Below, piece after piece: positions 1 through 64,000 of a stretch of DNA of 64,000 nt. The translations under genes and the position numbers were made by a program. Below the pieces are notes generated by a model. It was given only the letters and a program-made list of their open reading frames with translations. It was not told where the DNA came from and did not search any database. This stretch comes from Acorus gramineus (lineage: Eukaryota; Streptophyta; Magnoliopsida; Acorales; Acoraceae), in contig CM060854.1 in NCBI GenBank assembly GCA_030737835.1, positions 13,666,607 through 13,730,606 on the forward strand, read 5' to 3'. The stretch's first letter is position 1, and every line of letters starts with the position of its first letter.

Positions 1-196
1 AAGCTCATATTATAACTATTCAATCTGATCTAATATAACCAAGCAATAGATATAACAAATAGTAATCACAAGGAAAAAATAAAATTATAAAATATTATAG
101 TACTAAATCTTGATCTTAACAAAACATAAAAATTTAAACGGGGTTAGAAATGGAAAATATATATGTTACCTCATTGTGACTCTATGCATAATCTAA

Positions 197-227
<31 letters not shown>

Positions 228-1660
228 GAAGTGACATAGGGTTATTCAGCCCTAATAGTTATATCGGGATAGAAAACAATCCATGCAAAATAAGAAAATT
301 TCTATTTGGTTGCATTTTCTGTTATTCTCATTGGAAAACATAAAAGTGACATTTTTGTTGTTTGATTCACTTTAGATAAAATAATGATAAATGATGCATA
401 GGGATGGATAAGCCGCCGTTTGGATATAGAATTAAGTTATTCTGATGTTTATGACTATTCTAGTATAAATAAGAATAAAGTAATTTTTTGTTTGATTGTG
501 TTTTGAATTATTCTCGTTGGAAAACGTAATAATAAAGTTTTTGTTGCTTGGGTAAAATGTGAATAAAGTGTAGATAAGGATTTATAAAAGGTGAAAAAAT
601 AATGATGGCTGATTGGACATGTGATTTATAAAAGGTGATGATAGTTGATTTGACAGTTGGCCCACATATTCTTTAGGTGGAATAACCTAGAATAACTTTA
701 ATTCCAGTGGTTGGTTGGAATCCATATACTACTTTATACCACCTATACCATGTTATACCCACTCATGCAAACGCATTTTTTTGCTTTATCCCCATTTATT
801 CACATGCATATCTAAAGAGTTTGTGACTTTTTAAATGATGATTATACCCTTGAATAAGTGTGAGAGATATGTGACTGATTTAGTAGATGTAACAGTTTTT
901 GGAATGTGTGTGTGAGACTGTTAAGTAAGATAAATTTTTAAAATGACAGAAAATGGTATTTTTATTCTCTGACATAGATAAGTCATGATAAACAATTTTT
1001 ACCTTTCATTAGAATTGTTATTAAGCCTTATCCTAGTTTATCCAGGCATATCTATAAAGATTTATTCATGCAAAACAAACAACGAATAAGGGTTATTCTG
1101 TAGTATTCACCTCTATTCTGAATTGGCAAGAGGATAAGTGATGTGATAAAGGATAATTATAAAAATAAGTGAGTGGGAGGACATCTTATTCCCGTTTGGC
1201 ATAAAAAAATAACCTAGATAAATTACGAATAGTTGTCCCAAATTTAAAATAAAAATAAGGATATTTTGTTTTACCTAAATGTTGAGGTAGCGTTTATCCC
1301 CATTTTATATTCCCCACTGGCTTGTTTGAGGAGGAAGGCGGTGATGAAGAAACGTCACAACACGAAAGGTTGGTCTAATTAAATAAGATGTTGACGGGAA
1401 AGCATACTATACTCTAAAAGTTTATTTTTCAATTTTGACAAATGTGAATATGAACAAAATTAATGGATTTTTTATTTTCTAAAATTAGGACAACTTATCC
1501 TCAAAACCTTAACCCCTTGTCAAACTAGTCATTTTTTTTTTTACACAAACGTGAGATAAATGTCACAATGTTATTCGGATATTTGGCGAAATTAAGAATT
1601 TGTGAAATTCAATAAGATAGATTTGACGAATATCTCATATTATCCTTTAAATATAGGATT
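1..1660. other. AT-rich intergenic DNA with decayed repeats
   Basis: No coding region is supported here. The stretch holds a poly-C tract (197-222). Two diverged direct copies of a segment containing 'ttggaaaacataa' or 'ttggaaaacgtaa' lie at about 310-360 and 500-552, and 'cgtttgg' motifs typical of plant MITE ends occur near 417 and 1193. This suggests decayed MITE sequence, but I could not fix termini. Confidence 0.5.
197..222. repeat. 26-base poly-C tract
   Basis: An uninterrupted run of 26 C follows 'atctaa'. Long C homopolymers are rare in AT-rich plant DNA and are prone to length error in sequencing, so the exact length is uncertain. Confidence 0.9.
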
Positions 1661-1664
1661 TTTT

Positions 1665-1935
1665 TATTTTTAAATTCCCATAAATTATAGGATTTAGTGA
1701 TCGATCCCTCACTTCTTCATATTTTGATTTTAGTCCCCAAATTTAAAAGATATATTCCATTTTAGTCCCTCCCAAGGACTAAAAAGAAAACCGAATAATT
1801 TAGGGATAGGTCTCTCCTAGGGGACTAAAAAGAAGCATATCCTTTAAATCTGGGGACTTAAACCGAAATATGAAGAAGAGAGATATCGATCATTAAATCT
1901 TATAGTTTATAGAAACTTAAAAATAAAAAACCCTT
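1665..1935. mobile_element. MITE, about 270 bp, long imperfect TIRs
   Basis: The two halves are inverted copies of one another. The left half (from about 1666) reads through 'ggattt', 'gtgatcgatccctcacttc' and 'ttttagtcccc'; the reverse complement of the right half reads 'gatttaatgatcgatatctc' and 'tttaagtcccc'. It has no coding capacity. Almost its whole length can fold into a hairpin. The superfamily is not certain; the 'tccct/agtccc' terminal motifs resemble MULE-type MITEs. Confidence 0.6.
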
Positions 1936-2083
1936 AAATATATTGACTTTTTTTTTTCATTCTTACCCTTAATCCAAAAATAAAATATTATAAAAAATTA
2001 AGAATAAAATCAGAAATAAAAAGGTTACAAAAAAGCAAAATTAAAAACTTAAACAGTTTTTGTTAGTATATATAATAGAATAG

Positions 2084-2610
2084 ATTTTAGCTAAGCCTGT
2101 CAATTATCTAAAAAAAATCCGAATCCGATCCGAATCCGTATCTGAAAAATAAAAAATATCCGATATTCGAAGATCCGAAGTGCGGATATGGATATCAATC
2201 TATCCAATCCGAAAAATATCTGTATCCGACGTATATTATAAAAATATATATATTTGTATTATATATTACCCATATTGTTATCTTGTATGATTAATCACAA
2301 TGATAATAAATTATAATATATTATAATACTATTAAATTTTCAATGTATGATATCTGAAAGAGATAGTAAGCCTTAAAATCTCAATTTTAATTTTAATGTC
2401 TCTCTAAAATATCACTTGATTATCCAAATTAATGTTAATATTCAAACATGTCAATTATCCAAAAAATATCAGTAAAATATCAGTATCCGATCCGTATCCG
2501 AAGGGATCCGAATCTGAAAATTAATATCCGTATCTGAATTTGAAAGTTAGGATATGGATATTAACATATCCGATCTGTATCTATCCGATTGACAAGCTTA
2601 AATTTTTAGC
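2084..2610. mobile_element. hAT-like non-autonomous element with ATCCGAT repeats
   Basis: Inverted termini: 'taagcctgtcaatta' begins at 2092, and the reverse complement of the sequence ending at 2600 reads 'taagcttgtcaatcgg'. Flanks 'attttagc' (2084-2091) and 'tttttagc' (2603-2610) resemble an 8-bp hAT target duplication, though two extra bases lie between the right end and its flank. Subterminal regions are full of 'atccgat/tatccg' variants, typical of hAT transposase-binding repeats. There is no transposase. Confidence 0.6.
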
Positions 2611-3290
2611 TGCTAATAATTAAACAAAATATGAGCTCTAATATTTGTATCAATCTTCAATTTCAAGTTTGAGTTTTCAATTTATTTTCTTATGATTTTA
2701 TCTTATTTAACTTTTATTGTGGAATTATCAAATCACCGTGTTAAAATCAAGATTGCAGAAGCATCAAATTAAATGGGTAATCGTGTGATATTTTCCCTTT
2801 GCCAGAGGCCATATACATTAGGGCGCCGCTATTATACTTAATATTTTTTACACTTTAAAAGCACTTTCATGTACGTTGTTAAAAATTCAATAAAACATAT
2901 ACATCGTTAGACAACATATATACATTATTAATTTTTTTAAAATTTACTAAAAATTGATTCATTCAAATTCAAAATGGAGCGATATACATTGTTCATCAAA
3001 ACATATACCCTGTTAGATGATACTTATTATTTTTAAAAAATAAAAAACATGTGTAAACACAAGATCTCAAAACAAAATTTTAAAGAGTAAAACAATCAAA
3101 CCACGAAATAAGTACTTCAGAATCTGAGAGGTATACATACATGGCACCTGCCAGGCTGCCACTATAATGTGCAAAAATGAAAAACAAAATTACTCATAAT
3201 TCAGTGAGATCCTCCATCATATTTTGGTAGGAATGTCAATAGAAACATCAAAACCCCGTCTGGTTTTCTACTTGATAGACTTGACACATC
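2611..3290. other. Downstream flank of the rhomboid gene
   Basis: This lies 3' of the minus-strand rhomboid gene and should contain its 3' UTR in the part nearest 3290. It is AT-rich with no coding signal. I did not identify a decisive polyadenylation site. Confidence 0.4.
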
Positions 3291-5971
3291 TCAATCAGAG
3301 GATTTATTTGGAATTCTGCTGATGAGTAATATTAGCGCCGCACCGACCAGTGCACCTGAGAGATGGGCAATGTGATTGATATTCTGGAAATAATTCCCTA
3401 TCGCAAATGGACCCGACATTCCTACAGATGCTTGAGCCGCTTCCATAACCTGTAGAACCGATGGACAAAGGATGAGGTCAATACCGATAAATGAAAGCAA
3501 CTTAAATCATCCATGAAATAACAAGGGTATTGAACAGACATATTCCACAGTGGAACAGTAACATCTCACTCGAAACATGCAAGACTGATGACAAAAAGTC
3601 TTCATGTATATTGGAAATTGGCCAAGAAAATAATGTGGTGTGAATGACATGCTTTGCAGTCTCTCTATGAGATCTACAGATTAAAACCTAGGGTGAAAAG
3701 AAGGTCTGTTACTTCTCTTGCCTACTAATGAATGTATTGGTTTCTTCAGGTAAACAAATTCTAGAATTTTGTATGGCCCCATTGTATTTTGGAAATCAGT
3801 CAACACAATAATACGTGGGGAAAATGAGATGCTCTGCAGATTCTCTATGAAATCTATACATTTAAACTGAGATTAACAAGAAGTTATGTTTGCTAATTTG
3901 CCTGCTTATGAATGCGTTGGCTTCATCAGGTAAACAAAATTCTAGAATGTTTGGAGTTAAAGATAAACACTGGTGGCAAGAGAGTATAGCTCGAGTGCAT
4001 TGACCACTTTGGAGTCACCTCCAAATTTCACATCAAGTTCATGATTCACAGAAATAGCATATTACAAGTACAAAAATTGCAGGGAAACAAGAATATAATA
4101 CATTATTATGAAGAAGTTATATAGCACCATAAACATATAATTAGCTGGTTCTACAGTGATCATTGCTTACCTTCTCTATGACAAACTGTCCCAATATAAG
4201 TACTTCTAGCATCTTCCTCCAATCCCAAGACATCTGCAAGTGATATAGCATACTCATTTATGGTTATATATTTCACGAATAATATATTTAATTTTCTAGA
4301 AAGAGGTGTAGACCTACTACAACCTTGACAAGGACACTAATTGCAAATAGTCCAAAGACAGCACCGGAAGCTCCAATGGAAACTGAATTTCTTGGAAGAA
4401 CCAACCACGAGACTAGGTTTGCTCCAGCACCAGTTACAATATATGAGAGCCACAATCCAAAATTTCCTTCCTCCTCTTCAACGAGCTTCCCTTTGTGAAC
4501 AGAAAGAAGAGAGAGCATCTTTCATGAGAACTATGTTCAATTGCTACAACTAATTACATAATCGGTCAAGTTCGTGAAATTCAAAAAGAAAGCTCTTACC
4601 AAAAATATATAAGAAGAATAAGTTGCTTGAGAGATGGTTCCTGTCAAGGTTTATGAGGAAATAAAAGAAATCCTACAGTCAAAGTTTTAAGAGATGGAGG
4701 TCATTTTAACAATAGCAAGCAAAAGAGCATACCAATAATTGTCACTCACCCGACACATGCTTACAAGTATCATTTGTGAAAATCTATAAAGTAAAGCGAG
4801 CTTACCAATTGGCGTGGCAAAATGCTGAAGTTATAAACTCATACCAAGCAGGACGTGCATGATAAAAATAGAGAGCTTTAATTCCTCTAATCTGAGAACG
4901 CAAACAGAAACAGAGAACCCACAGATTATTTAGAGGATGCCGCTACTTGCACTGATTGTATGAAGAAAAGACAAATATATGGAAACTTGTAGTACCTTAA
5001 ACAAGTGATCTGCTACATAAATACCGATGTTAAGAAGTAATATCCAGAATATTCCATTTACACGCTTTTTTGGACCTTTATCTTCAGGTTTGCCAAGCTC
5101 CAATTCAGACATCATATCTGCTTGAGCAACATTGTGAATTCAAATAGGAAGGCATTCAATGTCTATGAATTTTGCCTACGTCTCTAACTGTTAGAATAAC
5201 AAACTAATACATAATCTAACACTAACAATAAGGAACCGCACATCGATGTCCGACATAACAAAATTATAATATGATATCCAACTTCACATTTTAACAAGGG
5301 AAAATGTTACACTCAGACCTTATTAAAATCTCAAACTCAGACCACAAATGTTGTTTTTTTTTTTTTAAAAAAAATCACATACTTCATCTACTTTTATAAA
5401 GTCTGAAGTTTATACTCCAATAAATTGAATAATATCATTTACAAAAAAAATGTAAAAATTTTCCAATAAGGTATATACTCCAATACAATGAGTGAAGAGA
5501 GCTAACATTGTATATAGGACTACACTTTGGACTGTAAAACAGATTGAGTGTAACATAGGTCTTTGACAAGTGTAAAAACACAAAAGCCATTCGCACAAAG
5601 AAGAAAGGAACACCAACAAGTGAATTAAATACACCTCAAAATCGAAGAACCAAAAACATGAAGACTATTTCACAGAGAGATTTGTACAAACAAATGTCAC
5701 GCATGTCAAACAACACTTTTTGTGAAGAAAAGACAAAGCAAATACCAGAGTTTCCCGCTATACGCAGGTGCATATACCGCCGAGACAGAGAAGGGACCAT
5801 GGTCGGCCGGCCCAAGCTCCCTCTAAGACTTCCGACGGGGACGAGGGTTCGCACGCGAGGGTCGAGCGGGGGAGGACGACGGCCGCACATGCCGAGCACG
5901 GGCGTCTGTGCGGATCGCGTAGCCCAGGTTGGGATCGCCACAGAAGGCTTGAGAAGGCCCAACTGCACCAT
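3291..5971 (-). CDS. RBL11: Chloroplast rhomboid-like protein (RBL11-type), 7 exons
   Basis: Intramembrane serine protease of the rhomboid family, probably in plastid membranes. Minus-strand exons with GT/AG borders and consistent phases: 5971-5746, 5117-4996, 4891-4806, 4640-4600, 4490-4324, 4233-4171 and 3449-3291 (stop at 3291-3293), giving about 287 residues. Exon 1 would encode an Arg/Ser/Pro-rich leader; its donor is inferred because it alone keeps frame and a plausible junction. Visible features: the loop/TM2 motif HANWNHLSSN; the catalytic serine motif GASGAVFG in TM4 (Ser about 200); and AHLSGALVG in TM6 with the catalytic His (about 264). About six hydrophobic segments are present. 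KLVEEEEGNFGLWLSY and the overall order match my recollection of Arabidopsis RBL11 rather than RBL10. The Ser-His dyad is present, so activity is plausible. Exons 2-7 are firm; exon 1 and the start codon are less so. Confidence 0.82.
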
Positions 5972-7422
5972 CTGGACTGCTTGGACCCCGAAAAAAAATC
6001 AAAGGCTTGTTTTTGTGGGTGTTGTGTTGTGTTGTGTTGGGTTGCTCCTGACGATGTCCAACCTGAAAATGAACCGAGGCTTGGGTGTGAAATTAGTTTG
6101 GGCAAGGGCCAGAAGAATAAAAGGAAAGGAAACGGAACATGAAATAAAAAGGATAGAGTGCTCTTAGGTTATCTCCAGTCCTTACTCAAATTTATACCCA
6201 AATTTTACTTAGAGTTTGATTTTGCTTTTTAGTTGGTCAAAAAACAAAAAAAAGGGCTGTCAAACGGCTTGACTTAATTAGAAATCGATGAGTTGATTTG
6301 GGTCAATTCATGCATTGAAATATGTGTTTTTCAAATCATTAAAAGAATGCTTCTGGGGAATCAAATATTTGGAAAATCATGGGAAGTTGGGAAAATGATG
6401 GTTTTAACCCTTGCATAACCTAGCATTCACACCCCTTTATAAAGTCACCGACCAATATTCTCTCTCTTTAGGGCAGTCACTTTTTTTTTTCTGTTGTGGT
6501 TTCTCTCATTTGAAACCCTAGATATGTGTCTCCTCCACCACCGACCCGATACCCTCCGCCACTATCTGTCACTGGGAGTCCTTGAGACCTTGAGATCCCC
6601 CTCTCTGGGTGTCGTCTGACGGTGGTTGATCGTCGGCAGCGCCGTGGATTGCCAAGTGTTGCGGCCCTCATCTTTCAGTCGGCTCTATTCGTTGAGTTTT
6701 TGGCATTGCGAGCGAGGATGAACTTTGCTTGGTGTTTGATTTTGTGCTGATGTCTCAGTTTGATGACATCATTTATTTGGGTTTTACTTACACAAGTTTG
6801 GTTCTTTATGCAGATTCAATATGGTTCAATTGAAAACCCATTCAATTGAAAACCCATTCAAAAACCTTCAATGGGTTCTATAAAAAAACAAAAGGGGTAT
6901 TTCGGTTAATTAGCATATGAGATTTATTAAATAGTAGCATTGTAACCAAGCATGTCCTGATTTTGAATGTGAATTAAGCAGCTTATGTTATCAACAACAA
7001 ACATAATTCTTAGATTAAAAGAAAGCAGCCTACATGATTATGTGGTCAAACCACATGTTAAAAAATAACTTTATTGTAAAAGCTACTTTTTAATGCATGT
7101 TTCCAAACGAATCCTTAAAATTTAAGTAAAAGCTTAATTTGATATGATGTGTCTTCAACCATCACTTTGTGTTTTACTCAAATTTTTAAAAAAATTCAAA
7201 TCTTCTTCTAATTATTTCCTATAAACATTTTCAAAGTTCTTTTCTCAAATATTTTTACTACTCAATTTTTATTACCTTCAAGATATTTAAATTTAAAAAT
7301 TATTATCATCCAATTTTTTGAAAAAAAGGTAAAAATAATATTTTTTTATTGGAGTTAAAAAACAAAGATGAAGACTTAAGAAAGAAGACAATTTTTTTGT
7401 TTTCTTTTTTTGGGTTTCAAGC
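5972..7422. other. Upstream flank of the rhomboid gene; no gene seen
   Basis: This should hold the rhomboid promoter near 5972-6200. A GC-richer patch (about 6530-6720) has no convincing open frame. A short direct repeat of 'attcaattgaaaaccc' lies at about 6825-6862, and a 'ttgtg' microsatellite at about 6018-6042 lies just upstream of the inferred start. 7180-7422 is AT-rich and featureless. Confidence 0.4.
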
Positions 7423-7770
7423 TGTAGGACCAAATTTATCAGAAGGCCGAATAAGGGATAGGGTATAGGAATTAAACGATGAATAGTCCATGATAATAAA
7501 AGGGGGATTCGAGGTAATAAAGCCCATGGGCTGAAATTCCCTCTCGGCCTCATCAGGCCCACTTTCTCCGTCAGATCAGGCAAATGATTATGGCCAACCA
7601 GACCAAGTCGGACATGAGGCTATGCCCGATCAGGTCAAGTCGGATATGCACCGAAAAATGGTTGACTAAAGTTTTACCGGCTAAAAGCGGACACTGAACA
7701 AGGCCCGACTTAAAGGACAGACCATCCAGGATTCAATACCCGAATTGAAATGCAAGTCGGCCATAAGCCC

Positions 7771-10365
7771 TGTTATATATGTGTCACTTTTTAGCCTTTT
7801 GGTCACCTTTGGGTCATTTCTGACAGTTTTCCAATTTTTCTTTTTTCGATCGGAACCATTAAAATTTTGGACTTTTAGCTATCTGCATGAGCTCGAGAAC
7901 TCCGATTGAAAATCTATCTGCATATTATGAGTCCTGGTGCCATTTCGAGCCACTCATAAAAATTTCATCGAATTCCGGTAATTTTAGAAAATTTGGCAGT
8001 TCCGAATCGTATCCGGGTTTTGACCGATTTTGGAATGTCAAAGGGTGACTTGACCAAGTCAAGAAGACTTGGACCAAGTCGTTGACCATTGACTTGGTCA
8101 AGGATTTTTGTTTTTTTGTGTGGTTGGGTTGACTCAAAGCAAGCTCCACCAACCCATTTTCCTCATAAATGTGTGTGTGAGTGTGTTAGTGTAGTGTGTG
8201 TGTGTGTGGAGACTATTGGTGGGCGTCCCCTTCACATCTCCCTCTCACTCACTCCTTCACTCCCTCTTCTTTGTTTGTTCTAAATAGAGGTAGTAAAAGA
8301 AGAAGAAGAAGAAAGACCTAGAAAGGAAAAGAGAAGGTATGTGTGTGTGCAATCCTTGTGTGTTGTTTGTTCTTGTTCCCCTTTTCTTTAACTCCCTCTC
8401 ATGCCTCTTCCCCACCCCTGTTTTCAGCCATTTAAGGGCTTGAAGAGTGGCTGAGAAGGTGGTGGCGGTTGTGGTGGTTTGGTGCGCAAAGGGCACCCGA
8501 GTTTCCCCCTTTTCTTTCCCCTCCTTTTTGGTAAGTTCTCCTCCTCCCTTAGCTTTGTGTTAGATGATTGTTAGGGCTTTTAAGTGTTCAAGCATGCCTT
8601 GCATAGGTGGTAGAGGGAGTGGGAGGGCTGAGGAGGGGGTGGGAGGGGTTCAGGCGCTCGAGCGTCTGTGCGCGCAGAGGGGCGCTGGCGCGCGCAGACG
8701 GGCGCGCTGGAGGGCGCGCGCGGGTACGCTCAGGCGCACGGGCGTGCGCGCGGGTACGCGCAGGTCGGGACGCGCAGTGCGCGTGGGTGCGCGCTAGCGT
8801 GCACGCGCGCGGCAGTGCGTCTGGGCGCGCGGGCAGGCGCACGGCAGTGCGCCAAGGGTGCTGGGGCGCGTGCGTGCGTGCGTATGCATGCGTACGCGTG
8901 CGGGGGGCCATGCGTGTGGCTGCCCGAGGGTTCGGGTAGGTGTCGGGGCACCCGGACTTGCGTGCGTACGTGCGTACTCGCATGCGTGCGAGCCCGTATG
9001 CATGCTTGTCCGAGTTTTAGGCATTCCTAGTAAATTTCATGTACATTTGTGTAGTTTACTCATCATATTGAATGCCCATGTCTTGCAGATCTTGGCGAAC
9101 AGTCACGCAACGACCCGGGTTGCGGTGAGTGGGTCAATCCAATCCAGTAGGGAGGCGTTCGATGCACGTAGGCGTGCATTGCCCTCCCCTGGGGCACCAT
9201 AACTGCATATTAACTTGTGTGAATGAAAACCTATGTAAATGCATGTTTTGCTATGATGTAACCATGCCATGTTAGACATTATATGCTAGGGATATACATC
9301 CATGTATCATGTATAGAGGCCCATACATGCCTAGACACCATGTCCCATGCTTGAAAAGCCTTGATCTATGCATGTTTCCCATTTAGTTTAATTTAATTAA
9401 ATCAAAATGAGATTATGTTGGTATAAGCATGCCTTAGAAAATATTATAACCTTGTTATTATAATATATGTTTCCCCGCATCTTAGTTATGCGCCCTGAAG
9501 GAATTCTTGAGAATTCATTACCTTAGTAGTGTTAGTAATCGTTGTCGACGGATCCAAGAGGATCGTATCCGTGAGAGTAGGTTGTTTTCTCCCCTTCGTT
9601 GGATCCGAGTAGGGACTCCCCGGCATTGGGAAAGCTGTCCTAATAGAGGACTCCCATCCGTAGGTACCACCGATGCGTTCGGAGGGTACTGATCGTGGGA
9701 GTATACCAGGTAGAGGCTGCGCGGGGGAAAGGACTACCGGTGGACCAAGGGTGGAGAGCAGTCTAGTCTGTCCCAAAAGGCCCATGTCACCCCTAAAGGG
9801 TGAGGGTGAGGGTGAGGTGGGTCGGCGATGTTACGACCCACTAGCTTGTACAGTTACTCCCGTTTAGGGACTTTAATTATTTTAAGGTTAATATGAGTTG
9901 TGTTGCATAGATTGTGCCATTCACTGAGCGTGTGGCTCACCCCTCACATATTCTTTTCCTCCAGTTGTTACTGAGTCGGATCTGAAGGAGGAGCTCCCCG
10001 AGGCATCACATCAGTAGCGGAGCAGCGTTCACGTTTTGGGTTCTGCGAGTGAGAGGCCATCACATCCCCTTCTTTGCTTGTATGTATTGTTATCCGTGCT
10101 TGGGCACAACACTTGTATATGGATGTCTTTGTTTATATTGGCTCTCACAGGATAGTTGATTATGTATTCTGGTCTGTAATATGTCTTTGAATTACAGACT
10201 CAGTCGTTTAAGCTTCCGCTATATGTATATATATTATGTCAGCTACATTATTGATTGTGTTGTCATTTTTTATGTTGTTTAGAGTCTTTTATTGATCTCC
10301 TGTATGGACTGCTGATATTATATATATTTACCATGTATCGGGGACGGCCGCCCTGGGGCGTGACA
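7771..10365 (+). mobile_element. Solo LTR A1 (A-type, 2.6 kb), Ty3/gypsy
   Basis: A complete solo LTR. It starts 'tgttatatatgtgtcac', ends 'ggggcgtgaca', and is flanked by the 5-bp duplication 'agccc' (7766-7770 and 10366-10370). Internal layout: A-type U3 with a W-box cluster (8020-8135); CT-rich leader; donor-like GT at 8531; CpG-rich island (about 8650-8990); acceptor-like AG at 9087-9088; G-rich hexamer repeat (about 9785-9815); conserved 3' end. It is inserted in E0. It has the same ends as the LTRs of A4 (51,070 onward), so it is the same family; it formed by recombination between two LTRs. Confidence 0.88.
8020..8135. promoter_or_regulatory. W-box cluster in U3 of LTR A1
   Basis: Seven TTGACC/TTGACT cores on both strands: TTGACC at about 8020, 8050 and 8082; TTGACT at 8089 and near 8128; inverted cores at 8057-8062 and 8096-8101. 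W-boxes are known binding sites for plant WRKY transcription factors. Use by WRKY proteins here is inferred. Confidence 0.6.
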
Positions 10366-10556
10366 AGCCCGACCTTGCACAGTAACGGCTAACAAGGGGA
10401 ATATTCCCTATTACTGGAAAAGGACAGGGTGTCAAAAAACAATTATAGGGTGACGATCCCTAGGCGACACATGTCCACGGATCCAGATGCCACGTGGAGA
10501 TTCCATATTATGATACAGTCACTCCGTAAGGCCAAACTTGGCACGATCCTGTTTGG

Positions 10557-10564
10557 TATAAAAG
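10557..10564 (+). promoter_or_regulatory. TATA box of LTR remnant E0
   Basis: TATAAAAG in the context 'ggtataaaagagg', about 130 bases before the 'cttgagcgtcgg' U5-like motif. This is typical spacing for a plant LTR core promoter. Confidence 0.55.
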
Positions 10565-10851
10565 AGGAATTTCATCTTCCTATCAAGGTATGCGAACACT
10601 CCCTCTCACTATTTGGTCCTCAATAATTCTAAGTTCTTCTTCTTCCCAAGGAAGAGGTCTGACTTGAGCGTCGGAGGGGCGTTAGCCGGCACCACACTGG
10701 TGTGAGTTTCAAGTACCCAGAGGACGAAGAAGGAGGACAGCGATGGCGACGGGCACTGAAGGTCTGCCACCGGACGTCCTGAAGGATATTCGTCATCAAC
10801 ATCCTCTCAGATCCACAACAAAAGCCCGGATTGAAGATGATCTGGCCCAGG

Positions 10852-11383
10852 TGTCACGGCTCAGGGCGGCCGTCCCCGATACGTGGCAAATATATATAAT
10901 ATCAGCAGTCCATACAGGAGATCAATAAAAGACTCTACACAACATCAAAGGTAATAACACAATTAACAAGGTAGCTGACATAATATATATACATATAGCG
11001 GAAGCTTAAACGACTAAGTCTGTAATTCAAAGACATATTACAGACCAGAATACATAATCAACTGTCCTATGAGAGCCAATACAAGTACTGTGCCCAAGCA
11101 CAAGTAACAATACATACAAGGAAAAAGGGGGATGCTGATGGCCTCTCACTCGCAAGACCCAAAACGCGAACGCTGCTCCGCTACTGGTGCGACGCCTCGG
11201 GGAGCTCCTCCTTCAGATCCGACTCAGCGACAACTAGAGGAAAAAGTATGCGAGGGGTGAGCCACACGCTCAGTGAATGGTACAATCCATGCAACACAAC
11301 TCATATTAACCTTTAAAATCATTAAAGTCCCTAAGATGGGAGTAACTGCACAAATTGATGGGTCGTAGCGACGCCGACCCACC

Positions 11384-11414
<31 letters not shown>

Positions 11415-14400
11415 TTAGAGGTGACATAGGACTTTTGGGAGAGATTAGACTGCTCTACACCCTTGGTCCACCGGTAGCCCTTTCCCCGGGTAGCCTCTAC
11501 CTGGTATACTCCCATGATCAGTACGTTCCCGAACGCATCGGTAGTACCTACAGATGGGAGCCCTCTGTCAGGACAGCTTTTCCAATGCCGGGTAGTTCCT
11601 ACACGGATCCAACGAAGGGGAGAAAACAATCTACACTCGTGGATACGATCCTCTTGGATCCGTCAACACCGGTTACTAAACACTGATAAGGTAACGAATT
11701 CTCAAGAATTCCCTCCAAGGCACATAACTCAGATGCGGGGAAAAACATATTATTCATAGTGACAATTGCCAAGTATGACCCCCATAAGTGGTCATACACT
11801 TGCCTAAACTCATTAGGCAAGATTTAAGGCCTAACTTAAGCACATAACATGGATAACAAATATACAAGGAATTCATCATGGAAGCATTTAAATAATATAA
11901 TAACAAGGTTATAATACTTTCTAAGACATGCTTACACTTGTGCTTTTCATAGATAGCTAAGGGTATACTTAAGCAAGGTCTGGGTGCATGTAGGAATCAA
12001 ATGTTATCCTAACATGGGACGTGATGCATGAACAAGCATTGGTCCCTACACATGATACTAGGATGTATAACCCTAACATGTTAGGTATAACATGACATGG
12101 ATGCAGCCTAGCAAGCCCAGGGGAGGGCAATGAACGTCTACGTGCATCGAACGCCTCCCAACTGGGTTGGATCGACCCACTCACCGCAAACCGGGTCGTT
12201 GTGTGACCGTTCGCTAAGATCTGCAAGACAAGGGCATTCAATATGGTGAGTATAACTATATAAATATACATGGAATTTACTAGAAATGCCAAAGACTCGG
12301 ACAAGCATGCATATGGGCTTGGACGCAAGTCCGAGTGCCCCGACACCTACCCGAACCCTTGGGCAGCACGCATAAGCACGCGTGCTCGCCAGCGCGCTGG
12401 ACTGCGCACCCCAGCACCCAGACCTCTCCTATCCTCTCCACTGCCCTCACACACACCCTAACCCACATACATAGCATGCATGACCACCCTAACAGCCCTA
12501 ACAACCATTAAAACACAAGGATAGGGGAGGAGGAGAGCCTTTCAAGTGAGGGGGAAGGAAAGGGAAGGCTCGGGGGGGACCCTCGTGTGCACCAACGGCA
12601 CCCACAACCACCACCTCCTGTTATGCCTGTGTCATTTGGAGCGCTCTAATTGAAAATTTGGCTACATAATTTTTCTCCTAGAAGTTATGTATTTCCGATT
12701 TGGTATTTGGATTTAATTTTGTTAAAATCCAAGATGAAGAGGTTTAAATATGATTTTATTATGAGATGCTCAGTTTTGAGTTAGATTTCGTACAAAAGTG
12801 GAATTAGATCAACTGGATTCATGTAGTAAAAGTTATGGGTATTTTTCCAAGTATACCCCGGGGATGAAAAATTCTGGCAGCAGCCCTGTTCTATGTTTAG
12901 CTCTAATTTCTGAATAGCTGGAGGGATTATTTGATCTTGGCATAAACATGAAAGGTGTAGATAATCTTCTTGGCTTTCCAGCGGACTTTGAATTGTGCAA
13001 TTCGGAGCTATATTGAGGAAGTTATGGCTGTTCTAGTGAAGCATGCTCAGAATTTCTAGTCAAGGATAAATTGGTCATTTCTATCCCTCTTTTAGATATT
13101 TATTTGCCCAAAATATCTCTCTCTCTCTCTCCCTCCCACTCCCCACGTGGGATTCTTAGGTCTCTCTTCCTCTCTTTTCACTCCCCCAAGGTGTTTGTGT
13201 TATTTCCTCAAAGAGAAGGAGAAGGTGGAGGAAGATGGTGAGTGTTTGTACAAGTAGTTGTTGTTGTTGTTGATCTCCTCTCTCTCAAGCACCTTTTCAT
13301 GAACTTCCCCCCCCCCTGATTTGCAGCCAAGAAGGGCTGGTGAGAGGCTGAAGAGGTGGTGGTGGTGGTGGTGGTGGTTGAGGTGGCCGTGGGCGCGTCG
13401 AGAGCCCCGCATCTCCCCCTTTCCCTTTCCCTCTTTTGGTAAGTCTTCTTCCCCTTCTTTTTATTTTTAGGGCTATTGGGATGGTTGGGGAGGTCATGCA
13501 TGCTAGGTAGATGGGTTAGAGTGTGTGTGAAGGGTTGGGAAGGGTTAAAAAGGGGTTAAGAGAGGCTGGGCGCGCGCAGGGGGTTGTCTGCGCGTGTGCG
13601 TGCGCTCAGGAGGGCGCTGGCAGGCGCAGGCGGGCGCGCAGACATGCGCGGGTGCGTGCGCGCGGAGTAGGCGCGCTGGCGCGCGCACAGGAGGGCGCTG
13701 GCAGGCGCAGGCGGGCGCGCAGACACGCGCGGGTGCGTGCGCGCGGAGTGGGCGCGCTGGTGCGAGCGGGCGTTGGCGCGAGCGGGGTGCGCGCGGGGAG
13801 TGTGCACGGGGCATGCGTCTGGGCATGCACCTAGGCGCGGGGCTGGGGGCCAGTGCACGCGCGTGCGTGCGCGTGCTGGGGCATGCGTGGGGCTGCCCAG
13901 GGTCTCGGGTGGGTGCTGGGGCACCCGGGCATGCGTGCGTACGCGTGTGCTCGCATGCGTGCGAGCCCGTATGCGTGCATGTCTAAGTCTTTGGTATTTC
14001 TAATGATTTCTATGTGCTAGATTGTGATGTTACTCACCAAATTGATGCCCCTACCTTGCAGATCTCGTCAGATGGGATGCGCGAGGTCCCGGGTTGTATG
14101 GTGAGTGGTTTGGTCCAATCCCCCCCCCCCTCGGGATGCGCTCGACGCGCGTAGTCACGCGTCGCGCATCGATGGGGCATCTTAGCTATACTACTTGTGC
14201 AGATAAGTAGAATGGCCATGCTTAAGCCATAATATGTTAGATATCTTGCATGCTAGGCTTATATACATGTATTGTATTCATGTATGAATGATTGTGTTGC
14301 ATGAGCCCCTCTAGTATGGGCATGTATGTTGTAAATGTGTATGGATGTATAGAATATGGCATGTCTTAGGTGGTATTGTAATACTACTCCCACCATATTA

Positions 14401-16353
14401 ATGGGAATATACAGTATGATTAAGTCTGGGTTAATAACGAGTACCTGCCTAATATTCCCTTGCGATAAGACTCGAGGGCGTGGTGTAGCTGTTGCGCCCA
14501 TGCTAATGGGGGAAAGCTATGACCAGCTTCATGAGATGATGGTCTCACTCTCCCTCTCCCTCTGAACGAACTGAGTAAGTAGAAGTGATTTTCTACTCGA
14601 CTCAGGTTCGTTGGGAATATTGACATGCACCTGTTAGTGCACGAGATCGCGCTTAACCCTTTCTTTTAAGTTGGCGATATCCAATGCATGCATGTTGCTT
14701 ATGTCAATAATGACCATGTATGCATGTTGTATGATTTATTATGATGTAAATCCATGTTAGGGAGTGTCCCTATAATTATTAGATGATTGTGCATATGATT
14801 CATGCACATAGCTGGATATATTTATATGCGCATGTTAAAAACTGATAGGCCTAGCTAGAATAGGCGTGGGTATGACCCGCTGTCAGGTTGTACGTTATTA
14901 GTTAGAGCGCTAGCAATGTAATCGCCCGTGTATCCGACAGATGCACTCGTTTGGAATTCAGGAGAATTCATTATCTTATCGGATTGTTAAGATGGTAGTT
15001 GGGGCGTGTCCCCCCCTTGTGTCTGAGCGACGCAACGGTGTGGGAGTATAGTAGTATTCGATATCTCGATAAGTGATTATCGAGAGTAGTTGTTTTCCAT
15101 TGGGTTCGCTTTGCGAACATGGAATGTTTACTCCCAATGTCGTCCGAGTTGAAGAGGCCCGGGTTGTAGCTGTCCTGACAGAGGGCTCCCATCCGTAGGT
15201 ACCACCGATGCATTCGGGAGCGTACTGATCGTGGGAGTATACCAGGTAGAGGCTACCCGGGAGAGGGTTAACGAATGATATTGCGAGCGTGGAATCGTTC
15301 TCCCCTTCATTGGATCCGATGTAGGAACTCCCCAGCGTTACAGCTGTCCTAACAGAGGGCTCCCATCCGTAGGTACCACCTATGCGTTTGGAAGCGTACT
15401 GATCGTGGGAGTATACCAGGTAGAGGCTACGAGGGGAAAGGGCTACTGGTGGACCAAGGGTGTAGAGCAGTTTAAGTCTCTTCCAAAAGTCCTATGTCAC
15501 CTCTAAGGGGTGAGGGTGAGGATGAGGTGAAGACACGTCGCCTCACGACCCATTCGTTGTTCGTCCGTTCCCATAGATGTTGGGTCCGGTCTCGTGTCGA
15601 TATTCAAAGACATCGTTGGGCAGTTATCTCGATGGAGATGATCTAGTAGTGTTGTGTGGACCAGTAATCCCAGGTCTCCTCGACCAACGGTATGGTCTCT
15701 CCCCGAAAGTCCTAAGAGTCTCCCTTCGGGAGTGAGGGTGAGAGTGAGGTTGGTCGCGCTGCCGCGTGACCCTGTTATCCATGGGTTTCCACCCATGTTT
15801 TCCTTGAAAGGAAAGTGCTTATGTATTGAACTGTTGTATGGTGATTGGTTTCCAGCCACTCATTGAGCTTGTAGCTCACCCCTCGCATACTATTTCTTTT
15901 CAGGGGCAGCGTTGGGCGTGGAGTTGGAGTTTCCCTGTGGCGTGGTCTTATGGGCGTGGAGCGTTCTCCCGGTGGGTGGCAAGTGCGAGGCTGTTAGTAG
16001 TCTTAGAGTCATTGTATATATTAAATCGTGCAAGCGGCACAGGTTGTATTTTCTTTGGTCTAGACTTGGCTCTCACATGACAGTGATTGTGTATTCGAGT
16101 CTTTAATAATGTTTTTGGTTTACAGACATTGTTTATATATTATGCTTCTGCTTGTCAGTCAGTTATCATTATCCTTGCTTTGCCACCTTGTGTGTTGTTG
16201 TTGGAGTCTTTATTTGACCTCAGGTATTGATAGCTGATATTTTATTATTGCCACGTCTCGGGGACGGCCGCCCTGGGGCGTGACACCTCCACCACCACAA
16301 CCCCTCAAACTCCTCCTCAGCCTTCTAACGGCTGCAAACAGGGGCAAAAAGGG
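10852..16353 (-). mobile_element. Inverted LTR C, interrupted by LTR B1
   Basis: Fossil LTR on the minus strand. Its 3' end is at 10852 ('tgtcacggctc', the reverse of the family's terminal motif). It reads backward through the shared U5/R region, the G-rich hexamer repeat (about 11385-11415) and a short CG-rich remnant (about 12365-12410) to 12618. B1 interrupts it with a 'cctcc' duplication. It resumes at 16286-16353 and is cut again by A2. Its U3 end is not in the window. C and A1 form an inverted pair separated by 486 bases. The CG-rich core is far shorter than in other copies. Confidence 0.72.
12619..16285 (+). mobile_element. Solo LTR B1 (B-type, 3.7 kb)
   Basis: Starts 'tgttatgcctgtgtc', ends 'ggggcgtgaca', and is flanked by 'cctcc' on both sides (12614-12618 and 16286-16290). 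The U3 differs wholly from the A type, but from about 13320 on the sequence follows the A-type plan: donor-like GT at 13439, CpG-rich island (about 13565-13980), acceptor-like AG at 14060-14061, then the shared downstream region. A segment of about 174 bp around 'ctcccatccgtaggtacc' is duplicated in tandem (about 15120-15480), making this copy long. Inserted in inverted LTR C. Confidence 0.85.
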
Positions 16354-16456
16354 TGTTATATATGTGTCACTTTTAGCCTTCTGGTCACCATTGGAGCATT
16401 CTGGCAGTTTTTCAACTTTTTCTTTTTTCGATCGGAACCGCTAAAATTTCGGGGTT

Positions 16457-16582
16457 TTGACCAAGCGGAAAGTCATGGGGAGACTTGACCAAGTCAAAGA
16501 TGACTTTGACCAAGTCAAGTTTGACCCTTGACTTGGTCAATCTCTTTTGTTTGTTTGTGTGGATGAGTTGACCAAAGGTCAA
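16457..16582. promoter_or_regulatory. Dense W-box array in U3 of LTR A2
   Basis: Eleven W-box cores in 126 bp on both strands: TTGACC at 16457, 16485, 16506, 16521 and 16568; TTGACT at 16528; inverted AGTCAA at 16492 and 16513; inverted GGTCAA at 16535 and 16577, plus overlapping variants. Random expectation for TTGACY on both strands of such a stretch is about 0.1. Clustered W-boxes are a known mark of WRKY-responsive promoters. Confidence 0.65.
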
Positions 16583-18358
16583 AGCTCACCAAATGACAAA
16601 AAACCCTAAGTGTGAGTGTGTGTGTGTGTGTGGGTGAGTTCACTTAGGCGTCCACCAATAGTCCTTCTTCCCCATCTCTCTCTATCTCTCTCACTCACAA
16701 ACCCTCACATCCCCTCTCTTTAAATCCCCCATTTGAGCTAGTAGAAGAGCTTGAAATAGGAAGCCCTAGAAGAAGAAAAGAAAGGTAGGGTTCCGATCTA
16801 CCTTTCCATGGTTTTGTTTTTGGATTTCCCCTTTGTTGACCTCCTCTCATGGCTTCCTTTATCCTCTGTTTTCAGCCATTCTTGGGCTGAGAAGGGGCTG
16901 AGGTGTGGTGGTCTTGTTGGTGGCGTTTCGGTGCGCGAAGAGCACCCGATTTTCCCTCCCTTCCTTTCCTCTCTTGGGTGAGTCCTTCTCCTCCCTATTT
17001 TCTTGTTTAGATGCATGTTAGGGTGTGTTATGGAGTATGCATGTGTGCTAGGGGTGTGGGAGGGCTGAGGGAGGTGGTGGGAAGGGCTCGGGCGCGTGCA
17101 GGGTCATCCGCGCTCGTGCGCGCGAGTCTGCACGCGCAGGCAGGTACTGGCGCGCGCAGACGGGTGCGCTGGCAGGCGCGCACGCGTACGCGCAGGCGCG
17201 CGAGGGTGCGCGCGGGCGTGAGCGCGGACGTGCGCGCGGGGTGCGCGCGGGGTGCTGCGCAGTACGCGCGGGTGGACGCAGGGCTGAACGGGCGCTGCGC
17301 GCGGGCGCCCGCGAGCGTGCGCGCACCCGCGGCGGCGTGTCTGGGCGCGCTAGCAGGGGCGCAGCAGCGCGTCTGGCCGCGCGGGCTGAGGCGCGGCAGT
17401 GCGCCCGGGGCGCGGGCGTGCGTGCGTGTGTGCGCACCCGTGCGTACGCGTGCGGGTGGCCGGGTGCATTGCTGCCCGTGGGTGAAGGAGGGTGCCGGGG
17501 CACTCGGACTCGCGTGCGTGCGGGCTCGTATGCATGCTTGTCCGAGTGTTGGGTATTTCTAGCGTATTTCTTATGTATTTATGTAATTACTCACTATTTT
17601 GATTACCCATGTCTTGCAGATCTTGACGGGTGGTCATGCGACGACCTGGGTTTTTGGTGAGTGGGATAATCCAACCCAGTAGGGAGGCGTTCGATGCACG
17701 TAGGCGTGCATTGCCCTCCCTTGGATCACCATAGTTGCATATTAGCTAGTGTTGAATGTAAACTATGCCTTGCATGAATATTTTGTTGTATCCATGCCAC
17801 CTCAGACTTTGTATGCTAGGGATACGCACCCTTATATTGATTAATATGATGTATCCATACCACCTTAGATTTGTATGCTAGGTATATGCACCCTTACATC
17901 ATATATAGAGGCCTATGCATGCCTAGACAGCTTGCCCCGATCTGTACATGTCTCCCGCCTAGTTTAATTTAATTAAATCAAAATGTGAGCATGCCTTAGA
18001 GAATATTGTAACCCTGTGTTATAATATATGTCTCCCCGCATCTTAGTTATGCGCCCTGGAGGAATTCTTGTGAATTCAGGACATTATTTTAGTGTTACCA
18101 TCGGTGTCGATGGATCTATGAGGATCGTATCCGTGTGAGTAGGTTGTCTTCTCCTTATTGGTTGGATCCGATGTAGGTACTCCCCGGCGATGGCTGACCT
18201 GACAGAGGGCTTCCGTCCGGTACCTCCGATGTGTTCGGACAGTACTAGTAGTTGGAGTGGACTAGGTCGAGGCTACGAGGGTGGGAAAGGGCTACCGGGT
18301 GGACCAGGGGTGGAGAGCGGTCTACTATGCCCTAAGAGGCCCATGTCACCCCCCGGAA

Positions 18359-21300
18359 TGTTGTGCCTGTGTCATTTGGAGCGCTCTGTTTGAAAATTTG
18401 CTACATAAATTTTTTCCTCGAAGTTATGTATTTCCAATTTGGTATTTGGATTTGATTTTGTTAAAATCCAAGATGAAGAGATTTAAATATGATTTTATTA
18501 TGAGATATCCAGTTTTGAGTTAGCTTTCGTACAGAAGTGGAATTAGGTCAACTGGATTCTTGTAGTAAAAGTTATGGGTATTCTACCAAGTATACCCCAG
18601 GGATGAAAATTCTGGCAGCAGCCCTGCTCGATGTTTAGTTCTAATTTTGGAATATCTGGAGAGATTATTTGATCCTGGTGTAAACATGAAAGTTGTAGAT
18701 AATCCTCTTGGCTTTCCAACGGACTTGGAATTGTGCAATTCGGAGCTATATCGAGGAAGTTATGGCTGTTCCAGTGAAGCATGCGCAGAATTTCTAGTCA
18801 AAGGGCGACTAGGTCATTTTTCCTTAGATATTTGTGATAAATATCTCCCTCTCTCTCTCTTCCCCTCCCAAATCCCACGAAAACCTCTTTTTTTCTCTCT
18901 TTCTCTTTCAAACACACCCACCAAGTGTTTGTGGATTTTCCCCAATGAGAAGGAAGAGATGGGATGGTGAAGGAAGAAGAGGGTTTGTGTAAGTGTGTTG
19001 TTGTTGTTTGTCTCCCCTCTCTCAAGCTTCCTTTCCATGAACCCCCCCCCCCTGTTTGCAGCCATGGGAGGCTGAGGAGAGGCCGAGGAGGTGGTGGTGG
19101 TGGTGGTGGCGGTTGAGGTGGTCGCGGGTGCGTCGAGGGCCCCCGAACCTCCCCCTTTTGTTTCCCCTCCAAGGTGAGCTCCTCCCTTTCTTTCCTTGGT
19201 TTTTATGGCTTAAGGGGTTGTGGGAAAGTCATGCATGCTAGGTAGAGGTGTTAGAGTGTGTGTGAGGGGTTGGGATAGGGCAAAGTGGGCGAGCGTTGGG
19301 GGCGGTCTGCGCGCGTGCGCCCGCAGGCGCCCGCGTAGGCGAGCGCTGGGGGGCGCTGGCGGGTGCGCATACGCGCGCGGGCACGTGCGCGCGGGTGCGC
19401 GGGTGCGCGCGGGTGCAGGCGCGAGCGGGAGTGCGCGCGGGTGCAGGCGCGAGCGGGGGTGCAAGCGGGGGTGCGCGCGGGAGTGTGTGCGCACCCGCGC
19501 GAGCGTGCGCGCGCGCAGCAGTGCGCCTGGGCATGTGCCTGGGCGCTGGGCAGGGGACCAGTGCGGCGCGCGCGTGCTTGCGCGTGCGTGCGCGTGCTGG
19601 GGCATGCACGGGGTGCTACGCGAGGGCGCGGGCTGGATGTGCAGTGCGCGCGGGCAGGCGCGCAGCAGTGCGCCGATGGTGCTGGGGTGCGTGCGTGCGC
19701 ATTCGTGCGTGCGCATGCGGGGGGCCATGCGTGTGGCTGCCCAAGGGTTCGGGTAGGTGTCGGGGCACTCAGACTCGCGTGCGTACATGCGTGCTCGCAT
19801 GCGTGCGAGCCCGTATGCATGCTTGTCCGAGTATGGGGTATTTCTAATGATTTCTTTGTGTAAATTGTGTTGTTTCTCACCAGTTGGATGCCCCTACCTT
19901 GCAGATCTCGTCGGATGGGATGCGCGAGGTCCCGGGTCGTAAGGTGACTGGTTTGATTCCAATCCCCCCCCCCCCTCTCTAGGGATGCGCTCAACCCGCG
20001 TAGACGCGAGTCGCGCATCGATGGGCCCCCCTAACTAATGTGTAGATATTTTGCATGCTAGGGATATACATCCATGTATCGTGTATAGAGGCCCGTACAT
20101 GCCTGGACACCATGTCCTGTACTTCAAAGCCTTGATCTATGCATGATCAATATGATGTATCCATGACACCTTAGACTTTGTATGCTAGGGATACGCACCC
20201 TTATATCATGTATAGCGCGGCCTATGCATGCTTAGACACTAAGCCCCGAGCTATGCATATTCCCATCTAGTTTAATCTAATTAAATCAGAATGTGAGCAT
20301 GCCTTAGAGAATATTGTAACCTTGTGGTTATGATATATGTCTCCCCGCATCTTAGGGGATTATGTGAGCATATAGTTGCAAGCATGCCTTAGAGAATATT
20401 ATAACCTTGTTGTTATAATATATGTCTCCCCGCATCTTGGTTATGCGCCCTGGAGGAATTCTTGAGAATTCATGTCATTAGAAAGGTTAGGAAGCATTGT
20501 CGACGGATCCAAGAGGATCGCATGCGTGTGCGTAGGCTGTTCTCTTCCCTTCGTTGGATCCGTGTAGTACACCCCCGGCATTAGAGAGGCTGTCCTGACA
20601 GAGGGCTCCCATCTGTAGGTACCTCCGATGCGTCGGACTGTGCTGATCGTGGGAGTATACCAGGTAAGCTACAGAGCGGGGAGAGGCTACCGGTGGACCA
20701 AGGGTGAATAACAGTCTAGTCAGTCCCAAAAAGCCCATGTCACCCCCTAAAGGGTGAGGGTGAGGGTGGGGTGGGTCGGCGATGTTACGACCCACTATCT
20801 TGTACAGTGACTCCCGTTTAGGGACTATGACTACTTTGAGGTTAATATGAGTGTGTTGGTTGCTGTTATGCATATGCGTGATATCTCGATGAGCGAGTAT
20901 CGAGAGTGGTTGTTTTCCATTGGGTTTCGCTTTGCGAACATGGTATCGTTCTCCCCTTTGTTTGGATCCGATGTAGGGACTCCCCGGCGTTGGCTATACC
21001 TGTCAGAGGACTAGGCGGAGGCCACGATGGTGGGAGAGACTACCGGTGGACCAAGGGTAAGAGCGGTGAGTTGAGGAGACCGGGTTGTAGATACTACCCG
21101 GGAGAGGGTTATTGAATGATGTCGCAAGCGTGGAATTGTTCTCCCCTTTCGTTGGATCCGAGTAGTGACATCCCCGGCGTTAGACAGGCTGTCTTGACAG
21201 AGGGCTCCCATCAGTAGGCACCTCCTGATGTGTTTCGGACTGTGCTGAATCGTGGGAGTATACCAGGTAAGCTACGGAGCGGGGAGAGGCTACCGGTGGA

Positions 21301-21555
21301 CCAGGGGTGTAGAGCAGTCTAAGTCTCTCCCAGAGTCCCGAGTTTCCTCCTTCCAGGAGTGAGGGTGTGGATGAGGCGAAGACGCGTCACCTCGTGACCC
21401 ATTCGTTGTTCGACCGTTCCCACAGATGTTGGGTCCGGTCTCGTGATGGATGTTGAAGGACATTGATGGGTGATTATCTAGATGTAGATGATCCAGTAGT
21501 GTTGAGTAGACCAGTAAATCCGGGTCTCTTCGACCGACGGCATGGTCCCTAGACC
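18359..21555 (+). mobile_element. LTR B2 (B-type), 3' end missing
   Basis: Starts 'tgttgtgcctgtgtc' within A2. It carries B-type U3, donor-like GT at 19174, CpG-rich island (about 19270-19810), acceptor-like AG at 19903-19904, and two or three rearranged copies of the 'ctcccat..gtaggtacc' segment (20,580-21,310). It matches B1 until about 21,550 ('cgacggcatggtccc') and then stops; roughly the last 560 bases are absent. It is the innermost and so the youngest visible insertion in this stack. Confidence 0.75.
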
Positions 21556-21564
21556 AGTGGGCTT

Positions 21565-22170
21565 AAATTACATACATATAAACCTCTATTCACTCACTGG
21601 CCGAAGCTACCAATCTCACTGGATGTGGCTTGAGACATAGTTACCTAAATACAACTCATCGGTTACATATATTGGTGAAAAGACTTAACTACCTGTAGGT
21701 TGAAATTACATATATACACACCAATTTAATCAATGTCTAAAGCTATCAATATCTCTGGATGTGTTTTAAAAAGTAGTTACCAATATACAATCCAGTGGTT
21801 ACATATAATGGTAAAGTGACTTAACTATCTATGGAAATAAATTACATACATACACTCACTATTTGAAGCTAAAATATCTCTGGATGTGTTTTAAGACACA
21901 GTTACCTATATACATTTAAGAGGTTACATATATTGGTAAAGTGGCTTAATCACCTATAGGCTTAAATTACATACATATCCAAAGCTACCAATATCTCTGG
22001 ATGTGTTTCAGATGCAGTTACCTACATACGATTGACATGTTACATATATTGGTGAAGTGGCTTAATAACCTATAGGCTGAAATTGCATACATACACGCTT
22101 GAATTTACTCATTGTCTGAAGCTATCAATATTTCTAGATGTGTTTTAAGACACAGTTACCAACATAAAAC
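21565..22170. repeat. Diverged tandem array, unit about 116-138 bp
   Basis: Five successive units start with 'aaattacatacata' or variants at about 21565, 21703, 21839, 21964 and 22080. Each carries 'ctggatgtg', 'agttacc' and 'ggttacatat' in the same order. Spacing is 138, 136, 125 and 116. The units are diverged but clearly related. No open frame crosses it. It begins exactly where the LTR stack is cut off. Confidence 0.7.
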
Positions 22171-24420
22171 TAACTGGCCCGTCGGAAGAGATTCGAGGGG
22201 AGGAGGTTTTTGGGGGAGATTAGATTTTTGGGGGAACAATAAGGGCAGAGAGAATTCCCTCTCTCTGGTGGTACCGGTTCCATTAAAATTGATCAAAACT
22301 TCAAAGATTGTTACATTTAGACAGTGAATAAATTAAAGTATTGTTCTGCATAATTACAAAAGAATATATATTACATCAACCCAAATAATTACATGATTTC
22401 ATATACATCAATTCACAAAAGAGACATCTCCTTTTCATGTTGTTCTGGACTTTTTCATCTACTATTTGATATTTGAACTCTCATGATCTGCATTACATAT
22501 AAAACAATAAATGCCAAGACATGTATGTTGAAGTGCATTGAAGACAAGGTATCATTATCCTATACCTCATCTTATGAAGTCCCCTGATACTCAACAAGTC
22601 TGCAGACCTCCACAACACATACTCCATAATGGGGCATCCTACAGCTACTACTACAAATATCCTTGATAACCACACCTAAGTGGTCTAGAGCATATAATAA
22701 CTTAAAGTGTGTGCTCAAATTATAGAGCAAACTTTGAATGAGATCTTACCAAATCCATTCAGTACATATAGAATCTGTCTTGAAAATAACCATCTCTTCT
22801 TCACTTGGTTTTCTTGATGTCAAAGCTCAGAATATAAACCTGTTAATATTACAATGATATTGCAGTTCTCTTGCTCAACACTGTTAAGCAAAAATGGCAG
22901 CTTTCAACCAAATTTCAATGTCATCTAAGAACTGGACACTTCAAGGACCAAAAAAAAAAAAAAACCTATTCCATGACCCTGTATCAACATAACTCTGTTT
23001 AACATATAAGTACCATAAACATGTTTCAACATGCATCACATGCCTTCAAAAACAACACTATGCTTACGCAAAAGATTTAACAAAAAACCCATTAAATAAT
23101 CATTAATAATTTGTTTAGACCAGTATCTTAATCTAACAATGTGAGTTAGAAACACAAACAATGCAAAACACAAACGATGGGATGTGATCAAACAACAGCA
23201 GCAGGTTTAATTCATTTATATGACATATATACAAGAAATTAAAATGATTCATATCCATTGAGTGATGCATACATTTAGTTTTCCAACAAAACAAAAAATA
23301 ACTTTAAACTTTGGGCAAGGGTTTTTTTCATGTGGCACCTAAACTGGATATCACTATTGAATTTGAAAGTGTACAATGCTTGTCTTTGGGTTGTTCCTAT
23401 AGTGTAGATCCTGTAGACTTTCAATTCATCTCCTCCCCTAATACTTTCTGGCCTTTCTTCCTTCAACGTGGATACATGATTAATTGATTCAAACTTCGCA
23501 AGAACTGCATACTACAATGCTTTCAGGGTCAAATTTTCAAATCTGCAAGACCAATACCAGATGTCATTAAAACAATGCAATAATTAGTTGGATGGTGCAC
23601 GATGTATATGAGACAGAGATTCATGTGACCATCTAGAAGAGAGAACTTTAGAACAAAAACACATACAAAAAAAAAATTCCAATAATAATTCGAGATGAAC
23701 ACACAATTCCACACCAAATAAAACCCAATCCTAAAGAAAAATTTTGAATTTCCACTAACAAACACATTCAACACTCACTGTGTGAGATCAGAAGCAATGC
23801 TTGCATTCTTATCACCACCACCACCAGTAGTAGTAGTAGTAGTAGTATTAGACAAAATATATGCACACACAATTGATTAGTATTGTTGCTCATAAACTCA
23901 TTGTCTCGTGCTAGATTAATCAAACATCTATAAAAATCTAAAAAGAAAAAATAAACCCATCAGGACCAAATTCAAACATGAGTCTTCTGTTAGTGTGGTA
24001 GTCTCTTTACTCACCTTTTCCATGTAATGCTGTGCTTGAATTTTCCGATGTTTAAAAGTTAATTTAAACATTTGAAGCAACCGGGCAAGATATCTAGGAA
24101 GTGTATTGTGCTATTTAATATCCACTTCAAATCAATTCATTTCATTTATTTCTTGGTGTGCACAGTGCAATTTTATTCTCTGTGACATTTCATAGGTCAT
24201 TTTGGTGAAGTTTTTATTTAGAAGTTTTCTTATTGATTTTATTCTATCAAGGATTCCTTAGAATATGAGAAAGAAAACATAAAACACACCTTAGAAACCC
24301 TTGGAAAAAAACCTAACAAACCATACGAACCCTCAAAGAAAAACAATTATACAACTAAAAGACTCATTTGAAGAATAAAACCCTAAGTAATCAAACAAAA
24401 TAACAAAGAAATCAAAACCC
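22171..24420. other. Unassigned region with weak minus-strand exon-like stretches
   Basis: No complete gene. On the minus strand, about 23,560-23,275 reads as an exon-like stretch after a 'ttgcag', with a run ending in YTFKFNSDI, and about 22,820-22,750 reads another one (KPSEEEMVIF) followed by 'gtaaga'. Frames are not cleanly open, so this may be a decayed host gene or 3' untranslated sequence. I recognise no family. An (ACC)n(AGT)n microsatellite lies at 23,811-23,848. Confidence 0.3.
23811..23850. repeat. (ACC)n(AGT)n microsatellite
   Basis: About five 'acc' units are followed by about eight 'agt' units. This is a simple repeat with no coding frame. Confidence 0.85.
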
Positions 24421-24429
24421 TAAATAATC

Positions 24430-24863
24430 AGATAAATAAAAAAAGGTTAAAGAAATTCTTGCCGAAAGGGAAGGGGATGCCGGAATGGATGTCGGAAGGG
24501 GACACCGGAAGGGATGCAGGAAGGGGATGCCGGAACGGGGATGCTGGAAATGATGCCGAAAGGAGTTGGTGTTTTTGGGGTGGGTGAAAAAGCAAAGAAA
24601 ATGAAAGGGAAGAGAGAGAGAAGAGAGTTTTCAGGAGGAGATGAAGTTTTTGGGGAGGGTGTGAAAACAGAGAAAATGAAAGAGAAGAGAGAGAGAAGAG
24701 AGGGTTTTCGATGGGTTGAAAATCAGATGGGAACCGGGTTGTCCGGTTTTTCAATTTTTTTTTTTTTAAATCTGGGCTGTTCGATCGAGAGACCATCGAT
24801 CGAACGGCCCAGATTGAATCCCGCACGATGTAACCCTTCCCACACCATCCGCACAATATCACT
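24430..24863. mobile_element. Solo terminal arm of a MULE related to its neighbours
   Basis: The reverse complement starts 'acaagtgatattgtgcgg', then 'catcgtgcggg', and carries a near-perfect palindrome (about 24,776-24,815) with 'gttcgatcg' and 'cgatcgaacggccc' as arms. The same plan (AAGTGAT end, TGCGG, palindrome on CGATCG, then a T/A run) occurs in the termini of the next two elements. The other end was not found, so this is a single arm. The inner part is a purine-rich stretch with 'ccggaaggg' repeats. Confidence 0.5.
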
Positions 24864-24867
24864 TGTG

Positions 24868-24918
<51 letters not shown>
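24864..24918. repeat. (TA)n(GA)n microsatellite between MULE ends
   Basis: A pure TA run followed by a GA run of more than 30 bases separates the solo arm from the next MULE. Confidence 0.85.
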
Positions 24919-24924
<6 letters not shown>

Positions 24925-27730
24925 GATGGGGTGTGGCCATGCGGCCGTGCACCCCATCGTGCGGCCTAAAGAAAGGGCCGTCCGATCTGTGTTTCTCTGA
25001 TCGAACAGCCTAGATCTAATTTATTTTTGAAAAGGTGAAACCTGTTCACCAGGTCACCAGGTAATTCAATGACACCCCATTGTCCCCCCACTTATTCTCT
25101 CTCCTCTCATTTGTGCTCTCCGAATCAGAAAAAAAACACACACACCGTCTCTTTCCCTCTCTCTGCGCACAACCCCTCTTTCATTTTTTTTTTTCAACTC
25201 TCTCTCTCTCTCTCTTTCTCTCTGCACAATCCCTCTTTCAATTGTTTTTGATGGATAACTTGTAACAAACCATCTTTCTCCCAGATCGACCACCACCCTT
25301 TGCAGCCTCTCTTCCACGCCCTTTCCCGCGCGACCACCCTCCGCCACCTCCTCCATGTGCCACCACCACCCCCACCAGACCGCACCCCCTTCCATGCGAC
25401 CACCCCATCTATCACAGATTCAAAAAAATTGTAAGTGTTTTTTTTTATTATCTTCAGAACTAGGGTTTTCAGGTTTTTCAGATTTTTCTGTTTAATGTAT
25501 AAACTTGTAAGTATTTTTATTTTCAGATCTAAGGATTTTTAGGTTTTTCAGATTTTTTCTGTTTGATGTATGAATTTGTCCCTTACATGTGCCCCCCCGC
25601 CTCCTCTCTCTCTCTCAGCCATCCCTCACAGCGAAAACAGCGATAACTCGACCCTCCCTAGTGACATTGTAAGTACATTAATTCTACTTTGATGTTTAAA
25701 ATGTTAGATGTTAAAATGTGTAAAATGTTTGATGTTGAAATGTGTGTGATGTTAAAACCAGTCACCTTGCATCCCTATCATCCAAAGTCTATTTTAGATT
25801 AAGGTCAAATGTCAATACTTTTCTGATGTAAACAATCCCCTTTTATTATTTTTCATTTCCTTCAATAATTTTGGACAAATTATCAGATTTCCCTAATGTT
25901 TTTAATATAAGTATTAAGGTTTGTGAAACTTTATTTATGAAATGTAATAAACAAGGCATGATGAATGCCCAAATCAAACTGAGCAAGAATTTTTCAACGC
26001 CCTGTATATTATTCTTGGTTAGATGTTCATTTTTGAATTTTTTTTTATATAAATTTGATGTTGTATACAGTTTTAAGGTTTTTTTTTGACATATTGGAAT
26101 CCTAATCAGGTGGAGGTTTCCTCAGCGAAGTGATTTTAAGAAGTGTTCGAGTCGATTAACACAATGGGATCCAAGTTGTGGTGAAGAAAAAATTGAGGAC
26201 ATAAGAAGCATGATAAAGCTTTTTCTTCTTGCTTATTGTTATTTGCACTAATTTATTTAGTAGCAATATCTTCATGTAATTTATCTTTATCTTTAGTTGA
26301 TAATGTAACAAGTTTTTATCAAAATTTTCAATATGTATCTTTTAACATGGCTTGTATAGTTGTAATGGTTGAGGTCTAATGTTGTTGTAAAGCATTGTAG
26401 TGTTTTTTTTTTAAGTTGTATTGGTTTTCCCTGTTTGTCTATTCAGGTATGTTGTGTTGGTCTTTGGACAGGTGCCTTTTAATGGTTGAAATGTTTGGTC
26501 TTCAAACAGGTTGAAATGTTGTTTTTTTATTCTGTTTTAGATTTTGTTGTTAATTGTTATTGTTGGATGTGTATATTCAGTCCTATGGGATTTAATTTTT
26601 GTTTGTTAATTGTTAATTGGGTGTTTGCAGAATTCAGGCCAGCAGTATCTGCCTTGTATATTCTCATTTTATGTTTACTAATAATTTTGATTACATGCTC
26701 AACAAAACAGCAATACTTGTTTTGTAAAAACAATTTCAATAATAACAATGGAAGAATGCATAGCATCAGATCAGATGTCATCTGCCATATTCTACAAAGC
26801 AACAATGGAAGTGTTCCAGTCCAGGTCCAGGTTGCCGAATATATTGCAATGAGTGAATTTTTGTGGAACTAATTCAGTGTATCCATTTGTGAATTTGAAT
26901 TCAAGGTGTAAGAATGCATAAATCCAAATCCAAAATCCTAAATTCAATTGGTGTCAATTTCATAAACAACATTCATTTAAAGTAAACAACATTCAAATCC
27001 AAATCTGAAAAACCTTAGATCTGAATATACCTCAAAAGAAAAACCATTGATCTAAAATTAAATCTAGAAACAAAACCCTACATCTGAAATAAAATCTGAA
27101 AAGAAAAACCTTAGATATGAAAATAAACCAAACCCTATAACTAAAAAAATTCTTAAAATAAAAAAATAAATCGAAACACAAAAATCCTAGAAATTTGTGA
27201 ATTTGAAAACAAATAAATAAATAAAACCCCTAAATCTGAAAAAACATTCTAAAAAAATACATAATTTTTCAACAAGGAGAAGAGGGAGTAGGAGGGGTGG
27301 TCTCATGGAAGGGAGTGTGGCCTCGTGGGGGTGGTGGTCGCACGTGGAGGAGGTGGCGGAGGGTGGTCGCGTAGGAAGGGGCGTCGGAGAGAGGCCGCAA
27401 AGGGTGGTGGCCGATCTGAGAGAAAGATGGGTTGTTCCAAGTTATCCATAAAATAAAAATGAAAGACGGGTTGTGCAGAGAGAGAGAGATAGAGATGGGG
27501 TGTGTGTGTGTGTTTTTTTGATTCGAAGAGCACAAATGAGAGGAGAGATGGGACAAGTGGGGGACAATGGGGTGTCATTGAATTACCTAGTGACCTGGTG
27601 AATAAGTTTTACCTTTTCAAAAATAAAATTAAATCTGGGTTGTTCGATCAGAGGAACACAGATCGGACGGCCCTTTCTTTAAACCACATGATGGGGTGTA
27701 CGGACGCACGTTCGCACCCCCATCACTTCC
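24919..27730. mobile_element. MULE 1, non-autonomous, 2.8 kb, TIRs of about 440-480 bp
   Basis: The left end reads 'gaagtgatggggtgtggc' and the reverse complement of the right end reads 'gaagtgatgggggtgcg'. The two arms stay alignable over the CGATC palindrome region, 'caggtcaccaggtaattcaa' and the CT-rich stretch to about 25,400 and 27,290. There is no transposase. The interior (25,500-27,200) is AT-rich, with a segment 'gaaatgtttggtcttcaaac' (about 26,490) also found diverged inside MULE 2 near 29,818, so the two are related. Long TIRs and adjacent TA tracts fit Mutator-like elements; a 9-bp duplication cannot be read in the repeat. Confidence 0.65.
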
Positions 27731-27753
27731 CTGTGTATATATATATATATATA
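27731..27753. repeat. (TA)n tract between two MULEs
   Basis: 'gtgtatatat...' of about 20 bases joins the right end of MULE 1 directly to the left end of MULE 2. Confidence 0.85.
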
Positions 27754-29425
27754 GGGAATTGATTACCTGCGGTCGTGCGGTCTTGAGGTCCATCGTGCGC
27801 GCCCGCACTTAGTCGTTCGATCGGTGCTTTCACACGATCGGACGGCTAATGACTGTTTTAAAAAAAAAAAATCAAACCGGGTGAAACCGGTTGCCTTCTC
27901 TCTCTCCTCTCATTTTTCTCTTCTTCTCTTCGACACAACAGAGCTTCTCTTCGACCCAACAGAGGAAAAAAAAAAAATGGAGGGAGCACCACCTACTGCG
28001 GCCTCATCCGCTCGGCCACCCCCACCCCTCCCCGTTCTCAACGACCACCGGCCACCCCTACCTCTCCCCGTGCTCGACGGTAGGTTTTTATCTGGCTTTT
28101 TTTCAGATCTAGGGTTTTATTTTCAGATTTATTTTGGGTCTAGGTTTTTATTTGATTTTTTTCAGTCATAGGCTTTTCTTTTCAGATTTATTTTGAAATC
28201 TAGGTTTTTGTATGATTTTGGGTCAGATCTAGGGTTTTCTTTTCATATTTATTTTGGGTCTAGGTTTTTATTTAATTTTTTTCAGTCATAGTTTTTTTTT
28301 TCAGATTTATTTTGAAATCTAGGTTTTTATCTGATTTTTTTTCAGTTATAAGGTTTTTTTCATATTCTTTCATGATCTAGAGTTCTCTTTTCAGATTTGT
28401 TTTACTTTGTATATGCTTATTGAGGAAGGCATTTGAAGCAAAAAAAAAAAAAAAATTGATAGATGAAGCCGGTGGTAGATGAGGAGATCGGTAGCAGCAC
28501 ACCCTGACATTATTTAGAAATAGGTGTAAGTGCATACTATACACATTGGATTACTGTGACTGATAATCTGAATTGAAGCATGAAAAGTACTGTTAAGGGA
28601 TTGTTTATGCAAGAAATAGAATGAATAGATTGATTTGTTTTTCACCCCATCAGTAGTTGAAATCCTACTGAAATTAGAATTGTTGGTTATGGATAGAACA
28701 AATAAAAATTTACAGAGTAAGTTTTTTGTTATTTGTGAGATTTTGGAAGGATTATATGATGAATGTCATATTGATATTGATGGTGTACTTGTTGCCTGGG
28801 TAATTTAAATTTTAATCGAACAGTGGTTATTAAGGTATCATTTAGGCATACATTATCATGCAAAGTCCTGATTTTGATGTCTCAGGCTTTTGGATAACTA
28901 GTTTGTATCGATTCGGAGTCTATTTTTGTCCAAAACTGGAGTAGGTGTGACATCTTCCTATTACTGATGTGACATAGAATAAATAAGTCATTGATATGGC
29001 ATTAGGGGAACAAGAATTTGTGGATGGACTTCCTCGGATCATGCTTGCATGTTCATATGTATGTTACATTATAAATGTCACTGCAATTTTCTTCTTCTTT
29101 TTTAACTGAATATGTTTAAATCATTTTGAATTGTGGGTTGCAAATTGTGGATGCATGGCGATATGTAGATAACCCTGTGTAGATTGCTTAGGCACCTTAA
29201 TGTAATCAATATTAGTGGGTGTGTTGTTCATGAAATGTATGTTTATTTTTTGTTTGCAATGAAAATGTTACTACTCTAATTCTATGAAATGTATGAGCAT
29301 TTGAATCACATTTGGTCTTTATATTTCAGTTAAAATGTTTAATGGATTATCAGTCCCTCCTATTCTTCTTTATTAATATGAGCTGGCAGATTTGGTTGAA
29401 TTGGAATCATGCTGTCTATGAATAG
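27754..29425 (+). repeat. Left 1.6-kb inverted arm of MULE 2
   Basis: Pairs with 31,925-33,537. Landmarks present in both arms: the CGATCGG palindrome (about 27,815-27,845); the 'gtgaaaccggttgcc' stretch; the Pro-rich GC patch (27,980-28,085); the 'gcatggcgatatgtag' block (about 29,150); and 'gatttggttgaattggaatc' at the inner end. Confidence 0.8.
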
Positions 29426-29496
29426 AGTTTTTTCTTCTCTGAAGTTCAATGTAAGTGAAAGGGTAACAATACATGTGATTCATCTGTATATTCTTC

Positions 29497-29674
29497 TCAA
29501 CGTGATATAACTACTACCAGCTGATTTGGTTGATTAAATGATTAAGCTCATAATGATTTTCTCTGTGGATTGTATAGATAGTTGATCAACGTGATATAAC
29601 TACTACTAGCTGATTTGGTTGATTAAATGATTAAGCTCATAATGATTTTCTCTGTGGATTGTATAGATAGTTGA
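29497..29674. repeat. 89-bp tandem duplication inside MULE 2
   Basis: Two nearly identical units begin 'tcaacgtgatataactac' at about 29,497 and 29,586 and run through 'gattttctctgtggattg' to 'agttgatca'. They differ at very few positions, so the duplication is recent. Confidence 0.85.
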
Positions 29675-31199
29675 TCAGCTTGGAGGTGTCGTTACCTATC
29701 ATGGAAATATGAGCACATGTGATCACTGGAAAAGCAAGAAGAGCTTTGAACTTCTGCACGGCCTTATTGTGAACAACTTATTATTCATGTAGTATCTTGT
29801 TGTCTCCAAATCGATGTGAAATGTTTGGCCTTTAGACATGTTGAAATGTTGTTTTAATGGTTCAATTGGTTGTTGTTGAACAGGTTTTCGTAGCTAAAAT
29901 GTTGCTGTAATGGTTGGATTGTGAGTGAGGAACCCAAAACAATGATAATTAGTAGTTGGAGTATTTGTCTTGGATGCTTTTGACTTGATAGATATTCCCA
30001 ATTTTTTTCTTCTTCTCTTCAACTTTATTCTCTCTGTTTGTCATTATTTTTATTTGCCAAGGAAATTTAAGAGTTCTCAATTATCTGATAGAAAAGGTTT
30101 GTTAGGGGAAGTTGAATATTCAATGCATTTTATGCACTGTGCTTGTGTTGTTTTCCGGCTGTGGGTTTACATGTATTGTGCTTCAATAATTGATTCATAT
30201 TAATCCTTCAGATATCACTCTTTAAATTGAGCTTGTCTTGGTTGTCTTTTATTTATTTATTTTAGAGAGTTCCTTCAGTAAAGCAAGAGGTCTTTAGCTT
30301 TTGCAGTTGTGGAGAGTTATTGCAGATATCATGTATTGGGTTCAATTTCTGAAACTATTGTAGATGTCCAGAAATGCATAATTGTCCCTGAAAGATTGGG
30401 CACACCTTGTCTATAAAAATCATAACCTGCAGCTTTCCTGTGAATCAATTTGAGATGCTTCCATTGGAAGGAATCAAGGCACCAATAATAATCTAACACC
30501 TTAATACAAGAAAGTATAGTAAAAAAAAAAAAAAAAACACAATGAAAACCTGGGCAACAGGGAAAGTCATTGAGTACCTGAAGAGTTCAAACTGAAAATG
30601 CATTCAAATTTTGCAACAAATAAAATAATCAAAATCATCTAACACATACAGGCCTCTATAAAATACTAGAATGTTCTCAAAAGGAAGGCACAAACAGGCC
30701 TCTATACTGACTATCATCATCAGTAGAAGGAGTTTTTATCCACAAACAGGCCCTTATAAAAATACAATCTGCTCATTCATTTCTGAATGAATCTGAGAAT
30801 TTGTAAAAACATAAGCATTTTGCACTCTCAACCACCTAGTCATTTGATTTAATGATATGAACTCTCAACAACTTATTAGTCATCTGATTTAATGATATGC
30901 ACTCTCAACCACCTGGAACACTTCAATATGATCTTGGAACAAATAGAACAACATCATTCCACAATTTCATTGTCTTCATCCATTAAACATTTTTTTTTTT
31001 GGTGAAAACTGGCCTCATCAGAGGCATATAATATGTAACAAAAGATCAAGGGGAAATTAAGGTCCTTCATCATGTACATACTGAGAGTATACATCTTTAA
31101 TATCATCTATGCATATATCTAAGCTCTTTGATGAGGATACAAAACACTTCTCAACGTATCATCTGCCGAAAACTGAGTATGTTGAGTGATTCTTTTTTC

Positions 31200-31530
31200 T
31201 TCTGGCTAACTTTGCTAGTACTTCAGGTGCACGCACAGCTTCATGAGACACCTTCCAAAACTGGCTTTAATAGAATCCTCAACAAAAGGACCCATACCAT
31301 TACCTTGAAAAAGTGATATGGATATTTGAGTCTTGCATTCCTTCCAATTTGCCCATACCCTGTTTACAATCTGAATTTCATTACTTATCTTATCAATAAA
31401 GACAACATGATTCCAATTCAACCAAATCTACCAGCACATATTAATAAGAAGACTAGGAGGGACTGATAATCCATTAAACATTTTAACTGAATATAAAGAC
31501 CAAATGTGAGTCAAATGCTCAACAAACCTG
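31200..31530 (-). pseudogene. Fragment resembling the C-terminal part of a plant LINE ORF2
   Basis: The minus strand (about 31,440-31,210) stays open and contains WYIWLNWNHVVF and NRVWANWKE, which resemble the 'W..W..RN..VF' region between reverse transcriptase and RNase H in plant LINEs. The segment 'caaccaaatctaccagcaca' is repeated at about 31,955, at the inner end of the right arm. Probably a captured fragment, too short to be certain; no catalytic domain is present. Confidence 0.35.
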
Positions 31531-31924
31531 AATCATGAGTAAAAAAATGCACATTCCATAAAAATAATCATACAAAAATCCCTGATATTCATTACTATAC
31601 ATGCACAAAATATACTTCTTTCAAATATCATATTTTAAAGCTACCATATTTTTCCCCTTGTGATTAATAATGAAGGTTTCTATGCTCCTCTAAGAAAGTC
31701 ATCAGAAGTTCAGAACCATTATACAATGAAAAAAAATCTAAAAAATCTAAAACACCTTAGATTTGAAAAAAAAAACTGAAAAACCCTAGATTTGAAAATA
31801 AATATGAAAAACCTCAAAAAACCCAAGATCTGAAAATAAATCTAAAAACCTGAAATACCTAAAATAACCTGAAATACCTGAAAATAAATCTAAAAAACCC
31901 AAGATCTAAAAATAACTTGAAAAT

Positions 31925-33537
31925 AAAGACAGCATGATTCCAATTCAACCAAATCTGCCAGCTCATATTAATAAAGAAGAATAGGAGGGACTGATAATCC
32001 ATTAAACATTTTAACTGAAATATAAAGACCAAATGTGATTCAAATGCTAAACATACATTTCATGAACAACACACCCACTAATATTGATTACATTAAGGTG
32101 CCTAAGCAATCTACACAGGGTTATCTACATATCGCCATGCATCCACAATTTGCAACCCACAATTCAAAATGATTTAAACATATTCAGTTAAAAAAGAAGA
32201 AGAAAATTGCAGTGACATTTATAATGTAACATACATATGAACATGCAAGCATGATCCGAGGAAGTCCATCCACAAATTCTTGTTCCCCTAATGCCATATC
32301 AATGACTTATTTATTCTATGTCACATCAGTAATAGGAAGATGTCACACCTACTCCAGTTTTGGACAAAAATAGACTCCGAATCGATACAAACTAGTTATC
32401 CAAAAGCCTGAGACATCAAAATCAGGACTTTGCATGATAATGTATGCCTAAATGATACCTTAATAACCACTGTTCGATTAAAATTTAAATTACCCAGGCA
32501 ACAAGTACACCATCAATATCAATATGACATTCATCATAATCCTTCCAAAATCTCACAAATAACAAAAAACTTACTCTGTAAATTTTTATTTGTTCTATCC
32601 ATAACCAACAATTCTAATTTCAGTAGGATTTCAACTACTGATGGGGTGAAAAACAAATCAATCTATTCATTCTATTTCTTGCATAAACAATCCCTTAACA
32701 GTACTTTTCATGCTTCAATTCAGATTATCAGTCACAGTAATCCAATGTGTATAGTATGCACTTACACCTATTTCTAAATAATGTCAGGGTGTGCTGCTAC
32801 CGATCTCCTCATCTACCACCGGCTTCATCTATCAATTTTTTTTTTTTTTTTGCTTCAAATGCCTTCCTCAATAAGCATATACAAAGTAAAACAAATCTGA
32901 AAAGAGAACTCTAGATCATGAAAGAATATGAAAAAAACCTTATAACTGAAAAAAAATCAGATAAAAACCTAGATTTCAAAATAAATCTGAAAAAAAAAAC
33001 TATGACTGAAAAAAATTAAATAAAAACCTAGACCCAAAATAAATATGAAAAGAAAACCCTAGATCTGACCCAAAATCATACAAAAACCTAGATTTCAAAA
33101 TAAATCTGAAAAGAAAAGCCTATGACTGAAAAAAATCAAATAAAAACCTAGACCCAAAATAAATCTGAAAATAAAACCCTAGATCTGAAAAAAAGCCAGA
33201 TAAAAACCTACCGTCGAGCACGGGGAGAGGTAGGGGTGGCCGGTGGTCGTTGAGAACGGGGAGGGGTGGGGGTGGCCGAGCGGATGAGGCCGCAGTAGGT
33301 GGTGCTCCCTCCATTTTTTTTTTTTCCTCTGTTGGGTCGAAGAGAAGCTCTGTTGTGTCGAAGAGAAGAAGAGAAAAATGAGAGGAGAGAGAGAAGGCAA
33401 CCGGTTTCACCCGGTTTGATTTTTTTTTTTTTAAAACAGTCATTAGCCGTCCGATCGAGAGAGCACCGATCGGACGACTAAGAGTGCGGGCGCACGATGG
33501 ACCTGACGACCGCACGACCGCAGGTAATCAATTCCCT
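31925..33537 (-). repeat. Right 1.6-kb inverted arm of MULE 2
   Basis: Reverse copy of the left arm with the same landmarks in reverse order. A transcript crossing both arms would form a very long double-stranded stem. Confidence 0.8.
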
Positions 33538-33800
33538 ATATATATATATATATATATGTTTATTTATATATAATATATTTTTTATTTATATATTATAAGG
33601 ATTGGTCCTAAGACAACGTCGACACTTTTTTGAATTTTCTATTCTACCCATACATCTATCTATAAATGACATGTTAGTATCTATTTTGTTTTTTCCCGGG
33701 ATCATTACAGGGGTAAATTCGGCATTTGAGGTTCTCAGTGTTTGTGTCTTTTTTTTCTGCCCGTTTCTAGAGTTTTCCACAAGCCTGTGAGAGACGGTAA
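33538..33800. other. TA tract and flank of MULE 2
   Basis: A (TA)n run directly abuts the element end, followed by AT-rich sequence. No gene is seen. Confidence 0.5.
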
Positions 33801-36800
33801 AATGGGGAAGATGTTTCGAGAGAATCCGAGAATCGGAAGGAACAAGTGGCGACGATGGTGGTCCGAGCGGCTCCTTACCTCCTCCGTTAATTACCTCTCG
33901 GAAGACCACTATGAAGAGCTCTGTCTCGAACCCGGAAAGATGAAGTGGAAGGTGAAGGAGACTGACATTTTAGAAGGTTTACACCACAACTTGGTGTCCC
34001 ATCTTCCTTGTCTGAGTAAATTTTAGACACGTTTGTTGTTTAATCAGAGAACAAGGAGAAGAGGGTAATCGGTGAAGCAGAGAAGGAACACATCTAAAAA
34101 AAAAAACCAAGGTTTGTTGTTTTCCCCCACGATTTTATTGTTTAATCTGCTTAATCTAATACTTTCGATTTGATTACGAGTTTCCTATAATTTTATTTTG
34201 TCCAGATGTGGTTTCTGTTTTCTAGGATTTGGTGAACGTGATTTGTTGGCTGTGTTTACATGGATAAGAATAGATGATTCTTCTTGTGTGGGTTTTGTAG
34301 GTTAGAAAGGATTTGATGAATGATGTTAAAGATCAGATTTTGATATGTTGGTGATTTTTTTTTTTTGGTGATCCCAAATGGTTTGTCATGTGCAGTTGTT
34401 TCGACCGAGGGAAGTGTTACATAGTGTTTATGGTGGCCGATAGGGAAGGTGGTAGTTAGAAAAGTTGGACCCCTCTGAAGAAAGGACTAATGGATGCATT
34501 TCCTTCCCCTTATGGCAAGGTAGACCTTGGGATCAACCCACGTTAAATATATTTCTTTCCGCTGTTTATACGTTGTTTCATATTGATTTTTGTTGTTGTT
34601 CTTATGATCGTTTTGGGAATCCGTGATGCAGGTTTTAGAACACACCTCTTGCAAGTGGGAAAGGAAATAAAAGGAGATTAACCAGTCATCACAAAACTGA
34701 AAGTATCAACGCATTTTTATGGGTAATGATCACTACCATTTATATGATTCCTTTTTTATGTTTCTGCAATGATGCATTACACAAATGGATAAACACTTTT
34801 GATTTATTTGATCAATTCTCCTTTTTTTTTGTGAAATAATAATAGATCTTAAAAACAAAGTGAACTTTATATTTATGGTCCATCACTTTTAAAAATTTCA
34901 GGGAGTTGCTATTGGACTCTCAATGAGAAAGCAGACAAAGGTGAGATTACCTGTTCTATGAACAGTTTTACAGAAATTGCTTGATTTCATGGTTTCTTAT
35001 AGTTTTTAATTAATCTACTTTATTTCTCAATGTTCGTGCATTCTCCTATAGTGTAATAATTTTAACATGGAAATGTATTATGGGTCCGTTTGGAAACACC
35101 GATTGAAAAATAGCTTTTGGAATAAAGTTGTTTTTTAAGATGATTTTAGACCTTGACTTTTTTAAGATTTTTTTTTTAATTTAGGAATCAATATTTGAAA
35201 AGAGTTTAATGTTTGGCAGAGAAAGTTGTTTTTCAATTCAAAAAATCGATTCTGACAAAAAAGCGTTGTTTCTTAGCTTTTTAAAACACAGATTTGAGAG
35301 AAAAATTAAAAGGAATCCAACTTCCGATTCTGCAAAAAGCTGTCCCGTTTGGATGCACGATTTTAGCTTTTCAGCTTTTTAAAAAGCAAAAGCGCGTCCA
35401 AACGCGCAACCAAACGGGGCCTAAATGTGACTCGAAATGGTTTGCATCCTCTACACATCTTTGATTGAAGTGTGCCTTGGTCCTTTTTGAGGTTCTTATA
35501 TTAGTCTCCTCTTAATAGAGAAGTAAACTTTTTCAAAAAAATAAGGACCGTAAATTTAATTAAATTCTTTGAAAATTTTATTTTGTAAATAAGTCATTGG
35601 TCATCCATGTGTATACTACGAGTTCTTCATCTAGCATTGCAATGGTTTTAACTGAAAGTAATCATTTTTTTGTTTACTTACTATTGATATCATATGCATT
35701 TAGAGAGTTTTCTTCTTCCTTTTTAATGCAAGGCATATAACGATCTGTGTGTACGTGTCAGCTGCTTAAACAACTGTGTTAAATTTTCGTTAGTCCAACT
35801 TACCAAGGTCTCATCCTTGCAGAGAGGATATAATTTAGACAAATTATTATGACTGTTTACAATTTCGTAGATTTGAAAACAAGTCCGTAAGTTTAAAGAT
35901 ATGTATATTATTTGTAGTGTTCTATAGTTCTGTAGTACTATGGTATATAGCATTCATCTTTTTAATGTGTTTTTTTTTCTTTCTTTCTTCAGTAGAATTC
36001 GCAGATAAGATTAATGGTAGTATGGGGCCCTTGAGCCTTAAAATAAGATAGTGGTGACTGTGAGGCCTATTGTATGATCATCAAATAGATAAATTATGAG
36101 ATTTGGGATTTGTTATTCAAAAATTAACAAGTCCTATTACCATAATTCTGTTTTTGTGGGGTTTATTTGTTAGGTTGGTAATGTATTTTGTCTTCGCCAT
36201 ATCCCCATGTCTTATTGGATGTATGGTGATTTTTTTTTATGTATTTAGTTGTCACGTCAGAATCTAACTTCTCTAACTTCTCTGCAAATTTTTGTGTTCC
36301 TGAAAAGATACACCTTTCATTCATTTGAATTGTTTTTCAGTATATATTCAGTCATGTTTAGTGTTACTTGTTTGGGTGCTACCTGGCGTTAAACTGTATA
36401 AATTACTACCATTTTATCGGTTCTTGTTATCTTTCACTTTTCTATATTCATTTAATTGCCAAGTTATGCCTGCCTTTTCTTTGTTTTAAGATTGGTGGAC
36501 TCCAAATGAGTTGGACATCCATGGTTTAAAACTTTGATTTGATATGTACTCTTGATGAGTAGCTATGATCTTAGATTTAATATTTTTTATTAGTACTCTT
36601 TTAATTTGTGAATTGTGATGTAAATTTTTAATGGAGATTGCTGTTGCCTTTAAGTTTGGGTAGAGGTATTGGAAATGGTTGCAAGGGAGCATGAAAGAAT
36701 ATTGCTTCGACTTTATTGCGAAGTTGTATAAAATTGTAGTTCCATTTTACAGGAAAAACTGAAATTATGTCTGTTCTTTCCATAGTTCGTGTTGTTTATT

Positions 36801-37310
36801 GCCATCAAGGCTGATTTAGCCTTTACTTTCAATAGTTTCAGAGAACTCTTAAAGGCAGGAAGGAATATTTGAAGAAAGATTGGAAAAGAAGCTCGGAGAG
36901 TTGAGGAGTGTTTAAACCGATGTATTTGTTTATGGTGCATTTGAATCTTGCAAGCTCCATTGTTGATGCATTGATTCTTTTATAGATTAATGGTGGAAAT
37001 TTACCTGTAAAATGGTAGTAAATTTCATGGGGATTTTGATATTTTCTATTTTCCTTGAATCAAAGAATTTTGTAACAGTTCTAAATGCAGTGTTGGCTTG
37101 TTTATACATGTTTATTTCTCAATAACATATTTTTTACTATAAAGATTTTGTTTTTGATTTATTTTGTTTTGCTGGTCAGCTGCAGGTGAAACATATCAAG
37201 AGACTGATTCAGACTTCTTGAATTCTAAAAGTCATCATGCAAGAGATGATGGATCCTCAGCTTCAACAGTTGGAGATTCTGTTTTGAAAATTATACGAGC
37301 TTATTTTTAA
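33801..37310 (+). other. Possible host gene, exon-like segments, unidentified
   Basis: Several plus-strand stretches look like exons. 33,801-about 33,949: an open frame from an ATG with NKWRRWWSERLLTSS, ending before 'gtgaag'. About 34,462-34,521: a 60-base open segment (TPLKKGLMDAFPSPYGK) between AG and 'gtagac'. About 34,902-34,940: GVAIGLSMRKQTK between 'tttcag' and 'gtgaga'. 37,180-37,310: a final open stretch, TYQETDSDFLNSKSHH onward, ending in TAA. Introns would be long and AT-rich. I recognise no domain, and I cannot show that these belong to one transcript. It may be an unfamiliar host gene or a decayed one. A MITE sits inside at 35,082-35,421. Confidence 0.3.
35082..35421. mobile_element. 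MITE, 340 bp, GGNCCGTTTGG termini
   Basis: Left end 'gggtccgtttggaaacac'; the reverse complement of the right end reads 'ggccccgtttggttgcg'. Subterminal 'aaaagcttttt' runs are inverted. 'GG(G/C)CCGTTTGG' ends are common in plant hAT-type MITEs. No coding capacity. Confidence 0.65.
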
Positions 37311-37602
37311 ATACCTTTCTTTTTAAGACATGGAGCATTTATATTTCGTTATTCATTACTTACCTGTGATTAATAATTAACACGCGCTTCAGCGCGTGCA
37401 TTTTAACTATAGTCTTGAATAAATATCAATCATAAGTTTCCACTAGGAAAAATAAAGAAACATAAATAAAAAACAAAACGCATGATTTTTTTTTCTTCGT
37501 GAACACTTTGTTTGAGTAATTCAAGGATAAATAAGTTGTAGATTAGATTAGATACATACAATGATTTAATTTTTTTTAATTTTTCTCTAACCATTTATAT
37601 AT
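37311..37602. other. AT-rich spacer with a GC hairpin
   Basis: A strong short hairpin, 'cacgcgc-ttca-gcgcgtg', sits at about 37,381-37,398 in otherwise AT-rich DNA. Nothing else is recognised before the MULE at 37,603. Confidence 0.4.
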
Positions 37603-38619
37603 ATTAGGGGTCCCTGACCTTATATCCATAATAACAATAAGTCCTTGTAATGTTTTAAGTTTTTTTAGTCCTTCAGTTAGTGGTGGTATTTTGTTTAGGT
37701 CCTTTCATCTTTTTTCCATCTAATCTATTGTTTTTATGTCTCTTTTACTCTCAACATAACCTTTTTCTTTGCTTTCTTCTTCTTCCCCAATATGTCTCTT
37801 TCTCTTTCAAAACTCAACATAAGATAAGAATGTGAGACCACCTCCACTGACCCCTCCACCGTGCCTCTCGCACCTCCCATTGTGTCCCCCAACCTCCCCC
37901 GACAGCCTCCCACCCCCTCCCGCGATCCCATCCGCACCTTCCACCCCCTCCCGTGACCCCCACCCTCTCCCGTGACTCCGACCTCCGATCTTGACAACGG
38001 ATCTTGCCCCGGACCCGGATCGATTGATTCTCACTTCCGGAATCACCAATGTATGTTTTTATTGATTGTTCAAAGCAATAATTTATTTATTTTTATAGTT
38101 TTTAGTGTTATAGTGTTGATTTTATGCATCTTAGATGTTTGTATAAATGTTTCTAATTTGGAGAGTTTTCAGAAATATGAAAGTGTAAGGGTGTACACAG
38201 TGTGCTTATCAGTGTACACATATAGTACATGACATAGTATGCGATGATTTTCAGTTTTTTGTAATCGTGCATGTTTTGGAATTATGAAATTTTTAAAGTT
38301 TCTCTTTATATAGTTGTATATATTTTTGAACTAAAAGATTATCAAAGTGTGAATATTAATAGTATGCACAGTGAACCTAATAATGTACATTGAGTACATT
38401 GTGTGTTTTCTATGTTAACTAGACAATGAGTATGCATGTTACAATATGATAAAAACATGAAAGATGTTCTTTGTAACAATGTATACAATAACAGTGGATT
38501 ATTGTCAGTTTATGTGTGAAAAGTGGTTAAATGTACATGCATGTTATAATATATTGAAAACATGAAATTCATGTTAGTTGTCTTTTAATATTTGCAGATT
38601 AATTTATCATTGTTGAATA

Positions 38620-39661
38620 ATGGAACCAATTATGGCAGCTTGTACATATATCGATGATGCCGAGGTAGTTAGCATATGTAGAACAACAACTTATGCTTAC
38701 ATTGTCAATGAATTAGTGGAAAAATGGGGGTTCGATGTGGCCAAAGTTATTCTGAAGTATGAAATTTCAGGGAAAACAATGATTAAGCCCACTATTGAGA
38801 ATGATAAGGCCATAGAGAAAATGTACGACATCCATAAGATGTGTGGGACTATAGTTGTTGAGATCTATGTTACCCTCAATGATGGACAAATTTGTGATAG
38901 AGATGAAGGAATAAGGTAAAGATATGTTATACTCCTTTATAGTCCATTTTATAGGAATTTTATTAGTGTACACATATTACAAATAATGTACATAGATAGA
39001 TATAAAAGTGTTTTATATATTATTATACCTAATGAATGCCATCAACGAAATGAATTGTAGGATTTCCAATATAGTCCAAATGAACATGATAAATACGACA
39101 CCTACATCTTGTAGCATGGTTACCCAAAGGGTAGCCATTTGGGGGAGTACGTCAAATGGGATGCTCACAAGTTTTTGGGATAAGTGCATTCATTCAATTA
39201 ATCAACAGTTTCAAGATGTCAAAGATTTTTTAATTAAGTTAACCAATTATGCCATAAGATATTTATTTGATTTTGAGTACGTGAATAATGATAAAGGGTG
39301 ACCGTTAAACGTAAGATTTCTTCATGTGATGGTGGGTACATTGCTCGAGAGTGGGGTTGGGTCCTGATTTTCAAATCAAGACGATGATTATTGTTCACTG
39401 TATTTTCTATCGGATCCTTTTCGTCAAGCATATGCAGGTGCAATCCCACCTGTGGTGGGCGTTCAGAGACTGACTGAGGAGGAGGAAGGAAACATATTGA
39501 TCAAACCTCCGTTCACAAAGATCAGGCCAAGGAGGAAGAAGAAAAAGAGAATAGAGTCACATGAAGATCCAGATGCAATAACTCACAATCGATGTTCGAG
39601 GTGTAAGAGATTTGGACACAACAGGAAGACATATAGGAATTCAGTGGCCGTTGAAGAATGA
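38620..39661 (+). pseudogene. mudrA-type transposase remnant
   Basis: Three recognisable pieces. 38,620-38,919 encodes a PB1-like N-terminal region of plant MULE transposases (100 codons from an ATG, with KVILKYEISGKTMIKP and IVVEIYVTL). About 39,190-39,300 encodes FQDVKDFLIKLTNYAIRYLF and YVNNDKG, matching the MuDR DNA-binding domain (F..v..F...l..YAI...f.f...knDk). 39,452-39,661 encodes the C-terminal tail with RPRRKKKKRIES followed by a CX2CX4HX4C-type knuckle, in which the last ligand appears changed (RCSRCKRFGHNRKTYRN). The central DDE catalytic domain and SWIM finger are missing between the second and third pieces. Clearly non-functional. Confidence 0.7.
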
Positions 39662-39764
39662 TGTATCTTTCACAATCAAATATTTGAGAACTTAATGATG
39701 TATAACATGAATGATGTATGCATATATGTTTGAATCTATACGTTTGTTTATTCCTTGTAGCGCA

Positions 39765-40110
39765 TTATCAGTGTACATGTTTGAACCTGTAATATCTATT
39801 AATATTTATAAACAATGTACACAATGTAACAGACAGAATCTGTAACATCTATACCAGTGTAAATATTCTGCATAACATTGTACACAATGTAACAGACGTA
39901 TTCTGTAACATTTATAACAGTAACAGACAGAACCTGTAAAATCTATAACAGTGTACATATGCTGCATAACAGTGTACACAATGTCAACTACCAAACCTGT
40001 AACATCCACAACATGGTACACATACTGCATAGAAGTGTACATATTATAACATAGAAAACCTGTAGCATCCACAACAGTGTGCACATATTGAATAACAGTG
40101 TATATAACAT
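39765..40110. repeat. TGTACA-rich minisatellite in MULE 3
   Basis: About five imperfect units of roughly 60-70 bp, each with 'agtgtaca', 'acaatgtaacagac' and 'cctgtaacatctata' or variants. TGTACA is palindromic and also recurs upstream in the element (about 38,190-38,400). Confidence 0.65.
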
Positions 40111-42029
40111 GCAATTAAAATATTTTTTGATAAAAACTGTTCAAAATATATTGTTCAAAATATATAAAACATCAGCACCATATTAAACTTCACCACCACT
40201 GATGTAAACAGTGCAACACATTACACCACCACCAAATTATATTACAAACACATTTGCTTTTTATATGTTTCACTGTCTTCTTGTATTTTCTTTATCCGAT
40301 TCTCACTCTTTTTAGTTTTTCGAATGACTTTGATTGCATACTCCCCTCAGAACCTTGGAATGTCTTTTTGTTCAAAATCCATGTTCGTTCCTTTTATGAG
40401 GTGCTCGCCGTATTTCAACCTGACAATGTGAAAAGAAATTGTTAGAAACAGTGGTGGATAGTCCCTCATACTACATAATTAGAATAATGATTTACCAATG
40501 TACATATAAAGCATAACATTGTATCAAAGAAGCATAAAAATGTACAAGAAGAGAATAACGGTGTACAAGAAGAAAAAAAATTAGATAAACATAACATACA
40601 TAGTGGTTTATACTAATTAAATTTAGTATGAGCTGCTACGTATGCTTTAGGTTAATTAAAGAACTGGGATTCCCAGGATTCCCATATCGTTTTAGGTTAA
40701 TTAAATTTAGACTTATATTTTACAATTTATTTAATTATCTTCAACTTTCCTTAATTTGTATGGTTTATCACTGAAGTCTTGGTTTCTCTTTTGGGGAAGG
40801 GAATTCAAAATGTGTAAATGTGTGTTGTAATGTGTCCACTTTAGGATTTTTTTTTAAAAAAAGCATGGTGTATTATGATATGAAACAGACATTTGTTTAG
40901 ATAGGATTTTAGATTCACATATGAAAGAACAATAAAACTTTTGAACATTTATGAACAGTACAACAACGCAATCAATCAAGACAAAATCTATTCCCCAAAT
41001 TGTCTACAACATATGTACTGAACATATTTCGAAGATATTTCGACTGAGCTTGAAAAATTGACCTCTTTATAAGAATGATGATGAATAAACCAGGTTTTAC
41101 TGATCAAATAAAACTACTTATTTTGAATCTTTTCAGATACACCTTCCATGATGTTTGCATTATATTTTCAAAATAGAGGAATCAAATGCCCATTTAAGGA
41201 TTAATTTTGCGAAGATCATTATCAAATAACCCAAATGTTTACACAGTATCCATAACCAAATCCACCATAAGTTTTTTAATAATAAATAAACCTCATAAAA
41301 ATATCAAAACTACAACACCAACTCTGTAAAAGGAATCCCAAGTGAATAATATATAAAATAATAATATAATAGTGAATCATATATTGAAAAATGTTAGGCA
41401 CAGATTAGTTTAACTGGTTTCCTTAAATCAGATCTTGAATCCCTTTTAGAACAATGAGAAGATCATCCCATAATCCAACACTCACTTCCAAAAAAAACAA
41501 AATCAAATTTCAACACAAAAAACAGATCTCACATCTACAAAAATAAACCTCATAAAAATAAACATCCACAAAAATATTGTCCATGAGCAGAGGAGGTGGC
41601 AGCCTTACCGCAGAGGAGAAGGTGCGTCGCCTTGGGAGGGACTAGTAGTGGCCTTCATCGTGAACAGGTGAGAAGCAATCGAGGAGGAGAAGCAGTCGAC
41701 GAGGAGAAGCGGCGGAGAAGTGGTTGACGAGGAGTAGCAGCGTCAATGGAGAAGCGATCGAGAAGAAGAAGCGACAGTCGACGAGGAGAAGAAGCGACGG
41801 TCGACAAGGAGGAGTGGCTAGAGTTTTTTTGGGGGAGAGAAGGGTAGAGACAAGGGTCTCTGGGTCGATTTAATTGGGAGGGCAGAATAGGTATTGTTAA
41901 CGGACGTTTGAGGAGCTGTTAGTCAGAGAGACCTAAAGATAATAGGTTTTGGGACTAGGGACTTATGATTAAGGTAAAACATTACAGGAACTTATTGTTA
42001 TTATGGATATAGAGTCAGGGACCCCTAAT

Positions 42030-44340
42030 TAATTTCCCCATTAATCAAATAATATGATTTTAAATTACATTATTCTTATTTAAAATTTGATCTCAAAATC
42101 TGAAATTAATGAAATATATAAATACAAAATATGAATAATTTGATAATAAAAAATATGATAAGAAAAGCTTCACATAAATTAATTGAGATACATTTTATTA
42201 AAATATTTTAATTTTGAGTTATTTAAATTTCAATATAGTGATAAGATTTACTTAATTCTGATTTTAAAATACTAAATATGTATTTATGATTTACATAGAT
42301 CTAATTTAAAATTTATATATATATACACACACACATATACATATACATACATGTGTGTGTCATGGGATTCTTTTTATAACAAAATTAAATTTTGATTTTT
42401 AGGTGATATTATTAATTATTAGTTAAGGTATGAAGGGTTTTTGTTTATAATCATTAATATTATTTGTATATATTTTGATTGCACAAAAATGTATAAAATA
42501 AAATTTATTTTATTTATAACGAATTTGAAATTTAAATTTAAATTAAAACTGTCTAATTTATATTTTCTATTTATAATTTCACTTTTCATCAATATTGAAA
42601 TTTGATAAAGAATCAACTTTTGTTACCATTCCAAAAAATAAGAAATCTCAAGAAAATTTAGAGGATTAGAACTAAAAGAAACTAAACCAAAGACGTATCC
42701 CTACAAAATGGGATTATTTTTAGAGAAAATTAAAATTTTACTCGTTTAAATATGAAGGTTTTTTTTTTTACAGTTTTATTGTTTTACACGAAATAAAAGT
42801 ATCAAAATGAAACGTATTTTATTTATCATGAATTTTTAATTTAAAGTAAAAAATAAAAGCTAATTATTATACATTTTTACTAGTTACAATGCACGTGCTA
42901 AAACACGTGGTATAACATTTTTAATTACATATAAATAAACAATTAAATAATAATAATTATATAAAAATTAAATATTCATTAAATAAAAAAATATATAAAC
43001 TTGTGTATGAGCGTATATATATACAATGCTAAAAAAATGTGCTATTGTAATACAAAAATAACATGTATATATATCTGAAATATCAATCACAGGTTTTCTT
43101 ATAAAAAAAAATTATATAAAAATTAAATATTCATTAAATAAAAATATATATGAACTTGTGTCTGTGTGTATATATATACAATGCTAAAAAGAATGTGCTA
43201 CTGTAATATAAAAATAACATGTATATATTTCTGAAATATCAATCACAAGTTTTCTTACAAAAATAAAAATAAAAACAGTGGACATATTAATGGTTCAACA
43301 ACTAATAAATAAAAAATCATCAATATTTTTAATATAATATAAAAAATAAAAAGTGGTCAAATTTGCACTTATTTTACTCTCACAAAAAAATCATTAAAAA
43401 TAAATGTACGGTCTTGAAAAAAAAACCACATAAGCAATCAAATCTTCTAATAAGTCTTAAACAACCCTAAAAAATCTCTGTCTGTAGTATAGACCAAATG
43501 TATATCCCAAAGAAAAAACAATAATTTATTTTGCCTCAACTTAGCATTTCATGAAAATATGTCAATAAATTTTTCATCACATCATTCATAAATAAAAGTT
43601 ATGTTTAATATTAATTTTATTCCTACCTACACAGAAATAATAAATTTTATTCTTCAATATTATATACAAATTAATTAAATGTTATACAAAGATTCTCATA
43701 ACATTATTTTGTGGTTGAAATTTATTTTCTAGATAATTGTTTTTAAATGATTATTTAAATAAAAAAACCTTGAGAACATCAACTCTACTTTTGACTAAAA
43801 TAATTAATTAGGTTATAAAAATAAAATCAAAATATTAAAAAGAACAATTTACTCTCCATGTGTGTCGAACTCTGTGTATGCATTAATCAATTCTCCTGAG
43901 AACATTCAATTAAAAAAATGATTAGAGCTTTTTTTATTGTTAAGCAACCCCAACAAAAATATTATTAAAGATATTCAAAACAAAACACATTCATCATTCT
44001 TATAAAAGTCATTTTAAAACAAATACAAAACCTAATTTTTTTAATCTAATAATTATTAAAACATAAGCAAACATAAATCATATAACATAAAATAAAAAAA
44101 TAAATTCTTTTCTAAATAGACAAAAACCCAAAAAAAAAAAAAACACGGAATGAATTGTAGAAGAGGCATGTCATTTATAGATTTTTAGATGGATTTTGTC
44201 CTAAAATCAAGGGAGTGTGGGTTAGAGTATATATCCTAAACTAAAAAAACTAATCACTGTATTTATCAAATATTTAAAGTTAAATTTAAAAACAATAAAA
44301 CTGATTTTTTGTTTTTATATATTTATTTTAATACATTTTT
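42030..44340. other. Very AT-rich non-coding DNA
   Basis: No gene seen. It contains a TA/CA microsatellite (42,317-42,360), a 155-bp duplication (42,949-43,262) and a CACGTG-bearing stretch 'caatgcacgtgctaaaaca' near 42,887. Otherwise it is featureless. Confidence 0.5.
42949..43262. repeat. 155-bp tandem duplication
   Basis: Two copies of a unit containing 'ataaaaattaaatattcatt' (42,961 and 43,116), 'acaatgctaaaaa' and 'tgaaatatcaatcaca'. They are over 90% identical by eye. Confidence 0.8.
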
Positions 44341-45540
44341 TATCAATCAAGGAATTTAAATTTTAAAATAAAAACTGATTTTATATCTAGTATTTATTTA
44401 ATATTAAATCATCTATAAGTTTTTTTTAATTTAATAATTATCACGTTTTTTTTGTTTTTAAATTTCCATAAATTAGGGATGAGTGAATTATCAAACAAAA
44501 AATAAGGATAAGATTTTAAAAAAATACATAAATCGTTTATAAATAAGAATACCAACAAAATAGGGATTAAAAAATAAAAATAAAAGAAGATAAAGATAAA
44601 TGAAAATGAATAACAAAAAAAGGATGATCTCTTTCATTTAATAGATAAGTATTAGATATTAGTAATTAATTAATTATTTAAGGGATAAAAAGGGAAATGA
44701 AAAATATTGGGTCACAATTCTTTTAAAAAGTAAGTAATAGATTTTATCAATCAAGGAATTTAAATTTTAAAACAAAAACTGATTTTATATCTAGTATTTA
44801 TTTAATATTAAATCATCTATAAGTTTTTTAATTTAATAATTATCACGTTTTGTTTTGTTTTTAAATTCCCATAAATTAGGGATCAATGAATTATCAAACA
44901 CAAAATAAGGATAGGATTTTTAAAAAATACATAAATCGTTTATAAATAAGAATACCAACAAAATAGGGATTAAAAAAAATAACAATAAAAGAAGATAAAG
45001 ATAAATGAAAATGAATAACAAAAAAGGTGGATCTCTTTCATTTTAAAAATAAGTATTAGATATTAATAATTAATTAATTATTTAAAGGATAAAAAGAGAA
45101 ATGAAAAATATTGGGTCACATAATTCTTTTAATAGATTTTATCAATCAAGGAATTTAAATTTTAAAATAAAAACTGATTTTATATCTAGTATTTATTTAA
45201 TATTAAATCATCTATAAGTTTTTTTTAATTTAATAATTATCACCTTTTTTGTTTTTAAATTCCCATAAATTAGGGATGAATGAATTATCAAACACAAAAT
45301 ACTGATAAGATTTTTTAAAAATACATAAATCGTTTATAAATAAGAATACCAACAAAATAGGGGATTAAAAAAATAAAAATAAAAGATGATAAAGATAAAT
45401 GAAAATGAATAACAAAAAAGGTGGATCTCTTTCATTTAATAGATAAGTATTTAATATTAGTTATAAATTAATTATTTAAAGGATAAAATGGAAAATGAAA
45501 ATATTGGGTCACATAATTCTTTTAATAAGTAAGTAATAGA
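44341..45540. repeat. Tandem triplication, unit about 400 bp
   Basis: Three head-to-tail copies start 'tatcaatcaaggaattt' at 44,341, 44,745 and 45,140 (spacing 404 and 395). Each runs through 'cccataaattagggat', 'aatcgtttataaataagaa' and 'attgggtcaca'. The copies look over 90% identical. There is no open frame. Confidence 0.88.
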
Positions 45541-46355
45541 TATATAAAATTTTTTTAATAAAAATTATTTTTGATAACATTATTATATCGTGAGAATTCA
45601 AAAATAAGATTGTCTAGATTAGAATACAAATGGATTAATGTTAATCAAATTATATTTTATATAATAAAATTACTATAGGTGTGAATTCGAAACTACTTCA
45701 TTTAATCATATATCATTATTCTAGCATGATTTAGTTCAACGTTATAATAAAAAACAACTAAAGAAATTAACAATATAAAATGATATAGCACATGAATTTA
45801 ACATCCTATTAGAAATTCAACCTTATAACAATAAACTAATAATAAACAAATCCATGTAGTTCAATGATACCTAGTTAAAATCTTTTAAAAATCAAGAACA
45901 TGAAACTTAATAAAACTAAACCGGAAAAAAAAAAAAGAACAACAAAACCTAATGTAATTCTAGAAAAACCCATCAAGAAAGAAAATAGAAAGATTAGCAT
46001 TACCAATTAATGAAAACAATAGCAATAGAAAATTAAAAAAATAAATTAAGAACATGACATTAAAAATAAGATTTGATAGATGTAATTACGAAAAAAAAAA
46101 ATCCAAATAAAGAAAACTTAATCTTGTATATTACCTAATTAAAAAAAAACCTTGTGCGAGGAGATGAAACCTAGGGAGAGGAGACAAAATAACTATTTAT
46201 AGTGTATTTGGTATAGAGTACTTGATATAAAATTTCAAATGAAGATATAACCATATAAAAGATATGGGAATATTTTTTGGGTGAAGATAATTTTTCAAAT
46301 CTACGTGTAATATGACATAGATATGTATTTTTTATTAATTTTGAATTTTTAAATG
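45541..46355. other. AT-rich non-coding DNA
   Basis: No gene, repeat or RNA is recognised in this stretch. Confidence 0.5.
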
Positions 46356-46356
46356 G

Positions 46357-46744
46357 AGAAATTAATGAGAGATCCCTATGATCACCCGTGAATTATTGTT
46401 AGGTCCCTAGAATTTTTTATATTTTTTTAAAGTCCCTAAAGCAATGAAAAACTATCTTTGGATCCTTGGAACAAATATCGTTATCCATCAAAATTATTGA
46501 AAATGCCCCTTGCCGCTTGTTAATATTTTGCAAAGGTTAACAGAGTATTTGGAAGTGTTAATAGTGTACTCAAATTATTTAACAATGTACTGAGGAGTGT
46601 TAACAGTGTACTAAAAAAATTGACATCCGGTACCAGGGATCTAAATATAAATTTTCACCTCTTCAAAGATTAAAAAAACTTAAAAAAAACCCAAGGACTT
46701 AAAAATAATTCATGGGTGACAAGAGAGACCTCTAATTAATTTCT
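46357..46744. mobile_element. MITE, 388 bp, ends resemble those of MULE 3
   Basis: Left end 'gaaattaatgagagatccc' then 'tcacccgtgaatta'; the reverse complement of the right end reads 'gaaattaattagaggtctc' then 'tcacccatgaatta'. The right boundary of MULE 3 reads 'gaaattaattaggggtccc' inward, so the termini look related. The interior has repeated 'ttaacagtgtact' and no coding capacity. Confidence 0.65.
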
Positions 46745-46854
46745 TTTCTTGAAATTTAAATAATATAAATATGAATAATTAAACAATTGCTTAAAGATAA
46801 AAATGAAAATGAAAAAGCTGGATCATTTTTCTTTTAATAAATAGATAATAGATA

Positions 46855-47310
46855 GGGGTGGTAAACGAGTTGAACAGCCGAGCTTTGACCTGTTCAAGCT
46901 AGGGTCATTTAGTATTAGGCTCGCCTCGGCTCGACTCGAAATCGAGCTTAGTTTCGTATACAAACTCGGCTTATTTGACTCTTGAAAAGCTCGGTTTGAT
47001 CTTTTGTTAAAGCAGCCAAGCCAAAGCTCGAAGTAAGGCTTGATTCAGGCTAGTTTAGTTAAAAAGGAAACTTGTTTAGCATTCAAGAAATCACATTTCA
47101 CACATCACAACGCCTTATACATATGAAAATGACATAAGTTGGGGCATAGACTCGGCTCGGGTTTTTTTTTTCCCTTTTCATATTAAATAACGAGCTCGTA
47201 AGCCCATATTTAACTCATTTGTAAATCAAATTTAAAAAAGTGTTCAAACTCAACTTATTTATATAATCAAATCATATATTTGAAGCAAATTCACATAAAT
47301 GAACACCCTT
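46855..47310. mobile_element. Possible hAT-type MITE rich in GAGC/GCTCGG motifs
   Basis: The left end 'taggggtggtaaacgag' is followed by many 'ggctcg/cgagc' motifs, a pattern seen in plant hAT elements. The right end is uncertain; 'gaacacccttta' near 47,300 is a weak inverted match. No transposase. Confidence 0.35.
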
Positions 47311-48674
47311 TAATTCGAATCACAACCAAAGAAACCCATTCAAACAGAACAACCCATTAATTCATATCAAACACGAGAGAACAGAAAACGAATTACGAAT
47401 ATACATTGAAACTTCGGTTTTTTTTTTTTTTAATTATTGTTTGGCCGTCCATTCTGGACTCTTATCTGGATCTCGGACAGCAAAAGCGACTCTCTTTTTT
47501 CCTTCGTCGACCAACTCGGCGACTTTACACAAAACATCGGCGAGCTAATATGAATGATGAATATATAGATAAGATAAATAATAATAATAAATACAGACGA
47601 CCAATCAAATTTGAACCACGGCACGCAACAAGACATATACAGATAGATAGATCACCAAATTAAATTACAATATAAAGATTCTTCTACGTGGGTCAGCCAT
47701 TGAAAAAAAAAAACAGTATGAAAACCACAAAGGGAAAAGGTGTGGGGCCGTAATACGTGTATCCACGTGGTCAAAGCTGAAGCACCACATGTCTTTCACT
47801 CTATGTGATTTATTTAGATGGAACAAATTAAGTTGAATTTAAGTATAAAAAAAACGAGTGATTGCATTTGGTACTCATTCACGTGAAGAGAGATTTTGTT
47901 TCCTTGCATGATTTATTGATTTTGATGACTAGCTGAAATCAAGTACACTCAAGTTGAATACATTTCTCCTAACTAAAATTTAGACAATGAGGCGTAGTGG
48001 TTGAATTGTAACATTATTCAAAGCATTTTTTGAACAATATTATATACAAAAAGTTGAATGATATTCGGGGATTAATTAGCTGAATGAGGACAAGTAAGAT
48101 TCGATCCTAAATAAACCTTTAAAATGAGATTCCACTAGAGTTTGTCCTGGTCCTAAGACTAAGGACTTCACCCTCATCCCTAAAAAAATACACTCACCCC
48201 AGTTTAACACTCATGAGCACTGTTAAAATTGATTCAAAGAAAATCAACATCATGTACTAAAAAAATTATGGGAAATTTTCATTTATACCCCTGATAAATA
48301 TGATATTTTACGTTATACCCCCCTTAAAAATCTAATTGCATCTATACCCCTAGAAAATTCTTTATTTTGCAACTGTGCCCTGAGGTTTAGTTCCGTCCGT
48401 TGGGAGAGGAATATGCCAGGAATATTCCATTAACTCCGTTTAGACTATGTTGAAATATCCAAATTGCCCTTATGACCATTTGAGTTTTGAAAAATTACAC
48501 CCATACCCCTGCCTCTATCAAATGCATATATGGTCGTCTTCATCCTCTCTTCTTCTGCTGCAACGGTCAGCTTCAGCTGCAACGACTTCTTCTCCAACGA
48601 TCGGCTGCTTCACCAACGGTCAGCTTCTTCTCCAAAGGCCATCATTAACTGTCGGCAACCCGACTCCAGCAGAG
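47311..48674. other. Non-coding DNA with a promoter-like patch
   Basis: No supported gene. A patch at 47,680-47,810 has a perfect G-box (CCACGTGG) and nearby ACGTG cores, but no obvious target gene starts close by. 48,270-48,670 is the upstream region of the GRF zinc-finger remnant and contains 'cttcttctccaacgatcgg'-like repeats. Confidence 0.4.
47763..47770. promoter_or_regulatory. Palindromic G-box
   Basis: CCACGTGG, with further ACGTG cores at about 47,687 and 47,754. G-boxes bind bZIP and bHLH factors. With no assigned downstream gene the role is open. Confidence 0.35.
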
Positions 48675-49151
48675 ATGAGTGAAGCTTCATCTTCCTCTGT
48701 CCATACTCTATGAAACCCTAATTGTCGATGCGGGGTAGCCACAGTGGTGCTGACATCCAACAAAGAAGCTAGCAAGGGAAGAAAGTTCTACAGATGTCGA
48801 CAATGGAAGGTAAATGTTTAATTTGGGTGTTTATGTTGATGACAATGTATTTGATTTGGTTGTTTATGTTGTTAAGGTGTTTATGTTGATTAAATGTATT
48901 TGATTTGTTGTGCTTTGTTTCAGACTTCAGGGGACTGCCATTTCTTTTCTTGGGTAGATGAAATTCATCCAAGCACTGCTGCATTGAAACAACAAATCAA
49001 CAGATTCCAAGAAAAAATAGATGAGAATGTCACTGTAATGCGAAATGTGGTTGAAAAAATGGAAGAGAAGATTGATGACATGCGTAAACAGATTTGGTTG
49101 TGCCTATTCATTATAGGGTTCTTGCTTATTGTATTATTGATTGTGAAATAG
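48675..49151 (+). pseudogene. GRF-type zinc-finger protein with coiled coil and TM tail, interrupted
   Basis: Two exons: 48,675-48,809 (donor 'gtaaat') and 48,924-49,151 (after 'tttcag'), both phase 0. The order is: short Ser-rich N-terminus (MSEASSSSVHTL); a GRF zinc finger with NPNCRCG, KGRKFYRC and GDCHFFSWVD, the four Cys spaced as expected; a coiled coil (LKQQINRFQEKIDENV onward); and a C-terminal hydrophobic segment WLCLFIIGFLLIVLLIV. Small GRF-finger proteins of this layout are common in plants, and their function is poorly known. An in-frame TGA at 48,711-48,713 lies between the N-terminus and the finger and no later ATG restores the finger, so I call it a pseudogene unless the stop is a sequencing error. 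The full product would be about 120 residues. Confidence 0.68.
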
Positions 49152-49212
49152 TTGATTTACCTGTTTAGTAATGAAATTGGTATGTAATGAGATGTTTGTT
49201 TGTCAAGTATTA

Positions 49213-50853
49213 TGTTATATATGTGTCACTTTTATCCTTCTGGTAACCATTGGAGCATTCTGGCAGTTTTTCAGTTTTTTTCATTTTTCTATCGGAACTG
49301 CTAAAATTTTAGACTTTTAGCGATCATCCTGAGTTTCAGGACTCCGATTGAAAATCTAACTGCATATTATGTGTCCTGGTGCCATTCCAAGACACTCACG
49401 AAAATTTCGTAGAATTCCGATAACGTTTCAAAATTTCGCAGTTCCGAATCTTATCTGGGTTTTGACCAAGCGGGAAGTCATTGGGAGACTTGACTTGGTC
49501 AAATGTGGGCCCATGACTGTGTCAACTCCTTTGTTTTCTAGTGTGGATGGGTTGACCCAAGTCAAAGTGCACCTAAACCTAGCCTAAACCTAATTAGGGC
49601 TAAGTTAAGTGGGTGTGAGTGTGTGTGGTGTGGGTGTGAGCATAAATAAATCCCACGACAACAATAAGCCCCACTATTCATCATCTTATCCAAAAAATTT
49701 CTCTCTCTCCCCTCTCTTTAAATCCCCATTTGGACCTACTTAGAGTGTTCAAAAGAAGAAACCCTAGAAGGAGAAATGCAAAGGAATTGTCCCGATCTAT
49801 CCATCCATGGTCTTGGACCTTCATTTCCCTTTGTTTTTCCTCCTCTCATGGCCCCTTTTCTCCTCAGATTTCAGCCACTTCAAGGGCTGAAGGAGGGCTT
49901 GGTAGTGGTGGCCTTGGCGGTGGTATTTCAGTGCGCGAAGAGCGCCCGAAGTTCCCTCCCTTCCTTTCCTCTCCTTGAGTGAGTTTTCTTTCCTTCCTTT
50001 CTTGTTTAGATGCATGTATAGGAGGTGTTTATGGGTGTGCTAGGGGAGCTTGGTGGTTTGGGGGTTGTTGGGGGTATGTTGGTGGCGGTTGGAAGTGTTA
50101 GGGTTGGCTCGGGTGCATGCGGGCTCAGCGGCGTGCGTAGGCAGGCCGGCGCAGGCGGCAGGCAGGCAGCCAGGGCAGGCTGGGAGGCGCAGGGCAGGCG
50201 CGCTGTCGGGCGAGCTGGCAGGGCACGCGCGTGTGCGCGCGGGTGTGCACGCGGGTGCTGCGCGCTGGGCGCAGTGCCGGGCGTGCGCGTGGGCATCGCG
50301 TGCGGGTGCTGCGCGCTCTGCGCCGTGCGGGGGCGTGCGCGCGGAGCGCTGCGCAGAGGTGCAATGCGTGCTGTGCGCGCGGTGAGGCGAGCGGGCTTGC
50401 GTGCGGGGTGCGCGCGGGGTGCTGCGCTGGGGCGCAGTGCTTGCGGGTGTGCGCGCGGGCACGCGCGAGCGTGCGCGCGGCGTGCGGCGGGTCTGGGCGT
50501 GCGGGTAGGGGCTCGGTCTTGGTGGGATGGACCCACCACGTCCATCAGCATCCCTTTTTGATTGTATGTATTATATTTCCGTGCTTGTACACCCGTTTGT
50601 ATTATATTGGATGTAATTGTATATATTGGCTCTCACAGGACAGTTGATTATGTATTGAGTCTGTGATATGTTTTTGATTTACAGACTCAGTCTTTTAGCT
50701 TCCGCTATTTGTGTATATATCATGTCAGCCCTGCTTTTGTCTGTGTTGTCATTTTACTTGTTGTTTGGAGTATGTTATTGACCTCCTGTTTAGACTGCTG
50801 ATATCATATATACACTTGCCGCGTCCCTGGGACGGCCGCCCTGGGGCGTGACA
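49213..50853 (+). mobile_element. Solo LTR A3 (A-type), shortened
   Basis: Starts 'tgttatatatgtgtcac', ends 'ggggcgtgaca', and is flanked by 'tatta' (49,208-49,212 and 50,854-50,858). It carries the A-type U3 with five W-box cores (49,462-49,564), a TTTAAAT motif near 49,717, donor-like GT at 49,979, and a CpG-rich island (about 50,110-50,500). It is only 1.64 kb; the part of the family LTR after the island is largely missing. It sits about 60 bp past the stop codon of the GRF gene remnant. Confidence 0.87.
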
Positions 50854-50858
50854 TATTA

Positions 50859-51069
50859 AGCCAAGAATGTATGTGTGTAATATAAGATCATTTTCTGTAA
50901 TGGGAATGTGCATGGTACAAATAGTAAACCAGTAGCAGCATGTATGTATAAAGAAATTGATATAAGCTGACTGTTTATAAACTGCCTAAGTATAAAGAAT
51001 ATGACACACACATACAGACATATATAAACACACAATAAATATGTATGTTTATAAACTCGCATAACATCA
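50859..51069. other. Short host spacer between A3 and A4
   Basis: 211 bases of AT-rich DNA between two A-type insertions. It continues the original flank of the GRF gene remnant. No feature is seen. Confidence 0.5.
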
Positions 51070-54000
51070 TGTTATATATGTGTCACTTTTTAGCCTGCTG
51101 GTAACCATTGGAGCATTTTGGCAGTTTTTGAGTTTTTTTCATTTTTCGATCGGAACCGCAAAATTTTGGACTGTTAGCTATCGTCCTGTGTTTGAGGACT
51201 CCGATTAAAAATCTAACTGCATATTATGTGTCCTGGTGCCATTTTAAGCCACTCACAAAAATTTCATCGAATTCCGGTACGTTTTAGAATTTCACAGTTC
51301 CGGGGCGTATCCGGGTTTTGACCGAGCGAGAAGTCATTGGGAGAGTTGACTCGGTCAAAGTGGGCCCATGACTTGGTCAACCCTTTTTGTTTTTTTGTGT
51401 GGTTGGGTTGACCCAAGTCAAATCCCACTTAAACCTAATTAATCAAGCCTTAACCCTAGGTTAACACTAACTTAAGTGTGTTGACTTATTTAATGAGATC
51501 TCAAAAGGTTGCCCTACACTATTCATCATCTTCCCCACTTGTTTTCTCTCTCCCCCTCTCTCCTTTTCTTAGTTTTGAGCCACCTAGAGTTCTTGAAACT
51601 CAAAACTCAAAACATAGAAAGGTTAGATCCGGTCCCGATCTATCTACCAGTAGTTTCGTATTCGAATTCCGAGGTGTTTAGCCCCCTCTTACCCCCTCTC
51701 TTCTCCTCAGATTTTGGCCCTTTCTTGGCTAGGAGGAGATCTTGGTGGTGGAAGGCTTTGGGGAGGCATTTCGGTGCAAGAAGAGCTTCCGGTTCCTTCC
51801 TCTCCTCTTCTTCCTTTGGGTAAGCTCTCTTTCCTTCCTTTTCTTGCTTAGATGCTTGTTAGGAGGGTGGGTTTGGGTGTTGGTGGCTGTGGGGGGTGAT
51901 TGGTGGCTGTTGGAGGCCATTGGTGGCCGGATAGAGGAGGTAGGGTGGCTCGGGCAGGGGGTTGGCTGTCTCGGGCAGGGTGACTGGTGGTCTCGGGCAG
52001 GTTGGCAACACAGGCAGCAAACAGCGCACCTGGCTGGGCGCGCGCGTGCGTGCGCGCGGGCGTGCGCTCGGGTGGAGCTGGAGGGCGTGCTGGGCGCGTG
52101 TGCTGGGCGCGCGTGATGGGCGCTGGGCGGGTGTGTTGGGCGCTGGTCGTGGGTGGTGGGGCACTGCGTGCAGGGCGCCATGCGGGGGCGTGCGCGCGGA
52201 GCGCTGCGCAGAGGCGCAGGCGCGCTGTGCGCGCGCGGCGAGTCGGTGGAGTACTGGGCGAGCCGGTGGTGCGCGCAGGGTGTGCGCGGAGCGAGGCGAG
52301 GGCAGCGGAGGTGCGCGCGGGGTGCGCGCGGAGCGTGCGGTGTGCGCGCGGGCTGCTGCGCTGGGGCGCAGTGAGCGCGCGGTGCACCCGGGGAGCTCGG
52401 CAGCGTGTCCAGGCGTGCGGGCAGGGGCCCGGCGGTGCGCCTGGGTGCGCGGGCTGAGGCGCGGCGGTGCATCCGGGGGCGGGTGGCCGTGGGTGGTTGC
52501 CGGGGTGCGGGAGTGAGTCGGGGTGCTCGGGCTAGCGTGCGTACGGGCCGTATGTACGTTTGCCCGAGTGTTGGGTATTTATTGTGTATTTTGGAGTATT
52601 TTGTGGTATTTGTGTATTTTACTCACCGGGTTGATTACCCTGTCTTGCAGATCTTGACGGACGGTCGCGCGACGATCCGGTTACCGGTGAGTGGGACAAC
52701 CCAACCCAGTTGGGAGGCGCTATATGCACTTGGGCGTGTACCGTCCTCCCCTGGGGCACATAGTTAATATTAACTGTTATATGTAATCCATGCAAGCATG
52801 ATTAGTGTGCAGAATGCATGCCACCCTAGACTTGTATGTTAGGGACTTGCACCCTTAGGATATGTGTAAAACCGTGCATCCTGTCACCTTGTAATCATGC
52901 TAGGAAAGCCCCGACCTATGCATGTGTCCTATGAGTTTGATTTATTTAATTAAATGCAACTTATGATATTGATTAGCATGCCTTGGGGAATATAAGGGGG
53001 CCTTGCGAGGTAAACATTGAGACCCGGGCTAGGGTACTCCGTGTTCCTTGTTTGGTTGGCGGGATGTCCTATATCGGGACCTCAGGTTGCCCTCCCAAGG
53101 TCTCTTTTCCTCATTATTATCTTATGTATTCCCCGCATCTTGGTTATGCGCGCTGGAGGAATTCTGAAGAATTCAAGACATTAGAGTTGTAGAGATGTGT
53201 TGTCAGCGGATCCGAGTGGATCATATGCGATGGATAGGCTGTTCTGTTCCCTTCGTTGGATCCGTGTAGAGACTACCTCAGCGTTAGAAAGGTCGTCCCG
53301 TGCAGGGGCTCCCATCAGTAGGCACCTCCTGATTTGGTAGACGGACTGTGCTGAATGTGGGAGTGGCCAAACGGCCTACGGAGTGGGGAGAGACTATCGG
53401 TGGACCAAGGGTGACCAACAGCCTAGTCAGTCCCAAGAGCCTATGTCACCTATTGAGGGGTGAGGGTGAGGGTGTGGTGGGCCGGCGATGTGGCGACCCA
53501 CAGGATTGTGTAAGGATGATTATCAGCCTATTAAGTCCCAATATCCTTTGTCACCTATTGAGGGGTGAGGGTGAGGGTGAGGGTGTGGTGGTTCGGCGAT
53601 GTAACGAACCCCCGGATTTGTGTTGTTTATGCCATTTTGAGGCTAGTGACTTGATTAAATGTGGTTAATATAAACTGTGATGCATGGGTTGTGCTATTCA
53701 CTGAGCGTGTGGCTCACCCCTCGCATAATTTTTTCCAGTGATTACCGAGGCGGACTTGAAGGAGGAGCTTCCCGAGCGACTACACCAGTAGCGGAGTAGC
53801 GCCACGTCCCTCGAGTTTTGAGGCCATCAGCATCCTTCCTTTTATTGTATGTATATATTTCTGTGCTTGGGCACCCAGTTGGATTGTATTTGGATGTATT
53901 GTGGATATATTGGCTCTCACAGGACATATGATTATGTATCGAGTCTGTAAAGTGTTGTTGATTTACAGATTCAGTCTTTTTAGCTTCCGCTTTCTGTGTA

Positions 54001-54138
54001 TACATCATGTCAGCCCTTTTGTTGTCTGTGTTGTCTTTTTAGCTGTTGTTTATGGTATATTATTGATCTCCTGTATTGACTGCTGATATCATGTATACCC
54101 TTGCCGCGTCCCGGGGACGGCCGCCCTGGGGCGTGACA
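51070..54138 (+). repeat. 5' LTR of A4, 3.07 kb
   Basis: Starts 'tgttatatatgtgtcac', ends 'ggggcgtgaca'. It has A-type U3 with six W-box cores (51,318-51,421), donor-like GT at 51,820, CpG-rich island (about 52,030-52,500), acceptor-like AG at 52,649-52,650, two units carrying (GGGTGA)n (about 53,455-53,590), and the conserved 3' end. It is the best reference copy of the family LTR in this window. Confidence 0.9.
51318..51421. promoter_or_regulatory. W-box cluster in U3 of the A4 5' LTR
   Basis: TTGACC at 51,318 and 51,408; TTGACT at 51,346; inverted GGTCAA at 51,353 and 51,375; inverted AGTCAA at 51,416. The same set is kept in the 3' LTR (about 59,310-59,420). Confidence 0.6.
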
Positions 54139-54143
54139 AAAGT

Positions 54144-54155
54144 TGGTATCAGAGC
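54144..54155 (+). other. Primer binding site, initiator tRNA-Met
   Basis: TGGTATCAGAGC begins five bases after the 5' LTR. It is complementary to the 3' end of plant initiator tRNA-Met, the usual primer of Tekay-type chromoviruses. Confidence 0.88.
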
Positions 54156-54258
54156 CTGGTCCTGTCAGAGCCAATTGTCTTCTTTTTCGTAGAGATGAGT
54201 CCTAGGATTTCTATATGAGTATTCTGATCCTAGTGTCTGGTTTTCTTAGGTTGCTGAT

Positions 54259-55400
54259 ATGCCTCCTCGCAGAGGACGGCGCGGACGTGGTCCCTCTCGA
54301 CCCTTGGAGGTTTCCGGACCTACCAGGGGCGAGGATGCTATTGGTGAGTCCTCAGCCGTGAGGCCAGGATCAGCGCAGGAGCCTCCTGCCTGGGAGCGCG
54401 CGTTTGCGCGGATAGCTGATTTGGTGGAGACGCAGACCAGGGCATTGGAGGCCCAGACCAGAGTGTTGGCAGATCAGGCACGGGAGATTCAGGAGCTGCG
54501 GGCGGCCCGCGAGGCAGTTCCGCAGGTTCCCTTGGTGGCAGATCCACCTGTGGTACCCGATGTACCCCCAGTCCCCGTGGTGGTCCGACGGTCAGAGTTC
54601 AGGATCCCCAGGAGAGGGAGGTGGGGCTAGAGGCTGCAGCGAGGGTGCAGCAGAGTGGCCTCTCAGCCTTTCTGAAGCTCCACCCTCCCGAGTTCCAGGG
54701 TCAGACGGAGGACCCCCCTTGCTCCAGAGAGATGGTTGATGGAGGTGGATGCGCCGCCGCCAGCGAGTCTCCCTGGCCACTTTTATGCTGAAGGGTAGCG
54801 CCGCCGACTGGTGGGCTACTAGATCAGTGGACATCCCAGAGGGATTGGAGCAGCTTACATGGGCGGGATTCCGGAGGTATTTCTTGGAGGAGTACTTCCC
54901 CTTCTCGACACGCAGATAGTGATGCAGGAGTTTGAGCAGCTGACTCAGGGCACTATGTCTGTCGCTGACTACTCCACGCGCTTCACGAGGCTGTCCAGAT
55001 TCGCTCCAGCTTTGGTGATGGACGAGGAGACGAGGTGCCGTCGATTTGAGCTCGGTCTCAGCAGCGCCATTCGGGTGCACGTCACCTCCCAGGCTTTCTC
55101 GAGGTACTCCGACTTGGTGTCTCGAGCGAAGACAGTCGAGCGAGACCTCGGGATCCTAGTGAGGGCTTCGACCCCCTTTCGGCAGACCAGAGGCCACCCA
55201 GGAGCCAGGACCGGGGACAGCGCAAGAAGAAGAGGCCCCGCTTTGAGCAGTCAGCGGCTGCCTCTCCTCCAGCAGATGCGGTGCCAGTGCGAGGTCCAGC
55301 ACCCATCGCAGCAGTGCCAGTCCAGGCGAGGCGACCAGAGACGCGGCGCTGTTATCACTGTCAGCGCGTCGGGCATATCTTGTATAATTGCCCCGACGCT
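54259..55400 (+). pseudogene. gag region of A4
   Basis: Begins MPPRRGRRGRG. A coiled-coil-like stretch (AFARIADLVETQTRALEAQT) lies near the start, capsid-like sequence follows, and a CX2CX4HX4C zinc knuckle (CYHCQRVGHILYNC) lies at about 55,348-55,392. A Gln-rich linker (55,420-55,540) follows the knuckle. This is fossil sequence; the frame is broken. Confidence 0.75.
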
Positions 55401-55599
55401 GGCCGACCCCGAGTGATGCCTCCGCAGCAGCAGCAGTTGCAGCAGCAGCCGTTTCAGCAGCAGCGCCAGCAGCAGCAGCAGCCTCAGCGCCAGCCGCAGC
55501 AGCCTCAGCGTCAGCAGCAGCAGCCACAGGGTGGCCGTGCTGATCAGAGGAGGCAGCCAGCGCAGCCGGCGAGGCGTGCCCCTGCTCCTCAGCCTCAGT

Positions 55600-56040
55600 T
55601 CGTTCAGGGCCGAGTGGCAGCGCTTTCGGCAGAGGAGGCTCAGGCATCAGGCAGCGTGGTCAGAGGTATTGTTCAGATCTCCCAGCTTCCTGCTTATGTA
55701 TTGTTTGATTCCGGAGCCACACACTCGTTCGTGTCTCCCGCTTTCGCGAGACGGACGGGCGTGGCGTCCGCCCCTTTGGATGCTATCTTGGAGATATCAT
55801 TGCCCGTGGGAGACCGTATTCTCCTCAGTTCTGTGTACCGAGGGTGTACGGTAGAGGTTGCGGAGCATGAGTTTCCAGTGGAGTTGGTGGAGCTCGCGAT
55901 GACGGACTTTGATGCCATTCTGGGATGGATTGGCTTGCAGCTAGTCATGCCAGCATCGACTGTTTTGCCAAGTCGGTGTCTTTCCACCTTCCGGGTCGGA
56001 GGTCCTTCCAGTTCGTGGGCGATCGTGACGTAGCCCTCTG
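55600..56040 (+). pseudogene. Protease domain of A4
   Basis: The retroviral-type aspartic protease motif LFDSGATHSFVS lies at about 55,700-55,735, followed by the usual hydrophobic strands. Fossil. Confidence 0.75.
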
Positions 56041-56149
56041 GGGTTCGTGTCGTCCATGCAGGCGTGGAGACTCCTTCAGGGAGGATGCGAGGGCTTTCTA
56101 GCGTACATTGCTCAGGAGGATGCACCGCTGCGGGCAGATATCAGTCAGA

Positions 56150-56910
56150 CTCCGGTCGTGGCAGAGTATCCCGAGGTTTTCCCCGATGATCTTCCGGGAT
56201 TACCGCCGGATCGCGCGATCGAGTTTGAGATCAATCTGATTCCGGGGACCGAGCCGATTTCGAGAGCTCCGTACCGGATGGCCCCTGCAGAGCTGAGGGT
56301 GCTCAAGGAGCAGTTGGAGGAGTTGCTGGAGAAGGGCTTCGCACGTCCGAGTGTTTCTCCGTGGGGAGCCCCTGTCCTGTTCGTCCGGAAGAAGGACGGT
56401 TCGCTGCGGCTGTGTATTGATTACAGGCAGCTGAACAAGCGGACAGTGAAGAACAAGTACCCGTTGCCGCGGATCGACGATCTGTTTGACCAGCTCCAGG
56501 GAGCGCGTGTCTTTTCCAAGATCGATCTCCGCTCGGGGTACTACCAGCTGAAGATCCGGGAGTCAGACATTCCGAAGACGGCCTTTCGCACCCGGTATGG
56601 GCACTACGAGTTCAGAGTACTGCCATTCGGGTTGACGAACGCGCCGGCGGCCTTCATGGATCTGATGAACCGGGTATTTCGGCCCTTCCTCGACTCCTTT
56701 GTGGTAGTATTCATCGATGACATATTGGTGTACTCGAGGAGTCTTGAGGAGCACGCTCACCATCTTCGCACTGTCTTGGAGACTTTGGCCAGACATCAGT
56801 TGTTCGCCAAGTTCAGCAAGTGCGAGTTCTGGTTGGAGCGTATGGCCTTTCTGGGCCATGTGATTTCCGGTGAGGGCATATCTGTGGACCCGGAGAAGAC
56901 GCTCGCCGTG
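56150..56910 (+). pseudogene. Reverse transcriptase domain of A4
   Basis: Ty3/gypsy reverse transcriptase blocks are clear: [50 protein letters not shown] and the catalytic [11 protein letters not shown] near 56,710. This is the best-preserved part of the coding region. Fossil. Confidence 0.88.
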
Positions 56911-57109
56911 TCGAATTGGCGTCGACCGTCGAACCCCACAGAGATTCGGAGCTTCTTGGGCTTGGCGGGTTATTACAGGAGGTTTGTCGAGGGTTTCTCG
57001 AAGATAGCCGTTCCTCTTACCCGCCTCACTCGGAAGGATGTTCGGTTCGAGTGGTCCCCTGCTTGCGAGGAGAGCTTCCAGGAGCTGAAGCGAAGGCTCA
57101 CCTCAGCGC

Positions 57110-57470
57110 CAGTTCTTACCCTTCCGTCTGGGAGTGGTGGGTTCGCAGTTTACACGAATGCATCGCAGTTGGGTGTGGGTTGCGTCCTGATGCAGCACGG
57201 TAAGGTTGTGGCTTACGCGTCTCGTCAGTTGAAGCCCCATGAGCAGAATTACCCCACCCACGACCTTGAGTTGGCAGCGATCATCTTTGCGCTGAAGATG
57301 TGGAGGCATTACCTCTATGGAGAGGAGTTCGAGCTCTTTACCGATCATAAGAGCTTGACATATCTGCAGTCCCAGCCGGAGCTCAACATGCGTCAGAGAC
57401 GTTGGGTTGAGTTCCTGACGGACTACGATTGTGACATCGCTTACCATCCGGGTAAGGCGAATGTCGTGCA
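57110..57470 (+). pseudogene. RNase H domain of A4
   Basis: Gypsy-type RNase H follows the reverse transcriptase, with [37 protein letters not shown] and [10 protein letters not shown]. Fossil. Confidence 0.82.
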
Positions 57471-57744
57471 GATGCGCTCAGTAGGCAGCCCTTGGGCATG
57501 GCCGCCCACATGGCTGTCCGTCGTTGGAGGCTTCTGGAGGAGGCCGCTTGCTGGATTAGCGTTCGAGAGACTCCTGCTGGTGGCTTTTTGGCCAGGCTAG
57601 TGGTGCAGCCAGTCCTTCTCGACGATATCCGCACGGCTCAGGCACAGGATCCGCATTTTATAGTCCTCTCTGAAGGCGTCGCCCGGGGCGAGCGTCCGGA
57701 CTACCAGATTCGCCGGACGGGATCCTGCGATTCAGAGGCCGAGT

Positions 57745-58500
57745 GTGCATTCCCGACGACGCAGAGCTGAAGCGGAAGATTCTGGACGAGGCCCATCGCT
57801 CGAGGTACACAGTGCATCCTGGTGGCACGAAGATGTACAGGGGCCTTCGTCGCGGCTACTGGTGGCGCGGGATGAAGACGGATATTGCCCGTTTCGTTGC
57901 CCGATGCCTAGTATGCCAGCAGGTGAAGTCGGAGCATCAGCGCCCTGCGGGGAAGCTGCAGTCCATTGAGATCCCTCAGTGGAAGTGGGAGCAGATCACC
58001 ATGGACTTCGTCTCGGGTTTGCCGAGGTCACGTTCGGGTCGCGATGCCATCTGGGTGATCGTCGACCGGCTGACGAAGTCTGCTCATTTCCTCCCCATCC
58101 GACTCACCGATTCTCTGGACACCCTGGCGCAGTTATTTGTCTCCGAGATTGTCCGTCCCATGCATCATTTCCGATCGAGACGCGCGTTTTACTTCGAGGT
58201 TCTGGCGTAGCCTCCAGCACGCCCTTGGTACGAACCTCCATTTCAGTACAGCGTTTCATCCGCAGACGGACGGCCAGTCGGAGAGGACGATCCAGACTCT
58301 TGAGGATATGCTGCGGGCCTGTGTTCTCGATTTTGGGGGCAGTTGGGAGAGGCACCTTCCGTTGGTGGAGTTTGCCTACAACAACAGCTACCACTCGAGC
58401 ATCCGGATGGCTCCTTACGAGGCACTCTATGGCCGCAGCTGCAGGTCCCCCTGTGTTGGGACGAGGTCGGAGAGCGGGGACCAGAGATCGTTCACCAGAC
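57745..58500 (+). pseudogene. Integrase domain of A4
   Basis: HHCC finger (HPGGTKMYRGL to CLVCQQVK), catalytic core with ITMDFVSGLP and [11 protein letters not shown], then [20 protein letters not shown]. Fossil; several breaks fall in this part of the element. Confidence 0.82.
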
Positions 58501-58844
58501 CTCAGAGATGGTGAAGACGATTCGCGAGCGTATCCGAGTCGCTCAGAGTCGTCAGAAGTGCTACGCCGACCGTCGTCGCCGTGAGCTCGCCTTCGAGGTT
58601 GGTGACCATGTTCTTGAAGGTGTCCCCGATGAAGGGCATCTTCTGTTGTGGTGTGCGGGGCAAGCTGAGTCCGCGTTTCATTGGGCCGTTCCTCATCCTC
58701 GAGCGAGTTGGAGAGGTGGCCTATCGCATAGCTCTGCCCCCACAGTTGGCTCAGGCTCATGACGTCTTCCATGTCTCGCAGCTGAGGCGATACGTCCACG
58801 ATCCTGCTCACGTCATCCCGTTCGAGCCGCTCGTCTTCGAGCCG

Positions 58845-59018
58845 GACTTGTCTTTCGTTGAGCAGCCGATTGAGATCCTGGACCGCCGCGAGAAGAGGCT
58901 CCGCACCAAGACCGTCCAGCTGGTCAAGGTGCGATGGCAGCACCGTTCCGGTGCCGAGGCCACTTGGGAGCTCGAGGACGCCATGCGTGACGCGTATCCG
59001 CATCTTTTCCCTTCTTAG
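58845..59018 (+). pseudogene. Chromodomain at the C-terminus of A4 pol
   Basis: PIEILDRREKRLRTKTVQLV, then a VRW core and ATWELEDAMRDAYPHLF, match the chromodomain that chromovirus integrases use for targeting to chromatin. It ends at a stop just before the polypurine tract. Confidence 0.78.
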
Positions 59019-59053
59019 ATGTTCTTGTATTTATTTTGAGGACAAAATTTCCT

Positions 59054-59066
59054 AAGGGGGGGAGAA
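59054..59066 (+). other. Polypurine tract of A4
   Basis: Thirteen purines including seven G, directly abutting the 3' LTR start. Standard plus-strand primer. Confidence 0.88.
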
Positions 59067-61343
59067 TGTTATATATGTGTCACTTTTTGCCTTCTGGTAA
59101 CCATTGGAGCATTTTGGCAGTTTTTGAGTTTTTTTCATTTTTCGATCGGAACCGCAAAATTTTGGACTGTTAGCTATCGTCCTGTGTTTGAGGACTCCGA
59201 TTGAAAATCTAACTGCATATTATGTGTCCTGGTGCCATTTAAGCCACTCACAAAAATTTCATCGAATTCCGGTACGTTTCAGAATTTCACAGTTCCGGGG
59301 CGTATCCGGGTTTTGACCGAGCGAGAAGTCATTGGGAGAGTTGACTCGGTCAAAGTGGGCCCATGACTTGGTCAACCCTTTTTTTTTTTGTGTGGTTGGG
59401 TTGACCCAAGTCAAATCCCACTTAAAACCACTTAACCTAATTAATCAAGCCTTAAACCTAGGTTAACACTAACTTAAGTGTGTTGACTTATTTAAGTGGG
59501 ATCTAAAATGTTGCCCTACACTATTCATCATCTTCTCAAACTCATTTTCTCTCTCCCCCTCTCTCATTTCTTAGTTTTGAGCCACCTAGGGTTCTTGAAA
59601 CTCAAAACTCAAAACATAGAAAGGTTAGATCCGGTCCCGATCTATCTACCGGTAGTTTTGGATTCGAATTCCGAGGTGTTTAGCCCCCTCTTACCCCCTC
59701 TCTTCTCCTCAGATTTTGGCCCTTTCTTGGCTAGGAGGAGATCTTGGTGGTGGAGGCTTTGGGGAGGCGTTTCGGTGCACGAAGAGCTTCCGGATCCCTT
59801 CTTTTCCTCTCCTTGCTTTGGGTAAGCTCTCTTTCCTTCGTTTTCTTGCTTAGATGCTTGTTATGAGGGTGGGTTTGGGTGTTGGTGGCTGTGGGGGGTG
59901 ATTGGTGGCCGGATAGAGGAGGTAGGGTGGCTCGGGCAGGGGGTTGGCAGTCTCGGGAAGGGTGACTGGTGGTCTCGGGCAGGTTGGCAGCACAGGCAGC
60001 AGCACAGGCAGCAAGCAGCGCAGCTGGCTGGGCGCGTGCGCGCGGGCGTGCGCTCGGGTGGAGCTGGAGGGCATGCTGGGCGCGGGTGTGCTGGGAGCTG
60101 GTCGTGGGCGGTGGGGCGCTGCGTGTAGGGCGCCATGCGGGGGCGTGCACGTGTGTGCGCGCGCGGCGAGTCGGTGGAGTGCTGGGCGAGCCGGTGGTGC
60201 GCGCCGGGTGCACGCGGAGCGAGGTGAGGGTAGCGGAGGTGCGCGCGGGGTGCGCGCGGGGCGTGGCGATGGGCGCGCGGAGCGTGCTGTGTGCGCGTGG
60301 GCTGCTGCGCTGGGGCGCAGTGAGCGCGCGGTGCACCCGGGGAGCTCGACGGCGTGTCCAGGCGGCGGGTAGGGGCCCGGCGGTGCGCCTGGGTGCGCGG
60401 GCTGAGGCGCGGCGGTGCATCCGGGGGCGGGTGGCCGTGCGGGTGGTTGCCGGGGGTGCGGGAGTGAGTCGGGGTGCTCGGGCTAGCGTGCGTACGGGCC
60501 GTATGTACGTTTGCCCGAGTGTTGGGTATTTTTAGTGTATTTTTGTGTATTTTGTGGTATTTGTGTATTTTACTCACCGGGTTGATTACCCTGTCTTGCA
60601 GATCTTGACGGACGGTCGCGCGATGACCCGGTTACCGGTGAGTGGGACAACCCAACCCAGTTGGGAGGCGCTATATGCACTTGGGCGTATACCGTCCTCC
60701 CCTGGGGCACCATAGTTAATATTAACTGATTAATATGTAATCTGTGCAAGCATGATTAGTGTGTAGAATGCATGCCACCCTAGACTTGTATGTTAGGGAC
60801 TTGCACCCATAGGATATGTGTAAGAGCCGTGCATCCTGTCACCCTGTTCATATGATAGGAAGCCTCGACCTATGCATGTGTCCTACTAGTTTGATTTATT
60901 AATTAAATGCAAACTTATGATATCTTAGTATGCCTTGGGGAATATTAAGGGGGCCTTGCGAGGTCAACATTGAGACCCGGGCTAGGGTACTCCGTGTTCC
61001 TTGTTTGGTTGGCGGGATGTCCTATATCGGGACCTCAGGTTGCCCTCCCAAGGTCTCTTTTCCTCATTATTATTTTATGTATTCCCCGCATCTTGGTTAT
61101 GCGCGCTGGAGGAATTCTGAAGAATTCAAGACATTAGAGTTGTAGAGATGTGTTGTCAGCGGATCTGAGTGGATCATATGCGATGGATAGGCTGTTCTGT
61201 TCCCTTCGTTGGATCCGTGTAGAGACTGCCTCAGCGTTAGAAAGGTCGTCCCGTGCAGGGGCTCCCATCAGTAGGCACCTCCTGATTTGGGATGGACAGT
61301 GCTGAATGTGGGAGTGGCCAAACGACCTACGGAGTGGAGAGAG
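59067..61343 (+). repeat. 3' LTR of A4, first part
   Basis: Same order as the 5' LTR: W-boxes, donor-like GT at 59,822, CpG-rich island (about 60,030-60,440), acceptor-like AG at 60,600-60,601. Interrupted at 61,344 by B3 after 'gagag'; the remainder should lie beyond the window. Confidence 0.88.
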
Positions 61344-64000
61344 TGTTGTGTCTGTGTCATTTGGAGCGCTCTGTTTGAAGATTTGGGTACATAATTTTTT
61401 TTTTCCTAAGTTATGTATTCCTGATTTGGTGTTTGGATTTGATTTTGTTAAAATCCAAGATGAAGAGGTTTAATTATGAGTTTACTATGAGATGTCCAGT
61501 TTTGAGTTAGCTTTCGCACAGAAGTGGAATTAGATCAACTGGATTCTTGTAGTAAAAGTTATGGGTATTTTTCCAAGTATACCCCGGGGATGGAAATTCT
61601 GGCAGCAGCCCTGTTCCATGTTCGGCTCTAATTTCGGATTAGCTGGAGAGATTATTTGATCATGGCACAATCATGAAAGTTGTAGATAATCTTCTTAGCT
61701 TTCCGTCGGTCTTGGAATCAAGCAATTCGGAGCTGTATCGGGGAAGTTATGGCTGTTCCAGTGAAGCTTGCGCAGAATTTCTAGTCGGAGGGCGACTTAG
61801 TAATTCCCCCTTAGATATTTTGATAAATATCTCCTCTCTCTCTCTTCCCCTCCCAATGTGCACGTCGACCAGCATTTCTGGTCCCTCTCCTCTCTTTCTT
61901 TTGCACCCCATGTGTTTGGGTTTATGCTTCAAAGAGATGGAGAGGGTGGAGGTGCTAGTGGTGGTGGATCTTTGTCTTTGTGTTGTTGTGTTGTTGTTCT
62001 CCCCTCTATATCAAGCTCTCTTTGCATGATCTCCCCCCCCCCTGTTTTTGCTGCCATAGAGGGCTGAAGAGGAGGCTGAGGAGGCTGAGTGGAGGTGGTG
62101 GTGGTGGTGGTTCTGGTGGCGGCGTTTCGGTGCGCGAAGGGCCCCTGAACCTCTCCCTTTCTTTTCCCTCCCAAGGTGAGCTCCTCCCCTCCTTTTTCTT
62201 GGTTTTCTTGGCTTAAGGGGTTGTGGGAAAGTCATGCATGCTAGGTAGGGGTGTTTGGGTGTGTGTGAGAGGTTGAAAGGGGTGAAAAAGGGGTTAAGAG
62301 GGCTTGGGCGCGCGTTGGGCGCGGTCTGCGCGCGTGCAGGCGGGCGCAGTCGGGCACGCAGTCGCGCGCGAGTGCGTGCGCGCGGGTGCGCGGGTGCGCG
62401 CGGAGTGGTCGCGCAGGTGCGCGCGGGTGCTGGCGCAAGCGGGGGTGTGCGCGGGAGTGCGCGCGGGCACCTGGGCACTGCGCCTGGGTGCGGGGCAGGG
62501 CGCCCGGGCATGCGCCTGGGGGCGGAGCTGGGGACCAGTGCGTGCGCGTGTTGGGGCGTGCGCGCAGTGCGCGCGGGGGCGCGCTGGGCTGGACGCGCGG
62601 TGCGCGCGGGCGAGCGTGAGCGTGCGCGTGCGTGCGGCAGTGCGTCGGGGCGCGCGGGCAAGCGCGCGGCAGTGCGCCAATGGTGCCGGGGTGCGTGCGT
62701 GCATGCGCATTCATGCGTGCGCGTGCAGGTGGCCGTGCGTTTGGCTGCCCGGGGGTTCGGGAGTGAGTCGGGGTGCTCGGAGTCGCGTGCGTACGGGCCG
62801 TATGTACGCTTGTCCGAGTGTTGGGTATTTTTAGTGTATTTTTGTATGTGTTGTGTATTTTACTCACCGAGTTGATTTCCCTGTCTTGTAGATCTTGACG
62901 GACTGTCGCGCGACGACCCGGGTATTGGTGAGTGGGACAATCCAACCCAGTAGGGAGGCGTATACGCACTTGGGCGTGTACCGTCCTCCCCTGGGGCACC
63001 ATGGATTATATTAACTTGTTGTAACGTGAAATCCATGCAAGCATGAAAAATGTAGAATGCATGCCACCCTAGACTTGTATGTTAGGGACTTGCACCCTTA
63101 GGTTGTGTAAGAGCCGTGCATCCTGTCACCTTGTTACCATGCTAGGAAGCCTCGGCCTATGCATGTGTCCTACTAGTTTAATTTGTTAAGTTAAATGCTA
63201 GAATATGTTTAATTGCATGCCTTAGATAATATTATAGGGAGGGGCCTTGCGAGGTCAACATTGAGACCCGTGCTAGGGTACTCCGTGTTCCTTGTTTGGT
63301 TGTCGGGATGTCCTATATCGGGACCTCACGCTTCCCTCCCAAGGTTTCTTTCCCAAAATATTATACCCCTGTTATTATTATTATTATACATGTTCCCCGC
63401 ATCTTGGTTATGCGCCTTGGAGGAATTATGAGGAATTCATGACACTAGAGTTGTTGAGATGGGTTTGTCAGCGGATCCGAGTGGATCATATGCGATGGAT
63501 AGGCTGATCTGTTCCCTTCGTTGGATCCTTTAGAGACTGCCCCGGCGTAGAGAGACTGTCCCGTGAAGGGGCTCCCATCAGTAGGCACCTCCTGATCTTG
63601 GAATCGGGCTGTGCTGAATGTGGGAGTGGCCAAACAGCCTACGGAGTGGGGGAGAGACTATCGGTGGACCAAGGGCGACCATCAGCCTAGTCAGTCCCAA
63701 TATCCTATGTCACCTATTGAGGGGTGAGGGTGAGGGTGAGGGTGTGGTGGGTTGGCGATGTAGCGACCCACTGGATTGTTAGTCCCAATATCCTATGTCA
63801 CCTATTGAGGGGTGAGGGTGAGGGTGTATGATTGTGTATGGATGTTTATCAGGCTAGTCAGTCCCAATATCCTATGTCACCATATTGAGGGGTGAGGGTG
63901 AGGGTGTAGTGGGTTGGCGATAGCGACCCCCTGGCCTGTATAGCTGTTGCCATTTTGTGGTTTTTAATAATGAGATTGTGGATTAATAAGATCTGGTGGT
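61344..64000 (+). mobile_element. LTR B3 (B-type), inserted in A4 3' LTR, runs off window
   Basis: Starts 'tgttgtgtctgtgtc' like B1 and B2. B-type U3, donor-like GT at 62,176, CpG-rich island (about 62,300-62,720), acceptor-like AG at 62,890-62,891, then the shared downstream region with three (GGGTGA)n-bearing units (63,700-63,920). Whether it is a solo LTR or the 5' LTR of a whole element cannot be told here. It is younger than A4. Confidence 0.82.
63700..63925 (+). repeat. Tandem units of about 85-95 bp with (GGGTGA)n
   Basis: Three units each have 'cctatgtcacc', 'attgaggggtgaggg' and a GGGTGA run. The G-runs could fold as G-quadruplexes. Two similar units occur in the A4 5' LTR at about 53,440-53,600. 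Confidence 0.75.

Follow-up and report, generated by a model that had tools for sequence, protein, structure and literature searches.

Five long terminal repeats (LTRs) of one type, designated A1-A5, carry dense arrays of the hexamer TTGACY in the 64,000-nucleotide stretch of Acorus gramineus DNA analysed here (the window), and the question raised by this locus is whether these arrays serve as binding sites for WRKY factors in the promoter of a retrotransposon or owe their presence to something else. Mechanical counting on both strands yielded 10 TTGACY in the A2 array, six on the plus and four on the minus strand, where the initial annotation had given 11; the eleventh lies at 16836-16841, beyond the array. 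The recounts of A1, A3 and A4 agreed with the numbers reported before, as did the occurrence of the hexamer in both orientations, and a fifth array, absent from that annotation, was found in A5 (Table 1). The window as a whole contains 71 TTGACY as compared with 70.06 ± 8.43 in whole-window shuffles, and as there is no enrichment over its full length, the case for the arrays rests on clustering: 34 of the 71 sites are packed into the 552 bases of the five arrays, with about 0.14 expected per 126 bp from the window mean. Dinucleotide-preserving shuffles of the initial 500 bp of the LTRs had means of 0.77-1.11 TTGACY per 500 bp, and the observed count was reached in none of 2000 shuffles for A1, A2, A4 and A5 and in two of 2000 for A3, which bears out the excess over shuffled sequence that had been predicted. 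Many of the sites are not independent of each other, since they occur as inverted pairs of the form TTGAC-(2 to 5 nt)-GTCAA. TTGACY sites are clustered above chance in the putative LTR promoter. A direct-repeat pattern, TTGACYNNNNNTTGACY, was uninformative, with 233 matches as against 195 in the reversed control.

Table 1. Positions in the window of the A-type LTRs, their W-box arrays and the recognizable parts of the element enclosed by A4 and A5.
Feature	Position	Strand	Details
A1 solo LTR	7771..10365	+	Starts TGTTATATATG, ends GGGGCGTGACA; AGCCC directly before TGTT and directly after GACA (target-site duplication AGCCC)
A1 W-box array	8020..8135		7 TTGACY
A2 LTR	16354..18358	+	Self-alignment; B-type LTR starts where A2 ends, ~18359
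A2 W-box array	16457..16582		10 TTGACY; extra ~21-bp unit relative to 8-site copies
A3 solo LTR, internal deletion	49213..50853	+	Target-site duplication TATTA
A3 W-box array	49462..49565		5 TTGACY
A4 5' LTR of Ty3/gypsy element	51070..54138	+	3069 bp; start motif; ends GGGGCGTGACA, followed by PBS-like stretch
A4 W-box array	51318..51421		6 TTGACY
A4 last W-box	51481..51486	+	Adjoins weak TATA-like TATTTAA at 51487..51493
PBS-like stretch	54144..54154	+	TGGTATCAGAG
Aspartyl protease stretch	55050..56030	+	RVP_2, E 1.2e-27
Reverse transcriptase and RNase H	56029..57597	+	RVT_1, E 2.2e-36; RT_RNaseH, E 1.9e-34
Chromodomain-like pol end	58725..59015	+	Chromo, E 6.2e-5; 23.3 bits, below the curated cut-off of 25.1
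A5 3' LTR, partner of A4	59067..61343	+	90% to A4 over 2378 columns; B-type LTR from 61344
A5 W-box array	59313..59414		6 TTGACY

All five A-type LTRs begin with TGTTATATATGTGTCAC, and in A2 the self-alignment revealed the lack of ~145 bp ahead of the array. A4 and A5 are the paired LTRs of an element with a PBS-like stretch, which we take to be of the initiator tRNA-Met type, and with matches to RVP_2, RVT_1 and RT_RNaseH; the carrier of the arrays is a Ty3/gypsy element, as follows from the protease, reverse transcriptase and RNase H matches, and probably a chromovirus, the chromodomain-like match being weak. For an integrase after RNase H, one stretch, 57970-58581, was compared in one frame and gave no Pfam match at E 0.001, and no PBS-like stretch was found after A1. 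The long LTRs together with the chromodomain-like match presumably point to the Tekay/Del clade. A4 and A5 differ by a K2P distance of 0.0436 over 2225 aligned sites, corresponding to about 1.7 million years if a rate of 1.3e-8 is assumed.

From the LTR start and the TATA-like site, the arrays would lie within U3. The assignment to U3 made in the initial annotation stands in so far as the arrays occupy the 5' part of the LTR upstream of a putative promoter, where, compared by eye, the TATTTAA of A4 takes the place of a TATATAA in copies that lack the array. Likewise, of the proposal that solo LTRs might leave portable WRKY-responsive promoters in the genome, the part concerning sequence is upheld, as arrays are retained in the solo LTRs A1 and A3, each of which is flanked by a 5-bp target-site duplication.

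The window also contains three LTRs of a second type (B-type, at 12619, ~18359 and 61344; TGTTGTG/TGTTATGCC..TGTGTCATTTGGAGCGC), two of which adjoin A2 and A5. Their 3' half is common with the A-type, and their 5' part differs from it and has zero to two TTGACY in 500 bp. Elsewhere, an inverted repeat (27856-29252 and 32041-33435) has arms of ~1.4 kb that are 99-100% complementary and contain ~60-bp tandem repeats, with a 2.8-kb middle, and a 394-bp tandem repeat is present three times, with 90% matches, at 44338-45541.

The sequence around the TTGAC cores was examined for agreement with the W-box. In PMC6671987, the W-box core is given as TTGAC(T/C), and in PMC3795721 the WRKY11 site as TTGACY, although a TTGACG site was also found. 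Between positions +230 and +460 of the LTRs, a span that does not take in the A2 and L087 arrays, situated further 5', the base after TTGAC was C in 139 cases, T in 89, A in three and G in none (C or T in 228 of 231), and counting from the array start gave C 148, T 83 and A 3. Altogether 89 convergent pairs TTGAC..GTCAA were present in 36 rows, with linkers of 3 nt in 59, 4 nt in 23, 5 nt in six and 2 nt in one. The linkers comprise 16 distinct sequences, all of which begin with C or T and 15 of which end with A or G, with a variable middle and length, the rows in which they occur being related to each other. Both the sixth base and the linker ends fit TTGACY, the W-box core.

A paired TTGAC, however, is likewise a reported target of BEL1-KNOX (TALE homeodomain) heterodimers, which had not been considered when WRKY factors were put forward. 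If such heterodimers bound the arrays, the promoter would follow the meristem or the state of development instead of defence, and expression in the meristem would favour the inheritance of new copies. The double TTGAC/TGAC motifs recognized by StBEL5-POTH1 of potato come in several orientations, TTGACaaGTCA and GTCAAtgcTTGAC among them, and their linkers do not exceed 4 nt (PMC3904721). The resemblance to our arrays lies in the paired TTGAC and the short linkers, the linker being 3 nt long in 59 of the 89 convergent pairs and no longer than 4 nt in 83, while the six of 5 nt are at variance with the potato motifs. In those motifs, moreover, the base after TTGAC is not restricted to C or T: A or G follows TTGAC in four of the six that are readable in that source, which favours WRKY over BEL1-KNOX given the C/T rule of our arrays. 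Heterodimer binding would leave the linker free, an expectation at odds with the C or T that starts each of the 16 distinct convergent linkers, even if these, coming from related rows, are not 16 independent events. Also against BEL1-KNOX, the first TTGACC of the array, which 30 of 33 rows retain, stands by itself in all seven copies listed, the nearest other TGAC being more than 4 nt away. One observation counts against a WRKY-based reading: the GTCA core in AAGTCAT (ATGACTT) at 51333-51336 of A4 and at the matching places, a TGAC core which is not a full W-box (ATGACT), has its GTC kept in 31 of 33 array rows. Seven copies were checked over their first 500 bp for the WRKY33-specific motif (T/G)TTGAAT, and none of them has it. 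Putative WRKY control is the best reading of these sequences and would account for the constraint on TTGACY in the way expected of W-boxes; BEL1-KNOX binding is unlikely, yet a real rival.

The arrays might also have arisen without any transcription factor, as inverted repeats spread by slippage and copied with the element, and family-wide amplification would multiply any motif. Clear duplications of ~21-22 bp are indeed present, as the 10-site copies of the A2 type have an extra unit of ~21 bp relative to 8-site copies, and a separate duplication, of 22 bp, is found in L088. Array evolution by duplication, as suggested earlier, is to that extent observed, but net growth is not, the trend on a tree rooted on A1 being one of loss.

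What argues against such a by-product is the distribution of variants in the arrays. Among 33 array copies, the 30 core columns had two shared and eight private variants and the 80 non-core columns 48 and 18, respectively (Fisher p = 0.002). Private variants were about equally frequent per column in the core (0.27) and outside it (0.23), as would result from decay once a copy has inserted. It is the shared variants, the mark of replicating lineages, that avoid the cores. As cores chosen by majority favour conserved columns, the analysis was repeated with nine reference copies, each of which in turn supplied the cores. In all nine, diversity was lower in the cores (0.025-0.060) than outside them (0.154-0.189), and values as low were obtained in 0-3 of 108-115 circular shifts and in 1-137 of 5000 random pentamer sets. 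The contrast between shared and private variants had p < 0.05 in six of the nine references and was not significant in A1 (0.28), L109 (0.08) and L110 (0.08). LTR columns upstream of the array had a diversity of 0.096, a value between the higher one of the array flanks and the lower one of the cores.

Between subfamilies, the linker bases, the linker length and the flanks change, whereas TTGAC and the pyrimidine at the sixth base are kept. All four shared changes at sixth-base columns were C/T or A/G swaps, which by itself is weak evidence because transitions also made up 23 of the 48 shared changes outside the cores. Near-invariance of the core columns between subfamilies, the similar rates of private mutation and the restriction of the sixth base to C or T, in 33 related copies and with a contrast that holds in six of nine references, point to selection on W-boxes in the replicating lineages. 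An array without regulatory function would be expected neither to keep TTGACY while linkers and spacers vary nor to have cores that differ from their flanks in shared and not in private variants, as found in those six references, and we regard this explanation as distinctly improbable.

Selection might alternatively act on the inverted repeats as such, if they formed an RNA or cruciform hairpin serving the element at the 3' end of its genomic RNA, in termination or in packaging. The arrays do fold better than shuffled sequences, with z values of -4.6 (A2), -2.6 (A1), -3.7 (A4) and -1.9 (A3), as any inverted repeats would, and other copies retain the base pairs of the A4 fold at a median of 0.88. 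For the folds of A1, A2 and L029 the corresponding medians are no more than 0.54, 0.59 and 0.76, the best folds differ among copies, and the linker ends are often a non-pairing C..A. Because the pairing of three of the four reference folds is poorly conserved among copies, we rank a hairpin low as the main function and consider it very improbable.

How widely the array is distributed in the family was determined from 70 copies chosen by the LTR start only, which are the first 70 of 100 listed among 9346 places and all come from contig C1 (8.8-20.0 Mb); 30 further copies (L039-L068), obtained with an array-containing query, were left out of the array-frequency and constraint counts. At least four TTGACY were present in the first 500 bp of 28 of the 70 LTRs. 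The other 42 share the same 5' end and have fewer than four (none in 33, one in seven and two in two). In 35 of these 42, TTAAGT follows directly on GGGTTTT, which in array copies stands ahead of the first W-box; four more (L030, L070, L073 and L083) have, by eye, a near variant of this junction and three (L011, L034 and L101) are otherwise rearranged. TATAWA occurs between +200 and +560 in 31 of the 42 copies as opposed to two of 33 array copies. The array-less sisters include L014, L018, L019-L021, L028 and L036, and many of these sisters have a TATA box immediately after the GGGTTTT/TTAAGT junction. With fewer than four sites in 42 of 70 LTRs, the array is unnecessary for amplification, and the amplification of array-less copies is also what an array of no function would lead one to expect.

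A tree was built from the sequence upstream of the array for 65 of 75 copies, omitting A2, L087, L034, L011 and L101 as rearranged, and L030, L070, L073, L103 and A3, in which the junction pattern is absent. Rooted on A1, it has the array-less copies nested among array copies, the array copy L013 beside array-less ones, and the copies with 8-10 sites branching close to the root. Two changes of the array trait are required, which one deletion and one recombinant, or two deletions, would fit. Growth of the array as the main trend was considered and rejected on account of the position of the 8-10-site copies near this root, itself tentative, and of the nested array-less ones. The tree tentatively suggests that large arrays are old in the family, that smaller arrays and the array-less form came later, and that the array was lost in the lineage with a canonical TATA box, the root being tentative because it rests on A1 as a single copy and on the likeness of A1 to the short divergent relatives L109-L111.

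The relative age of the two forms was estimated from LTR pairs, taken as neighbours 5-9 kb apart in one orientation, with partnership assumed from this spacing; 11 pairs were array-less, five had arrays and three were mixed. Over all same-class pairs, the lower divergence of array-less pairs was not significant (p = 0.16). Among pairs under K2P 0.15, which have the better chance of being genuine partners, the cut being chosen post hoc and dropping five same-class pairs, the seven array-less ones (0.008-0.032, two of the seven sharing a copy) were all below the four array ones (0.038-0.062; p = 0.003). These distances tentatively suggest that the array-less lineage is the younger. A hand-picked set of 13 pairs, in which the array-less ones also appeared younger (p = 0.005-0.007), was incomplete and has been superseded by the full set.

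In the 398.6 Mb of genome searched, the exact 17-base LTR start was found at 9346 places, the array-start junction CGTATCYGGGTTTTGACC at 4522 and the array-less junction CGTATCYGGGTTTTTAAGT at 3998, each with none in the reversed control. The inverted pair TTGACYNRGTCAA, with a 3-nt linker of the form Y..R, occurred at 10,115 places (reversed control 90), and the corresponding pair with the wrong sixth base, TTGACRNYGTCAA (R..Y), at 94 (reversed control 65). Since 33 array copies have 1.61 pairs of the TTGACYNRGTCAA type each, the 4522 array junctions would account, as a rough estimate, for ~7,300 of the 10,115. Four TTGACYNRGTCAA-type places without the standard junction were examined; three (L109-L111) align with the LTR arrays and one (L112) is unlike them by eye. 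The 10,115 places derive largely from few ancestors. As to possible binding partners, the host genome has 118 matches to PF03106, mostly single exons of WRKY genes, as compared with matches in none of 14 control genomes. Clusters of WRKY-domain exons are found at C5:29.90-29.95 Mb and C32:5.28-5.91 Mb.

We propose that the arrays form the enhancer part of the LTR promoter in a high-copy Ty3/gypsy, probably chromovirus, family. Each array of the window has 5-10 TTGACY upstream of a TATA-like site in the 5' part of the LTR, most of them paired in the inverted form TTGAC-YN..R-GTCAA, in which the linker is 3-5 nt long. Host WRKY factors would bind these arrays and, wherever conditions induce WRKY activity, increase the transcription of the element. 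The array would be old, modified by duplications of ~21-22 bp and by deletions, and, if the root on one copy is correct, removed as one block in the lineage with the canonical TATA box. That the arrays are WRKY-bound enhancers of the LTR promoter with this age and this block loss is, on balance, somewhat probable. In a wider proposal, the family would hold most of the genomic inverted W-box pairs as WRKY-bound enhancers or decoys, its promoter would have passed from a WRKY array with a weak TATA box to an array-less form with a canonical one, and the newest wave of insertions would be array-less; taken as a whole, this is rather unlikely. Having both promoter types, with and without the constrained array, in thousands of copies, such a family would serve as a natural experiment: it might reveal if a retrotransposon gains or loses by immune-responsive transcription, and would also bear on the spread of WRKY-responsive promoters to genes by solo LTRs.

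Most known stress-responsive LTRs belong to Ty1/copia elements, beside which our family has to be placed. The subfamilies of the Ty1/copia element Tnt1 differ in U3 sequence, with motifs that differ from the W-box array described here. In tobacco these subfamilies are regulated differently under stress (PMC3316501), and the counterpart in our family, at the level of sequence, is the presence or absence of the array between subfamilies. EPCOT3 of Arabidopsis is a case in which a transposon-borne WRKY33 site has come to act on a neighbouring gene as a pathogen-responsive enhancer (PMC6671987); it is a LINE-derived fragment at a single locus, unlike our LTRs, of which the seven copies checked lack (T/G)TTGAAT in their first 500 bp. 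The closest likeness is to EVADE/ATCOPIA93 of Arabidopsis, which has W-boxes in its LTR promoter that WRKY factors bind, immune signals activating the element when epigenetic silencing is weakened, according to a review (PMC12786077). With these precedents, the idea of immune-responsive LTRs with W-boxes is not new. W-box arrays in a gypsy LTR were not described in the titles and abstract openings returned by a literature search that covered few subscription papers. EVADE/ATCOPIA93 is a Ty1/copia element, whereas the present one belongs to Ty3/gypsy, has its sites largely as inverted pairs, and exists in thousands of copies together with an array-less sister lineage. To these precedents the locus adds a dense, largely inverted-pair array in a gypsy family, together with the constraint on that array, the number of its copies and the sister lineage that lacks it.
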